Assembly: GCA_014695345.1 (NCBI GenBank)
Contig: JACJOC010000036.1
Coordinates: 1 to 64,000, forward strand
Source of the DNA: Cyanobacteria bacterium FACHB-471
GTDB taxonomy: Bacteria > Cyanobacteriota > Cyanobacteriia > Elainellales > Elainellaceae
Direction of reading: 5' to 3'
Length of the DNA stretch: 64,000 nucleotides
The position numbers were made by a program, and so were the translations under genes. The notes under the pieces were generated by a model. The model worked only from the letters and a program-made list of their open reading frames with translations, had not been told where the DNA came from and ran no database searches. Below are positions 1 through 64,000 of this stretch, in pieces; the first letter of the stretch is position 1, and each line of letters begins with the position of its first letter.

Positions 1-2
1 AC

Positions 3-86
3 CTACCCGAACTACTCTCGGATGCCAAATGGTTCTTGGATGAACTCCGCAGTGCGGGAGCGACTATCTACGAAGACTCTAAGTAG
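3..86 (+). CDS. 3' end of an unidentified gene
   Basis: An open frame enters from the left edge and ends at TAG 84-86, giving 27 residues that finish in ATIYEDSK. It reads as an amphipathic C-terminal tail (AKWFLDELRSAG) and could be the end of a real protein, but too little is present to name a family. The start lies outside the window. Confidence 0.35.
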   Translation, partial: LPELLSDAKWFLDELRSAGATIYEDSK

Positions 87-353
87 CCGCTTCGACCAGA
101 TGACCAACGCTCGGCTTATAGATGGAGAAGCTGTTCTACGCTGAGACAGCTATGCTGAACGAGTCGGCGACGGTCGCACGCAATCGCGCCAGCCTCTGAC
201 AATCAAGATCGCCGCTTTGGGCACTCGCGGTTTTGTCGTGGGCAATGGACCGTCTGCAAGCAATATACCCCCACTAAATGCGGTCATGCCTGTACTATTC
301 ATCTCAGGATGGCTCGTCTCTACTGCAACTTATCTATAAAGGATGAATAATTT
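87..353. other. intergenic stretch, nothing recognised
   Basis: There is no convincing gene, hairpin or repeat here. It should hold the promoter and leader of the oxidoreductase that starts at 354; AAAGGATG lies about 10 bases before its ATG and contains a plausible ribosome site. Confidence 0.3.
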
Positions 354-1316
354 ATGAGAGCAATGGTGATCAGAGACTTTGGCGGCACGGAAGTCTTCGA
401 GCAAAGGGAAGTTCCTAAGCCGATTCCTGAACCGAAACAAGTCTTAGTCAGAATATTAGCAACGTCCGTTAACCCTCTCGACTACCAAACTCGTCGCGGT
501 GATTACAAAGCGTTTGTTCGGTTGCCAGCCATCATTGGCTCTGACGTTTCGGGGGTTGTTGAGGATGTTGGCGAAGCCGTCACAGATTTTAAGGTCGGAG
601 ACGAAGTCTATTACACACCGCAGATTTTTAGCGGCAATGGAAGCTACGCCGAGTATCACGCAGCAGACGAATCGATCGTAGCGCAGAAGCTGCGAAAGAT
701 ATCGCATTTTGAAGCGGCAAGCCTTCGTTCAACCGGCGGCACGGCTTGGGAAGCGTTGGTAACACGCGGCAACCTTCAAGTCGGCGAATCCATACTTATT
801 CATGCTGGGGCAGGCGGTGTCGGCTCAATCGCCATCCAGCTTGCGAAAGCGATCGGAGCTTATGTTTTTAGCACTTGCAGCAAGCAGAACGCCGATTTTG
901 TCAGGGGCTTAGGAGCGGATTACGTTATTGATTACAGGTCGGAAGATTACGTCGAGGAGGTCGAGAGAGAAACGAGCGGCAAAGGCGTTGATTTCGTTCT
1001 CGGCACCATCGGCGGCGACACAATTGAACGGAGTCCACTAGTGATGAGCAAGTTTGGACGGCTGGCAACGATTGTTGACATCTCGAAGCCGCAATCCCTT
1101 CTCGAACACTGGGAGAGAAACACGACGGTTCACTTCATATTCTCACAACAGAATAGGGCAAAGTTAGATGCTCTCCGGGAGTTAGTAGAAAGGGGACAAG
1201 TTAAGCCGTTGATTGATTCGATCATATCCCTAAAGGATGTGGCTAAAGCCCACGAACGGGTTGAGCAGGGGGGAGTGCGGGGCAAGGTTGTACTCGACAC
1301 TAACGCATCATCTTGA
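354..1316 (+). CDS. NADPH:quinone reductase-like medium-chain dehydrogenase
   Basis: A 320-residue zinc-independent MDR-family oxidoreductase, expected to use NADPH to reduce quinones or reactive enones in the cytoplasm. The N-terminal GroES-like half (residues 1-125) carries VNPLDYQTRRGDY and IIGSDVSGVVEDVG; the Rossmann half carries the nucleotide motif AGAGGVGSIAIQLAK and later GADYVIDYRSEDY. The Cys/His ligands of zinc alcohol dehydrogenases are absent, as usual for the quinone-reductase branch. Length is normal and the frame intact, unlike its decayed relative at 2215-3149. An SD-like AAAGGA precedes the ATG. The substrate cannot be read from sequence. Confidence 0.85.
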   Translation: MRAMVIRDFGGTEVFEQREVPKPIPEPKQVLVRILATSVNPLDYQTRRGDYKAFVRLPAIIGSDVSGVVEDVGEAVTDFKVGDEVYYTPQIFSGNGSYAEYHAADESIVAQKLRKISHFEAASLRSTGGTAWEALVTRGNLQVGESILIHAGAGGVGSIAIQLAKAIGAYVFSTCSKQNADFVRGLGADYVIDYRSEDYVEEVERETSGKGVDFVLGTIGGDTIERSPLVMSKFGRLATIVDISKPQSLLEHWERNTTVHFIFSQQNRAKLDALRELVERGQVKPLIDSIISLKDVAKAHERVEQGGVRGKVVLDTNASS

Positions 1317-1441
1317 TGGCGGCGTGATAGCTGACCGCTCCGCCTCAGGCTGCGAGATTGTTTATTTTGGGTCCAGGTGGTTGGGCAGTCGATTTAATTG
1401 AAACAAACGGTGTAATCACAGTGTAATCACAAAGAGAAATC

Positions 1442-2146
1442 ATGCCAAACCCAGAATCAGCAATCGTCTTCGACAAAGAACGTGCTTCGACCTACGACAC
1501 AAGAGCGGCTAAAATAGCACCCTTACGTGACGCACTTCACTTATCGATTCGCCTGGTGCTTGCTGAGCTTCCGGCTGACGCACGAATCCTGTGTGTGGGT
1601 GTTGGAACGGGCTTGGAATTGATTTATCTAGCTCAAGAATTTCCATAGTGGCAATTTACGGCAGTAGAGCCTGCGATGGCAATGCTTGAAATCTGTCGTC
1701 AGAACGCTGAAGCGGCTGGAGTTGAATCACGTTGTACATGGCACGAGGGCTATCTGGATTCATTGCCCGCATCAGCACCCTTTGATGCGGCGACTTGCCT
1801 TCTGGTTTCTCACTTCTTCATGCAGCCTGAGGAGAGACGCAAATTTTTCAGTCAAATTGCTTCACGACTTCGCCCTCAAGGATATTTGGTGAGCGCAGAT
1901 TTGGCTGCCGATATGTCTACTTCAGCCTATCAAGACCTGCGTGAGATTTGGACTCGGATGCTGAAACATGCTGCATATCCAGATGAGGACGTTGAAAAAT
2001 TTCTTGCGTCTCACGGTCGAGATGCGGCTGTGCTACCCCCTGATCGAGTCGAAGCAATTATTGCATCCAGTGGTTTTGATGCTCCTGTATTGTTCTTGCA
2101 AACGCTCTTTATCCACGCTTGGTATGCCAGACGCAGTGTTTCTTGA
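1442..2146 (+). pseudogene. class I SAM methyltransferase with in-frame stop
   Basis: One continuous frame encodes a SAM-dependent methyltransferase but is interrupted by TAG at 1646-1648. Before the stop comes the SAM-binding motif ILCVGVGTGLELIYLA; after it the same frame resumes with FTAVEPAMAMLEICRQNA (motif II) and proceeds through CLLVSHFF and LRPQGYLVSADLA to a normal C-terminus. The stop lies exactly between motifs I and II, where a Gln is common (CAG to TAG would be one transition). It is either a recent pseudogene or a sequencing error. Neighbouring genes carry similar stops, which favours real decay. Confidence 0.75.
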
Positions 2147-2214
2147 TCGCACAAATAACCTGATAAGGGTTGCTTACTGCTTGTCATCCCGATCAAATCA
2201 AACATAGGAAAAAA

Positions 2215-3149
2215 ATGAAAGCGATTGTAATTAACACATACGGCGACGAAGACGCTTTAAATTATGTCGATGTCGATCGTCCAGAGCCGAAAGCGGACGA
2301 AATTTTGGTGAAAGTTCACGTCGCGGCGGTCAATCCAGCGGACTGGAAGATCCGCAATGGCATGGGCGAACAGTTCGGGTTCAAACTTCCACTGATTCTA
2401 GGCGGTGACATCGCCGGAACCGTCGAAGTGGTAGGGGATGGTGTTAAAAGTTTCAAGCAGGGTGATGCAGTTTATGGGATCACCCTTGCCCACCTCTCCG
2501 GTGGTTACGCTGAATACGCAGTTGCAAAAGCGGAGGCGATCGCGCCCAAACCGGAAAATATCACTTTTGACGCGGCGGCAGCAATTCAAATTGTCGCGTT
2601 GACGGCGTAGCAAGCGATGCTCGATTTAGCGCATCTGAGCAGCGGGCAGAAAATCTTGATCACCGGGGCGTCGGGCGGAGTCGGCTCGATGGCAGTTCAG
2701 CTTGCTAAGGCGAAAGGCGCGATCGTGGTCGGCACGGCTTCGAGCAAAAACGAACAATTCGTCCGCAATTTAGGTGCAGATGAATTCGTGGATTACACGC
2801 AGCAACCGTTTAAAGCAGTCGTCAAAGATATGGATGTTGTTTTCGATACGATCGGCGGCGACACATCAGCGCAAGCCTTCTAAACGCTGAAAGAGGGTGG
2901 CTTCCTAGTCGCAGCACCAGAACCTCCATCCAAAGAAAAAGCACGCGAATTGGGCATAGAAACCGCTTGGGTCTTTTGCAAGCCGAACGCGCAGCAACTA
3001 GCCGAAATAATCGTCTAATTGAAGAAGGCAAATTGAAAATCCACATTGAAACGGTTCTGCCGCTCGCAGAAGTAAAAAAAGCACATCAACTTTCCCAAAG
3101 CGGGCGCACACGCGGCAAAATTGTTTTGCAAATTGGGACATCGTTTTGA
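2215..3149 (+). pseudogene. zinc-independent MDR oxidoreductase, multiply disrupted
   Basis: A second quinone-reductase-like MDR gene beginning [13 protein letters not shown], with SD ATAGGAA in front. It carries [31 protein letters not shown] and, in the same frame after a stop, ILITGASGGVGSMAVQLAK. TAG at 2608-2610 replaces the Trp expected in TAWQAM. TAA at 2881-2883 replaces a residue before TLKEGGF. A one-base frameshift near 3005-3020 moves the C-terminus (LIEEGKLKIHIETVLPLAEV) to another frame. Three independent lesions make this a pseudogene. The intact paralogue is 354-1316. Confidence 0.85.
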
Positions 3150-3319
3150 ACCAACAGGCGCGGCAATGGCAACTCGCCCAGACACACACCTTCCACGTCG
3201 TTCTGCCCACACTGCCCGGCTTCGGCCTATCCGAGAAGCCAGCGCAGCTCGGCTGGACGCCCGAGCGGATTGCGCAAGCAGGGATCGTGCTTATGCAGCA
3301 GCCTGGGTGCTGGGGATAG
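3149..3319 (+). pseudogene. epoxide hydrolase fragment
   Basis: In the frame starting at 3149 the translation contains HTFHVVLPTLPGFGLSEKP followed by LGWTPERIAQA, which closely resembles the segment around the oxyanion and cap region of epoxide hydrolases of the alpha/beta-hydrolase fold. It ends at TAG 3317-3319 and has no start, nucleophile or catalytic His. It is a remnant of about 55 residues from a gene normally near 380 residues. The following 3320-3587 holds nothing I recognise. Confidence 0.55.
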
Positions 3320-3587
3320 TTGAAAAGTCGGATTTGCAAACTGCTACCCAAAGCAGACCGTTTACGCAATGCAATGGAAACGGTTCTTCAGCAAGCTATG
3401 TCCTAACCTGTTTGGCTACAGCCATAGCATGGAATCAATCAAGGGGACAGTGTGTCTCAAGCCAAGTTTATCGAAGCAATCATTGGAGTGAGTGTTTTAG
3501 GTAACGCAAAAGATACAGAATGTTTGTCATAAAGAAGTTTTTGCGACATAACCTCTTCTAATACGCTTTCCTCATGCCCACCGCCGT

Positions 3588-4208
3588 CTAATATTTTTGC
3601 AGTGACTCGATTAAGTCCGCGACAGCTTTGCGAATCGGTTTTAGGTCAAAGTCCGGTGCCAAGGACTCGTGGTCAAAACTCTTAGCCAACTGGTCCATGC
3701 CGAAGAGAGCCCGTGGAAATCGTGGGTAAAGAACCTGTCCGAGAAGCCTGTGCGCCGCTTCAGCACTGGATTGATCCGAGAGTCCAAACGTTGCCTTCAG
3801 GTAAGTGCTCAGGCGGTTGTGGACTTGCGTGAACAACACGTCAAAATATTGCGCCGCCTGCTCAGGAAATCTTTCGGTCTCAGCCATGCTCACGCGAATC
3901 ATCTTGATCGAGGCTTCGTACAGCAGAACTTCGAGATACCGACCGCAGAACATCACCAGGGCATCCGCAGGCTTCTCTGAATAGTCGTCGGGCAGCCTCA
4001 ATCTGCTGAGGAAAAGCCCGCGCACCAGCTCGATCACTGCAAGGAACAGCTTCTCTTTGCTCTCGAAGTGAGCGTACAAAGAGCGTTTCGAGGTTTCCGC
4101 CCGGCTAGCAACCACATCCATCGAAGCCCGCTCGAAGCCCATCTCCAAGAATACGTCCTTGGCGGTCCAGAGAATATGTTCGCGAAGTTTGTCTCCTCGT
4201 CTTGCCAT
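3588..4208 (-). CDS. TetR/AcrR-family transcriptional regulator
   Basis: A 206-residue regulator. Residues about 10-55 form the TetR DNA-binding domain: REHILWTAKDVFLEMGFERA, then the helix-turn-helix with MDVVASRAETSKRSLYAHF and SKEKLF. The rest is a helical ligand-binding/dimer domain typical in length. It is divergent from the NmrA-like gene at 4297, with 88 bases between the starts. The family pattern is autorepression plus repression of the divergent operon, relieved by a small ligand; that role is inferred. Confidence 0.9.
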   Translation of the reverse strand: MARRGDKLREHILWTAKDVFLEMGFERASMDVVASRAETSKRSLYAHFESKEKLFLAVIELVRGLFLSRLRLPDDYSEKPADALVMFCGRYLEVLLYEASIKMIRVSMAETERFPEQAAQYFDVLFTQVHNRLSTYLKATFGLSDQSSAEAAHRLLGQVLYPRFPRALFGMDQLAKSFDHESLAPDFDLKPIRKAVADLIESLQKY

Positions 4209-4296
4209 AACCTAATTATCGCTCACCTTGCACATTTGACAGAAAAGTAAACGGTACGGTAGAGTATACTTACAGTTCAACAATAGAGGAAGAATC
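4209..4296. promoter_or_regulatory. divergent promoter/operator between tetR-type gene and NmrA-like gene
   Basis: This 88-base gap must hold both promoters. TTGACA (4236-4241) and TATACT (4265-4270) look like -35 and -10 hexamers for the rightward operon, but their 23-base spacing is longer than the usual 17, so the real pairing is uncertain. The AT/GTAC-rich tract GTAAACGGTACGGTAGAG between them is a reasonable place for a TetR operator. AGAGGAAGA lies just before the ATG at 4297 as ribosome site. Confidence 0.35.
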
Positions 4297-5181
4297 ATGA
4301 TCGTTATTACCAGCCCCACAAGTATGATTGGCCGACAGGTTCTCGAAAATCTTCTCGGCAGCGGCGAGCCTGCCCGCGTGATTGCGCGCGACCCCTCTCG
4401 TCTGCCTCCGCACATCTTGGAGCGAGTTGAGGTCGTGCAGGGGTCGCACAGCGACCCGAATGCCGTCAACCAAGCGTTCGCGGATGCCGACTCTGTGTTC
4501 TGGCTGGTGCCTCCCGACCCTCACGCCGAAAGCGTCGAAGCCGCCTATGTAGACTTCACCCGACCAGCTTGCGACGCGATCAAGAGCCGGGGAGTCCAGC
4601 GGGTGGTGGGGATCAGTGCGCTTGGTCGGGGAACGGCGGTGGCCTCGAACGCCGGACTCGTCACGGCATCGCTGGCAATGGACGACCTGATCACAAGTAC
4701 GGGTGTGAGTTATCGGGCACTGACAATGCCCTCGTTCATGGATAACATCCTCAGACAGGCGGAGCCGATCAAGAACCAGGGCATGTTCTTCGGGCCGATC
4801 GCTGGAGACCGTAAGCTCCCGGCTTGTGCAACTCGTGACATCGCTGCCACTGCCGCTAAGCTCCTGCTTGACCCCGATTGGAGCGGACAAGACCACGTCG
4901 CCGTCCTCGGCCCCGAAGACTTGTCCTTTAATGATATGGCGCAGGTTATGTCGGAGGTACTGGGGAAGCCGGTGCGCTACCAGCAAATCCCCTTCGAAGC
5001 TTACAAAGCCAGGTTTATCGAACTCGACATGTCCGAGGCGATGGCGCAGGGCATGACTGATATGGCGGCGGCCAAGAATGAGGGACTCGACAATGCCGAG
5101 CCGCGATCGCCTGAGAACACGACACCGACCAGCTTTCGCCAGTGGTGCGAAGAGGTGCTGAAGCCTGCGGTCTTTACCTGA
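4297..5181 (+). CDS. NmrA-like NAD(P)-binding protein (atypical SDR)
   Basis: A 294-residue atypical short-chain dehydrogenase. The N-terminal Rossmann fold starts MIVITSPTSMIGRQVLENL, with a TxxxxIG variant of the glycine motif, then ARVIARDPSRLP (cofactor specificity loop) and GVQRVVGISALGRG. The usual YxxxK pair is not obvious, as in NmrA/HSCARG sensors and NADPH-dependent quinone reductases of this branch. It starts the operon repressed, by inference, by the TetR regulator and is followed after 38 bases by a classical SDR. By eye the base composition is more GC-rich than the CIS region, which suggests transfer. Confidence 0.8.
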   Translation: MIVITSPTSMIGRQVLENLLGSGEPARVIARDPSRLPPHILERVEVVQGSHSDPNAVNQAFADADSVFWLVPPDPHAESVEAAYVDFTRPACDAIKSRGVQRVVGISALGRGTAVASNAGLVTASLAMDDLITSTGVSYRALTMPSFMDNILRQAEPIKNQGMFFGPIAGDRKLPACATRDIAATAAKLLLDPDWSGQDHVAVLGPEDLSFNDMAQVMSEVLGKPVRYQQIPFEAYKARFIELDMSEAMAQGMTDMAAAKNEGLDNAEPRSPENTTPTSFRQWCEEVLKPAVFT

Positions 5182-5219
5182 TCAAACAATTCACATGACG
5201 TTCTACGAGAAATAGCTCT

Positions 5220-5975
5220 ATGTATCTCACAGACAACACCATCCTCATCACTGGCGGTACCAGCGGCATCGGTCGCGCTCTTGCCGAGGAATTCCATCGA
5301 CGCGGCAATCAGGTGATCATCGCTGGCCGCCGCCAGCATCTCTTGGACGAGATCACCGCTGCCCATCTCGGTATGCGCGGCATACAGCTCGACGTTGAAG
5401 ACCCTGGTGCCGTCGATTCCTTTGCGTCCCAGATGCAGGAACAGTTTCCTAAGCTCAATGTTCTCATCAACAATGCCGGAATCTCCAGAACCGAAGACTT
5501 CACCGCCGACGCGATCGATTTTTCCGTGACGCGCTCTATCATTCACACCAACATCATCGGCGTACTTCACCTCACTGCGGCACTGCTCCCGACCCTCAAA
5601 CAGCAGCCGAACTCAACTATCATCACCACTACCTCCGGCTTAGCCTTCGTTCCCCGCGCCGCTTTCCCTACCTACTGCGCTAGTAAGGCTTTTCTGCACT
5701 CCTGGTTGCAGTCACTCCGCTCTCAGCTCCGGGAAACGTCCGTAAAAGTTCTCGAACTTGCCCCGCCATACGTGCAAACGGAACTTGCTGGGCCGAGTCA
5801 GGCGACCGACCCCAACGCGATGCCACTGGCTAACTACATTGCTGAAGTGATGCAAGTTCTCAGCGACCTAGATCCGTCCCATGGCGAGATCCTCGTCAAG
5901 CGCGTCAAAGCACTCCGATGGGCTGAGAAGAACGGCGATTACGAGCAAATGTTCGCGGACCTCAACGGACAATAA
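5220..5975 (+). CDS. short-chain dehydrogenase/reductase, DltE-like
   Basis: A 251-residue classical SDR. It has the cofactor motif GGTSGIGRALAEEF (residues 12-25), the NNAG motif (LINNAGISR), catalytic Ser in TTTSGLAF, and the YCASK catalytic Tyr/Lys. The region after LELAPPYVQTEL resembles DltE-type oxidoreductases. It follows the NmrA-like gene on the same strand and is presumably co-transcribed. The true substrate is unknown. Composition is GC-rich like its neighbour, and the downstream 5976-6639 is non-coding apart from short repeats. Confidence 0.85.
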   Translation: MYLTDNTILITGGTSGIGRALAEEFHRRGNQVIIAGRRQHLLDEITAAHLGMRGIQLDVEDPGAVDSFASQMQEQFPKLNVLINNAGISRTEDFTADAIDFSVTRSIIHTNIIGVLHLTAALLPTLKQQPNSTIITTTSGLAFVPRAAFPTYCASKAFLHSWLQSLRSQLRETSVKVLELAPPYVQTELAGPSQATDPNAMPLANYIAEVMQVLSDLDPSHGEILVKRVKALRWAEKNGDYEQMFADLNGQ

Positions 5976-6191
5976 CTAACTGTTGCAGTCAGCACAATAA
6001 GACACTCTTAGCTCTGCGCCCATGCTTTTTGAGCTTGAGCGGCTTGATCTGATGGAGCCATTCACCCGTCAAAACCACCTAGCATAACGCCAGTGAGAGC
6101 AGCGCCAGCAGTTTACTCAAATGCGAATGAGCAAAAAGTGTACTCAATTGAGGTCTAGGCATAACCCAGTCATATTTCTAGCATAGATGCT

Positions 6192-6353
6192 ATGCCCAAT
6201 ACGGAAAAGAATCACATCCAGGAGAAACAAAGTGACCCAAGCTCTAGTCCTGAGCTGACGCAAAAACTAATGCAGCGTTATGAACCGTTCGCAAATCAAT
6301 TTCGCGCAATGCTTCAAAAAGCAGCAGAACGGCTAATGATCACGAAAGCCTGA
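6192..6353 (+). CDS. possible 53-residue hypothetical protein
   Basis: ATG 6192 to TGA 6351-6353 encodes a hydrophilic peptide ending in RYEPFANQFRAMLQKAAERL, helical in character. A 14-base palindrome (TAGCAT AG ATGCTA, 6179-6192) touches the start. There is no clear ribosome site and no recognised family. It could be real, the tail of a lost gene, or chance. Confidence 0.2.
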   Translation: MPNTEKNHIQEKQSDPSSSPELTQKLMQRYEPFANQFRAMLQKAAERLMITKA

Positions 6354-6421
6354 ACTTTTCCAGCGATCGCTTAACGAATCCCAAATAATGTATGGCGACC
6401 ATCATGACAGGTAAAGCAAGT

Positions 6422-6462
6422 AGTATTTTGGAACCTGTGGCGAGTGCGGGTTCCAAAATACT
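6422..6462. repeat. perfect 14-bp inverted repeat (hairpin)
   Basis: AGTATTTTGGAACC at 6422-6435 is exactly complementary to GGTTCCAAAATACT at 6449-6462, with a 13-base loop. No T-run follows the stem, so it is not a classical terminator. It lies 180 bases before the AraC-type gene and next to a second, longer inverted repeat that shares the TTTTGGAA core. Confidence 0.8.
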
Positions 6463-6521
6463 CTCCTAATTTCGGCTTCAACGGCTATAGCGCTTCTCGC
6501 GCTAATCCTACTGTCTATACC

Positions 6522-6591
6522 TAAGTACAGATACCGTTTTGGAAGTCAAGAAGGTTAAATTTCGTGGCTTCCAAAACGATATTTGTACTTA
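6522..6591. repeat. 26-bp imperfect inverted repeat
   Basis: The arms 6522-6547 and 6566-6591 pair over 26 bases with 3 mismatches, around an 18-base spacer. Each arm begins TAAGTACA and contains CGTTTTGGAAG. The right arm ends 48 bases before the AraC-family ATG. It could be a regulator binding site, a cruciform-forming repeat or a miniature element. Confidence 0.75.
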
Positions 6592-6639
6592 AATTGACTG
6601 GATATGACTGAATTATGGTTGTAATTCACATCAATCCGA

Positions 6640-7554
6640 ATGAGTGACGCGATTAAAACCTACAATTCGATGTCTGAACTTTATGCTTCCTTTGGTGGCA
6701 AGCTAGAGCAAGACGTTGATTTTACGATTCATCGGAATGAGGAGCTTTTTCCCAACTTTCCAGTCAAGTCTCCACTTTTTCGGACGAGCTTCTACACAGT
6801 TTTAATCCTGCACAAAGGGCGAGGTCGCTACCTCGTTGACGACCAATCTTATGTGACTCGCGGCAACATCATTTATTTTACAAATCCGGGTCATGTGAAG
6901 GGATTTGAGGTTGAGGAAACATTACAGGGATATATCATTACCTTCTCAGAATCATTCCTCAAACAATACGTACATGAAAATATTTTGGATGAGTTTCCAT
7001 TTCTAATTGCTGAAGTTGCACCACCAAGCTATCCCGATCGCGAAGTCTTTCAAGTCTTTAATGACTTAGGTGGTCAGTTATTGCAGGAATATCAGTCAGA
7101 TTCCGCTTATAAGTATAAAGTGATTGGCTGTTTAACGGTGGTGTTGCTACTCAAAATCAAAGAGCGGTTTTGGAAGGCATATAATCCACTGACTGAAGCT
7201 TCAACCAGCTCTGATATCACACTAACATTCAAACGCAACCTTGAAGCGCACTTTCGCGATCTGCTTGCTGGCAAATGCGATCGCTTATTCCAAGTGCAGG
7301 ACTATGCCCAAGCACAGTATTTACATCCCAACTATTTCAGCACAGTAATCAAATACAAAACAGGTAAATCAGTCAATAGTTGGATTGCGGAGAAGACGAT
7401 CGCGGAGGCAAAGGCAATGCTGGTGCGATCGTCGGAATCAGTACAGGAGATTGCTGCTCGCTTGGGATTTAAGGACGCAGGGCACTTCTCCCGTTTCTTC
7501 AAAAAACACACTGAACTGTCGCCTTTGAGCTTTCGGCGAAGCTTATCAAGCTAA
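6640..7554 (+). CDS. AraC-family transcriptional regulator
   Basis: A 304-residue regulator. The N-terminal half is a cupin-like sensing domain (VLILHKGRGRYLVDDQ, RGNIIYFTNPGHVKGF). The C-terminal 100 residues contain the double helix-turn-helix of AraC/XylS proteins, with the signature SVQEIAARLGFKDAGHFSR followed by FFKKHTELSPLSFR. It precedes an MFS exporter and an aldo/keto reductase on the same strand and probably activates them in response to a small molecule. That regulatory link is inferred from adjacency. Confidence 0.9.
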   Translation: MSDAIKTYNSMSELYASFGGKLEQDVDFTIHRNEELFPNFPVKSPLFRTSFYTVLILHKGRGRYLVDDQSYVTRGNIIYFTNPGHVKGFEVEETLQGYIITFSESFLKQYVHENILDEFPFLIAEVAPPSYPDREVFQVFNDLGGQLLQEYQSDSAYKYKVIGCLTVVLLLKIKERFWKAYNPLTEASTSSDITLTFKRNLEAHFRDLLAGKCDRLFQVQDYAQAQYLHPNYFSTVIKYKTGKSVNSWIAEKTIAEAKAMLVRSSESVQEIAARLGFKDAGHFSRFFKKHTELSPLSFRRSLSS

Positions 7555-7752
7555 TTGTTTTCAATCATGACCATTGGCTCTTCTCAAACTTAGAAATGAG
7601 CAAGCCTGTCGAGAAAATATCCATGTCCTTTATCGGTTGAGTTTGGCTTAATTGAAATTAAGGAAACGTTGTGGAAGCGATCGCTAGAAGATACCTGCTG
7701 AATTGCTCTGCAAAGCCAATCTGATTCAGCTATCAACATTAGGGAGTAGGAA

Positions 7753-9024
7753 ATGAATATTGAGCGATCAGCGCGAAGCGCAGCTTCGCCAAAACCGCCT
7801 CGTCGGTTGCATCCGTTTATTCTCTTTGCTGCATTTCTGAGCACGTTTTATATCGGACTCCTTGGCCCGATCTTACCCGCTTTAGTCGAGCAATATGGTG
7901 GAAATGCCTTCATCATCGGGCTATTGTTTTCTAGCTATTCTTTCGCACAATTCCTCAGTGCGCCCATCCTGGGAGCAATCAGCGATCGCTATGGGCGACG
8001 AGTGGTCATGCTGGTGAGTCTATGTGGCGCAATCCTCGGCTTTTCAATGTTTGCGCTCGGTGGAGCATTGTGGCTATTGTTTGTTGGCTGGATAATCGTG
8101 GGCGTGTGTGAGTGTTGGATTGGTACCGCTTTTTCCTATGTGGCAGATACAACCAAACCTAGCGATCGCACTCGCTACTTTGCTTTTCTCACTGCTGCAA
8201 TTGCTTCAGGATTTATTGTTGGACCTGCCACAAGTGGTCTTGTTTCACGGATTAGCCCGGTTGCGCCGCTCTATGTGTTGATCGGGCTGCTCATTTTTGC
8301 TGCCATCTGGGGCTATTTCTCGATGCCAGAGAGTTTGCCACTTGCACAACGAGCGACTGTACTTCCACTCAGTCACCTGAACCCACTGACTCAAACACGT
8401 GACATCTTGCAATTTCCGCAACTCCGACTACTACTGCTGAGTTACCTGCTGTTCTGGTCGATAGTAATCATACCTTCGTCCAACTTACCGAGCTTGCTTT
8501 CCGATCGCCTCAATTGGACTCCAGAGCAAATTTCTCCTTTATTGATCACCTTTGGAATCATTGTTGTTTTAGTTCAGCTTGTGGTCTTACCGCTACTACT
8601 GCGACGTTTTCAAGAGATTCATCTGGCAATTGTGGGTGGATCGATCGCCGGATTTGGATTCTTTTTGATCGGTCTATTTCCAATCACAGGCTCTTTACAA
8701 CTGGTTTATGGAGGAATGATGGTCTATAGCTTGGGACAACCGCTCGTGCAAACCTGCCTCACTGGAGCAATGTCAAAAAGCATGGGTGCGGATGTCCAAG
8801 GGCGAGTTCAAGGCAGTATTGCTGCGGTCATGGCACTGGCGCAAGTAATCGGACCGCTGTGGGCAGGTTGGCTATACCAATCAGTGAGTCAATCCGCTCC
8901 CTATTGGGCGGCTACCGTTCAAGTGCTTGTTGCTGTTGCGGTTATGCTGATCGCACTTCCAAAACTCAAGCGTCTGAATCGGAAAAATCGAGCAACGAAT
9001 GATCAACTGAATCAATATCACTAG
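7753..9024 (+). CDS. MFS efflux transporter, TetA-like
   Basis: A 423-residue inner-membrane protein with about 12 hydrophobic segments. The MFS motif A between TM2 and TM3 is clear (GAISDRYGRRVVML), and GPILPALVEQYG at TM1 resembles drug:proton antiporters of the tetracycline/multidrug branch. It starts at ATG 7753 behind GGGAGTAGG. The aldo/keto reductase follows after 30 bases. With the AraC gene upstream it looks like an inducible detoxification cassette; the substrate is unknown. Confidence 0.85.
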   Translation: MNIERSARSAASPKPPRRLHPFILFAAFLSTFYIGLLGPILPALVEQYGGNAFIIGLLFSSYSFAQFLSAPILGAISDRYGRRVVMLVSLCGAILGFSMFALGGALWLLFVGWIIVGVCECWIGTAFSYVADTTKPSDRTRYFAFLTAAIASGFIVGPATSGLVSRISPVAPLYVLIGLLIFAAIWGYFSMPESLPLAQRATVLPLSHLNPLTQTRDILQFPQLRLLLLSYLLFWSIVIIPSSNLPSLLSDRLNWTPEQISPLLITFGIIVVLVQLVVLPLLLRRFQEIHLAIVGGSIAGFGFFLIGLFPITGSLQLVYGGMMVYSLGQPLVQTCLTGAMSKSMGADVQGRVQGSIAAVMALAQVIGPLWAGWLYQSVSQSAPYWAATVQVLVAVAVMLIALPKLKRLNRKNRATNDQLNQYH

Positions 9025-9054
9025 ATTCCCTCGTTAGTAAAAAGGAGCAAGACC

Positions 9055-10050
9055 ATGAAATACCGCAAACTTGGAACCACAGACGCGCAAGTCTCAGCGT
9101 TAGGATTGGGCTGCATGGGAATGTCCGACTTCTACGGCGATCGACAAGGCGATGATACTGAAAGTATCGCAACGATTCGAGCCGCGATCGACCTGGGGAT
9201 TAACTTTCTCGACACAGGCGACTTTTACGGCATGGGTCACAATGAATTGCTGATTCGAGAAGCGATCAAAGAAATTCCGCGTGACAAAGTATTCATTGCA
9301 GTGAAGTTTGGAGCACTGCGCGATCATAAAGGTAACTTTAATGGTGAAGATAGTCGTCCGGTGGCTGTGCAAAACTTTTTGGCTTATAGTTTGCAGCGTT
9401 TGGGGGTGGACTACATCGATTTGTACTATCCCGCTAGAGTTGATCCGAAGGTGCCGATCGAGGACACGGTAGGCGCGATCGCAGACCTGATTCAAGCAGG
9501 CAAAGTGTGCTATGCCGGACTCTCAGAAGCGGGTGCCAAAACCCTGCGTCGAGCGGCTCAAGTTCATCCCATTGCCATGCTTCAGACTGAATACAGTCTA
9601 TGGACGCGAGAGCCTGAAACCGATATTTTGCCCGTGTGCCGAGAATTGGGAACGAGTTTGGTTGCCTACTCACCACTGGGGCGAGGATTTTTAACGGGAG
9701 CGTTTCAATCTCCTGATAATTTCCCACCCAGCGATTGGCGGCGGCACAGTCCCCGCTTTCAAGGCGAGAATTTTTATCGCAACTTGGAGCTAGTCGAAAA
9801 AATCAAGGAAATTGCTGTTCAGAAGCAGTGTACGCCTGCCCAACTTGCACTCGCCTGGTTGTTAGCAAAAGGCGAGGACATTATTCCCGTTCCCGGAATG
9901 AAACGTCAACCACGGTTGCATGAAAATGTGGTTGCATTGGAAATTATGTTGACTGCTCACGAACTTCAACAAATTGAAGCAATTGTACCGATTGGCTCTG
10001 CTGCCGGAACTAGCTATCCTAAAGCGCTGATGCAGTCCCTTAATCGTTAG
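9055..10050 (+). CDS. aldo/keto reductase lacking the usual catalytic His
   Basis: A 331-residue (beta/alpha)8 aldo/keto reductase, NADPH-dependent. It starts [19 protein letters not shown] after a strong AAGGAG. Asp56 and Tyr58 (DTGDFYGMG) and Lys84 (AVKFG) are in place. The fourth tetrad residue, His in the usual YYQHRVDP, is replaced: here the strand reads YYPARVDP (Pro126, Ala127). This PAR variant may mark a sub-branch with altered chemistry. The cofactor loop near [10 protein letters not shown] is normal. It is likely the last gene of the AraC-adjacent cassette. Confidence 0.88.
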
Positions 10051-10104
10051 TTCCATCCATTAACCCTGCTGCGCTGGAACGAGTTCAAGTGACTATCACA
10101 GATA

Positions 10105-10246
10105 AAACAGGGGACGGATCCTTTTCTCTAATTCCGGTGCGTATCTTTGTACCGGGTGATTGATCGTCAAGTGGTCTACTCCCACCCCTCGTTCCTGCAT
10201 CATCTCCTCTAAATGTTGATAGCCGAGAAAGTAGCGGTGAGTCCAG
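10105..10246 (-). pseudogene. IS6-family transposase remnant
   Basis: Read on the minus strand this short segment gives HRYFLGYQHLEEMMQERG, then GVDHLTINHPVQRYAPELEK. This is the beginning of an IS6/IS26-type DDE transposase (consensus YRDLEEMM, VDHTTIYRWVQRYAPELEKR). There is no start codon, no catalytic triad and no terminal repeats. The homology stops where the inverted-repeat unit at 10247 begins, so the two may be linked by an insertion or deletion event. Confidence 0.7.
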
Positions 10247-10364
10247 TTGTCCTTTAAAGAATTAAATGTCCCGATTTAAAGCAATGATGTCCTGGCTGTA
10301 TTATCCACAAGCTATAAACAGTAAAGTTTTTGGCTGTGACACTTAATTCTTTGAAGTTGGACAA
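10247..10364. repeat. ~118-bp inverted-repeat unit with transposon-end-like arms
   Basis: The left arm (10247-10271, TTGTCCTTTAAAGAATTAAA then TGTCC) is the approximate reverse complement of the right arm (10338-10364, GACACTTAATTCTTTGAAG then TTGGACAA), with a 2-base offset and few mismatches. The arms start TTGTCC and contain an AAAGAATTAA-TGTC core that also recurs in the direct repeats just downstream. This looks like a miniature element or facing ends of a Tn7/Tn5053-type transposon. No flanking duplication is visible. Confidence 0.5.
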
Positions 10365-10395
10365 ATAACTATTTAGTGAACAACAAAATTGTAGA

Positions 10396-10725
10396 GCGAA
10401 GAAATAAGTGTCACAGCCGAAGAAATAAATGTCACAACCGCTTTTTGCCTCAAAGCTTTACAGGGTAGGACTTTGAGATTTTGTAGTCGCCAATTTTTAG
10501 AGAAAACGCTACCGAAGAATTACGTGTCATTTCGTGAGGCTACCGAAGGAATAAATGTCATTTCGTTAGTCACTGATTGAAACTCATGTTTTGCAAGACT
10601 TTAGCGTTTTCTGCGATCGCCGAAGAATTTCGTGTCATTTCGTTAGCTTAGAAGCTAAAACCTATATACAATAATAATTTCAGGCTTTTCTAGCTTAAGC
10701 GAAGGATTACGTGTCATTTCGTTGG
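10396..10725. repeat. six direct repeats resembling TnsB/TniA binding sites
   Basis: Six same-orientation copies of roughly CGAAGAATTACGTGTCATT lie at about 10398-10416, 10418-10436, 10513-10532, 10544-10563, 10621-10639 and 10700-10719. Four are extended by TTCGT. Spacing is irregular, so they are not CRISPR repeats. Irregularly spaced TGTCA-bearing sites are how ends of Tn7-like, Tn5053-like and type V-K CRISPR-associated transposons are built. A seventh lone copy sits at 15584-15604, beyond the GTPase operon. No transposase gene lies next to them; a TnsB-like gene is at 59538. Confidence 0.6.
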
Positions 10726-11219
10726 AGCCGTTTTCCTTCACGCTGAGATCGCCTATCACTTATGAAATAATCCTACGACTAGATTCTATGTTGGAAGCAG
10801 ATTGCTTTGTTTAAGGAGTTGTCGCTGAGTGGCTACCCATCCTCACTCTGCTCCTAGGGAAGAAAATTTGTCTCATCTTGTATGACTGCAACCGCTACGC
10901 TACAACTTCTAAACCCAATTTACCAGTGACTTTTGATACAGCGATCGCATTCGAATAGGTCATGCTCCATCGCTTAAAGTAGTAGCCCCCGGACTTAAAT
11001 GATCTTCACATTGGTGCAGACAAAACGACATGATCATGTGAATAGCATCAATGGTGAACGTGTCCACAGGATTATGCAGTTTGAGATGAGGCTAACCCAA
11101 TGTGATAAACCCCTCAAAAAAGGGAACTCTAATTCTAAAGCAATCCTGCTGTGGAATGTAAAGGTTCCTTGCAGTTGCTCTTGTCATAGTACTGTCACAA
11201 CAATAAGTCCTTCTATTCA
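10726..11219. other. leader region before the GTPase operon
   Basis: About 490 bases with no convincing gene. An open frame 10999-11223 overlaps the next ATG in an ATGA arrangement but has no recognisable protein character. The promoter of the three-gene GTPase operon should lie here; I could not pick a convincing -35/-10 pair. Confidence 0.3.
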
Positions 11220-13391
11220 ATGAATACTTCTAGAAGCGCTATCATTGACCAAATCATTGAGAAACGTAAACCGCTTGCAAAAAAGATTCAGCAAGTTGAA
11301 GCTAACTTGGAATTTTTAGCAGACAAGTTAGGACGTCTTGAAGCTTACCGACAGACTGTGCTTGGGCAAGCTAAAAGTCAAGTGGTTAGGCAACGTTTAG
11401 AGATGGTCAACATTTCACGTTGCAAAGACAGTATCTCTAACGAGCTAAAAACTTTAAGGAAGCTGAGAAACCGGTTTGATAGACCTACACTTAATGTTGG
11501 CGTTATCGGGCGAATGGGGCAGGGCAAAAGTACTTTGCTACAAAGCTTTAGCGGACTGACCGATGTTGAAATCCCGGCAAGAGTAGGACGAGCTTGCACC
11601 GCAGTCCGAAGTGTTTTATACAATCACGAGGGTGCTACTCAAGTTTCAGTTGTTTTACATTCAGAAGAATCATTTTTACGGGACGTTATTCATGAATATT
11701 GGCAAGAGCTAGGTTGGAATGAAGCACCTGTAAATCTGAATGCATTTGCATATAATCGATTGCCAGACTTGGTAGATGATGATGCGCTGAAGATTGAGGT
11801 TTACAAGCATCTCAAAGATTATCATGAGCATGTAGATAAGTATCGATCGCTCCTACAAGCGGACATACAACCTAGAGAAAAAGAAATTTCTAAACAGGAA
11901 ATTGAAGAGTACGTTACTCAACAGAGGGATAGCCAAAATCAGTTAACGACGTTCAAGCATTTAGCAGTAAAGGAAGCGAAAATTAACTGCTGCTTTAGCA
12001 ATGAGGATGTTGGTAAAATCGCACTGGTTGACGTTCCTGGTTTAGGAGATACTAAGTTGGGTGACGAGGCTCTAATGCTAAGAACTCTAAGGCAAGAAGT
12101 AGATGTTGTCCTGTTTGTGCGTAGACCCGACCCAATCCGGTACCAGTGGGAAAAAGAAGATGCGGTCTTGTATCGCAATGCTGCGAGAGAGCTTAACCAG
12201 ATCGCTCAACGAGCATTCATGGTATTGAATCATCAATCTAGTGCTGGTGACAACTTGAGTGGTTGCAAAGAGTTACAAAAAACTATTTCATTTGATGTTG
12301 TTGAATGTTTAATTGTTGATTGTTCGAATCATGAAGCATCCAATCAGTTGTTGGATGCTGTTTTGACACATCTAACCAATCCTGATCTTCGCCTTGATGA
12401 AGAGTATTTTCAGTTTGTGTGCAAGAGTAGTTTGCAGCAAATTCAGGAGGACGTGGTTGCAGAGTTAGAAAAAGCACGACAGGGGTATGAGAGCTCAAGT
12501 TTTGCTGAGGAAGAACGCGTTGACGATCTGTTTGAGGAATTTTGGGAGGCATTGGCCGGAAGTTTGAAGGCGAAATTGGGTGAGATTCGCAGTCGGCGCA
12601 ATGACCCTGATCCCGCATTTAAGAAGCAGATGGAGGAAACACTGCAACATTGTCGGGAAGACACAGGTGTTCCACCTCTAAGTACTATTCAAGGCTGGAT
12701 TGATAGCAAAGGAGGACCTCAAACAGCCTATGAATTGTGCCTCAACGAAGTTCGTTTGATGCTCTCGCAAAAATTTATCTCGCTGGATCAGGGCTTAAAG
12801 CAATCCCTGGATCAGGCAAAGGGTGAAATGGCTACTGCATTGGCTAACGCCAGTGGTTTATCAGGGCTTTCACAGGCAAAAGGAGCTGAGTTTCTGAACG
12901 AGGTTGCTCAACAAATTCCTAACGATCTGCACATCTTGAAAGAAGTCTTTCAAACCTTTGCAGGATTTGACCTTCTATATCGTGGAATGATTCAGCATCG
13001 CATTCGCCCCCAACTTGATCCCCTTACCCCTGGCGCACTTAACTGTCCTCAAATTTCCAAATCGCCTACCGCACAGGATATTTTGGAAACTTTAGAAGAA
13101 TTACAGAAAGAAGCCGTTTACAACTGTGAGCAAGCGTTGAAAGGCTCCCACGAAACAAAGGGATTACTGGAAGAACCAAGCCAAGCTGTGTTTGCGATCG
13201 CAGAAGAGTTTGTCGATGGTGTGCTGTGGGCAAAAGATGTGAGAGCGCAGTGGAAAAAGTTCTTGCGACGCGTTCGTACTAAGGTTTGGTCTAGTGAATT
13301 TGAAGTGTTTGACGCTTGGAAAGACTGGCAACGACTGATTGAGCGAGTTGAAGATGCGAATAAACTGCTCCTCAACGACCTCCTTAATTAA
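11220..13391 (+). CDS. dynamin-like large GTPase
   Basis: A 723-residue cytoplasmic GTPase. A coiled-coil-prone N-terminus (1-88) precedes the G domain. The P-loop is GRMGQGKST (97-105), the switch Thr sits in GRACTAVRSV, and the G3 motif is DVPGLGD. The G4 position is FMVLNHQSS, not a standard NKxD. The remainder (about 400-723) is mostly helical, as in bacterial dynamin-like proteins that act on membranes. It starts at ATG 11220 and is followed 17 bases later by a small GTPase and then a membrane protein. Tandem GTPases with a partner are known in predicted bacterial conflict systems; this assignment is inferred from architecture. Confidence 0.75.
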   Translation: MNTSRSAIIDQIIEKRKPLAKKIQQVEANLEFLADKLGRLEAYRQTVLGQAKSQVVRQRLEMVNISRCKDSISNELKTLRKLRNRFDRPTLNVGVIGRMGQGKSTLLQSFSGLTDVEIPARVGRACTAVRSVLYNHEGATQVSVVLHSEESFLRDVIHEYWQELGWNEAPVNLNAFAYNRLPDLVDDDALKIEVYKHLKDYHEHVDKYRSLLQADIQPREKEISKQEIEEYVTQQRDSQNQLTTFKHLAVKEAKINCCFSNEDVGKIALVDVPGLGDTKLGDEALMLRTLRQEVDVVLFVRRPDPIRYQWEKEDAVLYRNAARELNQIAQRAFMVLNHQSSAGDNLSGCKELQKTISFDVVECLIVDCSNHEASNQLLDAVLTHLTNPDLRLDEEYFQFVCKSSLQQIQEDVVAELEKARQGYESSSFAEEERVDDLFEEFWEALAGSLKAKLGEIRSRRNDPDPAFKKQMEETLQHCREDTGVPPLSTIQGWIDSKGGPQTAYELCLNEVRLMLSQKFISLDQGLKQSLDQAKGEMATALANASGLSGLSQAKGAEFLNEVAQQIPNDLHILKEVFQTFAGFDLLYRGMIQHRIRPQLDPLTPGALNCPQISKSPTAQDILETLEELQKEAVYNCEQALKGSHETKGLLEEPSQAVFAIAEEFVDGVLWAKDVRAQWKKFLRRVRTKVWSSEFEVFDAWKDWQRLIERVEDANKLLLNDLLN

Positions 13392-13407
13392 GCAAAGGAT
13401 ATTTACA

Positions 13408-14367
13408 ATGCCAGAGATAAAAATTACGATGCTGGGACCTAGCAGTGTGGGCAAAACAAGCTTGCTCACAGCTGTGTACGAGCAATCTAAGGATGTTGCC
13501 AGTGAGACGAAATTACAATTAACTGCGATCGGTGAGAGTGCGGATCTTTTACAGAATCGTTTGAAGGAACTGAAAACCCTTCCCGCCACATTTTCCAGTA
13601 TCAAAGCAGAAGGTGGAATAACGGGATCTGATAAAGTTTCAATGTTTCGCTTCAACTTAGGCAAACGAGGTAAAAACAGCTCGCTGCTGACTCTACAATT
13701 TCTGGATTACCCTGGTAAGTACCACGAGCAGAAGAAAGAATACCTTACTCAACAAATGACTGAGTGCGTTGCTGTGTTAATTGCAATTGATGCTGCAGCA
13801 CTTATGGAGGAGGGTGGTAAATGGCATGAATATGTGAATATCCCCCAACAGATTACTGAACTATTTGAGAATACTTACATCAATCTGAATTCGCCTCGGC
13901 TAGTGATTCTAGCCCCTATTAAATGTGAGAAATATATGCAAGACCGTGAATCGATCCGCAAGTTACATAAAGCAATTCAAGAAAACTATAGGAACTTACT
14001 CAACCATCTTGGTTCGGAAGAACTGCTAACAAAAGTTGCAGTTGTGATTACACCGGTACAAACTGTCGGCAGTGTCTTCTTCTCCCGCATTCATCTAACC
14101 GAGGATGGACCACAATTTGTGTTCCGCAAGTTGAATTCGGCAGCTACATATAATCCTAAAGGTAGTGAACAAGTGCTTCGCTATTTATTGAGTTTTCTTT
14201 TGAAGTGCTACGACGAGCGGCGTTTGTGGGGGTTCTCTCAATTTATTCGTACTCTTTTTAACAAGGATACAGAGTTTAAGGATGCAATTCGTCATTTCAC
14301 GTTTGCCTGTATCAGCGATAGTAGTTCTGAAGTGGTGCAGGGACAGCTTCTGCTGACCGTTGAGTAG
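13408..14367 (+). CDS. small TRAFAC-class GTPase, partner of the dynamin-like protein
   Basis: A 319-residue GTPase. ATG 13408 is chosen over in-frame upstream starts because AAAGGAT lies just before it and the protein then begins directly with the first strand and P-loop, ITMLGPSSVGKTS (7-18). A switch II-like FLDYPGKYHE follows near residue 100, and VILAPIKCEKY occupies the base-recognition position. The fold and length resemble the double-GTPase families predicted in bacterial conflict operons, where one GTPase is paired with another. It lies between the dynamin-like gene and the membrane protein, with 9 bases to the latter. Confidence 0.7.
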   Translation: MPEIKITMLGPSSVGKTSLLTAVYEQSKDVASETKLQLTAIGESADLLQNRLKELKTLPATFSSIKAEGGITGSDKVSMFRFNLGKRGKNSSLLTLQFLDYPGKYHEQKKEYLTQQMTECVAVLIAIDAAALMEEGGKWHEYVNIPQQITELFENTYINLNSPRLVILAPIKCEKYMQDRESIRKLHKAIQENYRNLLNHLGSEELLTKVAVVITPVQTVGSVFFSRIHLTEDGPQFVFRKLNSAATYNPKGSEQVLRYLLSFLLKCYDERRLWGFSQFIRTLFNKDTEFKDAIRHFTFACISDSSSEVVQGQLLLTVE

Positions 14368-14376
14368 GAGAATGAT

Positions 14377-15501
14377 ATGGAAATCTTTATTCAAAGTCGT
14401 GGATTTTCCCGTAAGCAGGACTACATCTGGCTAAAAGTTAGTCCAGACGGAATGGAGCCTTTAGAGCCCCCTCTGTACTCATTGGTAATAGATTCTACAG
14501 AACTGAGAGATTTTTCTGTAGTGCTGGGGAGATGGAATGGGCAGCTTTGCTTATTGGTAGCGGGGTTGAAGAGCGACCGCAAAGATATTGCCCATCGCCC
14601 GATCAGAAATTCTGTTATGTGGGTCAGTCAGAATTCTCAAGATGAATCTACATTTCGAGTACTAGCTTCCTATGCGTTGAAGAGCCAAATATCAACGTCG
14701 TCTAATCAATCCTTGCAGCAAGAGATAGATAAAGTAATCCAGGTTAGAGAATCTTATGGATTTCAGTCATCATTTTCTGATTTAAGACCTGAAAATTTTG
14801 CTGTGTCTAACGGTTCTGAACCTAAAACCGAACTTGCTATAGAGAATAACGATAGATGTTTAGCAGATAAAGTTGCCAAGATTGCTGAGCAGATTGAGAA
14901 CAGTTATCTACCCAGCAAAAAGCAAGATTTGGCTTTTATTTTTACTTGCTTGATACCTCCAGTAAAGTCGAATGAACCGCAACTGTGGAGGGTAATTAAT
15001 AGAGCGCCTGGTACATTAACTATGCCAAAAGAAATCATACCGTCGGCAAAACCTTTAAACCACGGCAATACTATTTTTAATCCAAAAGATTTTTTTCCAA
15101 AAGATTTTTGGATTAAAACTGTTTTTCCATCATTACTTTCCGTAGCATTAACTGCAACCATATTGCTAGCACCTCCTATTAGAAACTGGTTGTCCCCATC
15201 CTGTCCATCTCCACCTAGTTCTGCGGCAGTAACTTTCAGCGGACAGCCAGTTTTTGCAGGACTAACCATTCCTTTACTCATTGGAAGAACGGACTCTCGA
15301 ATCAAAAAGTTAATTTTGATTCGAGATCATCAGGAAAGTCAGGAAGTAGAGTTAAAGTCTAATGGATTTTATGAATACCTTGGATTTCAAACTGAAGGAA
15401 AGCATCATTTAACTTTGCAAGGGCTCGATAGCGAAGGTAATGTCGTCGGTGAACAGACAAGAGAATATATAGTCCAAAAGCTTTCAGATGTTAAACAATA
15501 G
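14377..15501 (+). CDS. membrane-anchored partner of the GTPase pair
   Basis: A 374-residue protein of no certain family. The N-terminal 115 residues (MEIFIQSRGFSRKQDYIWLK, later LVIDSTELRDFSVVLGRW) look like a compact cytoplasmic domain of the kind that accompanies such GTPases. A linker leads to one membrane segment near residues 248-272 (SLLSVALTATILLAPPI), and a beta-rich C-terminal domain of about 80 residues resembles an Ig-like fold. It closes the operon and could tether the GTPases to a membrane. The name is inferred from position. Confidence 0.55.
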   Translation: MEIFIQSRGFSRKQDYIWLKVSPDGMEPLEPPLYSLVIDSTELRDFSVVLGRWNGQLCLLVAGLKSDRKDIAHRPIRNSVMWVSQNSQDESTFRVLASYALKSQISTSSNQSLQQEIDKVIQVRESYGFQSSFSDLRPENFAVSNGSEPKTELAIENNDRCLADKVAKIAEQIENSYLPSKKQDLAFIFTCLIPPVKSNEPQLWRVINRAPGTLTMPKEIIPSAKPLNHGNTIFNPKDFFPKDFWIKTVFPSLLSVALTATILLAPPIRNWLSPSCPSPPSSAAVTFSGQPVFAGLTIPLLIGRTDSRIKKLILIRDHQESQEVELKSNGFYEYLGFQTEGKHHLTLQGLDSEGNVVGEQTREYIVQKLSDVKQ

Positions 15502-15848
15502 ATATTGTCTCTACACAAAACCTAAGGTAAAGAAAAAACTAAGACTTCTACACTCCAATAGTTTTAGGTTTCACCAGTTTCCTAAAAGATTACGTGTCAT
15601 GCCATGGAGGCAATTCGCATTCCGCTGGCGATTGCTGTACGTTTTCATAGAGAATGGCGCGGCTCGCAAATTCGTGGCGTGACACCGCAAAGCCTTTGTA
15701 AAAAAAAGGATTTTACTATTTTTACCACCTCAGCATTTATTAAGTTTCACTATCAAATTTGTGGCTCAAACTTTTGGTAGTGTTCTAGACATGGAGATGA
15801 GGATTAGAGAAAATGGAACAACTTAAATCTGTTTGCTCATTCACAGTC
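15502..15848. repeat. spacer with a lone copy of the TGTCA repeat
   Basis: This non-coding stretch follows the GTPase operon. AAAAGATTACGTGTCATGCC at 15584-15603 matches the core of the six repeats at 10396-10725, so the same kind of site lies on both sides of the operon. The extension TTTCGTT is missing here. The remainder shows AT-rich sequence and an A-run at about 15701-15709, with no clear gene. Confidence 0.4.
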
Positions 15849-16308
15849 ATGGTACTTGAACCTGTCATTGCCCTACTTGCACCAGTACTAATATTGTCAA
15901 ATAGGGCAAGACTCCTGAGGGCAAACAGCGATATAAATGTCGCAACATCGAATGCACTCGCCACAGCTTTGTTTTAGAGTATTCCTAACGTGGCTACTTA
16001 CCTGCTATGAGGCAACAGATTTGTGATATGGTCCTCCATGGCAGTGGCATTCGCGATACGGCACGGGTTCTTAAGATTGAACCAACCACAGTGATTGAAG
16101 AATTAAAAAAGTCTTCATCTTAAACGGATCAACCGACCCCTGTTAGAACAACTCCAGCCCAGTTCTGTAAGCGCTGTGAAACATGTTGAGGAAGCTGAAG
16201 CAGACGAGATGTGGAGCTTTGTTGGGTGTAAAAAACAGAAGCGTTGACTATGGCATGCGATTGACTATCAAACCAGACACCTGCTAGCCTACGTGTTGGC
16301 AGATCATC
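15849..16308 (+). pseudogene. IS1-family transposase remnant
   Basis: The translation in one frame gives CHCPTCTSTNIVK, stop, GKTPEGKQRYKCRNIECT, stop, then MRQQICDMVLHGSGIRDTAR, matching the zinc-finger and helix-turn-helix InsA part of IS1. In another frame come EADEMWSFVGCKKQKR and LWHAIDYQTRHLLAYVLADH, matching the start of the DDE domain of InsB. At least four stops or shifts and the missing C-terminus make it a dead fragment. It runs up to the 3' end of the CIS tail-protein-I gene. Confidence 0.75.
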
Positions 16309-16315
16309 AAGCGCA

Positions 16316-17374
16316 TTAAAGTCGTCTGTTGATGATGAGCTCATAAGTGCAGAAAGCTGGTTTTTGTCTTTCAATCACAGCTTCTATTTCTTTTCGAAAG
16401 GATGGATTATCTACTAAATTGGGCTGCTCGCAGTGCAGGCGCACAATGAAATGATAGGCCCGTCCTCCACCCAAGATTGCCTTTTGACCGATCTCTGCTT
16501 TGCCAAACACCAATCCAGTCTCAGCGGGTTCCTCAATTGAAACATAAGGATCAGCTTCAGGAGCAGGTAAGGGGTCGATCGGTAAACCGAGGTAGAGACG
16601 CAAATAGAACCGCAAGCCCCAGCGAGTGCCATGCCAGCGGTAGAGCGTGATGGCATTTCGAATCAGGTAGCGCTGTTGTTTCAGGCTCCAGCGTGAATCA
16701 ATTTCCCAACCGACCCAATGTGCTAAAAAAGGCAGCAGCGCTTCTGGTGCCGTCAACGGATCGAGGTATGCCCACATTACATCCGTTGTTTGTACAACTG
16801 GATCAAAGGCTTGTTCAAAAATCGACAGAAACCGCCCCATAAAGTCGGTTTCTCGATAGATTGCAGGCAAAAAATTGAGGTAGGCGCACCAGGGATTGAT
16901 GTAGAAGTTGAAGCTATCGTAGCCAATTAAATGGTCTGATTCGTGAACAAAAATTTGGCTTTGATACTTGAGTTGTAGTTGCGATCGCCCCCTACTTAAT
17001 GCCTGCTGATTCTCAAAAAAGTCTTGTGGAACGGCTAAGCGATATCTGCGGCTCAAAATTTCACCAGGGGCAATTTCTCCCGATTCTTCCCAAGTCAACC
17101 GCTGGCGTTGTGTCACTAACTCGTTTGTGGTTTGGTCCGCCTCAAACCATGAGGTAGGAAAATCTCCCTCCATATCAAGCCGCCACTGGCGTGGGCGATC
17201 GCTCAAGTTTTGTAGCTCAACTTGAATTTCACCTGGTTCACTTGGATACAGCAAAAACGCTGAAGGACTAGCGGTATCTTGAGTGGCAAAGCTTACAGAT
17301 TCCGTAAACTGATAAGGACGAAAGGTTGGGGTAATTCGAACCGCCAGAGTTCGGCGGGGCAGGGCTTGGGTCAT
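16316..17374 (-). CDS. CIS baseplate protein, phage tail protein I (P2 gpI/Afp12-like)
   Basis: A 352-residue baseplate wedge protein. An N-terminal beta-rich domain (1-155) is followed by the tail-protein-I domain, recognised by YLNFLPAIYRETDFMGRFL, LDPLTAPEALLPFLAHWVGW and LYRWHGTRWGLRFYLRLYLG. In contractile systems this protein joins baseplate J-type wedges. It is the last gene of the long minus-strand CIS operon; a 111-base gap with a hairpin separates it from baseplate J. Its 3' end abuts an IS1 remnant, so the extreme C-terminus may have been altered. Confidence 0.88.
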   Translation of the reverse strand: MTQALPRRTLAVRITPTFRPYQFTESVSFATQDTASPSAFLLYPSEPGEIQVELQNLSDRPRQWRLDMEGDFPTSWFEADQTTNELVTQRQRLTWEESGEIAPGEILSRRYRLAVPQDFFENQQALSRGRSQLQLKYQSQIFVHESDHLIGYDSFNFYINPWCAYLNFLPAIYRETDFMGRFLSIFEQAFDPVVQTTDVMWAYLDPLTAPEALLPFLAHWVGWEIDSRWSLKQQRYLIRNAITLYRWHGTRWGLRFYLRLYLGLPIDPLPAPEADPYVSIEEPAETGLVFGKAEIGQKAILGGGRAYHFIVRLHCEQPNLVDNPSFRKEIEAVIERQKPAFCTYELIINRRL

Positions 17375-17446
17375 TGTTTTAGCTCAGCATGGCTTGAAGT
17401 GGGTTAGGAACGTGAATCAATTAGCTGCATGATTTCTCTGCAGTAA

Positions 17447-17467
17447 GGGCTTGGCATTGCCAAGCCC
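17447..17467. repeat. intercistronic hairpin, 9-bp stem
   Basis: GGGCTTGGC (17447-17455) pairs perfectly with GCCAAGCCC (17459-17467) across a 3-base loop, between the baseplate J stop and the tail-protein-I start. No U-run follows on the minus strand, so an mRNA-stability or processing element is likelier than a full terminator. Confidence 0.65.
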
Positions 17468-17485
17468 CTAACTTAAATGCTGTGC

Positions 17486-19762
17486 CTATTGAATAAACTC
17501 GACCGCGTGACTCGATCCCAACATCTCATCTGCCCACGAACACACAAGTTGCGACTCGCGCAGTTCGATTACTGACTCCGGTATCCCCTGACAGTGCCAT
17601 CCCTGGTTATCTTTCTCAATCCGAAACAGTTTCACGGCTCCTAAATGCAGAATGCCAGGAACTGTCCGACACAATGCCAAAATCTCAGCTGGATAAACCG
17701 GACGACCCCAATCCCAACCTCTAATTACATCAGTAAAAGGATCGAAACTGCCGCCAAACAGAGGATTGAGAAATTGGTAAAGCTTGGTCAGGAGCTGATT
17801 GCGAAGGATATCGAGCGTGTTGTATTTTGGGTCTGGAATCACCTCCAGAATCACCTTCACGCCCAGATAATCAGGCTGAAGCGGATTAATTTGAACGCCG
17901 AGCGGTTTGCGATCGACCATATAGTCCTTAATCTTTGTACAAAATTCCTCGGAAAGCGTGAAGTATCGATCGGGATTCATGCCGTTCAACCAGCTATGGT
18001 CATGCTCCGAGCTAGGGACTGGCACAATCAGCAAAGGAACTGTGCCACCTACATGGTCAGCTGAATTTCGCGAACAGCGAACCCGCCCCACCTCTGGATG
18101 TTGCTCAACTACATACTCAAAATCTTCGGGAGTCACCGCTGCTTTGCGCGTCCGCAACTGCTTGGGGACGCGCATGACGGCTTGTGATAGAGATTCAGGA
18201 TCAGCACCGCCTGTGGCTCGTTCATAGTTAACCACACTCTTAACATAGGGAATTGCCGTCTTCAAAACAGTCAGCTTCTGTGGCTCAACGTTGCCACGAC
18301 TACTGCCGCCTGTGCGGTACGCCATCATATAGATTTCTGCTCCGAGCGGTGGCACCTTGCCATATTGCCGCTCCGAAGAGACAGATTGTGTGGATTCTGG
18401 TAGCGATAGTGTTGAGCCGTTGCCCTCTTGTCCTGGAAGTTTGCCCCACGCTTGCATCAAACCGCGCTGCTGAGTCTGTTGTTTCAGGTGAGCAGATTCC
18501 CGCACGAGCGGACCAAACTGTACCTCGCCTGTGCGCGAATCAATTTGGTAGTGGAGGTCTTCTGCTCCAGAGTTGGCAAAGTTACGAACTTCAGTCCAAT
18601 CTTCCGCTTGTTCAAGCGACTGCCCCGGCAATTTCACCCGAATTCTTTCATCCGGTCGCCGAATTTGATCAGCATTCTGCACTTCTAAAATCAGGTTACT
18701 CTGAAGCTGAAATACCTGATTCGGCTTGCCGTTGCTCACTCCTAGCAGTTCCCGTTCAACTCTGACGCATTCGCTGGCATTAACACTGCCGCCGATCGCT
18801 CGCACTGATAGTCCTGCAATTCTGGGTGAAACACTATATCTTGACTGCTGCTCGTTATCTGGATCTAGTGCATAAACACAGCGAATCCAATAGCCTTCAT
18901 AACCGCCAAAGGTAGCTTTTACCATCTGCTGCGGTAGATGCAAAATCACATCGGCTCCTTCTTGCCGAGGATTTGTACCCTGAGATGCGATCGCGCTGAA
19001 GCTAAAGCCCTTAGTCTCATCCCGGTAGCGATCGATATTGCACCATTTGTCTCCATTCCACACTTGCCATTGCAGCGGTGGATCATCTGGATCAATGCCT
19101 GTTCCTGTTGCAGATTGTCCTCTAAAGTTGACCGCTAACACATTTCCAGCGATCGCATCTGTCGGCTCGGTCAACACTAAATAGAAGCAGTTGCCAGGTC
19201 TGGGATTGAATGAATCAAATAAATAAACATCAGATTCAAAATTCTGCCATTGGCGGCTTTGCTCATGGCGAGTTCCACTAAAAGGATTTCTTAAATCGGT
19301 CTCAGTTGGCGTATCCGTATTATGGTTGATAGTCAATAAATGTTTGATTTGAGGATTGCCGATCGTCAGGTTGGCATCTGTTGTAAAAATAACGGCTTCT
19401 TCGGTTTCCGTTCTGACTGTTGCCACTTCAGTGCCGCTCGATATCGTCACCGGGGCAGGCTGTTCTCGCGTCAGTTCAAATGTTAGCTCTACGGTTGCAG
19501 CGGTAGGTGGCTCAAGCCGAATCCCCAGCAGTTCTAGAAATGTGACGTAATTGCGGCGAGGTACTTGATTAAACCGCAGCAGCATCTGATCGGTTAACCA
19601 GGCAAACAGTTCAACCAGCGTCATTCCCGGATCACCAGGATTGTGGTTTGTCCACTCTGGGCAGTAGCGGGGAATGCGGAGACGACACTCTTCTACTAAA
19701 TCGTTAAATTTGCGATCGTCCAGGTCAGACTTTGGCAACTCCGGCAAAAAATCGAAATCCAT
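17486..19762 (-). CDS. CIS baseplate wedge protein J-like (gp6/Afp11-like)
   Basis: A 758-residue baseplate wedge protein. The N-terminus has the family pattern RLRIPRYCPEWTNHNPGDPG, MTLVELFAWLTDQMLLRFN and LELLGIRLEPP. The middle is beta-rich, and the C-terminal part contains RVPKQLRTRKAAVTPEDFEY, typical of baseplate J. It is larger than phage P2 J and matches the size of extracellular-CIS Afp11 proteins. It starts 2 bases after the gp25 gene, implying translational coupling. It forms the wedge ring around the spike that triggers sheath contraction. Confidence 0.92.
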   Translation of the reverse strand: MDFDFLPELPKSDLDDRKFNDLVEECRLRIPRYCPEWTNHNPGDPGMTLVELFAWLTDQMLLRFNQVPRRNYVTFLELLGIRLEPPTAATVELTFELTREQPAPVTISSGTEVATVRTETEEAVIFTTDANLTIGNPQIKHLLTINHNTDTPTETDLRNPFSGTRHEQSRQWQNFESDVYLFDSFNPRPGNCFYLVLTEPTDAIAGNVLAVNFRGQSATGTGIDPDDPPLQWQVWNGDKWCNIDRYRDETKGFSFSAIASQGTNPRQEGADVILHLPQQMVKATFGGYEGYWIRCVYALDPDNEQQSRYSVSPRIAGLSVRAIGGSVNASECVRVERELLGVSNGKPNQVFQLQSNLILEVQNADQIRRPDERIRVKLPGQSLEQAEDWTEVRNFANSGAEDLHYQIDSRTGEVQFGPLVRESAHLKQQTQQRGLMQAWGKLPGQEGNGSTLSLPESTQSVSSERQYGKVPPLGAEIYMMAYRTGGSSRGNVEPQKLTVLKTAIPYVKSVVNYERATGGADPESLSQAVMRVPKQLRTRKAAVTPEDFEYVVEQHPEVGRVRCSRNSADHVGGTVPLLIVPVPSSEHDHSWLNGMNPDRYFTLSEEFCTKIKDYMVDRKPLGVQINPLQPDYLGVKVILEVIPDPKYNTLDILRNQLLTKLYQFLNPLFGGSFDPFTDVIRGWDWGRPVYPAEILALCRTVPGILHLGAVKLFRIEKDNQGWHCQGIPESVIELRESQLVCSWADEMLGSSHAVEFIQ

Positions 19763-19764
19763 GT

Positions 19765-20166
19765 TTACTCTTCCGCTGGTGAGAGATAAAAAGGAAAAAC
19801 CAGACTCCGCAAGTCGCGAGTTTCTTTAGGTTGGTAAATAATTTGGATATCAACTTTTCCACGAATCGGATCGGGGTCTGTCCGCACTTCTCTGAGAATA
19901 ATGCGTGGCTCCCACATTTCCAATGCTTCTTCAATATGCAGGCGAATCAGCAGCAATGTCTGCACATTTAACGGTTCAAACGCAAGCTCAGACAAGCGTG
20001 AACCAAAGTCAGGACGATAAACTCGTTCGCCCAATTCTGTCCGCAGAATAATCAAAATGGATTCTTCTAAATTCGGCGCGGCTGAACTGAGTTGCAGGCT
20101 ACCCTGAACGTTGACGCGCAGGGGAAATGCAATACCAGCACCGATGTAGTTAGGTCCTTCGGGCAT
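19765..20166 (-). CDS. CIS baseplate wedge protein gp25-like (Afp9-like)
   Basis: A 133-residue gp25/lysozyme-like-fold protein that links the baseplate to the sheath. It contains the family core ESILIILRTELGERVYRPDF followed by GSRLSELAFEP; the region EERVYRPDFG is the conserved motif of W/gp25 homologues and lacks lysozyme catalysis. Length is normal. It is coupled to baseplate J (2 bases apart) and lies 86 bases after the YbjN-domain gene. Confidence 0.92.
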   Translation of the reverse strand: MPEGPNYIGAGIAFPLRVNVQGSLQLSSAAPNLEESILIILRTELGERVYRPDFGSRLSELAFEPLNVQTLLLIRLHIEEALEMWEPRIILREVRTDPDPIRGKVDIQIIYQPKETRDLRSLVFPFYLSPAEE

Positions 20167-20252
20167 GGTGATACACCCCTGAATTGATGCTTGTGCGTCA
20201 TTCTACGACAGTCAACTTGAAAAACTGAAAAACTGAAGCTTTATTTAGGTTT

Positions 20253-21353
20253 TCAAACTGAACTAGGATTTGTATCAATTTGCTCAATTGCTGCGATCGC
20301 TTTCACAGGCAACGTATCCTCTTCAATTACTGCTTTGATGCCCGGTAAATATTCATCCATCATCATTACATTGGTGTAAACCAATCGCTTAATCAAAGCA
20401 AAAGTAAGCCTATCTCCTTCCACATCAATGCTGGTTTTGTAGCGAATTTCACCATCATTGAAGTCGAGTTCAAAATTACCGATCGTCATCCCATAGTTAG
20501 CACGGGTGAGGAATTCGGCGATCGCTTGTCGTTTGTCTTCAGGAGTGGCGATTGGACAGATAGAGTAGAAGATAAATTGCTGCTGTTCTTCTCTAACTTT
20601 GGCGTAGCAGCTCCATTCGCCATTGTCACCCTGAAATGCCACCCGTAGAACAGGTTGACCTTTCAACTTAGTGAATGACCAATCATCTTCAGTAAAGAAG
20701 GCAATAACTTGACTGAGAATGGTATCGTTAGCAATGTTTATTTGGGTAATTGCTTCGATGCTAGTGTCAGCGAGATCATTGAAGAAGTTACCAATTTCAT
20801 CGAGAATTTGGGCTGTGGTTTTTTCTGTGAGATCGCCAAGATTGGCTTCTGACCAGTCAGAAAAGAAGCCAGTAAGAGCTTGAGCAATCTCAGTCTCAGA
20901 AATAGTTCCGGCAGCAAGGGCGGCAGGGTTGAGAGTTGCCCAGAGGGTTGTGTAACCAACTTCACCAGATTCCTGTGCTTGTTTGACAGTAAGGGCAAGC
21001 CAGTTTTCCGTGTTGAGGAGCGGATGGTCAGGGGTTTCTTGCTGTAATTGAAGCAAATAGTTGGCTGTTGCTTCAGCAGACGTTGCGTGAGGAGTCAGGT
21101 CAGGGAGGCGATCAGGTTTAAGTGTCGCTTGAATTTCGATCGGATAGTCAGGGGAGAACTCCAAGGTTGTGGTACTGCGAAGTTCGGGTTTGAGGTTGAA
21201 GAGGGAATGAGCTTCGATCGCCTGGTATTGTTCGGAAGTTGATTTCCAGGTCAAGCGGCATTCTGTAAGTTGCTCAGCCTGATGGCAAAGAGAAAGTGTG
21301 ATCTCACCAAGCGGGATGGAATTGGTAGTAGGGGTAAGGAAGGTTAGCTGCAT
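20253..21353 (-). CDS. YbjN-domain protein in CIS operon, possible effector chaperone
   Basis: A 366-residue protein. Residues about 210-350 form a YbjN domain (SQVIAFFTEDDWSFTKLKGQ, FIFYSICPIATPEDKRQAIA, then the conserved ANYGMTIGNFELDFNDGEIR). YbjN adopts a fold like type III secretion chaperones. The first 200 residues are an unrecognised beta-rich then helical domain. It sits between the effector/immunity genes and gp25, so a role in handling the effector is attractive but inferred. A housekeeping YbjN role cannot be excluded. Confidence 0.65.
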   Translation of the reverse strand: MQLTFLTPTTNSIPLGEITLSLCHQAEQLTECRLTWKSTSEQYQAIEAHSLFNLKPELRSTTTLEFSPDYPIEIQATLKPDRLPDLTPHATSAEATANYLLQLQQETPDHPLLNTENWLALTVKQAQESGEVGYTTLWATLNPAALAAGTISETEIAQALTGFFSDWSEANLGDLTEKTTAQILDEIGNFFNDLADTSIEAITQINIANDTILSQVIAFFTEDDWSFTKLKGQPVLRVAFQGDNGEWSCYAKVREEQQQFIFYSICPIATPEDKRQAIAEFLTRANYGMTIGNFELDFNDGEIRYKTSIDVEGDRLTFALIKRLVYTNVMMMDEYLPGIKAVIEEDTLPVKAIAAIEQIDTNPSSV

Positions 21354-21377
21354 TTGGTTTGAAGCATGGGTTGTTCT

Positions 21378-21944
21378 TTAACCCTCTAAGGAAACTTCTT
21401 CGTAGAGGAGGACAATGGGAAACTCAAACCCAACACTTTCTAGTGGGATTATGTCTCCGACCTGGTAGGCGGTGTAGAGCCATAAGCGCCCTTCGCCTCG
21501 GCAGTAGATTTCGACGTTGATTTGGGTAGAACTGACCAGAACGTATTCTTCTAGGCTGGGCAGGGAACGGTATTCTTTGAACTTGTCGCCCCGATCGAGG
21601 GCTTCTGTACCAGGGGAAAGCACTTCGATGATGAGTTTAGGATATTGAATGGCGTTGAGGGCTGTTCTGTCACGATCGTCGCAGCTAATCACCAGGTCAG
21701 GATAGCGGTAGATGGATGGTGTAACGTTGACTTTGGCATGGGCAATGTTGATACGGCAGCCTTGAGCGCGAATGTGGGGACGCAGTGCGGTGAGCAGATT
21801 GATGGCAATATCGTTGTGCGGCAGCGTGCCACCTGTCATGGCGAAAACTGCGCCATTGACGAATTCGTAGCGAAGTTCCTGGCAGGGTTCCCAGTCCAGG
21901 TAGGCTTCGACGGTCATTTTTTGAGGTTGGGGAGTGACAATCAT
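21378..21944 (-). CDS. Uma2-family (DUF820) putative restriction-fold endonuclease
   Basis: A 188-residue PD-(D/E)XK-fold protein abundant in cyanobacteria. It has the opening MTVEAYLDWEP-like segment, YEFVNGAVFAMTGGTLPHN, and the active-site strands YPDLVISCDD and KLIIEVLSPGTE (Asp...Glu-x-Leu in place of ExK). These genes are often mobile and of unknown role. It interrupts the CIS operon between the immunity-like gene (5 bases) and the YbjN gene (24 bases) on the same strand. It is most likely a passenger rather than a structural component. Confidence 0.8.
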   Translation of the reverse strand: MIVTPQPQKMTVEAYLDWEPCQELRYEFVNGAVFAMTGGTLPHNDIAINLLTALRPHIRAQGCRINIAHAKVNVTPSIYRYPDLVISCDDRDRTALNAIQYPKLIIEVLSPGTEALDRGDKFKEYRSLPSLEEYVLVSSTQINVEIYCRGEGRLWLYTAYQVGDIIPLESVGFEFPIVLLYEEVSLEG

Positions 21945-21949
21945 GCTAG

Positions 21950-22378
21950 CTACCCGTCAATGCTTGACTGATTACTAGGTGCAGCATCGTATATCGCGCA
22001 AAACTTGTTCTTCATTTGCTTTAACCACTCCAAATATTCCTCATCGGTGTATTGTCTCTCATCTCCTGATTCATCGGGTTCATGATATAAAATGACCCAC
22101 CCGTACTCTTCTATTAGTTCAACGAGATTAGGAGGAGGGTTATCGATAACTGTACTTAAGCAGTAGAGAGCATCCTCGGCATACCAGGGAAACTGATTTA
22201 CTTTTACCTCCCACTGCTGTATCGCTTCTTCTTCAGAATTATCCATCCAGATAGCAGATAAAAACTCTTTAAAGAACTCAATAGGCGCAGCCCGACGCTT
22301 GCTTGAGTCCTCGCGGATACTTCTTAAAATATCTTCTCCATTCAGTTGCTGGGGGTTTTCCATGTTGCTATTGTTCAA
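21950..22378 (-). CDS. probable immunity protein for the adjacent DUF4157 toxin
   Basis: A 142-residue acidic, helical protein (DALYCLSTVIDNPPPNLVEL, then YTDEEYLEWLKQMKNKFC). The first start is TTG at 22378; ATG at 22363 (MENPQQLNGED) is an equally likely start. The gene begins 6 bases after the toxin stop, the classical place for an immunity gene, and the size and charge suit inhibition of the basic RNase-like domain. The family is not certain; the immunity role is inferred from position and the toxin's C-terminal domain. Confidence 0.6.
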   Translation of the reverse strand: MNNSNMENPQQLNGEDILRSIREDSSKRRAAPIEFFKEFLSAIWMDNSEEEAIQQWEVKVNQFPWYAEDALYCLSTVIDNPPPNLVELIEEYGWVILYHEPDESGDERQYTDEEYLEWLKQMKNKFCAIYDAAPSNQSSIDG

Positions 22379-22384
22379 AGTTTT

Positions 22385-25300
22385 CTATTGTGGCCACGCA
22401 CTATTGATATACCAACCACCTGGAGCAGCCGAATTAGGAACAAATCTAATGTACACCTCTGTAGGAGTGACATACTGCGTCATTGGGTTAGCTGAGTTAG
22501 GAGGTACAGGCATTTTAGGATCACCAGGGTATAAAGGTCGATTTCCAGTTCCCATTGGATGAGCATAAGACGGCATCGCTGTTGCTAGATACTTGGTATT
22601 GGGAGGAGGATCAGTCTTCACTAGTGCTGTTCCTCTGGAGGATAAGCGATGTAAAAGCTGTAATGTTTGACCTGTAATAATCTGCATTCTAACAGCATCC
22701 CAGTTTGAATTAATTTGCGCTATTAGTGCTTGTCTAACCGATATGTCAGCATCACCAAGAGAGGTAAAAGCGCCAGCCTTGCCAGGACAGGAAGCAGGTT
22801 GATGACGACAAACCCTCATTGCTAATTTCTCTACATCGGACACGATACCCATGCCGAAGACATGTCTTTCGGTAGTATGTCCGCCTAGCCCAAGACCATC
22901 TTCTACGCTTACACTGTTGAATGGTCGTGGTGACTGACCTCGATCGTGAGAAAGTATTGCAGTAACCATAGCAGAATTACTGAGCTTACTGATTAATGTC
23001 TGCTCAGCAAGCTGTATTCTTCTTGGCTTCTGAGCCGCTGATTCTCCAATAAGATTTGTATTACTAGAACAATCCTTCCATAATTGCGTGATTGTTCTAG
23101 AGTTAGGATCTTCTCCGGTTGGATACAAACCTGGCACACTTAGGGGATGCGGAGGTCCTGACAAACCAGGATTAATTTTGACGGTTACATGATACTTATT
23201 TTTGTCAGCCTTCAGTAGTTCAATTGAAGTTAATTTATATCTTTTTTGAATATCCGGTAATTTCGCTCTAACACTATCAGGTGTAGCATCTACTTTCTCC
23301 ATTATCTTATCGGAATCTCTCAAGGCTTTCTTGAGATCAGCTTCCTTCTCTATGATGGTTCGCTTATCCGACCCTGGTTTAGACTCACCCTTATTTGTAT
23401 GCCCCCCAAACCTTTTACCAACATCCTGAAGTTTCTTTTTGCCATGCTCTTTCAGGTCTTGCACCTTAGCTTTACCTCTTTCTTTCAGATCTTTAACTTT
23501 GTTCACACCTCGATCTTTCAAATCCTTCGCCTTAGCCGCACCCGCTTTAAACTTTTTCCCAAGTTTAGAACTACCTAACTTCTTCGCAAAAGCGATCGCC
23601 TTACTCATTACCCAGTCGATCGCCTTATCCACCAACCCACGAGCTTTCTCAATCAGTCCGCGAATCTTGCCGCTGATGCCGCTTAAACCGATTAAGCTTG
23701 CCAGGAAGCTGATGACAACGGGTAAGGCTTTTGACAGTGCGCCTTCTACTAACTTGGCGGCAATGCCGATCGCTCCATCGGCGATCGCCCCCACCGAATC
23801 CAGCACCGCATTCACCAGCTCCGCAATCTGGCTGCCCCGCTCCACAAAGAACATGATCACATCGATGATCAGCTTGCAGGCACGAACAAAGGCAGAGGCA
23901 GGGTTCAGTAAACTCAGTACCCAGGTTACTCCAGCATTGATGATGGTATCCACAACGAAACTTTGAATTCCACCAATCACCATCTCCTTCAGATTGGCGA
24001 GTTTATCCTGAATAAATTTCCACAGTCCTGCTGCACCCTCATTCTTCCAAAGGATAAACATATCAAAGCCCTTCTCCAGGGCACTAACCTTCTTCTCCCC
24101 CACCTTACCAGCAACCCGATTTCGCATCGCCTGATAAGTCAGTCCCAACAGGCTTGTCACCATTGCAAAGATGCCCTTGAGGTCAAAGCTCTTGGGAATT
24201 TCAATGCCCGTGCTGGCAATTTGTCCGGTGAGCCACCCAATCAAGCCTTTCTTTAAGTGGTTAGTAATATTCCCCATGAAGCCCATAAAGCCTTGCTTGA
24301 TTCCGGCAACCAAATTACCCAAGAAACCGATCGGGTCTTTGATAATTTTCTCAACGGCTCCAGATGCTTTTGCCAACATGCCCATCAGCATGTTTTTCAA
24401 CTCCAGAATCGTCTGGATTACGCCACCCATCGCCTCCTTCGCCTTATTGACCCAGCCCTGATTCTCTGCCTTCCGTTTCTCAATATCAGCATCCAGGGCT
24501 TGTAGATTCTCGTTGTACTTCTGTGCTAGAGAATCAATCAATTCATTCTGTTTGTTATCAACATTCTGTTCCAGTTGATCGAACTTACTTTGAATATTCT
24601 GCGCCGCTTCCTGCCCCAACTGCCGCAGCGATGGGTCTAAACTGGCAACATATTTTTGAATCTCTTGCTTGCCATTGGTAATTTCGGTCTTCGCTGCATT
24701 CAACTTAGTCACAACCAAACTGGCAACACGATCGATCGTTGCAGTCATACTATCGATGTACTTTCGTCGCCCAATCTGATAAAACTTATTCACCTCATCT
24801 GGCAACGGCAAAAACAAGTCTCTCACCCATAAGAGCGCTCCGTCAGGACCACCGTAGCGCTTATCTTTGTAGCGCTTCATCTCCTGATCAACGTAGGTAT
24901 CAAACTGGCTCTTAGCAGCAGAAGTACCCCGATCGAATTCTTGATTGACCTCCCCATCTAATGAACTCAGTAGGGATTCAACCTTCTGCTTCGTATTGTT
25001 GTAGATTCCTTCAATTCGTCCAGCAATTTCCGATCGTTTCTGCTCATCGTGCCCTTTAGTCGTTCCCTGCTGTCCTGTCACTTGAGCCAGAACTTGTGCA
25101 TTCTGCGCCTGCATCCCCTGTAATGGAGCCTGAGCAGACGCTTGAGCCTGGGTTTGGGCTTGGGCGAGGGTTGCTTGCTCTTGTTGTCGATACTCTGCTG
25201 GTGCAGTTGCTGCATTTGCTTGAGCCTCTTTCTTTGAACCTAGAGCAGCTTTAAATTCTGGCTCATTAGATTTTTCCAGTTGCTCGTCAGTAACTTTGGC

Positions 25301-26821
25301 ATCGGTCATTTGCCGATCGAGCGATCGGCTACCCTCCTGCATTGATACCTCAGATGCATCTTTAGGCTTCGGGGTTGCCTGACTTGCACCAATATCTCCG
25401 GGAGGCTTAGCTGGAGTTGGTGGAGGTAAGGGAGTAACAGGTTTTTCGGGAATTCCACCTGTTTTCGGGGCTTCCTTGGTTTTCTCTTCGATCGGTCCCG
25501 CTGCTTGCTTCTTCTCATTCCCGACCTGAGAGGACAAATCGCTCTTAACCGCACCTAGCTTATTACCATCCTTAAACTTATCCGCTTCATCTAGATTCTT
25601 AGGTGTCGCTGCATTAATTTTTTCCATCAAAGCAGCTTTAAACGCTGCCGTGTTGAACTGTCCAGGCTGCTGCTGGTTCATCTCCTGAACCTGACGATCC
25701 TGTGCTTTACTCTGCTTCTCGTTTGAGGGCGGTACGGCTGCTGCTTGTGCTTCTGTAGCCTTCGCTTTTGCAGGTGGATGTTTCTTTTGCTCCTTTGCTA
25801 CAGTCTCCGTTCGCTTCACTACTGCCTGAAATCCTGGATCAGCTTGGGGTGATCTCGGAGCTTGTTTACCCTGGATAGTGGCACCTTCAGGAGCAGCACT
25901 AATCTTAGTCTGGAGTACGTCCTTAGAAGATTTCAGAGCAATAGTAGACCTACGCTGTAAGGTTTTAGCACCTGTCTGCTGCACCACATGAGTCAACTCG
26001 TGGGCTGTCAACTCATTTTTTCCTGGTGACTTTCCTGCACCGAAATAAATGTTGCTACCATGCGTAAATGCCTGCGCTCTCAAATCTTTGTTCATCTGGA
26101 TGGCAGATGAATCGGTATGCACTCGCACATGGCTAAAGTCAGTGCCAAAACGAGGCTCCATGTGCGATCGCACCTCATCACTTAGAGGACTGCCGCCACC
26201 TCTGGAACTGGCAAGACGGCTCTCTAAATCAGGCTGAGCGATCGCACTACCGTCTGCTTTTGCCTGAACATCTTCTGTTTCCTCCTCAGACTGCCGCTGC
26301 ACCAAAGGCGTAATTGTTTGCGCCAGCGGTTTCATCTGAATTTCTTCGCCTTCCTCCTCTGGGCTGTCTTCTGTCTGGCGTTGAATAGGTTGCGCTTCAG
26401 AATCTGGCATTGCCATCACTTGAGCCGCAACATAGTCGGCTTCTTGTTCGTAGCGATCGCCTGGTGCTCCGACTTTTAATTTGGTTTGTACAAGTTCTGC
26501 GTCTGCATCTTCCTGCAGTGGTTCTGATTCTTGGCGTTGAAGTGTTCCTGTAGGCGTTGGAACTATGTGTGAAGGCTGCCTGACCTGCCATCTGGGTTGA
26601 ATGGCTGGGGGGCGATCGACATCGAGTTTAACTCGGTTCCAGTCCGGTTTAATGGGTTTAGGATGATCCTGCTTTGCCTGAAGTTCCGATGTTTCCTCAT
26701 CCTGAGCAGGTGTATTATCGTAAAGCGGATCACCGAATGGACGATGGGAAAATAGATCTGAAGTGGACGCGGGTGAAGGCGACCATGTGGACTTTTTGCT
26801 GGTATTCGCTCGTTCACCCAT
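22385..26821 (-). CDS. DUF4157 CIS-associated polymorphic toxin with RNase A-like C-terminus
   Basis: A 1478-residue effector-type protein. A disordered head contains LFSHRPFGDPLYD and KVGAPGDRYEQEADYVAAQV, shared with the second DUF4157 protein. The DUF4157 domain (about 214-292) has ELTAHELTHVVQQ, with an HExxH motif. A Gln/Ala/Pro-rich linker leads to long helices, hydrophobic stretches (about 880-1090) and a Lys-rich repeat (AKDLKDRGVNKVKDLKERG). The C-terminus (about 1305-1478) has GLGGHTTERHV, AGAFTSLGDADISVRQAL and WYINSAWP, the pattern of the bacterial CdiA-type RNase A toxin domain. It is followed by a probable immunity gene and was likely loaded into the injection system; target and delivery are inferred. 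Confidence 0.8.
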   Translation of the reverse strand: MGERANTSKKSTWSPSPASTSDLFSHRPFGDPLYDNTPAQDEETSELQAKQDHPKPIKPDWNRVKLDVDRPPAIQPRWQVRQPSHIVPTPTGTLQRQESEPLQEDADAELVQTKLKVGAPGDRYEQEADYVAAQVMAMPDSEAQPIQRQTEDSPEEEGEEIQMKPLAQTITPLVQRQSEEETEDVQAKADGSAIAQPDLESRLASSRGGGSPLSDEVRSHMEPRFGTDFSHVRVHTDSSAIQMNKDLRAQAFTHGSNIYFGAGKSPGKNELTAHELTHVVQQTGAKTLQRRSTIALKSSKDVLQTKISAAPEGATIQGKQAPRSPQADPGFQAVVKRTETVAKEQKKHPPAKAKATEAQAAAVPPSNEKQSKAQDRQVQEMNQQQPGQFNTAAFKAALMEKINAATPKNLDEADKFKDGNKLGAVKSDLSSQVGNEKKQAAGPIEEKTKEAPKTGGIPEKPVTPLPPPTPAKPPGDIGASQATPKPKDASEVSMQEGSRSLDRQMTDAKVTDEQLEKSNEPEFKAALGSKKEAQANAATAPAEYRQQEQATLAQAQTQAQASAQAPLQGMQAQNAQVLAQVTGQQGTTKGHDEQKRSEIAGRIEGIYNNTKQKVESLLSSLDGEVNQEFDRGTSAAKSQFDTYVDQEMKRYKDKRYGGPDGALLWVRDLFLPLPDEVNKFYQIGRRKYIDSMTATIDRVASLVVTKLNAAKTEITNGKQEIQKYVASLDPSLRQLGQEAAQNIQSKFDQLEQNVDNKQNELIDSLAQKYNENLQALDADIEKRKAENQGWVNKAKEAMGGVIQTILELKNMLMGMLAKASGAVEKIIKDPIGFLGNLVAGIKQGFMGFMGNITNHLKKGLIGWLTGQIASTGIEIPKSFDLKGIFAMVTSLLGLTYQAMRNRVAGKVGEKKVSALEKGFDMFILWKNEGAAGLWKFIQDKLANLKEMVIGGIQSFVVDTIINAGVTWVLSLLNPASAFVRACKLIIDVIMFFVERGSQIAELVNAVLDSVGAIADGAIGIAAKLVEGALSKALPVVISFLASLIGLSGISGKIRGLIEKARGLVDKAIDWVMSKAIAFAKKLGSSKLGKKFKAGAAKAKDLKDRGVNKVKDLKERGKAKVQDLKEHGKKKLQDVGKRFGGHTNKGESKPGSDKRTIIEKEADLKKALRDSDKIMEKVDATPDSVRAKLPDIQKRYKLTSIELLKADKNKYHVTVKINPGLSGPPHPLSVPGLYPTGEDPNSRTITQLWKDCSSNTNLIGESAAQKPRRIQLAEQTLISKLSNSAMVTAILSHDRGQSPRPFNSVSVEDGLGLGGHTTERHVFGMGIVSDVEKLAMRVCRHQPASCPGKAGAFTSLGDADISVRQALIAQINSNWDAVRMQIITGQTLQLLHRLSSRGTALVKTDPPPNTKYLATAMPSYAHPMGTGNRPLYPGDPKMPVPPNSANPMTQYVTPTEVYIRFVPNSAAPGGWYINSAWPQ

Positions 26822-26877
26822 TGCTTGGTTCTCCCGGTTAATACTTATGAATTTGGAATCACCTCATCAACTCCTAA

Positions 26878-27372
26878 TCAACCACCAATCACTACCGTTG
26901 GATATCCTTGCGTAATTGCATTGGGCGCATGAAGTCCTTCAAAGATTGTGTCGCCTGCTCGACAAGCGGGTAAACCGTTGATCAATACAGTATTGCTGCC
27001 TGTTACCACAACTCCTGGCGCAGGCGTGGGCAATAAGGAAGCACAAGCGTGAGTTGAAACACCACTGGTTGCTAAGGCTGCGATTGCGTTTGTAACTCTC
27101 GCAGTCTGTTCTATTTTTGTTCTCCCTTCATTAAACTTTGCGTCAGGTTCAGCAAGGGTTCCTTTTACTGCTTGGGTTGCTAGTTCTGCTTTGTAAATCT
27201 CTTCTTGTGCATCTTTTACAGTGTTCATCAAAGCTGCCAGTGCTGCTTTGGGAACACCTAACCAGGCAGGTTGATTACCAATGAAAACACTGGGGCTACA
27301 GGGTCCGCCCGTTAAAACTGGTGGTAAGGGGTGCGCTACTGCATCCCCAAGTCGTGCTGCAAATTGATTCAT
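26878..27372 (-). CDS. PAAR-like spike tip protein (Afp10-like)
   Basis: A 164-residue PAAR-type protein capping the spike. The N-terminal half-motif ARLGDAVAHPLPPVLTGGPC and the C-terminal GSNTVLINGLPACRAGDTIF with PTVVIGG form the split PAAR fold. They are separated by about 65 helical residues (MNTVKDAQEEIYKAELATQA), an insertion common in CIS versions. Conserved His/Cys positions could bind the tip metal. It lies between VgrG (14 bases upstream) and the toxin gene (56 bases), so the effector may attach to this tip. Confidence 0.85.
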   Translation of the reverse strand: MNQFAARLGDAVAHPLPPVLTGGPCSPSVFIGNQPAWLGVPKAALAALMNTVKDAQEEIYKAELATQAVKGTLAEPDAKFNEGRTKIEQTARVTNAIAALATSGVSTHACASLLPTPAPGVVVTGSNTVLINGLPACRAGDTIFEGLHAPNAITQGYPTVVIGG

Positions 27373-27386
27373 TGGTTTACTCCTGT

Positions 27387-29057
27387 TTAATTCAGCCTGA
27401 TAAAAGCACCTTTAATCGTAATTTCTCCGGTTGCGCTGATGTCGATATTGCCTTTTGCCTCAATTTTGAGATTTCCTGTTGAGCTAACGGTAACGCTGCC
27501 ATCACTGTCGTTGAGATGAAGTTTGTGCCCTCCATTTGTTTCAACGTAAACTCCTTTTTGGCGATCGCCATTATCTTCTTCTACAAATTGAATTTGATGC
27601 CCTGTGCGAGTTTTAAATGTTCGCAAACGAACTTTGCCATTTTGGACACTGTGTTTTACCTCAGTAGGCGGCGCATCTTTACCGTTCCAAACCCCGCCAA
27701 TAATGTAAGGACGATGGATATCTCCATGCTCAAATCCAACCAGGACTTCATCGTTGATTTCGGGTAAGCAATCAAATCCTCGGCGATCGCCTGCCCCAAT
27801 GCTAACGACTCGTGCCCAATTGCTGGTGTGATCTTCCGTTAACGTTGGCAACTTTACCTTGACTCGTCCCCATCCTTCTGGGTCTTCGTTATCGGTTACA
27901 ATGCCAACTAGGAGGGTTTCTCCGGGCGATCGCCTGGTTTGAGTCGAGAGTGCGGTGAGCAAATCTCCTTCCCTCAACCCACGCACACTAAATTCGGTAC
28001 TGTAAGCCCGTTCTTGATAAGAGTGGCGAGTTTCCGTGATGTAATACTTGCCGTCATACTGCCCCATACCCTCAAGCTTGACGACACGTCCGACTCGAAT
28101 TTGTGGATCTCCTTCAGCTTTTGCATCTGCCTGAACAAATTGTCCCTGTAGCTCATCACATAACGCTTGAGCCATGATGTCTGCCTCTTTAGGATTGAAG
28201 AAGGGGCGATCGACCACAACCAAAGTCGGTTTTTCGGGTTTACCGTTAAACTTGGTGCTGGTTTCGCTGCCTTTACCATTGTCTGTAGTTGTAATAATTT
28301 TTGCGGTTTCGGCAGTTGAGATAATGGGTTGCTTCTGGCTGTAGTCCCACGCTCTTACTTCCACTGATTTGACCTGCTCCGCAGTTGTCATGCGGACTCG
28401 AAAACTTCGTAAATTCTGTAGCCATTTCAGGCTTAATTCCTGTCCATCTGCTTTGGATTTGCGAAAGTTTAATTTGCCATTCTGCACAAATAGCTCAAAT
28501 CCAGTTCGAGCAGCACGCTCTCGCAGAAATTCCATGTTAGTCTGGTTTTCCTGAAACACATAGTCATGCGGAGAACCACTGCTGTCAATCGCATTCGTTT
28601 TAATACCAACTTCTGCGGCAATCTTTTTGACAATATCGCTATCGGTCATATTCTGAAAAGAACGGTTATGCCGCCCACGATGCAGACGGTGGGAGACATC
28701 ATAACCCCGCACAATAACTGGAGCCTGCGACCCTTCACTGAAATAGGTTTCGATCGCCGTAATTTCCCCTTCTAAAACGGTTCCTGGCTTCTCTTCGGAG
28801 GGGCTTTGCGATTCAGTGATACTAGAGCTGAAACCGAGCTTGAGTGTTTTACCAATTTGCAGCAAGTCTTTGTATCGCCAGGGTTTGTCATGCTCCTGTC
28901 CTGGAAAGTAGTCATTTTGAATAACCAGCATAAACATTCCCGGTCGATGTAGGCTTTCTTCGACACAAACTTGCAGAATGTCATCTAATAAATTTTGCGG
29001 TGCTTTTTCCCCATCAATTTCTAATGCAGGAAGAGCGCGATAGCCGACTGCTGCCAT
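27387..29057 (-). CDS. VgrG/gp5-gp27-like spike protein (Afp8-like)
   Basis: A 556-residue trimeric spike. A gp27-like hub half (about 1-370; DDILQVCVEESLHRPGMFML, FLRERAARTGFELFVQNGKL) is followed by the OB-fold (VGIVTDNEDPEGWGRVKVKL, WARVVSIGAGDRRGFDCLPE, DEVLVGFEHGD) and a C-terminal triple-stranded beta-helix seen in the repeat GNLKIEAKGNIDISATGEIT. No enzymatic extension follows. It carries the PAAR tip encoded next and plugs the tube end in the baseplate. Confidence 0.92.
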   Translation of the reverse strand: MAAVGYRALPALEIDGEKAPQNLLDDILQVCVEESLHRPGMFMLVIQNDYFPGQEHDKPWRYKDLLQIGKTLKLGFSSSITESQSPSEEKPGTVLEGEITAIETYFSEGSQAPVIVRGYDVSHRLHRGRHNRSFQNMTDSDIVKKIAAEVGIKTNAIDSSGSPHDYVFQENQTNMEFLRERAARTGFELFVQNGKLNFRKSKADGQELSLKWLQNLRSFRVRMTTAEQVKSVEVRAWDYSQKQPIISTAETAKIITTTDNGKGSETSTKFNGKPEKPTLVVVDRPFFNPKEADIMAQALCDELQGQFVQADAKAEGDPQIRVGRVVKLEGMGQYDGKYYITETRHSYQERAYSTEFSVRGLREGDLLTALSTQTRRSPGETLLVGIVTDNEDPEGWGRVKVKLPTLTEDHTSNWARVVSIGAGDRRGFDCLPEINDEVLVGFEHGDIHRPYIIGGVWNGKDAPPTEVKHSVQNGKVRLRTFKTRTGHQIQFVEEDNGDRQKGVYVETNGGHKLHLNDSDGSVTVSSTGNLKIEAKGNIDISATGEITIKGAFIRLN

Positions 29058-29069
29058 AACAACTGAACC

Positions 29070-29828
29070 CTACAAACTTGCTTTAAAATTTGCCTGCCCA
29101 CTAATCCGTGCCTGAAGGCTATCTTTGACGCGATCGATTCCATTTGCCAACATGTTTTGTCCTGTTGGAGATTCATCAATCTCTTTGAGAGCAAGGCTGT
29201 CAATTACAGCTCGAACGGGTGTTCCATCTGGCAGAAACATAGTGAGTTTATACGTCAATTTTTCAATAAAGCATTTTCGTAAATGCACTTGATCGCCCCA
29301 AACAAATCGATAGGTAGGTGTACGTTGATTTTGAGCATTACCTTGTCCACCACTCTGACTGTTTGGCTGCTGACTAAGAGAATTTGATAGACTATCCAAT
29401 GAGCTAGAAATTTGATCCAGTGGATTTGGAATATTTTGAAGCGGCACAGGTAACCCTTCTAAATTCAGCAGTGGCGCGGTGTGAGTACCAATCGGTCTGA
29501 CTGCTGCTCTAAACGCTTCAATGTACTCATCTACAACATTTTTACCCTCTTCATAGGTATCAAATACAATTTTGCTAATCGTCACCTTATACGCTTTTGT
29601 ATAAGAAAAACTTACCTTCGGCTGTTTCTTTTGCTCAGTACGCGCACCTGGATTTTCTGAAGTCTCCACAATTCCCTCAAACGTTAGTTCAGTCGGATTA
29701 AACATAAATCGAATTGGTGGAACGCCCCGCTCCCAGGGAATTAAAGTTGCTTTAACCAGAGGAGTATTACTCAAAGCCAGCTTAACTTGAGGAGTACCAT
29801 TTGAAAGTGAAGCATTAAGTAGAGCCAT
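29070..29828 (-). CDS. CIS baseplate hub/tube-connecting protein (Afp7-like)
   Basis: A 252-residue protein in the place of the LysM-bearing Afp7/gp53 connector. It contains RFMFNPTELTFEGIVET and VSFSYTKAYKVTISKIVFDT, then TYRFVWGDQVHLRKCFIEKL and MFLPDGTPVRAVIDSLALKE, the conserved core of this family. A Gly/Gln/Ser-rich insertion sits in the middle. A canonical C-terminal LysM is not obvious; the protein ends shortly after ISGQANFKASL. It lies 12 bases before the spike gene and probably joins tube and spike. Confidence 0.8.
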   Translation of the reverse strand: MALLNASLSNGTPQVKLALSNTPLVKATLIPWERGVPPIRFMFNPTELTFEGIVETSENPGARTEQKKQPKVSFSYTKAYKVTISKIVFDTYEEGKNVVDEYIEAFRAAVRPIGTHTAPLLNLEGLPVPLQNIPNPLDQISSSLDSLSNSLSQQPNSQSGGQGNAQNQRTPTYRFVWGDQVHLRKCFIEKLTYKLTMFLPDGTPVRAVIDSLALKEIDESPTGQNMLANGIDRVKDSLQARISGQANFKASL

Positions 29829-29862
29829 ATGTTTCTTCAGAAGATAAGGTTAATGAATTGAA

Positions 29863-32460
29863 TTAGTGCAAGCGGCTTATCCGATATCCCGATCGCTCGT
29901 GTTCGATCGCCAATTTTTGTTGAATTTGACCGTAAACTTCACGAGTTAAAACTGATATGCTACTGTCCACTGAAGGATCATATGAAGGAGTTGGCGATCG
30001 CTCTCCAGTTTTGGTTGAATTTGATTTAATTTGAGCAGATGTTTCATAAACAGAAATAATGTTGCTTGACCAAATGGGATAGGCGATCGCGTGATAACCT
30101 GAACGCTCTTGATCAAGATCCATGCAGTGTCGCATTGCGTTATAGATGTGTTGAGCCAGCATCACAAGCTGTTGATCATCAACGGTTGATTTCTGCTGAT
30201 TTGCGCTGCCAACTTGTTCGTTCGGTTTCGCTTGAATTCTAGGAGAAATTAAGGTGACAGAATTATCAACAGAATTATTAGTAGCGCTCTCTTCGGCTTC
30301 AGTATTATCCTCGTAGGACAAATTGCTTGAAGAATGGGTGTTATCCGCTAATTCAGCTAAGCTTGACCACGAGCTAGATCTATCGTCAGCAGCGTTAAAC
30401 TTTTCAGCAGAGGGTTGTGGCTGAAATTCTGTTCGTTTTCGCCGAAGAGGAATAGGTTCAGCGATCGCATCCCTAGAGATTGATGAGTCTTTAATATCAG
30501 GGTTAGAAACCTCAGTGGATTTTGCTATCTCAAATGTCTCGGCTTGAGAGTAAGATGTAGAGTTTTCCCCTAGCAATTCTGCCAGGCTTGACCAAGAGGT
30601 TGGAGTTGCAGAAACATTGGATCTATTCTCATTCGATGCTTTTTCAGAACGCATTATTGATAATGAGCGATCGTCATTTTGTAAAGATTCTTCTGATATG
30701 TCTGAATCTTCCATAGAACTCATAGCCTGTAGCGTAGTTTCCGCGTGTTCTTGTAGCTGGAGTTGAATCGGAGAGATAAAATTCGATATTTGAGTGAGAG
30801 GCGTTAATGATCCTAAAGGCTTGAGTGAAGATAGAACATCATTGCTTTGCTCAATTGAAGCGTCAGTTAGAGGCGATTGCTCCTTACTTAATTTTTCTGG
30901 TTCTGTTGCAGTCTTCTCTTCAATTACCTCGACTGATTCAGATGGTAAAATTATCGGTTCATGGAGAAGAGTAGTTGAATCAGAAACTCTTTCTATAGAT
31001 GGTTGAATAGAGTTTAACTTTGAAGAATTATCTTCTGTTTCAGAAGTTATAGTATCTGATGAATTTGATGAACTAGACCATCCATCTGCTTCCGAATTGG
31101 CTGATTGTGCTTCTAATATTGGCTCCGATTCAGGTACTTCCAGAACCTCTTGTTGTTCAGTAGTTCTTGCTACTAAAGATTCTATAGATTCTATTTTTCT
31201 CTGTAATGGCTCTAAAGGATCCTGCGAAGTCAGTGGTGTAGTTTCTACATTTTCTACTTCAGAAATTGTTTTATCCGTTCTAACAGAGTTTGAAGCAAGC
31301 TCTAGAGATTTATCTATGAATGTATCCGTTGTATCTTTTGTAGAAGAATAATTATCCGTAGGTGTGTTTGTTATGTCTTCTTGAGTAGATGCTGAACGAC
31401 GCAGAACTATCTGAGCAGGATCTGTAGCTAACACCTCTTCTGTTTGAGGTTGTGACGGTTGCTCGATAACTTTGTCTTCTGGAATTGCGATCGCATCTGA
31501 AATAAAACTCTCTTTTGCAGTAGTTTCTAAGTATGGTTCAGCAGCCTGGACTATATCAGTAGAGAAAGCGATCGCTTCTCTTACTGGTTCTACAGGTGTA
31601 GTTTGAGATGAAGTATCGGGTGAATTGTTGGAAGCCCTTGTCTGTTTTTGAGAAGGAACTCTATCTGAAATAGTTGAGGATGTCTGGTTCTGTTCTAGCT
31701 GTACTGGTAAGGCTTCTGGTATAGCCTCTAAATTATTTGAACGTGTTGAAGTATGTTCGTCTTGAACTGATGCAGCAGGTTTGGTTGCTGAACTAATCTT
31801 TTCTCCAAGTTGGTCTTCATCATTCTGATCAGGAGATTGTACTTCAGCCGAATCTACAACAGCTTCTGATAGCAAAGGCTGTAAGGCAAGTGATTTTTTC
31901 TGAATTGGCTCTATTGGAGTTTGTTCTTCAAAGATACTTAAGTCTTCAGAAGAGTGAGTTTCTGTTGTTTCAAGTTTTTGAATTTGGCGATCGTTCTCCC
32001 CCGAAGTTGAGTTTTTACCTTCGAGAGGAGACAAGGAAATTTCATTTACTGCTGACGGTTGATCTAGTAGTACCTGCGGTGATTGATCTGAAGATTCTAA
32101 ATTGCTTGATTCTTTTGTTGCAAAAGTGTTTTTTGATTCTGATGAGGCTTGTTCAGAGGAGGATGAGGGTTCTTCTCGCAATTGAGCTATTGGCTGAATC
32201 CTTGCATCTGGCGAGTTCGATAAGTTGGAAGCAGAAGCAGATTCCCCTGGTTCCTCAGAGGCTGTTAGCTCAAAGAACGGATCTAACGGTGCTGTTTGTA
32301 AAAGCAGATTAAGAGGTGAAGGAGGCTGGAGCGGTTGAAAGTTTTGTCCCAACGGTTGAGCAAATTGACCAAGTGGCGGCAAAGTTTGCAGAAATTGGCT
32401 CTGTCCCAACGGTTTAAGTTGCAGGCGGTTAGTGCTAAAACCAAGCGGTAGCAATGACAT
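29863..32460 (-). CDS. very long disordered acidic CIS protein with duplicated C-terminal motif
   Basis: An 865-residue protein of unknown family. The N-terminus repeats PLGQ/PLG units (FLQTLPPLGQFAQPLGQNF). About 690 residues of Ser/Glu/Thr/Gln-rich, low-complexity sequence follow, predicted disordered. The C-terminus has two copies of a 22-residue motif: residues 768-789 (LAQHIYNAMRHCMDL...ERSGY) and 838-859 (LTREVYGQIQQKLAI...ERSGY). The 50-residue protein at 33077-33229 carries a related motif. Sitting between a tube gene and the hub gene, it might act as a tape-measure or tether, but that is only a suggestion. Confidence 0.6.
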   Translation of the reverse strand: MSLLPLGFSTNRLQLKPLGQSQFLQTLPPLGQFAQPLGQNFQPLQPPSPLNLLLQTAPLDPFFELTASEEPGESASASNLSNSPDARIQPIAQLREEPSSSSEQASSESKNTFATKESSNLESSDQSPQVLLDQPSAVNEISLSPLEGKNSTSGENDRQIQKLETTETHSSEDLSIFEEQTPIEPIQKKSLALQPLLSEAVVDSAEVQSPDQNDEDQLGEKISSATKPAASVQDEHTSTRSNNLEAIPEALPVQLEQNQTSSTISDRVPSQKQTRASNNSPDTSSQTTPVEPVREAIAFSTDIVQAAEPYLETTAKESFISDAIAIPEDKVIEQPSQPQTEEVLATDPAQIVLRRSASTQEDITNTPTDNYSSTKDTTDTFIDKSLELASNSVRTDKTISEVENVETTPLTSQDPLEPLQRKIESIESLVARTTEQQEVLEVPESEPILEAQSANSEADGWSSSSNSSDTITSETEDNSSKLNSIQPSIERVSDSTTLLHEPIILPSESVEVIEEKTATEPEKLSKEQSPLTDASIEQSNDVLSSLKPLGSLTPLTQISNFISPIQLQLQEHAETTLQAMSSMEDSDISEESLQNDDRSLSIMRSEKASNENRSNVSATPTSWSSLAELLGENSTSYSQAETFEIAKSTEVSNPDIKDSSISRDAIAEPIPLRRKRTEFQPQPSAEKFNAADDRSSSWSSLAELADNTHSSSNLSYEDNTEAEESATNNSVDNSVTLISPRIQAKPNEQVGSANQQKSTVDDQQLVMLAQHIYNAMRHCMDLDQERSGYHAIAYPIWSSNIISVYETSAQIKSNSTKTGERSPTPSYDPSVDSSISVLTREVYGQIQQKLAIEHERSGYRISRLH

Positions 32461-32495
32461 GAGCTTTACTTCCTGCCTTGGACGGCGATCGCAAA

Positions 32496-33077
32496 TTAAA
32501 GATTGAAGGGATTCACAGCATTGATGAGGTCACTACCAAGACTGCTGCCTGACGAACTGCCTGAAAAATAACCCAATTTATCTCGTCCAGACGTGAGATT
32601 GATCGCACCTCCTCCAGCAGATTTTTCAATCTTCAAACCTTCGTAGGCTAGCGACAGTTCTTCGATCGCAACTGTAGTGGAATTTGCTTGTAAGGAAGGG
32701 GCTTTCCAGCCAGTGGGAACGGCTCCAATTAGAGTCCAGCACTGCATAGTCTCTCCCGCTTGACTGAACAGCAAAATGTTAATGTTGCGCCGCTGTTTTG
32801 GAACTCCGCCTAAGATCTGGCTTGCCCAAGTCCAGAAGACTAGATCATCGGTAATGCCACGTTTTAGCGTAATGTCTGTAAATTCAGACTGCCCTAGTAA
32901 AATGCGCTGCTGGTTGTTGACACCACCTTCAAAGATTGCTTCTCGCTTAACTTTAACGCCTACTCCAGAACATTCGCTGAAGGATGCTGTAATTGCGCTT
33001 TCCATTTCCACATAAAAGCGGTTAGCTGTAACATAGTTAAGTTCGTAGCTAGCAGAACCATTGCTCGGACTTGCCAT
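32496..33077 (-). CDS. CIS tube protein (gp19/Afp5-like)
   Basis: A 193-residue T4 gp19-type tube protein. The core reads ANRFYVEMESAITASFSECS, GVGVKVKREAIFEGG, FTDITLKRGITDDLVFWTWA and CWTLIGAVPTGWKAPSLQ, the conserved pattern of contractile inner tubes. A Gly/Ser-rich tail (FSGSSSGSSLGSDL) is extra. It is separated by several genes from the two other tube paralogues and lies next to the hub genes, so it may be the tube-initiating ring (Afp5 position). Its start overlaps the stop of the 50-residue gene by one base (TAATG). Confidence 0.88.
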   Translation of the reverse strand: MASPSNGSASYELNYVTANRFYVEMESAITASFSECSGVGVKVKREAIFEGGVNNQQRILLGQSEFTDITLKRGITDDLVFWTWASQILGGVPKQRRNINILLFSQAGETMQCWTLIGAVPTGWKAPSLQANSTTVAIEELSLAYEGLKIEKSAGGGAINLTSGRDKLGYFSGSSSGSSLGSDLINAVNPFNL

Positions 33078-33229
33078 TAAAATAATCTCCTGGAAAAAGG
33101 ACAGCGATCGCGTTGATTTCGTAAATCTTGCAGCATAATCTCATAAACGCGATCGCTCAACTTTTGCAGCAATACTGGATCGCGTAATACCTGTTTTGCT
33201 AGTTTTGAAACCTCTTCAGAATCTTGCAT
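33077..33229 (-). CDS. 50-residue CIS-operon protein sharing the VY...ER motif
   Basis: Start ATG at 33229-33227, stop TAA at 33079-33077. The peptide begins MQDSEEVSKLAKQVLRDP and ends RDRCPFSRRLF. It is coupled on both sides: 9 bases after the pseudokinase gene and overlapping the tube ATG by one base, so it is very likely a real gene. Its segment LSDRVYEIMLQDL...RDRCPF matches the duplicated motif at the C-terminus of the 865-residue protein. No family is recognised. A small adaptor binding the same partner is the obvious hypothesis. Confidence 0.75.
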   Translation of the reverse strand: MQDSEEVSKLAKQVLRDPVLLQKLSDRVYEIMLQDLRNQRDRCPFSRRLF

Positions 33230-33238
33230 TAGCGTTGA

Positions 33239-35527
33239 TTAAGGTTGAGTACAGGGTTGTAAAGGAACTAAGCCTGCTTCACTCAGTAAACACTGTCCTT
33301 CATCTGTTGTGAGTAACTTAATAAAGTTTTCTGCGGCAATAGGAGACTCTTTTCGATACACAACAACAAGTTTGAAAGCTAATGGATAGTATCCTGATTC
33401 AAATGCCTCAATATTGGGACGGTATCTGCCCTTGCTGCACAAATCTGTTGTAGGTTGAATGGGTCGATTGTTGTCTTGAATAAGTGCCTGAACTTTCTGG
33501 CGTTCTCCTATTGCTAAAGGATAAACAGCACACTGCCCTGATAAACTACTGAATAGTCCAAAGCCAATTCCCAATTCCTGTTTTTCGTTTTGTGTTCCCT
33601 TTAAGATTACTCCAAAAATATTTGCTGTTCTTTCTTGATTAGTAAAGTTCTCGTTATGGAATTCATCATGTTGCTGCTGTCGAACATCCTCGGGTGACTC
33701 CCGAAGTTGCCCGCCCTTAAGAACAATTTGTTGAAATAGTTTTATTGCTTGATCCTGATCCACAAATGGGACATAGAGTTTGACTTGCCAAGTTTCTAAA
33801 CCATCAGGCGAATTCCAGTTTCCATTTACATAGATTTCGCGCAGTTCATCAAAGGATAAGTCTCCGTCGAGTTGGCTTGGAATGTTTTGTCCTTGTGCAG
33901 GATCATTAAAGGCAACAAATACGGCGACCCCATCGTAAGCAACAGGCTCCAGCGCTAAATCAGCAGGAATTTTTTCAATAGTTGTTGTCAGAATAAAATC
34001 TACATCTCCCGCTCGTAGCTGTTCGATCGCTCCCTCATGAGAATTCCCTGATGATTCAAAAATATTGGGTTTAGGAGGATTAGATCCAGCCTGTCGCACT
34101 GCTATCTGCTCAATCAGTTTCTCTCCCTCTGCAACCAATCCAGTTTGGTCGAGCACATTGCTCCAACTACTGCCCTGAACATAAACATAGTTCATCGGTT
34201 CGTCTGAAACCTGGACATCACTTAGTTTAGATGTGGTCATTTCTTCAATAGTTGAGCGACTGATCCCAAACAGCCACACACCTCCCGATGAGATCATTCC
34301 AAATAAAATTCCCAACAACAGTGCTGTAAGCGGCTGTCGAATAATAAACTCTGAGTCATCCTCTTCTGCTTCAGCGATCGCGAGTGCAGAGTCAGCAGAC
34401 AGCAATTTAGGTGCTTTCAGTAGCGCTTCACGAGCAGCGGCGGCACTGGTAAAAATGGGTCGCGATAGACCAACAAGCTGATAGATAAATTGCTTCAGCG
34501 ATCGATCGCTAACAGCGTCCCAAGGCTGTTTAAGCTCAGGAGGCAGCAACCGGGAATCCAACGATTGTCCTGAGTTAGGAGCGATCGCTGTACCAGTCAA
34601 AAGGCTAAAACCAATGTAACCTAACGCTTTTAGGTCTTCAACAATAGAAGCACGAGATGGCGATTGAGTTTCAGATTGAAATAAGTCTTCCCAAGTTTCC
34701 AAAATGATGTAGATGAAGAACTGGGGATCACTCACGCCAACTGGAGAGTCTTGAAGTGCAAACAGCACGTTATCCAGCTTGAGATTGCCATACGGTTGCT
34801 TAACCTCGCCTGTGGCAAACCGCACCTTTTGGCTGTGAAGAAACAAGAGTGTCTGTAATACTTGCTTGAATAGTTGCCGCACAAAATTAGCGGGCATTGC
34901 TCCCACATGCTCTAAGTAGCCTTCGAGCGTGGTGCTATTGGCGATCGCCTCAGTCACAACATAGCAGCGATAGTCTTGGGATGATATATCAGTATCTAAC
35001 GGTGTAATAACGCGAAACTCTGGTTTGTTGTTGCTGCTAAAGCTGATTTTTGTTAATTGCTCAAATTTAACTTTGCGTTGTTTAAGCTCTGTCGAGTCAA
35101 GGCGTTCTGAAAGAAAATATTCTTTAATCAAAACGGGTTGACCATCCGGCATTTGCATACCTTCATACAGGCGCATCCAGTCTTCTTCCTTCAGGAGCTG
35201 TCCGAGCTGGTATCGTCCCCGACGACCCATGATCCCGTTGACTGGACGAGGAGGTGATTGCAAAAGGGACGAAGTAGGTTCGACTGCAATCGCAGTGGCA
35301 GTATTTGAACTAGCTTCAGGTACGATCGCTTCTGGCGATTGGAAGAACCAATTGGGCTTAGGTGGTGTGGAACGAGTCGGGATTCTATCAGGCACCCTAA
35401 TCTGCTCCAGTTTCTCTTGTCCAAAGCGTCTAGCTGTTTGTCTAGCAACCTCTTCAGGATGACGAAAAAGAGTCAGCCATTCTCTTGTCCGACTCCTGAC
35501 AACATTAATTAATTCTGTGAGTTGCAC
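33239..35527 (-). CDS. membrane pseudokinase fused to PstS-like binding domain, in CIS operon
   Basis: A 762-residue protein. Residues about 95-385 are a protein-kinase fold starting GRYQLGQLLKEEDWMRLYEG, with the Lys strand PVLIKEYF. The catalytic loop reads YGNLKLDNVLF instead of HRDLKxxN and no DFG is visible, so it is a pseudokinase. One membrane segment (LLLGILFGMISSGGVWLFG) lies near 400-420. The outer part is a type 2 periplasmic binding protein like PstS (EPVAYDGVAVFVAFNDP, LSFDELREIYVNG, LLTTDEGQCLLSEAGLVPLQ). Wedged between tail genes with 7- and 9-base gaps, it may sense a ligand across the membrane or anchor the machine; that is inferred. Confidence 0.8.
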   Translation of the reverse strand: MQLTELINVVRSRTREWLTLFRHPEEVARQTARRFGQEKLEQIRVPDRIPTRSTPPKPNWFFQSPEAIVPEASSNTATAIAVEPTSSLLQSPPRPVNGIMGRRGRYQLGQLLKEEDWMRLYEGMQMPDGQPVLIKEYFLSERLDSTELKQRKVKFEQLTKISFSSNNKPEFRVITPLDTDISSQDYRCYVVTEAIANSTTLEGYLEHVGAMPANFVRQLFKQVLQTLLFLHSQKVRFATGEVKQPYGNLKLDNVLFALQDSPVGVSDPQFFIYIILETWEDLFQSETQSPSRASIVEDLKALGYIGFSLLTGTAIAPNSGQSLDSRLLPPELKQPWDAVSDRSLKQFIYQLVGLSRPIFTSAAAAREALLKAPKLLSADSALAIAEAEEDDSEFIIRQPLTALLLGILFGMISSGGVWLFGISRSTIEEMTTSKLSDVQVSDEPMNYVYVQGSSWSNVLDQTGLVAEGEKLIEQIAVRQAGSNPPKPNIFESSGNSHEGAIEQLRAGDVDFILTTTIEKIPADLALEPVAYDGVAVFVAFNDPAQGQNIPSQLDGDLSFDELREIYVNGNWNSPDGLETWQVKLYVPFVDQDQAIKLFQQIVLKGGQLRESPEDVRQQQHDEFHNENFTNQERTANIFGVILKGTQNEKQELGIGFGLFSSLSGQCAVYPLAIGERQKVQALIQDNNRPIQPTTDLCSKGRYRPNIEAFESGYYPLAFKLVVVYRKESPIAAENFIKLLTTDEGQCLLSEAGLVPLQPCTQP

Positions 35528-35534
35528 TGCTACC

Positions 35535-35906
35535 TCATCCGGGGCTAATCGTTCCTTGCAGTTCTTCTGATTTCAAGGCAGACTGCAAATTTTGAGCTGT
35601 TGTATTATCTGATTCATCTTCTAACTCATTAATTTGTAAGTAGAAGCGATGGAGATAGTTTAAGTCACAGGCAAATAAACCTTCAATAATCGTGGGCGTG
35701 ATTTCCTCTAACGCCCCCAAACAGGTAATGACGCGAGCTAGAACAATCACTGTTGAATACGCTGGATTTGCTTTAACACGTGGATCGCGAAGGGGCACGA
35801 TTTCATCGATCGCCTTTGCTAGTCGCATCATGCCCCGACGATGTAAATTGCCGTGAGCATCGAGGTAGCCCTTGGGAAGGGTAAACTCAAATTCGGTTTG
35901 CAGCAT
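35535..35906 (-). CDS. tail assembly chaperone-like protein
   Basis: A 123-residue protein: FEFTLPKGYLDAHGNLHRRG, LRDPRVKANPAYSTVIVLAR, LGALEEITPTIIEGLFACDL and LHRFYLQINE. The order polar strand, conserved charged loop and helical region that picks tube or tape-measure partners resembles phage tail assembly chaperones (Mu gp41/P2 E type). It is separated from the preceding tube gene by 3 bases and from the pseudokinase by 7. It is present in most CIS operons at this place. Exact role is inferred. Confidence 0.65.
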   Translation of the reverse strand: MLQTEFEFTLPKGYLDAHGNLHRRGMMRLAKAIDEIVPLRDPRVKANPAYSTVIVLARVITCLGALEEITPTIIEGLFACDLNYLHRFYLQINELEDESDNTTAQNLQSALKSEELQGTISPG

Positions 35907-35909
35907 GAG

Positions 35910-36401
35910 TTACTGTTGTCGGCTAAAGAGTTCGATCGCTAATTCCATTTCTTCAACTTCGATGTCATTACTGCTGGCGTTGAAGTCGGATACAACATAG
36001 CTAATAGGCCATGCGCTTCTAAACTGAAATATTGCCTGTGGGTGTTCTCCCTGGTCGTAGATCGTCAGCGACCCGTCTCGCAGTTGGTTTGCCCAATCTC
36101 CCCGCTGCACTGCTTCAAACCATCGCCAAAGAGTGGGCGATCGCGTCATTCCTCGACGTAGCGTCACATTGTTAGTTTTGACATTGCCTGGAACTTTGGT
36201 GCGAACAACCTGACCTGATTTTGCTTTCCCCCATTGCTGGGGTGTCACTTCACAAATTTCTACAACATCCTGAGTGCGCTTAAAGCCTTTACACTCCATG
36301 AAGTAAGCGTCGACCGGGTCTTGACTGCCGTCCAATTTCAGTTCGATATAAAAACGACACGTTGTGAGGATTTCTGGAAAATTCTCAATCAGATTTGGCA
36401 T
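35910..36401 (-). CDS. CIS tube-family protein 2 (gp19-like)
   Basis: A 163-residue gp19-type protein: CRFYIELKLDGSQDPVDAYF, MECKGFKRTQDVVEICEVTP, NVKTNNVTLRRGMTRSPTLW and ISYVVSDFNASSNDIEVEEM. The order of strands and the NVTLRRG motif are those of the inner tube. It lies between the main tube gene and the chaperone-like gene. In related systems one paralogue forms the tube and others form its first layers; which does what here cannot be told. Confidence 0.87.
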   Translation of the reverse strand: MPNLIENFPEILTTCRFYIELKLDGSQDPVDAYFMECKGFKRTQDVVEICEVTPQQWGKAKSGQVVRTKVPGNVKTNNVTLRRGMTRSPTLWRWFEAVQRGDWANQLRDGSLTIYDQGEHPQAIFQFRSAWPISYVVSDFNASSNDIEVEEMELAIELFSRQQ

Positions 36402-36443
36402 GAGTCAGATTTGGAATTAGATAGGCATCAGATAGAACTAGAG

Positions 36444-36908
36444 TTACTTCTCTCGCACGATTCCTTCGTGAACCAAGGTAATAGTTTCATTTGCCACATC
36501 GTTTGCACCCGCCTCCAGCTTTGGACCTTCATACTTAGTAGGATAAGCGTTGACTAGGTTCCAACGAGCTTTTTCGTCTCCGGCCTGGTCATAGACGGTA
36601 ATAGAAGCCCCCTTGCGATTAGCTGACCAGTCAGATCTTCCGCCTGAGTTTTTGTTACAGCTATCGTACCAACCGTAAAGGTCCTTGTTGGTTGTGGCAA
36701 CAACCTTGACAGTAACAGGAGAAAACTTGGTGCGGGTTGGCGCTGCCTGCCGCAAATTAACGGCTTGTTTGCCTGAACCCAGCACCTTATCGCCACCCGC
36801 TGCTGGAGTTTCTGAGGTAAGTCCAGACACTTCTAAGATCTGTTTATCAGTAATGCCATCTGCTTCAAAATAGAACCGACAACTGACTAAAATTTCATCG
36901 TCTGCCAT
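36444..36908 (-). CDS. CIS tube-family protein 1 (gp19-like, probable main tube)
   Basis: A 154-residue gp19-type tube protein right after the sheath: SCRFYFEADGITDKQILEVS, GLTSETPAAGG, FSPVTVKVVATTNKDLYGWY and NLVNAYPTKYEGPKLEAGAN. Its place directly downstream of the sheath, as in Afp/PVC clusters, makes it the likeliest major tube subunit. The usual TLKRG is replaced by TVKVVAT, which is unusual. A 159-base gap with a small hairpin separates it from the sheath gene, possibly allowing separate expression. Confidence 0.87.
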   Translation of the reverse strand: MADDEILVSCRFYFEADGITDKQILEVSGLTSETPAAGGDKVLGSGKQAVNLRQAAPTRTKFSPVTVKVVATTNKDLYGWYDSCNKNSGGRSDWSANRKGASITVYDQAGDEKARWNLVNAYPTKYEGPKLEAGANDVANETITLVHEGIVREK

Positions 36909-36996
36909 GATTTCATTCCTAATTCATTAAATTCACTAACTAGTCAACATACTGATCAAAACAACGTTAGAAACTTTGTAGAAGTAACTTGCATAG

Positions 36997-37018
36997 ACAA
37001 GGCGCTTAAGCTCCTTGT
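36997..37018. repeat. small hairpin between sheath and tube genes
   Basis: ACAAGG (36997-37002) pairs with CCTTGT (37013-37018) around GCTTAAGC-containing sequence. No U-run follows on the minus strand. It could tune the sheath:tube mRNA ratio, but the stem is short. Confidence 0.3.
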
Positions 37019-37067
37019 TTAAGCCATTGAATACGTTCAGGCAATCAACTTATTTCTACAAACTGCT

Positions 37068-38807
37068 TTACTCCATCTGTCCATTCCACTGGCTGACGCG
37101 GAATACCACAAATTCTGCAGGTCGTACTGGACGAACACCCACTTCGATATAGAGGCGACCTAACATCATTGTTTCTTCAGTGTTCAAGGTTTCATCGCAC
37201 TTAACGTAAAACGCTTGCTCGGGAGAACTCCCAAACAACGCGCCTTCTCGCCACAGTCGTTCCAAGAAGTTGCTTACCGTACGACGAACTCGTGCCCACA
37301 AGTCCTGATCGTTGGGTTCAAAGACAACCCATTGTGTTCCCTCTTCGATCGATTTTTCGATGTAGCTCATTAAGCGCCGCACGTTGATGTAACGCCACTC
37401 TGTTTTTTCTTTTTCAACTAGCGTTCGCGCTCCCCAAACCTTGATCCCACGATTGGGAAAGTTGCGGATGCAGTTGATTCCCATTGGGTTAAGCAATTCC
37501 TGTTCGCGGAAGTTTACCTCATAAGACAATCCCAAAACACCACGAGGAGTTTCATTGGCGGGAGCTTTGTGAATGCCACGGGTTTCATCGTTTCTTGCCC
37601 ACACTCCCATCATGTGACCGCAAGGTGGAACAAAAATAGACTTTCCTTCTTTGGCTGGATTCGCGACTTTAATCCAGGGATAGTAGAGGGCAGCAAACAT
37701 CGATCGCCTGTTAATATTGTTAAGCCACTCTGCAACCTGCTGGGGATTTTTGATAGGGCGATCGCCCACAGGTGGCGGTGCATCTAAAACAACCATGCGG
37801 TTGGGTGGATTAGGAGCTGCATTTTCGCAAAGGCTAATCATTAAATCAACAAAATAGGCGAGTTTATCGTCATCCAACACGGGAGAACCATCAGGATTTT
37901 TCTCCTCGTAAAGGCGCATCAAATCAGGAAACGCCAGCATGTTGATATCATCCACCTCAAATGTTCCTTGAATTCCTGTCTGACGGTTGCGAACTCCAGT
38001 AGCATGACGCACAACCCGTTCCGTTGTCGGCACAATGATAGGCGCACTAACTTCATACGTTCCATATGCGGGACGGAGTGAAAGCGGCAATCGTTGGCGT
38101 TGACTTTCAGGGATGATGTTGGTGATATCGATGTACTGCGATCGCTCTAGTGCAGCAGGCGCAAACCCTCCCATTGCTTTGACAGCAGGATCGCCTAAAT
38201 CTGCTTCAATGACGGGTGCCTGAGGATTCATCGTCAAGTTGAAATACTTTTCCAGTTCTTCGCTTTCCTGGCGGAAAATGGTTACATCAAAAAACTCTCC
38301 TGGAAGCGGTGCTGGAGCATCAGAATCATCATTTTCGTCAAAGGGTGGCTCAGTTTCAGGCTTAGAAATGTTGACATACAGCCGCCCATCTTCGGCGTGC
38401 TCGGGTTTAAGGGAAAACTGCAAGGAGTTTGTCTTGCGCGTTGTTTTTATTTCCAGCGGTACTGGCTGGCGATCGCCTGACTCCAACGTTTCACTTGGTT
38501 TTGGTAGTTGGGTTCCCAGACTTACTACCCAGCAGCGTCCACCACCATTGAGGAACCAGCCTTGCACTGCAAACGGAAGATAGAATCTTTCTGGAGAAAA
38601 TCCTGTTGAGCCCTCTTTACTGAAGTACCGCAAATACTGATCCCAGCTTGTCACCAACATTGGTTTGAACTGTTCAGCACCATTACGAATGGCTTCTGTA
38701 AATCCAACAAATCCACCCACGTTGGTTGGCACCCCCTCAATTGGGCGACTGCCGCGATCGACTTCCTCAACATAGACACCCGGAGCAAAATAATCGAGCC
38801 TCGCCAT
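37068..38807 (-). CDS. contractile sheath protein
   Basis: A 579-residue tail sheath protein, first gene of the minus-strand CIS operon. The N-terminus YFAPGVYVEEVDRGSRPIEG and VPTNVGGFVGFTE is the sheath linker signature. The C-terminal part has GHMMGVWARNDETRGIHKAP, NPMGINCIRNFPNRGIKVWG, ARTLVEKEKTEWRYINVRRL and FEPNDQDLWARVRRTVSNFL, strongly conserved in contractile sheaths. The middle (about 100-260) is an extra surface domain. It polymerises around the tube and drives its ejection. Confidence 0.96.
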   Translation of the reverse strand: MARLDYFAPGVYVEEVDRGSRPIEGVPTNVGGFVGFTEAIRNGAEQFKPMLVTSWDQYLRYFSKEGSTGFSPERFYLPFAVQGWFLNGGGRCWVVSLGTQLPKPSETLESGDRQPVPLEIKTTRKTNSLQFSLKPEHAEDGRLYVNISKPETEPPFDENDDSDAPAPLPGEFFDVTIFRQESEELEKYFNLTMNPQAPVIEADLGDPAVKAMGGFAPAALERSQYIDITNIIPESQRQRLPLSLRPAYGTYEVSAPIIVPTTERVVRHATGVRNRQTGIQGTFEVDDINMLAFPDLMRLYEEKNPDGSPVLDDDKLAYFVDLMISLCENAAPNPPNRMVVLDAPPPVGDRPIKNPQQVAEWLNNINRRSMFAALYYPWIKVANPAKEGKSIFVPPCGHMMGVWARNDETRGIHKAPANETPRGVLGLSYEVNFREQELLNPMGINCIRNFPNRGIKVWGARTLVEKEKTEWRYINVRRLMSYIEKSIEEGTQWVVFEPNDQDLWARVRRTVSNFLERLWREGALFGSSPEQAFYVKCDETLNTEETMMLGRLYIEVGVRPVRPAEFVVFRVSQWNGQME

Positions 38808-39362
38808 AGTGCTTAGACTTCCTTGTGTGAAGCGATGGTGTGCTGACGGACAAAATATAGATAGCGAACAGGACTAATTACCTAAGGCAAAACAAACTGC
38901 CCGATGCAAAACCAATTACCTCAGCAACTGCTTACTGAAATTATTCTCTGAATGATTCCCTGTAATTACTTCTGCGATTTTTGAGTGGGAGACACATCTC
39001 TCAGTCAAATCTCAGTCAAAAGACTACTGGATTATTTACAGATGGAAAATGACGTTGTATCTGAAATCAACAAAACCTGGAACACACAAGATTAGCGAAA
39101 CCCAAGCAGTGACAGTTTTAGAATTCACAAGGACACACTTGTATCTTAATCTAAAGGGAACCTGTGGTATCTATTCTAAAATTAACCTTAAATATACGCA
39201 GCGATCGCCCGCTTACCAGGACATCTTTTACAGTAGTAGGGTAATTCTTAATCAATTGATACATCCTTTCGTTCTACTTCATTGCTTTCGCAGCGATGAT
39301 CGCACAGAATTGCAAACAAATTCAGCATTTGTGCAACTCAAGCTTATAAGGGCCAGCAGTCG
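38808..39362. promoter_or_regulatory. divergent intergenic region between the two CIS operons
   Basis: 555 bases separate the sheath start (minus) from the cap-protein start (plus), so it must contain both operon promoters. An open frame at 39049-39366 is compositionally unlike a protein gene. HIP1 occurs at about 39200. I see no convincing paired -35/-10; CTATCTATATTTTG (reading minus, about 38865) is a candidate -10 region for the sheath operon. No strong palindromic operator was found. Confidence 0.35.
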
Positions 39363-40670
39363 ATGAGTAATTATTTGGCGATCGCAACGGTCACAGCTAC
39401 ACTGCAACGCATTTTGCAATCGGCGCTACAGATTGACGTTGCTGGGGCGAGAGTGACAACAGTTCGACCAGATGCGTCAGGCAGCGGCACGCCTGAAGTT
39501 GGGGTCAACGTTTTTATGTATCAAGTGCTGCCAAATCCAGCATGGCGGAATTCTGATTTACGCAATCGCCGCCCAAAAGGAGAGTTGAGCAAACAGGCGC
39601 AAGCAGGCATTGACCTTTATTATTTAATGACCTTTTATGGCAATGAGGTAGAGCTAGAACCGCAGCGCTTGCTGGGCTGTACACTACGCACGTTAGTTGA
39701 TCAACCAATTCTCACGCCCACTATGCTGCGCGACACCATCAACAACCCCACCTTCAGCTATTTGGCTGGCTCGACGCTAGCAGAACAGGTTGAACAGGTG
39801 ACTCTGGTGCCTACACCAATGAACACCGAAGAGTTGTCAAAAATCTGGTCGGTATTTTTTCAAACGCCTTACGTGCTGTCGTTTGCCTATCAAGGAAGCA
39901 CCATTCTGATTGAAGGCAGCAAACCTGGAAAACGAGCATTGCCATTGCGGAGCAGCCAATTTTTTGTCACATCTAAACAGCCTGTGATTAAAGACATTGA
40001 GTCTGATGATGGAATAAATCAACCAATCGGACTTGACAGTACGGTTACGATTACAGGTAAACAACTCCGCAGCAGTCATCCCCGAATCTTGGCAAAGGTA
40101 AGAATTGGGGATGCTCAAATTACGCCTCAAGAGGTCAGCGATACACAGGTTAAAGTTGACCTGTCGCAGATTGCAGAATCAGAAAAACGTTTGTTGAGAG
40201 CCGGAGTACAAAGCCTGCAAGTTTTGCATCCACTGCCAACTCAAGTTGCGTCTGATTCTGATTTAACAACTGCTGATCTGGAACGAGCGGTCGGATCAAA
40301 CGTGCTGCCTGTCGTTGTTTATCCCACCATAGTTGATGTTAGCTCAACGAATACACGAAGCAATGGTGATGAACTGTATTCTGCGATCGCTACGGTGCAA
40401 GTCGATGTAATGGTTGCTCCTGAACAACGAGCTTATTTGTTGTTAAACGAGCGTGTCCTTCGCAATCCTGCTGCTTATGTATTTGGAGCGCGATCGCGTT
40501 CCGAAAGTCAGAATACGCTGACTTTTATCGTTCACGAAGTGAAAGCTGGAACCTATCTGGTGCGCGTTCAAATTGACAATGCTGAGAGTAAATTAACAGT
40601 TGACCCGGATGATGAAAGTCCAACGTTTGATCAGTACACTGAACCTACGATCGAAATTCGATCAACATAA
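39363..40670 (+). CDS. CIS tube-terminating cap protein (DUF4255/Pvc16-like)
   Basis: A 435-residue protein. Residues 1-185 are a DUF4255 domain (ATVTATLQRILQSALQIDVA, VNVFMYQVLPNPAWRNSDLR, GIDLYYLMTFYGNEVELEPQ), the cap that ends tube and sheath in Afp16/Pvc16. The C-terminal half contains Ig-like beta domains (IGLDSTVTITGKQL, ILAKVRIGDAQITPQEV), an extension beyond the short caps. It starts the plus-strand operon and is followed 12 bases later by the AAA+ ATPase, as in other CIS loci. Confidence 0.9.
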   Translation: MSNYLAIATVTATLQRILQSALQIDVAGARVTTVRPDASGSGTPEVGVNVFMYQVLPNPAWRNSDLRNRRPKGELSKQAQAGIDLYYLMTFYGNEVELEPQRLLGCTLRTLVDQPILTPTMLRDTINNPTFSYLAGSTLAEQVEQVTLVPTPMNTEELSKIWSVFFQTPYVLSFAYQGSTILIEGSKPGKRALPLRSSQFFVTSKQPVIKDIESDDGINQPIGLDSTVTITGKQLRSSHPRILAKVRIGDAQITPQEVSDTQVKVDLSQIAESEKRLLRAGVQSLQVLHPLPTQVASDSDLTTADLERAVGSNVLPVVVYPTIVDVSSTNTRSNGDELYSAIATVQVDVMVAPEQRAYLLLNERVLRNPAAYVFGARSRSESQNTLTFIVHEVKAGTYLVRVQIDNAESKLTVDPDDESPTFDQYTEPTIEIRST

Positions 40671-40682
40671 GATTTAAATGCT

Positions 40683-42632
40683 ATGACGTTTACCCTAGAA
40701 AATCAGCGAGAAGATGAGTTAGAAGCAAACCGTCATGACCTGATGAGTGCGATCGCTCATCTTCACAAGGTTTTAGAACAGCGGCTTGAAGCGACTGCAA
40801 TTTCTTCTTGCCCCACGCTCAATCGACTCTGCATCCAATTTAGACTGTCTGAGTTTGAGCGAAACGTGCTGCTATTGTGTGCAGCAATGGAACTGGATGT
40901 GAGTTTTGCCAACCTTTGTGCTGAAATCCAGGGCGATCGACAAGCCTATCCCACTTTCAATCTGGCGATGACAGCGTTTGCAGAACCGCATTGGGGCGCA
41001 GTATTGCCCGATCATCCGTTGCGGCACTGGCGGCTCATTGAAGTGGGTGCAGGTCAAACGCTAATGTTGAGTCCGCTACGAATTGATGAGCGAATTTTGC
41101 ACTACTTGGTCGGGCTACACTCGCTTGATGAACGATTGAAAGGGATGATTCAACCTGTGTTGACCCAGGATAAACTTGTGCCGTCTCATCAGCAGATTGC
41201 AGAGCAACTGGTTCGCGTTTGGTCGCAGCAGAGCGCTTCTCCAATCGTTCAGCTTTGGGGAAGCGATGGTATGAGCCAGCAGGCGATAGCTGCTGCCGCT
41301 TGTCGTCTTGCCCGATGGAGCCTCTACACGCTGCCCGCTCAAGCGCTTCCTACCGCCATTAGCGACCTCAGTAAGTTGCTGTTGCTGTGGGAGCGAGAAG
41401 CAATGTTGCATCCGAGTGCGCTGCTGTTGGATTGTAGCGCGATCGACACGACCGATACTAACCGCTCCCAAGCGATCGCCTACTGGATTGACACGACCAA
41501 CACTCCGCTAATCATCAGCAGCCGAGAACGTCAGCAAATTCAGCAACGCCCTTTCATCACCATTGAAGTCTATCCCCCCACCAAATCTGAACAGCGTACT
41601 CTCTGGCAGCAAACTCTAGGCTCAGCTGCCCCAACCCTAAATGGACATATCGAAAAACTCGTCACTCAATTCACACTAAACCCGTTCACTATCCGCACCG
41701 TCTGTACCGAAGCTCTCACCTCATCCCCATCCTCCCCATCTTCCCTCCCCTCCTCATCCTCCCCTCCTCCTGCTCCCTTCCCTCAACTCTGGGACTCCTG
41801 CCGCGCTCAAGCACGTCCCCGACTAGATGATTTGGCGCAACGAATTGACGCGATCGCCAGTTGGGATGACCTCGTGCTGCCTCAAAAAGAAAAGCAAGTG
41901 TTACAGAGCATCGCAGCTCATGTGAGACAGCGAGAAACGGTTTATGAAACCTGGGGATTTGCTAGCAAAAGCGGACGAGGATTGGGGATCAGTGCGCTAT
42001 TTGCTGGAGCCAGCGGTACAGGAAAAACGATGTCGGCAGAAGTTTTGGCGCTAGAGCTGCAATTAGATTTGTATCGTATTGATCTCAGTTCGGTAGTTAG
42101 CAAATACATTGGTGAAACTGAAAAGAACTTGCGAAAGGTGTTTGATGCTGCCGAAGCAGGCACAACGATTTTGCTGTTTGATGAAGCCGATGCTTTATTT
42201 GGTAAACGCAGTGAGGTGAAAGATTCCCACGATCGCTACGCCAACATGGAGGTGAGTTATCTGCTGCAACGTATGGAAGCGTATCGAGGACTGGCAATCT
42301 TAACCACCAACTTGAAAGATGCGATCGACCCTGCTTTCTTACGTCGCCTGCGATTTATCGTCAAGTTTCCCTTTCCCGATTTGGCACAGCGTGAAGACAT
42401 CTGGCGACGCATTTTTCCGCCGCAAATTCCGCTGGCAAACCTTGATTTTGCAAAACTTGCTCGCTTGAATGTCTCTGGCGGAAACATCCGCAACATTGCC
42501 CTTAACGCGGCATTTTTAGCAGCCGATGCTGAAGAACCTGTCAGCATGAAACACCTACTGGAGGCATCTCGAAGCGAATATATCAAGCTAGAACGATCGC
42601 TTACGGATGCTGAAGTTAAAGGCTGGGTGTGA
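40683..42632 (+). CDS. CIS-associated AAA+ ATPase (Afp15/Pvc15-like)
   Basis: A 649-residue ATPase. The N-terminal 330 residues are a degenerate, mainly helical region. A Ser/Pro-rich linker (about 343-362; SSPSSPSSLPSSSSPPPAP) leads to the AAA+ module with Walker A GASGTGKTMSAEVL, Walker B ILLFDEADALFG, the sensor LAILTTNLKDAIDPAF and Arg-finger context RRLRFIVKFPFPD. Pvc15/Afp15 homologues help load or fold effectors rather than recycle the sheath. It is placed directly before a DUF4157 effector gene, which supports that role. Confidence 0.92.
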   Translation: MTFTLENQREDELEANRHDLMSAIAHLHKVLEQRLEATAISSCPTLNRLCIQFRLSEFERNVLLLCAAMELDVSFANLCAEIQGDRQAYPTFNLAMTAFAEPHWGAVLPDHPLRHWRLIEVGAGQTLMLSPLRIDERILHYLVGLHSLDERLKGMIQPVLTQDKLVPSHQQIAEQLVRVWSQQSASPIVQLWGSDGMSQQAIAAAACRLARWSLYTLPAQALPTAISDLSKLLLLWEREAMLHPSALLLDCSAIDTTDTNRSQAIAYWIDTTNTPLIISSRERQQIQQRPFITIEVYPPTKSEQRTLWQQTLGSAAPTLNGHIEKLVTQFTLNPFTIRTVCTEALTSSPSSPSSLPSSSSPPPAPFPQLWDSCRAQARPRLDDLAQRIDAIASWDDLVLPQKEKQVLQSIAAHVRQRETVYETWGFASKSGRGLGISALFAGASGTGKTMSAEVLALELQLDLYRIDLSSVVSKYIGETEKNLRKVFDAAEAGTTILLFDEADALFGKRSEVKDSHDRYANMEVSYLLQRMEAYRGLAILTTNLKDAIDPAFLRRLRFIVKFPFPDLAQREDIWRRIFPPQIPLANLDFAKLARLNVSGGNIRNIALNAAFLAADAEEPVSMKHLLEASRSEYIKLERSLTDAEVKGWV

Positions 42633-42742
42633 CATCACAACAAAACTCAAGTCAGCATGTCTTGATACTGACGCATCATTTCAAGACAACCGTGCCACAC
42701 TAATGGCAATAGCTAAATTTAGGCTAGGAGGCGGAGTGGATT

Positions 42743-44614
42743 ATGGCTGGTCAAAAGCAAGCTCGGATGCGATCGCGCGTCCAACGCAAAACGTCTACCA
42801 CTCCCCCTCCCGCCCACAGCAGCTTTTTCTGGCAGCGCCCTTTCACAGACTCGCTTCACCAAACGCCTAACTCATCTCAATCAGAGCCAACTCCAACCGT
42901 TGCCCTAAAACCCACAGCTCCTGTCTTGAGCCGAATTAACTTCGACAGTGATCGCCCAGCATCGGAACAGCATCGCCCTCTCCCCATCCAACCTAAACTC
43001 ACCGTCGGCGCACCTAACGACCAATACGAACAAGAAGCCGATCGCGTTGCTGCCCAAGTCATGAGTATGCCGGACACAGCTATCCAACAATCCATCCAGC
43101 GAGAAGTAATGCCGGAGGAAGAAGAGCTACAGACTAAACCGATCGCCGCATCCATCACCCCTCTCGTCCAACGGGAGACAATCCCCGAAGAAGAGGAACT
43201 CCAAACCAAATCATTAGGCAATTCTTCCATTCAACGTGAGGAAATACCTGAAGAAGAGGAAGTGCAGATGAAAGCGGCACCTTCCATTCAACGCGAGGAG
43301 ATGCCTGAAGAAGAGGAAGTGCAAACAAAGGCGATTGCAAATACCCTACAACGCGAAGAACTTCCCGAAGAAGAGGAAATTCAGACTAAATCTCTAAGTA
43401 ACTCCTTACAGCGGGAGGAAATGCCGGACGAAGAGGAGGTACAAACTAAACCAGCGCTACAGCGATCGTCTGATGGTAGTTTACAAGCAGGTAGTTCAAT
43501 CGAGAGTCGGTTGAATAGTAGTAAGGGTGGGGGTAGCCCGTTGCCAGATGAGGTGCGATCGTTCATGGAACCGCGCTTTGGAATCAAATTAGACCATGTG
43601 CGAGTCCACACCGACAGCGCTGCTATCCAGATGAACCGAGATTTGAACGCTCAAGCCTTCACGCACCAGCAAGATGTGTACTTTGGTGTTGGAAAAGCTC
43701 CTGGTAAAGATGCGTTGACTGCTCATGAACTAACTCATGTAGTACAGCAGAAGGACAGCCAAGCAAAAGTAGATAGAAAACTAATTACCCCAGGACAGGA
43801 ACGTACTGAAAGAGATTGGTATGAAGGAGATATGAATCATTGGGCTTCAGAGATAGGAAGCTTGTCGAATACAAAGAATACCTTTGTCCAATCTGCGATC
43901 TATAATACTAAAAATAATTTTCCGGACGAGTATGTAAGTATTGCTCAAAGGAGTGCCTACTATGATGTAATAGATGCTTTAGCGGTAGAGGGCGTGCTAC
44001 CTAAGAAAATTAGATTTTTTGGGGCAGCAGCAAAGGTAACAGGGCGTAATAGTGTAGGAAGTATAGAAGGACTAATTGGGTGGAGTTTGCATTCTAAGGA
44101 GGCGATTCAAATCCTCAAGGATATCAATAAGATATTGTTTGAATCAAATATGAAAATAATCAATAGACTCATGGGTGGCAAGGGCAAGCCAGCTGATCCT
44201 AGAAGCCCTGACTCAACTGAGGCTATATCAGCGATGCAGTTTGACTTAAATATGGTGGAAGTAGAGCAGAACATTGTTGAATCTTACTTGAAGGAAAAAA
44301 CTGGAAAAATATCTGCTGAAGTGTTAAAGGATATTAATGATGACTTGAACTTTAAAGGCTTTTGGAGAACTCTTGGAGAGTACACCTTTGCAGACACTCA
44401 ACCACTGGAATGGGCTAAAAAATTCCTAGGAAAAGACAAATTAGATTTCATGGAAGTTACTGATCGTGTAGCTATTGGCAAAGCATTAGTTTTCTCACTT
44501 CATTCCAACACGTTTGATGAGTACTCGCTTTATATGGGAACCGGTGTTATGCCTATAGACCGACTAAGGGAGGATTACCGCACTCCATTTTCAATGAGTG
44601 TTAGTCCAAAGTAA
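42743..44614 (+). CDS. second DUF4157 CIS effector with PEEEE repeats
   Basis: A 623-residue effector-type protein. The head shares HSSFFWQRPFTDSLH and VGAPNDQYEQEADRVAAQVM with the RNase-type effector. Six acidic repeats (about 118-236) follow, then the DUF4157 domain (about 267-338) with ALTAHELTHVVQQKD (HExxH). The C-terminal 280 residues (RTERDWYEGDMNHWASEIGS ... GTGVMPIDRLREDYRTPFSM) are an unrecognised, probably toxic, helical domain. No obvious immunity gene follows: the next 160 bases are non-coding, then PIN-domain debris. It sits immediately after the AAA+ ATPase. Confidence 0.75.
   Translation: MAGQKQARMRSRVQRKTSTTPPPAHSSFFWQRPFTDSLHQTPNSSQSEPTPTVALKPTAPVLSRINFDSDRPASEQHRPLPIQPKLTVGAPNDQYEQEADRVAAQVMSMPDTAIQQSIQREVMPEEEELQTKPIAASITPLVQRETIPEEEELQTKSLGNSSIQREEIPEEEEVQMKAAPSIQREEMPEEEEVQTKAIANTLQREELPEEEEIQTKSLSNSLQREEMPDEEEVQTKPALQRSSDGSLQAGSSIESRLNSSKGGGSPLPDEVRSFMEPRFGIKLDHVRVHTDSAAIQMNRDLNAQAFTHQQDVYFGVGKAPGKDALTAHELTHVVQQKDSQAKVDRKLITPGQERTERDWYEGDMNHWASEIGSLSNTKNTFVQSAIYNTKNNFPDEYVSIAQRSAYYDVIDALAVEGVLPKKIRFFGAAAKVTGRNSVGSIEGLIGWSLHSKEAIQILKDINKILFESNMKIINRLMGGKGKPADPRSPDSTEAISAMQFDLNMVEVEQNIVESYLKEKTGKISAEVLKDINDDLNFKGFWRTLGEYTFADTQPLEWAKKFLGKDKLDFMEVTDRVAIGKALVFSLHSNTFDEYSLYMGTGVMPIDRLREDYRTPFSMSVSPK
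43094..43450 (+). repeat. six coding repeats of IQREEMPEEEEVQTK type
   Basis: Within the second DUF4157 gene, six copies of a 15-residue unit (for example IQREVMPEEEELQTK, IQREEIPEEEEVQMK, LQREEMPDEEEVQTK) are separated by short variable spacers. Each has an acidic run after Pro and ends in Gln-Thr/Met-Lys. The other effector has related IQMK/VQRQ units, so the repeat is a family trait. It is a coding repeat, not a CRISPR. Confidence 0.85.
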
Positions 44615-44778
44615 TGGAATCACCTGTAGTGCGATCGCTCGCCCGTAGGTGGATTGAGGCAACGAAACCCAACATTTGTATAGGTGCGCGATCTCTAATA
44701 TCGCTCACACAGTGAAGTCTGAAAGGTGATCGCACTTTGGTTGTTGAATGCAATTGAGATTAGGAAAGGATGCGATCA

Positions 44779-45065
44779 CTACCAAGTGATCACTGTTAAA
44801 GGAGCTACCTTTGCAAACGCTTGATCAGCAGTCACTAAACTCGCCAAATTTTGGACTGCTATTGCCGCAATGACTGAATCAGGTGATTTCAATCGATATT
44901 GCTGACGAATTTCGATGATTTTTTCCAATCAATGCTGCATCACCCACTGTCAAACTAACAACTTCTACCCGCTGAAGAAATTGGTGGAAAAGCTGGCGAT
45001 CGCTTTGTGTTGATCCAGAGAACGTTAGAAATAGCGCTCCCAGGCTGTGAGATGTTGAAGCAATG
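44779..45065 (-). pseudogene. PIN-domain (VapC-type) toxin, frameshifted remnant
   Basis: The minus strand reads LFHQFLQRVEVVSLTVGDAA then, in another frame, PDSVIAAIAVQNLASLVTAD and QAFAKVAPLTVIT, which is the C-terminal half of a PIN-domain RNase toxin. One extra base in the run of six T at 44919-44924 breaks the frame. The 5' part with the first catalytic Asp is not recognisable and no antitoxin gene remains. The gap 44615-44778 holds nothing else I recognise. Confidence 0.65.
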
Positions 45066-45197
45066 GCAGCACAGTGTAGGCAGAAGCGATCGCTCCCAAT
45101 GAACAATAGCCATTGTTTTAAGATGGTATAGGGGAACCGCAGTTGCAATAAGGGGAAGGGCGATCGCTTTTAATGGGAAAAATATAGGGCGATGCGG

Positions 45198-45482
45198 TTA
45201 AGACGAGAGAGGGCGATCGCCAGCTAAATCTTCGCTCTCCAATATCACGCCATTTTTCCAAAGCTCATACTCGCTAATATCAATGTCTTCATTCCACGCG
45301 ATCGCATAACCTCCCGGCTCAACTTTGAAGCTTCTGAAAAAGGCAGGTTGCCGAAGTGGAGCAAACATTGGAATCTGTAAAAGAGGACGAATATCGTATT
45401 TTCTAATCTCCCGATTAGTGAACTCAATGATTAGAGTCGTATCGTCGATCGCTTGAGCTTGATGAATTCGGGGATACTTCAT
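45198..45482 (-). CDS. DUF2442 protein, antitoxin-like partner
   Basis: A 94-residue DUF2442 protein (MKYPRIHQAQAIDDTTLIIE, YDIRPLLQIPMFAPLRQPAF, VEPGGYAIAWNEDIDISEYE). DUF2442 genes regularly follow a DUF4160 gene and behave like small two-gene stability modules. It starts 18 bases after the DUF4160 stop. Function is unproven. Confidence 0.8.
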   Translation of the reverse strand: MKYPRIHQAQAIDDTTLIIEFTNREIRKYDIRPLLQIPMFAPLRQPAFFRSFKVEPGGYAIAWNEDIDISEYELWKNGVILESEDLAGDRPLSS

Positions 45483-45500
45483 CGTGTTCTAAACCTGCAT

Positions 45501-45749
45501 TTACTTCAGAGGAGGTAGCTTGCGAAACTCCTGGGTATTCCACATTTGTAGCAAATCTTGCTGGTATAGAGTTGCCCACTCCAAAACGAGTTTTTGTGCC
45601 CGACTTGGTAAATCTCCCTCAATGATCTCAAGTGACTCAATACTGACTAACGCATTGTACTCGCCATAGATCGCATGAAAATGAGGCGGCGGATGATCAC
45701 CAAAGAAAACCTTGATCACAATTCCATAGAACCGTGCAACCTCTGGCAT
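45501..45749 (-). CDS. DUF4160 protein, toxin-like partner
   Basis: An 82-residue DUF4160 protein. ATG at 45749 is preferred because the family starts there (MPEVARFYGIVIKVFFGDHP, then PHFHAIYGEYNALVSIES); the longer frame adds 32 unrelated residues. The conserved HPPPHFH segment is present. It is the first gene of the DUF4160/DUF2442 pair that lies between the second effector and the membrane-protein operon, and is probably a mobile stability module. Confidence 0.8.
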   Translation of the reverse strand: MPEVARFYGIVIKVFFGDHPPPHFHAIYGEYNALVSIESLEIIEGDLPSRAQKLVLEWATLYQQDLLQMWNTQEFRKLPPLK

Positions 45750-45947
45750 ACAACATTCAACAAGCAACGAACTCCTGTATTTTATCAAAATGTAAAAAGA
45801 TGATCGTACTGCGATCGCCATCTTGTAGGGTGCGTCGTGACTCACCTACAACTGAGACATAGATCAATTTCTTCTCTTACTAAAGATATTCTTTACCCTC
45901 AAAAGGAAGCGGTTAAAATATTGAAATAAGGGGAAGGGCGATCGCAC

Positions 45948-48680
45948 CTAATTCAACTGTGGCGGTAGCTCAAAGGGTGGTAACCCATTCGGATCAGATG
46001 GAACTCCGAGTGGATTGGGAGATGGTGCATCAGGGGTAGGTTGAGCCGAGTCAGATTGAGTCTGTGGTGGTGGAGTTGCTTCCATGACTGAAATCTCAGC
46101 CGTTCGCGTGACCTGTTCACCAGACTCATTAGTAACTTGTAGGGTAATAATCTGCTGACCTGGAACACTAATCGGAGAAGTGATGCTGCCCGAATTAAGA
46201 ACAGACCCAGGAGCCGGGAGCAATTGAGCCTCACCATCTATAACTGACCAGTTCACGCTAAGCTCAATAGGACCTCTAGCAGGGTTAATAACGTACACCT
46301 GCCTGGGATTTTCTAAGACATTCTGACCGTTAATCAGAAAAGTGATGATTTCGGGTGGACGGGCTTGAATCTTGATGCTGGGTGTTATTGCCGCAATTTC
46401 GGGGACAGTCTGGGCAGGTTGCGATGTAGAAGCTGACGAGACAGGTGGCAAGAGCGGCACAACAACCAGCTTAAAGCGATATTCACCTACAGCTTCGATA
46501 TTTGTAGGCAGATTTCGACAAACTAAGTTGGTAGCGATCGCACAATATTGCCTCAGTTCCGTTGGGACACCATCATTAACCGAATAGCGTCTGAGTTCGC
46601 GATCGACCGAACCATCAGGAGCAAGATTCACCAGCCGCAGTTCCTTAATCTGCTGAGGATTCGCAATTTCCCAATTCAGTTGAATTGGACCTGGTTTGGG
46701 GCGAGGGGAACTGTCTGGATTAGTTGAGGGAGAGAGAGGTGGACCTACTTCTTCATAGGTCGGTTGAGTCGAGAAGAAACTAACGACAACAGGTTCGGGC
46801 TCTGGCGGCAGAATGCGAATGGTGTCCGTAGTGAGTGTTGCAATAGGTTGTTCAGGGTTTTGAGCAGAGGAAGAAGCGGGCGATCGCCGTCCGAACCAAC
46901 GCTGCCAGCGGCTTTGTGGTGCTGCGGGTGTGACTAAAGCCTCAGGGTTTGCAAAGACCTCAATTCTAAAAACAGAATCACCGCTTTGACTAGCCGAAGT
47001 AATGATTCTCTGGCATCTTAAAGTTGTGTCAAGCTCATCTAGAGACGGAGTTTGGGAGTCAGAGGATGGAGAGGGGGAAGGTTCGGGAGAGGATTGCTGA
47101 GGGATTTCTGAGAGCAAAACCTCTTCGCAAAAATTGTTTTCCTTAAGCTCACCATTTGGATAATTTTGTCGTTGTGCGATCGATGGAAGTTTATCGCAGT
47201 CAATATTACCTCCAGTTGCACGACGCTGCCGTAGTTCTGTAGAGATGCGACAAAATGCACCTTTATCGGGCAAAAAGCTATAGCTTTTTCGATTAATCTC
47301 CACATTCTCCTGTAGCTGAACAATTGTCACTTTTTGCACCCGATTGAGATATGAAATTTCCCAATCAAGACGGACTGGAGTGTTTTTGCCTTCCTGATAA
47401 GTGGCTGACGCTGCTTCAAAGCTGACTACTTCGGGTAAAGGAGGTGTGGGGGAGGGAGGATTTGTCCAAAACAGAACGCGCCAGATTATGTAAGCGATCG
47501 TTCCTAACAGCCCCAACGCCAACAGCACCAATAGAAGCAAGTGCCACAAGGGGCGAGCTTGCCAAACAATTGTGCCTTCTGGTGAAGCAGGCAAAGCAAG
47601 CGGTTTTGCTTCTAGTTCAGGCGCTTCCGATTCAGCATTCTTTAGATCAACTGTAAATGGAAATTGCAGTCCTTTTCCCCAAAAGGGTCGTCTCCACCAC
47701 TTTTTAGGTCTGGCAACCAACGTGATATAGCTGAGTTGCCCTCGATCAATGATGGGTTTTGGTAAGTCGAATGTGTAGGCAAATAATTTTTCCTGATCCC
47801 AGCCTTGCAGCCGCAGTTCACGAACGATGTTTCCCTGATTGACTAACTTAATCTCAAACGTTTTTGGCTCCTCTGGAATGTGGCGAACCGCAGGAAACAT
47901 ACTGATTTCCAGGTTGACATTCGGCAGAATTTCTAAATACAAAACATCCAGCAGCACTAGATCTTCTGTGACACTAGAGGTAAGGCGAATCGTTGGTTGA
48001 TAATAGCCTGCTGGCGTATACTCAGGTGCACACAAGGACGCTTGAATTGCACCCACCTGCCCAGGCAGTAATTCTAACCCATCTGTTTCAACAGTTTGCT
48101 GGACAGGATTAGAAGAGGATTGGAAATATTTGGGTTGGAATGTCCACTGGGACTCTAAATCTGGACAGAGCAGTTTAAATCGATCGACCCGTTTTGATCG
48201 ATTTTCAACCTGCATTGTGAAATTGAACGGCTGTCCTGCCTGTAGCTTGTGGGGACCAGTGGGACTTGTAGCAGGTTGAGTGGTAAATCTGGGTGTATTG
48301 TCAAATGTGGCGCTCTGGTCAGACGGTAGAACCTGTAATTGTTGAGGACGAGTTAATTGTTTTGCTGGATACTCATTAGTAGTCTCAATACAAACGTCAT
48401 AGTTATATGTGCCAGGACTGGCTTGCAGAGGAATTTCAAACGTTAGAGTAACTGCGATCGAATCCTCTCCTTTTAGAACTACTGTGGGTGGTACACTGAT
48501 TTTGCACCAGCGCTGTAAGGGCAGAGAAAAACTATTGGTTGGATTAATCCAGATAGAAATTTCAACACTTTGTTCTGCTGCATTGGTGATTTTGATCTGC
48601 CGATCAATCGTTGCTCCGCGTGAAACTGAGCTGTTTTCAGAAAAATCTTCTAAGCGCAGGAGGTTACTAGTTATCTGCAT
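45948..48680 (-). CDS. CIS-locus single-pass membrane protein with Ig-like domains
   Basis: A 910-residue protein of unknown name. The N-terminal ~375 residues form repeated Ig-like/COG1470-like beta domains (VSISIWINP-type strands, ALTLTFEIPLQASPGTYNY-like, LLPGQVGAIQASLCAPEYTP). One membrane segment follows near 380-406 (LLLLVLLALGLLGTIAYIIW). The C-terminal 500 residues contain further beta domains with linkers rich in Pro/Ser (QSSPEPSPSPSSDSQTP) and a PKD-like end. Its start overlaps the stop of the WD40 protein by 14 bases; both share the beta-TM-distal plan. It could anchor the injection machine to a membrane. Confidence 0.6.
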   Translation of the reverse strand: MQITSNLLRLEDFSENSSVSRGATIDRQIKITNAAEQSVEISIWINPTNSFSLPLQRWCKISVPPTVVLKGEDSIAVTLTFEIPLQASPGTYNYDVCIETTNEYPAKQLTRPQQLQVLPSDQSATFDNTPRFTTQPATSPTGPHKLQAGQPFNFTMQVENRSKRVDRFKLLCPDLESQWTFQPKYFQSSSNPVQQTVETDGLELLPGQVGAIQASLCAPEYTPAGYYQPTIRLTSSVTEDLVLLDVLYLEILPNVNLEISMFPAVRHIPEEPKTFEIKLVNQGNIVRELRLQGWDQEKLFAYTFDLPKPIIDRGQLSYITLVARPKKWWRRPFWGKGLQFPFTVDLKNAESEAPELEAKPLALPASPEGTIVWQARPLWHLLLLVLLALGLLGTIAYIIWRVLFWTNPPSPTPPLPEVVSFEAASATYQEGKNTPVRLDWEISYLNRVQKVTIVQLQENVEINRKSYSFLPDKGAFCRISTELRQRRATGGNIDCDKLPSIAQRQNYPNGELKENNFCEEVLLSEIPQQSSPEPSPSPSSDSQTPSLDELDTTLRCQRIITSASQSGDSVFRIEVFANPEALVTPAAPQSRWQRWFGRRSPASSSAQNPEQPIATLTTDTIRILPPEPEPVVVSFFSTQPTYEEVGPPLSPSTNPDSSPRPKPGPIQLNWEIANPQQIKELRLVNLAPDGSVDRELRRYSVNDGVPTELRQYCAIATNLVCRNLPTNIEAVGEYRFKLVVVPLLPPVSSASTSQPAQTVPEIAAITPSIKIQARPPEIITFLINGQNVLENPRQVYVINPARGPIELSVNWSVIDGEAQLLPAPGSVLNSGSITSPISVPGQQIITLQVTNESGEQVTRTAEISVMEATPPPQTQSDSAQPTPDAPSPNPLGVPSDPNGLPPFELPPQLN

Positions 48681-51039
48681 TAGTCTTTTTTACGCTAAAT
48701 AGGCTGACATGGTGCTGATCGTCTCCTGTCACCACTCGAATCTGATTGTTCACTACTTGAACATCGATGCTGTTAATCTTGGCGCTACTCCTAAGGTTTG
48801 GCAAATGCCAACGGTCGAGGTTTCTTGCTTCTTCTTTGATCCTTTCTGGGGAGAGCGATCGCAATTGTGACACAGGCGGCCACAACATCACCCGTCCATC
48901 ATCTCCACCGCTGGCTAAGTACTCGCCCGTTTGATCAAACGCAACCGCACGAACAGCTTGTCTTCTGTCATTGCTTTGCCACTGGTTAACTATTAGTTCT
49001 GTCGCTGGTAATTCTGTCGTTGAGCACCTAAGCTTGTAAACAACGTTTGGCTCGTCACCTAATACATCTCTAATCTTGACAAGTTTTCCATCTGAAATAC
49101 AACTTCTGATTTTATTCAAATCCCATAAAGTGATAAATCCATTTGTATCAGCCGTTACTAAAAGATTTTGTTGATCTGCGATCGCTAGGCTCTCAATATA
49201 GTCTTGTTGTCCAACGATGGGCTGTGGCTGCAACTGCTCCGGATATTTGTACTGCAACTCATACAGATTATGGTTCTGCCAATCCCAAAAAGAGAGCTTG
49301 TTATAACGCTCTCCGATCACAACTAAGTTGGGGGGTGAACTTTGACTTTGACTGACTGCTACAGCAGAGACAGGGAATTTGACATAAGCAGAATTCTTGC
49401 GTGTTGTTTCACCATTGGGTTCGAGCTGCCACTGGCGCACAAATCCGCTGCTATGCCCACTGTAAAGGTAGCCAGAATCTTCACTAAAATCTAGCCCGAA
49501 CACTCGATCGTTGGGTTGAAGCGTTTTAGGATTCGGCTGTGCCTGCTTTTGAGCAACGTTCCAAAGCTTAAGGTCTCCGTTTGCGAGTCCAGCGGCAATG
49601 CGTCCATCTCGCTGAGGTTGCTGTCGCACAATTCGCACTGCGCCACCTGCTTCTGTAGTAAATGGGGATCGATCGCCTTTCAGGTAGACGGTTTTGAGTA
49701 GAGGCATTTCGCTGACTTGCCACCGTCGAATGGTGCGATCGCCAGAGCCACTAATTACAGTGTTTCCATTTTCAATTAAGCGCACCGAGTTGACAGGCTG
49801 CCTGTGAGATGGTGAATGAAGTAGGAGCATTAGTCCCAAAAATATTGCCAAGAGAAACGCTATCACTAGCTGTAACAACAGTGGCACGCTTGGTTTAACA
49901 ATGAGTTCAAACGCTTGCACATTGGGGTCAGGATAGATTGAATCTGAGACGTTTGAATTACTGCCCAGCTTTGGATAAACGTGAAACAACAGTCGGCGAT
50001 TGAGTCCAAGCAACGGGCGCTGTCTATGTGCTGTTAACGTGATAGGTTTGATTTCGTTAGATTCTCCAGGCTGTAGTGCGATCGGATCAGAAATTTTTAA
50101 GCGACATTGCTTCTGCTCCAACGGTGAAATTTGCAGTTGAATGTGCTGCGGTAAGTTGCTTCTGTTCTCAAATTGCAATTCATAGATCGCGGCATTGACA
50201 TATTTTTTCGCTCGCTTGTTTCGACGTTGATGAGAAGGAATAGTTTGTTGAGGCGTTGGGCAACTCCATTCCACAACACCCCAAGGCAAAATTTCTAAAG
50301 TTCCCTTCTTAAGGGTGACATAGGAACTTGTGTCAGATTGCGCCTCGATTCTAAAGGGGTAGGGTTGGCTGAAGGCAGCAATACTTGCAGGAATTTGACA
50401 GCGAAAGCTAGTCTCGGCTGAACCACCTGCATTCACAGGCACGATTTGTTCAACTCCATCAAACCAAGATGGATGGAAACTTATTGGTGTATCAGAAGAC
50501 GGGGTTATATTCTCGGCTTCTCCTGATTCAACAAACATTAAACGAATATTGGTGTATTTGGGGCTTAAGTTGTAAACCAATACTGGGATTTCGATCGCAT
50601 CCCCAGGCGTAGCTTTGAATTCCTTTATAGGTAAGTAGATTTTATAAGGCTGTGGAGGTCTACTAATTTCTAGTTTGAGTTTTTGTTCAGCCGACAATTG
50701 CTCAGATTCAACCGAAAAAACTTTAAGCGTTAAATCAATTGTGGTACCGTATGCAGGAATTGGAGCTTTAACAATTTTGACTGTAAATTTAGTAATCTGT
50801 CCCGGTGGTTTTTTGGCTCCAACTTGTGGCTCTAATCGATACCAGCGCAACCCTGAATCTATGTCTAATCCTGCTGCTAATAGTTCTAATTGAAAGCTTG
50901 CAAACTGCTTACTGTTATTTGTTACAAAGACATCAAATTGCTGTTCTGGATTACTTTCGTCAAACTCTGATGCATCATCACCTTGTGGAACAAACCGGAG
51001 ATATCTTTTACTCACCTCCACCTTGACTAACTCTGCCAT
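48667..51039 (-). CDS. CIS-locus single-pass membrane protein with WD40 repeats
   Basis: A 790-residue protein starting at ATG 51039 (MAELVKVEVSKRYLRFVPQG; an in-frame GTG at 51051 adds four residues). The N-terminal 370 residues are Ig-like beta domains of the same kind as the downstream partner. One membrane segment lies near 385-410 (LLLQLVIAFLLAIFLGLMLL). The C-terminal part has WD40 blades: SGSGDRTIRRWQVSEMP, AGLANGDLKLWNVAQ, SGGDDGRVMLWPP. A WD40 propeller on the far side of the membrane from the Ig-like part suggests a docking platform. It is co-transcribed with its neighbours (13-residue-scale overlap). Confidence 0.7.
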   Translation of the reverse strand: MAELVKVEVSKRYLRFVPQGDDASEFDESNPEQQFDVFVTNNSKQFASFQLELLAAGLDIDSGLRWYRLEPQVGAKKPPGQITKFTVKIVKAPIPAYGTTIDLTLKVFSVESEQLSAEQKLKLEISRPPQPYKIYLPIKEFKATPGDAIEIPVLVYNLSPKYTNIRLMFVESGEAENITPSSDTPISFHPSWFDGVEQIVPVNAGGSAETSFRCQIPASIAAFSQPYPFRIEAQSDTSSYVTLKKGTLEILPWGVVEWSCPTPQQTIPSHQRRNKRAKKYVNAAIYELQFENRSNLPQHIQLQISPLEQKQCRLKISDPIALQPGESNEIKPITLTAHRQRPLLGLNRRLLFHVYPKLGSNSNVSDSIYPDPNVQAFELIVKPSVPLLLQLVIAFLLAIFLGLMLLLHSPSHRQPVNSVRLIENGNTVISGSGDRTIRRWQVSEMPLLKTVYLKGDRSPFTTEAGGAVRIVRQQPQRDGRIAAGLANGDLKLWNVAQKQAQPNPKTLQPNDRVFGLDFSEDSGYLYSGHSSGFVRQWQLEPNGETTRKNSAYVKFPVSAVAVSQSQSSPPNLVVIGERYNKLSFWDWQNHNLYELQYKYPEQLQPQPIVGQQDYIESLAIADQQNLLVTADTNGFITLWDLNKIRSCISDGKLVKIRDVLGDEPNVVYKLRCSTTELPATELIVNQWQSNDRRQAVRAVAFDQTGEYLASGGDDGRVMLWPPVSQLRSLSPERIKEEARNLDRWHLPNLRSSAKINSIDVQVVNNQIRVVTGDDQHHVSLFSVKKTNADN

Positions 51040-51116
51040 ACTCAAAAACACCCTTGTTAATCACAAATCGTTAACGGTTATTTTTAGTGATGCGATCGCA
51101 ATTCGTTGACTGCAAT

Positions 51117-52298
51117 TTACTGAGATAACTGCATTAACTGCTGCCGTCGCCAAGCAAAATTTAGGATATTAACTCCCAGTTCTTGAGCAGTGCGAATCTC
51201 ATGACGAGCAAAGTTCAAGTTCTCATTTAAGCCCCACGCTCTAGACAATTCACCTGCCACTAAAACGACACCATTTCCTGCCCATAGCTGCATCGGTTGT
51301 TGAGATATCGGAAGCGCTGAGAAGAGAAAAGGTTGAGTTTTGAGAATTCGCAGTGAGGGGTTTTGGTCGAGATTTTTCCAGGAATGCAGAGAAGGCTGTA
51401 GCTGTTGCAGAGTTGATTGCACGTGATCTAGATTCACACTGCGATCGCTAACCTCAACTAAAACAGTACTTCCTGCTTCTAACCCGTGACGAAGCAACTC
51501 TAGCGCTCCAATGTTAAAGTTCAAAAGTTGCCATCCAGTGAGGTAGAGCAAGTCAAAAGGTAGAAGAGGCGATCGCAGCTGAGAAAGCTCAACAGGAATT
51601 CCTTGTAGAGACGGGTAAAGCGCTTCTAAGGATTGCAATAGGTAGAGCAGGTCAGAGATGCGATCGCTAAATCCAGTATCACCATCTCGCAGAACGGCAA
51701 CCCGAACTAATCCCTGTGGTTTTGCTTGTGCTTGGTTACGATAGCGAAAATCAAGTTCATTTGCTTCGGGGACAAAGGCATTTTTGGCAGGTTTGAAAGC
51801 CACAGTTTCTGGCTGAAGCTTGATGCGACATAACTCAATTTGGCGATCGCCCGGGGGCTTAGTCGTTTCATCCAGGCGAAACTGTTCTTGGATAGTTGCT
51901 GCCTCTTGCTGATAAGGAGGATTATCCGGTTCAACGTAGCTGATTAGCAGATAAACTGTTACCGACCCTGTTGCAGGAGGCTCTGTTGCAACCCGATAAG
52001 TGAGCGGGCGATCGACAATAATTGGATTGCCTTCCATATCAATCGCAATACCGGGCTGCACTTCTAACCAGCGGCGATCGCGAAACCGTTCAGGCGCAGT
52101 ATTCGGTGGGCTGATCTGCTTAACCCCTAAGCCACAAACAACTCCGGGCTGATGGAGCGACTGATAATGAACATTTTGGCGACGACGATGATACTGCTCA
52201 GCTAATAGCCAGCGGTCAGCATTCATCATCAGCCCGTCATAGACGTGAAGACGAGTGAGGGGATCGATAGATGGCGCAGGAAAAACCCGATCAATCAC
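51117..52298 (-). CDS. CIS-associated DUF4159-domain protein
   Basis: A 393-residue protein with GTG start at 52298. The N-terminal half (LTRLHVYDGLMMNADRWLLA, YQSLHQPGVVCGLGV, VQPGIAIDMEGNPIIVDRPL) is a beta-rich domain seen in CIS-type clusters. The C-terminal half (about 225-393) is DUF4159-like: LPFDLLYLTGWQLLNFNIGA, SLRILKTQPFLFSALPISQQ, LVAGELSRAWGL, IRTAQELGVNILNFAWRRQQ. It is first of the trio with the two membrane proteins (78 bases to the next). Its precise role is unknown. Confidence 0.65.
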   Translation of the reverse strand: MIDRVFPAPSIDPLTRLHVYDGLMMNADRWLLAEQYHRRRQNVHYQSLHQPGVVCGLGVKQISPPNTAPERFRDRRWLEVQPGIAIDMEGNPIIVDRPLTYRVATEPPATGSVTVYLLISYVEPDNPPYQQEAATIQEQFRLDETTKPPGDRQIELCRIKLQPETVAFKPAKNAFVPEANELDFRYRNQAQAKPQGLVRVAVLRDGDTGFSDRISDLLYLLQSLEALYPSLQGIPVELSQLRSPLLPFDLLYLTGWQLLNFNIGALELLRHGLEAGSTVLVEVSDRSVNLDHVQSTLQQLQPSLHSWKNLDQNPSLRILKTQPFLFSALPISQQPMQLWAGNGVVLVAGELSRAWGLNENLNFARHEIRTAQELGVNILNFAWRRQQLMQLSQ

Positions 52299-52676
52299 AA
52301 GTGCGCCTCCCTGAAAAGCTACTATTTCTGTAAAGCTAAACCGAGTTAACCAATCAAACCCACAGCAACCTAGCCTGAATCAACTAAATTCAATCGTTGC
52401 CACTCAAAAATTTGCAGTTCTATTAAATCTGATCGTTCAAAGGAACACAGCACTGAGAGAAATTTGAGTCCCGCAAGAAGAAAAGTCTACTTGCACATAG
52501 TGACCTAACGTAGGATTATGCGTTTAGAAACTCTAAGTTGATCAAATTATTAGAAAGTCTTCATAATTGTTAGGCTTGATTAGAAATAGAGGATTTGAGC
52601 CTGGAAATTTTTGTGTAACGCAGCTCAACCACGCCACACAAATTTTCGGATAAAAGTTCTTCATTGCGTTAGTTCT
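52299..52676. other. intergenic region, no gene seen
   Basis: 378 AT-rich bases lie between the CIS trio and the pentapeptide gene. I see no gene, strong hairpin or repeat. It should contain the promoter of the CIS trio (reading leftward) and the 3' region of the pentapeptide gene. Confidence 0.3.
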
Positions 52677-53852
52677 TCAATCACAACTACCCTGCGTCCC
52701 GTCGGGCATCGTTGCACCACAAAAATTGGTGTTATCTTGTCTGGTTCTAGTCAGGTCTGCTCCTCTAAGATTGGCATTACTGAGATTAGCTCTATTCAGA
52801 TCTGCATTGGTCAGGTTGGCATTGCTGAGGTCAACATTTCGGAGATCTACTCCACTAAAATTTGCCCAACTCAAAATTGAGTTTGAGAGATTAATCCCTC
52901 TGAAGTCTCGAACAGAAATCCCTCTGAAATCATGACAGCTTAAATTACTGTCGCTCAAATTGGCATTAACTAAAATTGCGTCACTCAAACTCGTTCCGGT
53001 GAGACAAACTTCTGCTAAACTTGCATTTCTCAGACTTGCTGCTGCCAAATCAACGCTAGCGTTGACATTGCTCAGATTTACACCAGTTAAGTTAGCGTTG
53101 CTGAAGTCAGTTCCACGCAACGTTGTAGCCCGCAAATCTGCTTGGCTCAGATTGGCATTCCGAAAGTTAGCACTCTGTAAGTTTGATCTGCTCAAGTTGA
53201 CGTGGCTAAGGTTCGTTTGATTCAGAATTGCGTCTATCAAGGTTGTTTCACTTAGATTGGCATAGCTGAGGTTAGCAAGCGATAAATTAGCTTCTCGAAG
53301 GGTTGCAGAATTTAAATTGAGATAGCTAAGATTGGCATTGCTTAAATCTGCTTTAGTGAGATTAGCTCCTTCTAGGCTGAGATAGCTGAGATTTGCACTA
53401 CTCAAATTAGCAGCAGTTAGATCAGCACGGCTGAGATTAAGTTCTGCCCCAACTTGGTTGAGAATCTGCCACACTAAACGCCATTTAGGATCGATCGCCG
53501 CTCCATCAATCTGCGTTTCTCTCAAATCAGCTCCTGCTAGCACTGCATTGCTCAAGTCTGCACCCCGCAAATCAGCTTGTCTTAGGTCAGCATCCGTAAG
53601 ATTTGCTTCGCCCAAGTAAGCATCGCTTAAATCAGCCCCACTCAAGTTTGCGCCCTGTAGATTTGCTCCACTCAAATTTGCTGATCTCAGATAAGCTTCA
53701 GTTAAATCCGCTTCTTGTAAATTACAGTTAGGGCATTCTCTGGTTTCTCGCAACTGTTGAATGTCTTCATCTGTGTCCGCGATCGCCCATTCTGCCTGCA
53801 TTAAACTCAAAGCAGCGATCGCTATCAAGCCGATACTTGTGAGTCTTTTCAT
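52677..53852 (-). CDS. secreted pentapeptide-repeat protein
   Basis: A 391-residue protein with an N-terminal signal peptide (MKRLTSIGLIAIAALSLMQA, cleavage near AIA-DTDED). About 60 tandem pentapeptides A(D/N)L(S/R/T)x follow (for example ANLSGANLQGANLSGADLSD), which build a right-handed square beta-helix. A short non-repeat break (WRLVWQILNQVGAELN) divides the array near residue 130. Such proteins are numerous in cyanobacteria, often in lumen or periplasm, and their biochemical role is generally unknown. It is divergent from a TPR gene, 65 bases apart. Confidence 0.9.
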   Translation of the reverse strand: MKRLTSIGLIAIAALSLMQAEWAIADTDEDIQQLRETRECPNCNLQEADLTEAYLRSANLSGANLQGANLSGADLSDAYLGEANLTDADLRQADLRGADLSNAVLAGADLRETQIDGAAIDPKWRLVWQILNQVGAELNLSRADLTAANLSSANLSYLSLEGANLTKADLSNANLSYLNLNSATLREANLSLANLSYANLSETTLIDAILNQTNLSHVNLSRSNLQSANFRNANLSQADLRATTLRGTDFSNANLTGVNLSNVNASVDLAAASLRNASLAEVCLTGTSLSDAILVNANLSDSNLSCHDFRGISVRDFRGINLSNSILSWANFSGVDLRNVDLSNANLTNADLNRANLSNANLRGADLTRTRQDNTNFCGATMPDGTQGSCD

Positions 53853-53917
53853 CCTGCACCCACCTTCCTTCAGGTTGTGACTAAGTTTGTCAAATCTTTA
53901 TCAAGCTGAGTAAGCCA

Positions 53918-55798
53918 ATGATTTTCTCTAGTAGCGTAACAGGTTCACTTGCAAGACAGTTCTTAATCGGGTTGGGAACAACTACTGCAATTCTAGAAGC
54001 TGTTGTTCCCCAATTCGCTCTTGGAACCAATAATACTCATGCTACATCTCGCGTAGAGATTACTCTATTAGCTCAAGCTAACTCCCCTCGGTTTGAGGTA
54101 GAGGACATTGAATTTTGGACAGACCAATGCCAAGTTTTGGTTCAGCAGCAATCCTACGCAGATGCTATTACTGCTTGCGAACAAGCCATTGCCTTAGAGT
54201 CTCGTGAAGATAATTTAGAGCTTTGGAGTGCCCGCAGCGAAGCGTTATTTCAGCTACAGCGATTTCCAGAAGCGATCGCTTCATACAATCGAGTGTTAAT
54301 AGTTGCACCTAATAATTCATTTGCCCTAGCGCAACAATGCGCAGCATATAGGCAGTTAGGGCAGTATGAAATGGCGATCGATGCCTGTGAACAAGCGTTG
54401 AGCCTGAATGGAGATTGGGGAACCGAATCACCTGCAAGTGCTTGGTATCAGAGAGGCCTTGCACAGAGAGCATTAGGAGAGCTACCAGAAGCATTAACAT
54501 CATTCGATCGCGCCCAACAGATCAATCCTGAAAATACTTTAGTACTTGCAGAACGATGCAGCCTGCTGATTGAATTGCAGCAAACGACTAATACCCAATC
54601 TAGTGCAAGTGATCGCTGCGACTCTGCTACTACAATTAGGCTCTATGAAAGCGTACTGGCTGCTAATCCAACTAATGCAGATGCATGGTTACAGCAGGGT
54701 ATTGCCTTAGAGCAATTAGGACAGTATGAACGAGCATTAACCTCCTACAACAGAGTCGTTGCAATCAACCCTGATGCGTCAGTTGCGTTGGCTCATCAAT
54801 GTGCAATGCTCAATCAGGTTCGTCAATATCAAGCTGCTCTAACTGCTTGTGAGAATGCATTACAAGGCGACGGCATTTGGCAGGAAACCAGCCCTGCTTT
54901 TGTTTGGAATCAGCAAAGCCGCGCCCTCATTGGCTTGGAACAGTACGAAGCAGCGATCGCTGCTGCTGAGCGATCGATCGCGCTTGATGCTAGTAACGGC
55001 GAAGCATGGGATCATAAAGCTATCAGCCTATGGCAGCTAGATCGATATTCAGATGCAGATGAGGCATCTCAGAAGGCGGTCACAACTAATCCTTACTCTG
55101 CTCAGTCCTGGTTTAATCGCGGACGAATTCTCAGTTCTCTTTCTAACGATCAGCAGGCAGTTCAAGCCTATTGCCAAGCGGTGATTCTAACTGGACCGCA
55201 AAACAACACTCGACCGCAAGATAACACACCAGATGATGCTAATCCTGAATCGAGAATTCAGCGACAGTGTCGATTAATTTGGAACTGTTCAACAGAGAAG
55301 CAAAGCACAATCAATTGTCAAATCATTACTGGCATTGATTCTTCCGACAACGTCTTTCGCGCCAGCATTCGCGCAAATTTAGCGGCTGCCTTTCTCAACA
55401 CAAACCAAAATTCTTCTGCGTTAACATCTGCTCAATCTGCAACAGAGTTCGATCTGGAATCCTTTGCAGGTTGGTATAACCAGGGTTTGGCTCTGTTTAG
55501 GTTGAGAGAGTACTGTGAAGCAATTACTGCCTACGAAAATGCAAATCGTCTCAGCCCTAACAACGTCTATGTTTTGACTGCAATGGGTGCAGCACTCGCT
55601 AGAGAAGGAAGAACTGAAGAAGCGATCGCTGCCTTTCAGTCGGCTCTCAATCTTTCTCCAGACTTTTCTGCTGCTTTAAACGGATTGAGTGATGTGTACA
55701 GTAATCCGTCTAATGTGGCGTTTCTCGATCGAATGAGGTACATCTGCAAGTCCAAACGATATGTGAGTCATGCGTTTTGTTGTACCTCACATGAGTAG
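53918..55798 (+). CDS. TPR-repeat protein, probably exported
   Basis: A 626-residue protein. A hydrophobic N-terminus (residues 8-35; LARQFLIGLGTTTAILEAVV) looks like a signal or anchor. TPR units fill the rest, e.g. YADAITACEQAIALESREDN, GQYERALTSYNRVVAINPDA and GRTEEAIAAFQSALNLSPDF, with paired Cys near the repeats. TPR solenoids are protein-binding scaffolds. It is divergent from the pentapeptide protein; a joint envelope role is possible but unproven. Confidence 0.85.
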   Translation: MIFSSSVTGSLARQFLIGLGTTTAILEAVVPQFALGTNNTHATSRVEITLLAQANSPRFEVEDIEFWTDQCQVLVQQQSYADAITACEQAIALESREDNLELWSARSEALFQLQRFPEAIASYNRVLIVAPNNSFALAQQCAAYRQLGQYEMAIDACEQALSLNGDWGTESPASAWYQRGLAQRALGELPEALTSFDRAQQINPENTLVLAERCSLLIELQQTTNTQSSASDRCDSATTIRLYESVLAANPTNADAWLQQGIALEQLGQYERALTSYNRVVAINPDASVALAHQCAMLNQVRQYQAALTACENALQGDGIWQETSPAFVWNQQSRALIGLEQYEAAIAAAERSIALDASNGEAWDHKAISLWQLDRYSDADEASQKAVTTNPYSAQSWFNRGRILSSLSNDQQAVQAYCQAVILTGPQNNTRPQDNTPDDANPESRIQRQCRLIWNCSTEKQSTINCQIITGIDSSDNVFRASIRANLAAAFLNTNQNSSALTSAQSATEFDLESFAGWYNQGLALFRLREYCEAITAYENANRLSPNNVYVLTAMGAALAREGRTEEAIAAFQSALNLSPDFSAALNGLSDVYSNPSNVAFLDRMRYICKSKRYVSHAFCCTSHE

Positions 55799-55809
55799 GA
55801 ACCACTATA

Positions 55810-57284
55810 GTATTACAGTTATAGATTTAGGATTGAGACCGTTTGCGGTAGTGATGATGTCGAGCCATTGCTTGATGCACCCTGCGCCAGTAAGACCAGT
55901 GCAAAATGAATTGGAGTGACCAAGCCTTCGGAAACAAAAGCTGCCACAACCACCGCTTTTCTCACAGGCTCAACTTGATGAGAGTCCTCTGCGTCCTTTG
56001 AACTCAGCCAGAGAACCCGTTCGAGTCAAAGGGGGGTAGACTATCAGAGCCTTCTATCCTCGGTTCCACTTGAGCCCGCGACACACTCAAAAATACTTGT
56101 GCAGCGAAGACTAACGTCATGTGCTAACGCCAACCTGTCCAAGAGCGCACCTTATATCTGCTAGCCCTAACTGGCTCTTTGCCAATTTGAAGCACTCTTC
56201 AATACACCACCGGTTTCCTACTACTTTCGCGATGGTTGCCAACGATGTATCTTTCGGGGCAAAGACCTGGTAGTAGCTGATGTGCTGCGATTGGTCGAGA
56301 TGTTCGAGCGCACGACGAAACACTAACCACCGTTGAAAGTCTCCAGAATCACCACAGTTGAACCGCAACCCTAGCCCATTCGTACTCCCGTTCTCCCTTA
56401 CTGCCCTAAGCACAACTCAACCGTTGCCATTGCTGGGCTAACAAGGATTGGCATACTGCTTCGGCTCGATAGGGTTGCCAACCTATCACCACCGAGTGCT
56501 GCTTGTTGACCGTTAGCACATAAGGCTGTTGTCCAGTCTGCTCTAGCCACCGCCCAAAACCAGTATCGTTGCCATACACTTCGTCGGACACTACCCAAGT
56601 AGAACGAAGTTCAGCCTCCCCTGCCGATTGCAACATCTGCTGAGCCAGTTGTGCTTTAGTGGCAAATTTGACTGTCTCTGGTACGCTGACTTTGCCACGC
56701 TTTTGTGGGTCTTCTGCCCAGGATTTAGGCAAATATAGGCGACGGTCAATCAGGCTATCCCCTTGGGTTGTGACATAAGCTAAAAGGACACCGACTTGGC
56801 AATTCTCTAAGTGTCCTGTTGTACCGTAATACTAAACTTGTACTCCGACTGACTGGTTGCCTTGTTTGAGAAACCCAGTTTCATCAAGGGCAAAAGTGTC
56901 TTCTGGTTCCCTCAACCCTTCGACACCATAGCGGCGAACTTCCTGACAAAGTTGCGTCTCATCCCACTGGGCGCGTTCTAACAAATGTTGAACTCGATAA
57001 TGATTTGCATCGCCAACTTGTTCCGTCAGCTGTCAACCATTCTTGCGTTCTACAGGACACAGCAGGGCTTGAATATAGTTAAAGGCAGCTTGACGAGCTT
57101 CACAACGAGCAAAGTAGGGGCTCAAGCGTTGCTGAAACGATTTGAGGGTGTTGCTCCATTGGCAGACTGTCTCTAACGCACTACCTGTTAGAAACAACTG
57201 AGAGGGGTCAATCAGGGCTTTATCCATAAAATGGGTGTTTCAAGAGTAGATTCCTTCACCCTAACCTATCTACAACTGTAATAC
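55810..57284 (-). mobile_element. IS701-type insertion sequence, decayed
   Basis: Terminal inverted repeats are visible: GTATTACAGTTATAGAT at 55810 on the plus strand and GTATTACAGTTGTAGAT read inward from 57284 on the minus strand. The tetranucleotide TATA flanks both ends (55806-55809 and 57285-57288) and is a plausible 4-bp target duplication. The 1475-bp length and the transposase relatedness fit IS701-group elements. It inserted between the TPR gene and a peptidase remnant. Confidence 0.75.
55855..57227 (-). pseudogene. IS701-family DDE transposase pseudogene
   Basis: The start MDKALIDPSQLFLTGSALET is at 57227. The frame has a stop in place of Trp after VERKNG (TGA, about 57030) and another, TAG at about 56830, after SVGVQV in a segment normally reading QYYGTTGHLENCQ. 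A frameshift near 56405 precedes a readable C-terminal part (FQRWLVFRRALEHLDQ, SYYQVFAPKDTSLATI, WCIEECFKLAKSQLGL). The remainder down to about 55855 still resembles the family tail. The enzyme is inactive. Confidence 0.8.
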
Positions 57285-57339
57285 TATAAACGCCGCTTAT
57301 GCTCCTCTCCTTCATAAATACAACCATAGAGTAAGTGAG

Positions 57340-57665
57340 GGTTCATTGTGTTGGTTTGGGCCAGGGGTGAGTGATTACCCTGGAAATGGTGTTTTGAAGC
57401 CGCTTAACTGCCTCGATTTTTACAAGGAAGTCATTGTCCTCATTACGATGGAGAAGCGAATCGCAGACCTGCCTATCATCAAATGGTGGCAGAGGGACTC
57501 CTGTCAGATGGGTATGCTGCTGATGATGGCGTTGGCTTGCATTTCATCAACGGGACACTGGCAAAAATTGTGAGTTCTCGACCCCACGCAAAAGCTTACC
57601 GTGTGGAACGGCAGGAGGAGGGTGTTCAGGAAACCGTGCTGGAACCAACTTATCTCGGAGGCTAA
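57340..57665 (+). pseudogene. peptidase S51 (peptidase E-like) 3' remnant
   Basis: Fragments of a cytoplasmic serine peptidase of family S51 are readable in two frames: SLCWFGPGVSDYPGNGVLKP with LNCLDFYKE, then HYDGEANRRPAYHQMVAEGL and GYAADDGVGLHFINGTLAKI. These are typical of the region C-terminal to the active-site Ser (normally GxSAGAxxW) and include the catalytic His/Glu-like part. The 5' half is missing and a frameshift lies near 57440. The IS701 copy lies just upstream. Confidence 0.65.
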
Positions 57666-57678
57666 AAGAGGAAAAGCC

Positions 57679-58644
57679 ATGCCCTTTCCAGCACACTTTC
57701 TCCCTCAACAAACTGAACGACTGACGCTGAGGCGATTTATTGAAGCTGACCTCGATCGCTTCCTTGCCTATCGCCATGATCCGGTTGTTGCCCGGTTTCA
57801 GAGTTGGTCCATGCTATCAGAGGATGCAGCGGTCGCGTTCATCCATGAAATGAGTTCTGTCCCCATTGGAATTCCAGGGGAGTGGTTTCAAATTGCGATC
57901 GCCCTTCAACAATCCGATCAGCTAATCGGTGACATTGGGATACAGGTGAGTGAACACGATGCAACAACGGTAGAAATTGGTTTTACGCTACATCGAGAAG
58001 AACAAGGTCAGGGCTACGCGAAAGAAGCAATTCAAGCATTGCTTCACTCATTATTTGAGCTTGAAAATATTACTAGAGTTATCGGCATCACGGATAGCCG
58101 CAATCATCCATCAATTAATCTTCTAACACGATTGGGAATGAACCTGGTCAGTTCTGAAGAGGTTGTATTCAAGCATGAATTATGTGTAGAGCAAACATTC
58201 GAGTTGAAAAAGGAAGATTGGCTGTTGCATACAGCTAAAGAACCGAAACCAGAGTATATTCTGGATGGTCGTCGCACCATAACCCTTGAGACATTCTGCG
58301 ATGAAGTCGGACAAGTCTTGCTGGCGGGGCAACCCTGGGATGAGAACCTCGATGGTTTCCAGGCGATACTCCGGGGTGATTACGGGTACTTACCTGATTC
58401 GTTCCGATTGGTATGGCGTGAAGTAGACTGTGCGAGAGCAGCTTTAGGCTATGACGAGACTGTTCGCCAATTGCTGAAACAGTTGCGGGATTGCCCTCCG
58501 ACTGCGTTAATTAAAACTGCCTGGGCACTACGAGCAGCCCTAAGAAGACAGGGACCAACGGTTTTTGACTGGTTGGTAGACACGGTAAACCGTTATCCGA
58601 ATATAGAGCTAGTGCTGGTCGAAACAACGGATGCTGGAGAGTAG
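57679..58644 (+). CDS. GNAT acetyltransferase fused to a barstar-like domain
   Basis: A 321-residue protein; ATG 57679 follows AGAGGAAAAG. Residues 1-170 are a RimJ/RimL-type GNAT domain (ERLTLRRFIEADLDRFLAYR, IGFTLHREEQGQGYAKEAIQ, ITDSRNHPSINLLTRLGM), the acetyl-CoA loop being QGQGYA. Residues about 190-321 match barstar-family proteins (ILDGRRTITLETFCDEVGQV, WDENLDGFQAILRGDYG, FRLVWREVDCARAALGYDET, VFDWLVDTVNRYPNIELVLV). Barstars inhibit ribonucleases; a fusion to an acetyltransferase is unusual and its role is unknown. Confidence 0.85.
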   Translation: MPFPAHFLPQQTERLTLRRFIEADLDRFLAYRHDPVVARFQSWSMLSEDAAVAFIHEMSSVPIGIPGEWFQIAIALQQSDQLIGDIGIQVSEHDATTVEIGFTLHREEQGQGYAKEAIQALLHSLFELENITRVIGITDSRNHPSINLLTRLGMNLVSSEEVVFKHELCVEQTFELKKEDWLLHTAKEPKPEYILDGRRTITLETFCDEVGQVLLAGQPWDENLDGFQAILRGDYGYLPDSFRLVWREVDCARAALGYDETVRQLLKQLRDCPPTALIKTAWALRAALRRQGPTVFDWLVDTVNRYPNIELVLVETTDAGE

Positions 58645-58695
58645 CGATTTATTGTGGGCGGTGCGAAGCAGTTCCCCCTTACGCGACAATCGCGC

Positions 58696-59100
58696 CTAAT
58701 CAATCCACTGCTGCTGATACAAATACTCCAGTACCCGTTGAGTAGCTGGAGCACATTGGTCTAAATCTGTGTACCTCAGCCATGCGATCGCTTCGATTTC
58801 AGAGTTTGCCATGATTTCACCCCTGTAGTCTGCTTGGAAGCAGCGCATCATCACCTGAGTTGGTTCTGCATAGCCATGAGCGGCTTCCTGCACGACCAGC
58901 ACTTCTGTTAAGGTGTCAGCAATCAGTCTGACATTGAGTTCTTCCTGAACCTCTCGGCGCAGGGCTTCCCAGTCAGACTCACCCTTTTCCCGTTTTCCAC
59001 CGGGCAGATAGAATACATCGTTGCCCCTTGTCCGGGCACACAAAACCTGTCTATCCCTGATGCAAATCCAGGCGACAACATCAATAAGCGTGGTGTTCAT
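58696..59100 (-). CDS. Nudix hydrolase
   Basis: A 134-residue Nudix pyrophosphohydrolase. ATG at 59100 (MNTTLIDVVAWICIRDRQVL) is preferred over an upstream in-frame start at 59127. The Nudix box is intact: GGKREKGESDWEALRREVQEEL (here split for reading: GGKREKGESDWEAL then RREVQEEL). It removes pyrophosphate from nucleotide-like substrates; specificity is unknown. It faces the GNAT-barstar gene tail to tail, with 51 bases between. Confidence 0.9.
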   Translation of the reverse strand: MNTTLIDVVAWICIRDRQVLCARTRGNDVFYLPGGKREKGESDWEALRREVQEELNVRLIADTLTEVLVVQEAAHGYAEPTQVMMRCFQADYRGEIMANSEIEAIAWLRYTDLDQCAPATQRVLEYLYQQQWID

Positions 59101-59127
59101 CGCTAACCTATGGGATTTTAGCCTCAA

Positions 59128-59537
59128 TAAAATATCATGCGATCGCCTTCAAAGAATGGAGCCTCCCTCGTTTGGAGCTTTGACCATATTCATCCTCGAT
59201 CGAAAGCGAAAGTACTTCTTTGTGAAAAGGACGAGCCACGATCGCTGCATTATAGATGAACAATCTAGCTATAGTAGCTGCTCTGGTCCCGTTGGGTTAT
59301 CAGTGGGCTTGTCTAATAGTCAGGGAGCCTCAAAAAACTGTGCCTTTTGGGGCTGATACCGCTAACGCAATTTCAAGGTTTCAGGCAACTCTTCCCTAGA
59401 CATCAGATGCACCCGTTATAAGTGGCTGGCATCCCCCTACAACTTAGTGAAAGTTTTTTGAGAAGAATTATCCATATTTTGCTGATCTCTAATATCATTG
59501 GTACAAATCTACTACTTGTCGGGGGATAGAAGGAATT
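59128..59537. other. intergenic region before the TnsB-like gene
   Basis: About 400 bases with no gene I recognise. If the TnsB-like gene still belonged to an intact element, the transposon end with TGTCA-type repeats should lie here. I could not find any, which suggests that the left end has been lost or diverged. Confidence 0.35.
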
Positions 59538-61109
59538 ATGGACCTGCCTGAAGCCAATGAGCATTCTGATCAGCAAGAAGATAGCGATTTTTCTTTAATC
59601 TACGATGATGAGGATTTTGATGCTGGAGAACCTCCAATTGCTGATGAGATAGAAGAAGTGGTGACAGGTAAGCTAGAGGTTACGTTTCAACCTTCTGAAG
59701 AGTCGATCACTTGTTATGGCGCACCAGAAGACGATGAAGCGATCGAGTTTCTGGACCGTCGGTACGCTTTGGAAGATGAGATTCTCCTTGAAGATGGAGA
59801 AAGAGTTATGCTCCAACTGGATGATGAGCAGAAACTCAAGCGTGAGGTCATTCGCAGTTTGTTAGAGGCGCGCCATAACCGCAAGTTGTTTAGCAAATGT
59901 CTTAAAGAGGGAGCAAAAAAGCTTGACCTTTCTACACGTCAAGTAAGACGCATCTTTAAAGCCTGGGTTAATTTAGGAACTGCTTCATTAGTCAAGAAAG
60001 CTACAAGCGATAGTGATGTTAAGCCTCGTCGAGGTGAATATTGGTACAACCTGAGCCTCGAAATATATGAGGACGGAAATAAGGGCGACTGCGTAATGAC
60101 CCGTACCCAGGTTGCCAGTCGTATTGAAGACCAAATTTATGAGTACGTGAAGCTGGAGCTGTCGGATGAAGTCGCCAGACTGGAAGTGGCAGGCTTCTCC
60201 GGAGAGGAACTGGATCTAGAACTATCAAGGTTAATCGAAGAACGTCAAGAAGTTTGCAACCAACAGAAGTGCGAGATTCAGCAAGAGATTTTAACTCTAA
60301 AAACTAAAATTTCTGAGCTACGAAAACAGAAGCTGGATACACAGGCATTTCGCGATTGCATCAAACGTCTTAAGGAACAGAAAAAAGCGATCGTAGCATT
60401 CGAGTTTTGGCGAGAATACGGTCAACCCCCCAGTACCAGAACTGTGGAAATTTGGTTGAAGCCAATTGAGGAGAGGAACAATAAAGCAAAAAGTAGTCGT
60501 AGTCCCGGATGGCATGGTGATACTTTAATTCTCAGAACTCGTGACAGGGAACATATCTCAGTCACTCGGAGTAATCAAGTCTGGCAAATTGATCACACTA
60601 AAGCAGATGTTTTACTTGTCGATGAGGATGACGTGGAGATCGGTCGTCCTATCCTCACTACAGTCATTGATTGCTACTCACGTTGCATTGTGGGGTATCG
60701 ACTAGGACTGAAAGCACCCAGTTCTTTAGTAGTTGCCCTAGCGTTGCGACACGCAATGACACCCAAGCACTATGGTTCAGAGTATCAGATGAGATGTAAA
60801 TGGATTACGCATGGTTCTCCTCTATATGTCTACACCGATGGTGCTAAAGACTTTAATTTCTTGGAGTATGTGGGTGATCAACTTGGTTTTAAGGCAAAAC
60901 GCCGAGAACAGCCCTCTCAAGGTGGAATCGTAGAGCGCCCTTTCCGCACCCTGAGTGAGCTTCTAAGTGAAGCTCCAGCGCTGTTGCCAGCAGAGAGGTC
61001 AATACCTGATGGGCGATCAGATAACTTGTATTTTCGGCGATCGCTGGATTTAACCCCCGTAATGCCCGACTATTCAATACATCGTACAGTCCCTCAACTT
61101 CAGAATTAA
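59538..61109 (+). CDS. truncated TnsB-like transposase related to type V-K CAST TnsB
   Basis: The reading frame gives 523 residues, of which the first ~472 are TnsB-like. An acidic N-terminus and helix-turn-helix part (LDLSTRQVRRIFKAW) precede a ~100-residue coiled-coil insertion (about 200-300), then KSSRSPGWHGDTLILRTRDR and the rve catalytic domain. Asp352 (WQIDHTKAD), Asp434 (VYTDGAKDF) and Glu466 (GGIVERPF) form the triad. Segments RPILTTVIDCYSRCIVGYRL and SLVVALALRHAM strongly recall ShCAST/AcCAST TnsB. After about 60955 the frame runs antisense through the neighbouring gene, so the beta-barrel and TnsC-binding tail are missing. Probably inactive. Confidence 0.85.
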   Translation: MDLPEANEHSDQQEDSDFSLIYDDEDFDAGEPPIADEIEEVVTGKLEVTFQPSEESITCYGAPEDDEAIEFLDRRYALEDEILLEDGERVMLQLDDEQKLKREVIRSLLEARHNRKLFSKCLKEGAKKLDLSTRQVRRIFKAWVNLGTASLVKKATSDSDVKPRRGEYWYNLSLEIYEDGNKGDCVMTRTQVASRIEDQIYEYVKLELSDEVARLEVAGFSGEELDLELSRLIEERQEVCNQQKCEIQQEILTLKTKISELRKQKLDTQAFRDCIKRLKEQKKAIVAFEFWREYGQPPSTRTVEIWLKPIEERNNKAKSSRSPGWHGDTLILRTRDREHISVTRSNQVWQIDHTKADVLLVDEDDVEIGRPILTTVIDCYSRCIVGYRLGLKAPSSLVVALALRHAMTPKHYGSEYQMRCKWITHGSPLYVYTDGAKDFNFLEYVGDQLGFKAKRREQPSQGGIVERPFRTLSELLSEAPALLPAERSIPDGRSDNLYFRRSLDLTPVMPDYSIHRTVPQLQN

Positions 61110-61674
61110 GGTGCAGTTTCGGTTGTGGTTCTGAGTAATCGAGTGAGAAAAGTTGAGATTTTTGATTCCCCTCAAACTTCTTCCATTGAATCTTAAGAAC
61201 ATCGCGCTGAGGCGCAACAGGTTCTTTGAACAATACTAGATGGGTTTTAGACCATGCCAGCCTTGCTCCCATATCTCTGGCATACCCTGATGGCAGATCA
61301 TCATTTTTTGTTGTTCTAACGAGAACAGCCTGAAATTCAGCCTTACCAGCCCAGTCGTTCAGGTTCAGACGAATTGTTGCCTCGTAAACCTGCCCATCTC
61401 CAGTGAGTTCAAAAGCTTGTCTGGAACGAGACTCCATACTCTGACTCACCAACCAGAGTTTTGCAGGTGGATTGTTTTGCTCTGAGTCAGCAAAAATTGA
61501 TTCCCAGAGTTCTTCCGGCACGATCGCCGATACTCGCATTTCAATCCTGGAGCCACTGCACTGGTAAACTGACACGCTTTCATCACTTCCCGAACGCTCC
61601 ATCTCAGGAATGTCCAGGTACATGAAAATCATGTCAGCAGCAGTACGGTACGGGTAGAATACTGCAACGGGCAT
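60889..61674 (-). CDS. partner protein of the GHKL ATPase, 3' end replaced
   Basis: A 261-residue protein of no recognised family (MPVAVFYPYRTAADMIFMYL, DVLKIQWKKFEGNQKSQLFS, LIAHQVLTSLLATALELHLE). Its ATG overlaps the stop of the upstream GHKL ATPase gene, showing co-translation. The last ~22 residues (KGALRFHLERAVLGVLP) are the antisense of the TnsB-like catalytic region, so the true C-terminus was lost in the rearrangement that joined the two genes between about 60940 and 60975. The protein may still fold, with a short foreign tail. Confidence 0.6.
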   Translation of the reverse strand: MPVAVFYPYRTAADMIFMYLDIPEMERSGSDESVSVYQCSGSRIEMRVSAIVPEELWESIFADSEQNNPPAKLWLVSQSMESRSRQAFELTGDGQVYEATIRLNLNDWAGKAEFQAVLVRTTKNDDLPSGYARDMGARLAWSKTHLVLFKEPVAPQRDVLKIQWKKFEGNQKSQLFSLDYSEPQPKLHLNSEVEGLYDVLNSRALRGLNPAIAENTSYLIAHQVLTSLLATALELHLEAHSGCGKGALRFHLERAVLGVLP

Positions 61675-63563
61675 CAGCGACCTCCTCTGCCAGGTTGAAT
61701 TTCAATCCGCACACGGGTGCGCTGCAAATCTGGCATCAAAGCATTTTCATCGGCTGCTTTTGTCGTGCCCTCAAACTCAACTTCCTGGCTGGAGGGTTGA
61801 ACCACACACTCTGCCAGTTCAGACTTGATTTTCACTGCTGCATCTCCGCTGGCTCGAAGCGTTCCAATCAAGAGCTTTTCTCCTTCTCCAGCTTCACTAT
61901 CAAGCCGAATTAGTAGCGAAAAGCCCCAGGGTTTGTTAAGTACACCTGTTTGAATTACACGTCCCGAAAATTGCCAGACTCCTTCGTCAAAAAATGCACT
62001 CAAGCCGACTAGTTGTAATTTTTGCTCATCCTGTTTCTGGGTTTTGCCGACCTGAGTAGTATCTCGCCTGAAAAGACGAGCAAGTGCTTCCGGCGCTTCT
62101 GCATCTGAACGAATCTCCTGCCCGCATAATTCGACAACTGCTTCATCCAGATCGCGCCAAAGGCGAGCGAGGCGGCTTCTGGAACCTTTGCGATATTCTT
62201 CCTGAATCCGTTCAGTTGCCTTCCACTGGTCATGAGATGGAGGTTCTGCATCCTTCAAAAATTCCTCCAGGGCATTATCTGCTTCTGAGAAACCACGGGC
62301 ATTTCCTGCCAGCAGTACCCCAAAGAAAGGGGCACCGGAAATTCGCCTGGATGTAGAACGATACTCAACCACCATTCCTGATCCACGAATCAAAGCAATT
62401 CGATTACCCCAGGGTGATTCCTCCAGATCATCCTCACCCCGAGTTAAACGAAAAGCCAGTGTCGCCTCGATCTCTGGAGTGTCACCAGATTTTTTAGCAG
62501 GAATCTTGAACTTTAGCTCTTTCTCTGCCACCTCTCCGTAACGGAAAGACTTAAAAACAATTTGCTCTGGAAGCACAGTCTGTATGAAGGGTGCAAACTC
62601 CCTACCGGGAGTAGATTCACTTCTGAAACTCAACTCCTGACCTTCGTAAACCTCTGCAGAGACCTTTAACGAAGGACGGTCAGAAATCATGCAATTCCAG
62701 AACCAGCGAGCAGCAGAATTTAGGATATCCTGAGCGACAGTGTTGAGAGGGCGGGCTTCTTCCTGAGCAGGCTCGTGAAACCCCACAATCAAAATTGATG
62801 TACCAGTTCCTAACTGAGCGGGACGATAGAGGTGAATCGCACGAGTGATTTTCTCTGCATCCTCATCCCACATCGATATAGCTCGCTTACCGTTACGAAC
62901 GGTTTCAGGAAAACCATACCAGCCCGACCCGTTCCAGCGTGATAAGTCAATTTCATGTGATGGGAGTTCCGTACGGGCAAAAAATCTGAATTTCTGCGGA
63001 GACTCTTCCTCAATTCTCGACGAGAATAGTACGGTAGAAAGTGCCGAAAATTGCCAGAGTAACGCTTTACCCAGACCATAGCTACCTCCTTTTCCCAGGG
63101 CATCTTTGGTCGTATCGAGAATGTTCCGACAGAGGCTGCTGAAATTTGTACCAGGTGTATCTTCGTCTCCTGTTAGTCCTTCTGTGCCAGAATCATCAAT
63201 CCTCAGAAGTGTCAGTGCGCCACTACCCAGATCTGCGGTCGCATTAGCTAAAAGTGCAGACATTGTATTGTTACCATTTGCAACTGCCTGTAAATGAGTC
63301 TTCAAATAATTCCAGCCAATCGCGTCGAGAAAACGCTGTTTGTCTTCACCCTGCAACCGCCTGAATGTGAATCTTACTTCAACAGGTGCATCATTACCTG
63401 TCTGTCTGGCATCCAGGCTATTCTGCAAAACTTCTCTCACAAAAGTATCCAGTTCAGGCTTGAAAACATACGCAGAAGGAATGCCTCCTGTAAACTGCCC
63501 TGATGGAGGAACCGGATCAAATACCCATTCAGGTTTGCGTCGGCTGGAAGACTTGGCTGGCAT
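61674..63563 (-). CDS. GHKL (HSP90/MutL-type) ATPase
   Basis: A 629-residue ATPase. The Bergerat fold is plain: N-box FVREVLQNSLDARQ (about 38-51), G1 LLRIDDSGTEGL, and lid/G2 GKGGSYGLGKALLWQF. A transducer-like region and an unrecognised C-terminal domain (FRRDTTQVGKTQKQDEQKL ... TRVRIEIQPGRGGR) follow. GHKL ATPases of this MORC/MutL-like kind occur in bacterial restriction and anti-phage gene sets. It overlaps its partner gene by one base. The system's other members, if any, lie beyond the right edge or were lost. Confidence 0.8.
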   Translation of the reverse strand: MPAKSSSRRKPEWVFDPVPPSGQFTGGIPSAYVFKPELDTFVREVLQNSLDARQTGNDAPVEVRFTFRRLQGEDKQRFLDAIGWNYLKTHLQAVANGNNTMSALLANATADLGSGALTLLRIDDSGTEGLTGDEDTPGTNFSSLCRNILDTTKDALGKGGSYGLGKALLWQFSALSTVLFSSRIEEESPQKFRFFARTELPSHEIDLSRWNGSGWYGFPETVRNGKRAISMWDEDAEKITRAIHLYRPAQLGTGTSILIVGFHEPAQEEARPLNTVAQDILNSAARWFWNCMISDRPSLKVSAEVYEGQELSFRSESTPGREFAPFIQTVLPEQIVFKSFRYGEVAEKELKFKIPAKKSGDTPEIEATLAFRLTRGEDDLEESPWGNRIALIRGSGMVVEYRSTSRRISGAPFFGVLLAGNARGFSEADNALEEFLKDAEPPSHDQWKATERIQEEYRKGSRSRLARLWRDLDEAVVELCGQEIRSDAEAPEALARLFRRDTTQVGKTQKQDEQKLQLVGLSAFFDEGVWQFSGRVIQTGVLNKPWGFSLLIRLDSEAGEGEKLLIGTLRASGDAAVKIKSELAECVVQPSSQEVEFEGTTKAADENALMPDLQRTRVRIEIQPGRGGR

Positions 63564-63693
63564 TACTGGTGAACTCGGCTGATTGCTAACTGTTTGACCC
63601 TGAATTGAACGCAGTAAGTATAGTTCGACTCGCCCATTTCGCGCTAGCTATCAAGATTCATCGTCAAACAATTGTACTACTTCTTAGCAAAAA

Positions 63694-63954
63694 CTACGTT
63701 AGAGAATTCAGTGAATCCTGATCCAAGTTTTGTTGCCTCAGAACCTGCTCAACAGTTTTGAGGGCATCGATCTCTGCCAGTCGTGCCTGATACTGTGGTG
63801 GACAGCTTTCAAAATCAGGGGCGGTTCCCCAAGTTCTGACTGTCTTGATCGAAATCTGGCAGCAGTGGGCTAAAAGTCTTTCCCACTGACCTTTATAGCC
63901 CCATTGCCCCTCAGGGACTCTGGCATATTTCTGGCAAAAATTTTTGGGGTTCAA
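63694..63954 (-). CDS. small HTH-like protein upstream of GHKL operon
   Basis: An 86-residue protein with TTG start at 63954; an in-frame TGA two codons upstream excludes a longer form. The middle (GQWERLLAHCCQISIKTVRT, then WGTAPDFESCPPQY) looks like a helix-turn-helix, and the rest is helical (ALKTVEQVLRQQNL). It precedes the GHKL gene by 130 bases on the same strand and could regulate it. Family unknown to me. Nothing else is readable in 63955-64000. Confidence 0.55.
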   Translation of the reverse strand: MNPKNFCQKYARVPEGQWGYKGQWERLLAHCCQISIKTVRTWGTAPDFESCPPQYQARLAEIDALKTVEQVLRQQNLDQDSLNSLT

Positions 63955-64000
63955 GGGTCAGTAATTGCAGTGTAAGACGTTGTTGCGGACTACTGAGCTG

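Follow-up and report, generated by a model that had tools for sequence, protein, structure and literature searches.

The CIS locus and the fusion gene

The window analysed here, a stretch of 64,000 nucleotides from Cyanobacteria bacterium FACHB-471 (contig JACJOC010000036.1, positions 1 to 64,000), carries the genes of a contractile injection machine (CIS). Among its tube genes lies a gene that fuses a pseudokinase, a single transmembrane (TM) helix and a PstS-type periplasmic-binding-protein (PBP) domain. The genes of the locus are as follows.

16316-17374 (-): Tail_P2_I baseplate protein
17486-19762 (-): Baseplate J-like (Cis11-like) protein, closest to Streptomyces 9gtp (PDB comparison)
19765-20166 (-): gp25-like baseplate protein
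26878-27372 (-): PAAR tip (Pfam)
27387-29057 (-): baseplate hub/spike, GPD + gpV (Pfam)
29070-29828 (-): CIS_tube family protein, Cis7-like (Pfam)
32496-33077 (-): tail tube protein 3, gp19 family (Pfam)
33077-33229 (-): conserved 50-aa gene between the fusion gene and tube 3, 9-base gap to the fusion gene
33239-35527 (-): pseudokinase-TM-PstS-type PBP fusion gene, 762 aa (ORF, Pfam, AlphaFold2 and fold search)
35535-35906 (-): conserved 123-aa CIS-locus gene upstream of the fusion gene, 7-base gap, no Pfam match
35910-36401 (-): tail tube protein 2, gp19 family (Pfam)
36444-36908 (-): tail tube protein 1, gp19 family (Pfam)
37068-38807 (-): contractile sheath, closest to the Streptomyces CIS sheath (Pfam, PDB comparison)
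39363-40670 (+): Pvc16-type cap protein
40683-42632 (+): AAA+ ATPase of the CIS locus

The fusion gene starts with GTG and encodes 762 aa with no internal stops. The gaps of 7 and 9 bases that the earlier note gave are right, with the precision that the neighbour across the 9-base gap is the 50-aa ORF; both neighbours are conserved CIS-locus genes, and the closest tube gene is 161 bases off. The 50-aa gene is an unnamed conserved CIS gene with no Pfam match (about 46-70 aa in homologous loci, motif LSDRVYxLM..DLRxQRDR); in many loci it separates the fusion gene from a tube gene. Of the products of the structural genes in this CIS operon, the fusion protein alone is predicted to be an integral membrane protein.

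Two eCIS_core (DUF4157) genes are also present in the window: one (22385-26821, -) encodes a cargo-type protein of 1478 aa in which residues 1032-1050 form a strongly hydrophobic segment, and the second lies at 42743-44614. In the fusion protein itself, Pfam detects no eCIS_core domain. The gene at 29863-32460 (-), flanked by tube 3 and the Cis7-like gene, encodes an 865-aa protein that no Pfam family matches above cutoff; homologous loci yielded very few relatives of it.

Compared with the PDB, the window's sheath matches best 8bky/9gtp and 8bl4/9gts (about 1e-108 and 1e-105); of these, 9gtp and 9gts come from the S. coelicolor CIS. The Cis11-like protein matches 9gtp at 1e-92. Since both proteins are closest to the S. 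coelicolor structures, the machine in the window is, judged from sequence, a CIS of the Streptomyces, cytoplasmic type. Membership in the thylakoid-anchored Anabaena type (All3325/All3317) is ruled out by the sheath (8e-52 vs 1e-108) and by Cis11 (0.03 vs 1e-92).

Domain layout and topology of the fusion protein

The whole-length AlphaFold2 model of the fusion protein has a mean pLDDT of 82.6, and a disordered linker (residues 46-89) separates the N-terminal helical pair from the pseudokinase domain. The parts of the protein and its diagnostic residues are listed below.

35402-35524 (-): N-terminal helical pair, residues 2-42 (AlphaFold2 model)
34412-35236 (-): pseudokinase domain, residues 98-372 (AlphaFold2, fold search, family profile)
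35123-35125 (-): beta-3 Lys135 of VLIK, retained (alignment of 79 relatives)
34784-34792 (-): YGN replacing HRD, residues 246-248 (alignment of 79)
34691-34711 (-): DFG-equivalent YIILETW, residues 273-279, Asp lost (alignment of 79)
34271-34333 (-): single TM helix, residues about 399-419 (hydrophobicity, model)
33257-34195 (-): PstS-type PBP fold, residues 445-757, SGT motif lost (Pfam, own model)
33530-33532 (-): Cys666, invariant in 79/79, possible disulfide with Cys697 (alignment)
33437-33439 (-): Cys697, invariant in 79/79 (alignment)

The kinase match is below threshold in sequence (Pfam Pkinase, 17.6 bits against a cutoff of 31.7) and clear in structure: a Foldseek search of the model against the PDB returns the WNK1/WNK3 and PknB kinases (E about 1e-10 to 1e-9), and a profile built from the 79 relatives matches both kinases and PstS proteins. 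Among these 79 full-length or near-full-length aligned sequences, the catalytic Asp of HRD is found in none; HGN takes its place in 69, and other letters in the remainder. The kinase fold with HRD changed to YGN and no DFG, proposed from the window's letters, is thus confirmed in both respects, and a functional kinase site, sought across the 79 relatives, is present in none. An active Hanks-type Ser/Thr kinase is rejected: the fold is present, but the HRD Asp is missing in 79/79, and the window protein also lacks the DFG Asp. The beta-3 Lys is retained in 62/79 and an Asp at the DFG position in 74/79 (DLA-type), and because most relatives keep both, nucleotide binding appears possible in many members of the family. 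The most degraded kinases belong to the operon-embedded clade that includes the window protein, where the DFG-position Asp is lost in 4/11, vs 1/68 elsewhere. At about 30% identity, the 79 relatives still have uninterrupted reading frames, which argues that the fusion protein is kept and is not decaying.

The C-terminal domain matches PBP_like_2 above the Pfam cutoff (E 2.9e-6), and the family profile matches PstS structures at 2.6e-11. This part was modelled separately, since kinases swamped the fold search of the whole model; alone, it has a pLDDT of 87.8 and matches PstS-type proteins (4q8r, E 5e-12; 1twy, TM score 0.71). The SGT loop of PstS ligates phosphate; it is absent from the fusion protein, in which the aligned stretch is YVPFVDQDQAIKLF. 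The fold of the PstS-like domain named in the earlier note is therefore upheld by Pfam, profile and model, while its phosphate-binding character is not: phosphate is unlikely as the ligand because the SGT motif is lost, which also leaves a Pst-type phosphate sensor unsupported. PstS-type proteins (4q8r, 1twy and Sll0540, 9l8j) share the fold, but the domain described here is tethered by a TM helix, lacks SGT, and has its own conserved motif, QCxxYPL, together with two invariant Cys.

The one membrane segment claimed for the protein is borne out by a single predicted TM helix (~399-419), the only strongly hydrophobic segment in the sequence, and the 79 aligned relatives likewise have one TM as a rule. 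Across the family, Lys/Arg residues are richer on the N-terminal side of the helix in 45 members and on the opposite side in 11, with 23 ties; the window protein (1 on the N side vs 2) does not follow this positive-inside trend. Because of the N-flank excess in the family and the two invariant Cys in the C-terminal domain, the pseudokinase part is predicted to be cytosolic and the PBP part to lie outside the membrane.

Genomic context and co-occurrence with the sheath lineage

In the window-type arrangement the gene order is sheath, tube, tube, 123-aa gene, fusion gene, 50-aa gene and tube 3. This order is nearly confined to one clade (11/13 rows together, SH-aLRT 100, 2 label changes on the tree). 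Elsewhere, the fusion gene is divergent beside the sheath gene, directly upstream of tube 3, or alone, and 25/79 of the aligned genes have no recognised CIS gene nearby. Embedding in a CIS structural operon, as first described, is accordingly a property mainly of the subclade to which the window protein belongs, and does not extend to the divergent and unlinked relatives. A 4-Cys, zinc-ribbon-like N-terminal motif is present in 48/68 relatives outside the operon-embedded clade and in none within it, the window protein included.

In a Nostocales-type clade, an FHA-domain gene directly follows the fusion gene (12 loci, some with overlapping genes), a LuxR-type response regulator gene precedes it (9 loci), and a histidine kinase gene occurs in Brasilonema. 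Loci L040, L046, L142, L131 and L193 exemplify this arrangement, and the pseudokinase-FHA gene pair of this clade recalls MviN-FhaA and YukC-YukB. In six loci with an unlinked fusion gene (L079, L080, L082, L086, L087 and L088), the next gene encodes a transporter of two-partner secretion (ShlB/POTRA). Judged by their titles, the 80 named loci taken from the genome collection belong to cyanobacteria, and the same contexts recur in them.

The survey covered 390 cyanobacterial genomes of the same class as the window. Strong matches to the fusion gene occur in 103, and full-length relatives in about 100; three of the 103 (G115, G251 and G270) rest on kinase-only matches of 363-412 aa. In genus g84 (G115, G197, G211, G251, G270 and G288) there are relatives of about 363-415 aa that consist of the kinase part and lack the PBP domain. 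The Pvc16 cap is present in 98 of the 103 gene-positive genomes, and 55 cap-positive genomes lack the gene.

The window-type sheath lineage, defined by strong matches to a window-type sheath profile, is present in 99 genomes. The fusion gene is found in 94 of these; among 52 genomes whose CIS sheaths are all of other kinds, 4 have it (odds ratio 226). Across the whole set of 390 genomes, the association of gene and sheath lineage has an odds ratio of 589 and a p of 9e-73, a value uncorrected for kinship and inflated by it. Within the window's own family, 13 genomes have both, none the gene only, 1 the sheath only and 22 neither (p 6e-9); within four of its genera, the gene and the sheath come and go together. 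In 23 genomes, the roughly 8.5 kb to either side of the fusion gene contain no recognised CIS gene; 20 of these genomes carry the window-type sheath lineage elsewhere. This persistence of co-occurrence where linkage is broken argues for a functional tie between the gene and the CIS. The rule is not absolute: the complete genome G184 has the sheath lineage, by a partial sheath match only, without a full-length fusion gene. Conservation across cyanobacterial CIS loci, which the earlier note had put forward as a check, is thus found: the gene is not missing from homologous loci (94/99 sheath-lineage genomes). A pure passenger gene is rejected on the same tracking (94/99; 13/0/1/22 in the family).

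Comparison with known membrane partners and pseudokinases

In S. coelicolor, both CIS contraction inside the cell and the death that stress induces depend on the bitopic protein CisA (SCO4242; PMC12237407). It has a largely unstructured cytosolic part, one TM and an extracytoplasmic C domain likened by the authors to periplasmic substrate-binding domains, and was not found in purified Streptomyces CIS particles (PMC12237407). The fusion protein resembles CisA in its predicted order (N part, one TM, C-terminal outside domain), in belonging to the same CIS lineage and in being encoded with the CIS. It differs in having a pseudokinase where the cytosolic part of CisA is largely unstructured, and in its place in the operon. 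CisA-like candidates in Streptomyces plasmid CIS loci (L190:18524-19633, L191:18628-20382 and L192:18441-20834) have zinc ribbons, a low-complexity, disordered-looking linker, a TM helix and a C-terminal F5/8-C-type domain; a zinc-ribbon N-terminus is shared by these candidates and most fusion relatives outside the operon-embedded clade. An hhalign comparison of A1 with a Streptomyces plasmid candidate (not S. coelicolor CisA itself) gave a homology probability of 0.7%. A search of the window's genome for the CisA-type C-terminal family (PF25302) found no match, with its controls silent too.

EssB/YukC of type VII secretion consists of a cytosolic pseudokinase, a single TM and an outside domain, and its pseudokinase contacts an FHA domain (PMC9600267); it sets a precedent for such a layout serving as a functional component of a secretion machine. 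The predicted layout of the fusion protein is the same, with a tie to its machine that we infer from co-occurrence. In contrast, the outside domain is a PBP rather than all-helical, the machine is a CIS rather than type VII secretion, and the hosts of EssB/YukC are Firmicutes; EssB/YukC is not among the sequence or fold matches listed for the fusion protein. PpkA is a membrane kinase that, in a threonine phosphorylation pathway with Fha1, exerts post-translational control of the T6SS (PMC10482370). The parallel lies in a membrane protein with a kinase domain and a contractile machine, with an FHA gene adjoining in one clade here; PpkA is an active kinase, whereas the fusion family lacks the catalytic Asp in 79/79. 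The ActPs3 pseudokinase of mycobacterial MviN recruits FhaA (PMC12599244), so that MviN is likewise a membrane pseudokinase, working by recruitment of an FHA protein, but it has a carbohydrate-binding domain and a cell-wall role. The thylakoid-anchored CIS of Anabaena involves Cis12, Cis13 and Cis19, with Cis13 anchoring via a TM helix (PMC8894136). This system is cyanobacterial and membrane-held, but belongs to another sheath/Cis11 lineage and is anchored by tail-fibre and baseplate parts; no kinase is mentioned in its description (PMC8894136).

No description of a CIS pseudokinase or kinase component was found in the open-access literature searched. The words periplasmic and substrate-binding are absent from a 2025 review of bacterial pseudokinase families, and the only kinases that an eCIS survey mentions near the loci are histidine kinases. 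Database records name the relatives 'serine/threonine protein kinase' or 'substrate-binding domain-containing protein', which masks the fusion. The original remark that no described CIS component has this architecture therefore needs qualifying: CisA has a similar layout (PMC12237407), and what was not found described is a component built from a pseudokinase and a PBP.

Proposed role and alternatives

We favour, at somewhat better than even confidence, the view that the fusion protein is a dedicated membrane dock or trigger partner of the cyanobacterial branch of Streptomyces-type cytoplasmic CISs. In this model, the dead kinase would serve as a protein-binding scaffold rather than an enzyme, and would bind the CIS in the cytosol, at the baseplate or close to it, either directly or via a partner. 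The PBP-type domain outside the membrane would bind a ligand or an envelope component, and a change at this domain, or plain docking, would position or release the particle for contraction at the membrane. The fusion protein would thereby do for cyanobacterial CISs, with other domains, what CisA does for the Streptomyces CIS. A CisA-like role is suggested by the shared order of parts, the position as the only predicted integral membrane protein among the window's structural CIS genes, and the common CIS lineage; the simplest reading would be a membrane partner built independently of CisA. Against a membrane dock or trigger stand the lack of detectable homology to CisA-type proteins, the F5/8-C-type ends of the plasmid candidates and the different operon place. 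The 25/79 genes without a nearby CIS gene, G184, and the window protein's positive-inside count of 1 vs 2 also weigh against it. A more specific sequence of events, in which ligand binding by the PBP domain is relayed through the TM helix to the dead kinase and the CIS fires at the membrane, lysing the producer or signalling from it, is a tentative proposal that we would put below even. The transmembrane sensor or anchor suggested in the earlier note is thus the best-supported reading, with its coupling to the machine, ligand binding and topology as predicted elements.

The FHA and response regulator neighbours also fit signalling. A regulator of CIS expression or assembly, in which the outside domain senses a signal and FHA and two-component partners phosphorylate or bind the dead kinase, is possible but rather unlikely: the FHA (12 loci), LuxR-type (9 loci) and histidine kinase (Brasilonema) genes adjoin in the Nostocales-type clade, and there are precedents in PpkA-Fha1 on the T6SS (PMC10482370) and in MviN recruiting FhaA (PMC12599244), but the operon-embedded clade, including the window, has no FHA neighbour, and its fusion gene is co-directional between conserved CIS genes. 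The place among the tube genes in the window clade, and the TM anchoring of Cis13 (PMC8894136), could instead point to a built-in particle component (baseplate or cap) that crosses the membrane, like a tail-fibre replacement or Anabaena Cis13. We regard this as improbable, given that the gene is often unlinked or divergent, that CisA is absent from purified particles (PMC12237407), and that the domains are unlike known structural tail proteins. An effector, an immunity protein or a passenger without a role in the machine is very improbable; CIS loci do carry cargo, and eCIS_core (DUF4157) cargo genes occur close to some of the relatives from outside the window clade, but the fusion protein has no eCIS_core match, has a TM helix and tracks the sheath lineage. 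Lowest of all we place an ordinary receptor kinase or phosphate sensor, which the kinase-like and PstS-like folds might suggest, and which is hardly compatible with the loss of the catalytic Asp (0/79) and of SGT, and with occurrence alongside the CIS lineage.

Implications

A membrane partner of a cytoplasmic-type CIS is already known in CisA; what is new is a candidate CIS membrane partner made from a pseudokinase and a PBP. In the literature searched, CisA is the sole factor in this lineage shown to act in how cytoplasmic CISs find the membrane and are triggered to fire, and in Streptomyces only. In the cyanobacteria, a phylum for which CIS-linked cell death has already been proposed, a lineage-wide partner whose ligand-binding domain can be recognised would offer direct access to the trigger. 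With it, the use of pseudokinases as scaffolds would also reach beyond type VII secretion to contractile machines. If firing is indeed gated by the PBP domain, the fusion protein would represent a receptor-gated switch with an origin separate from that of CisA, within one and the same CIS lineage.
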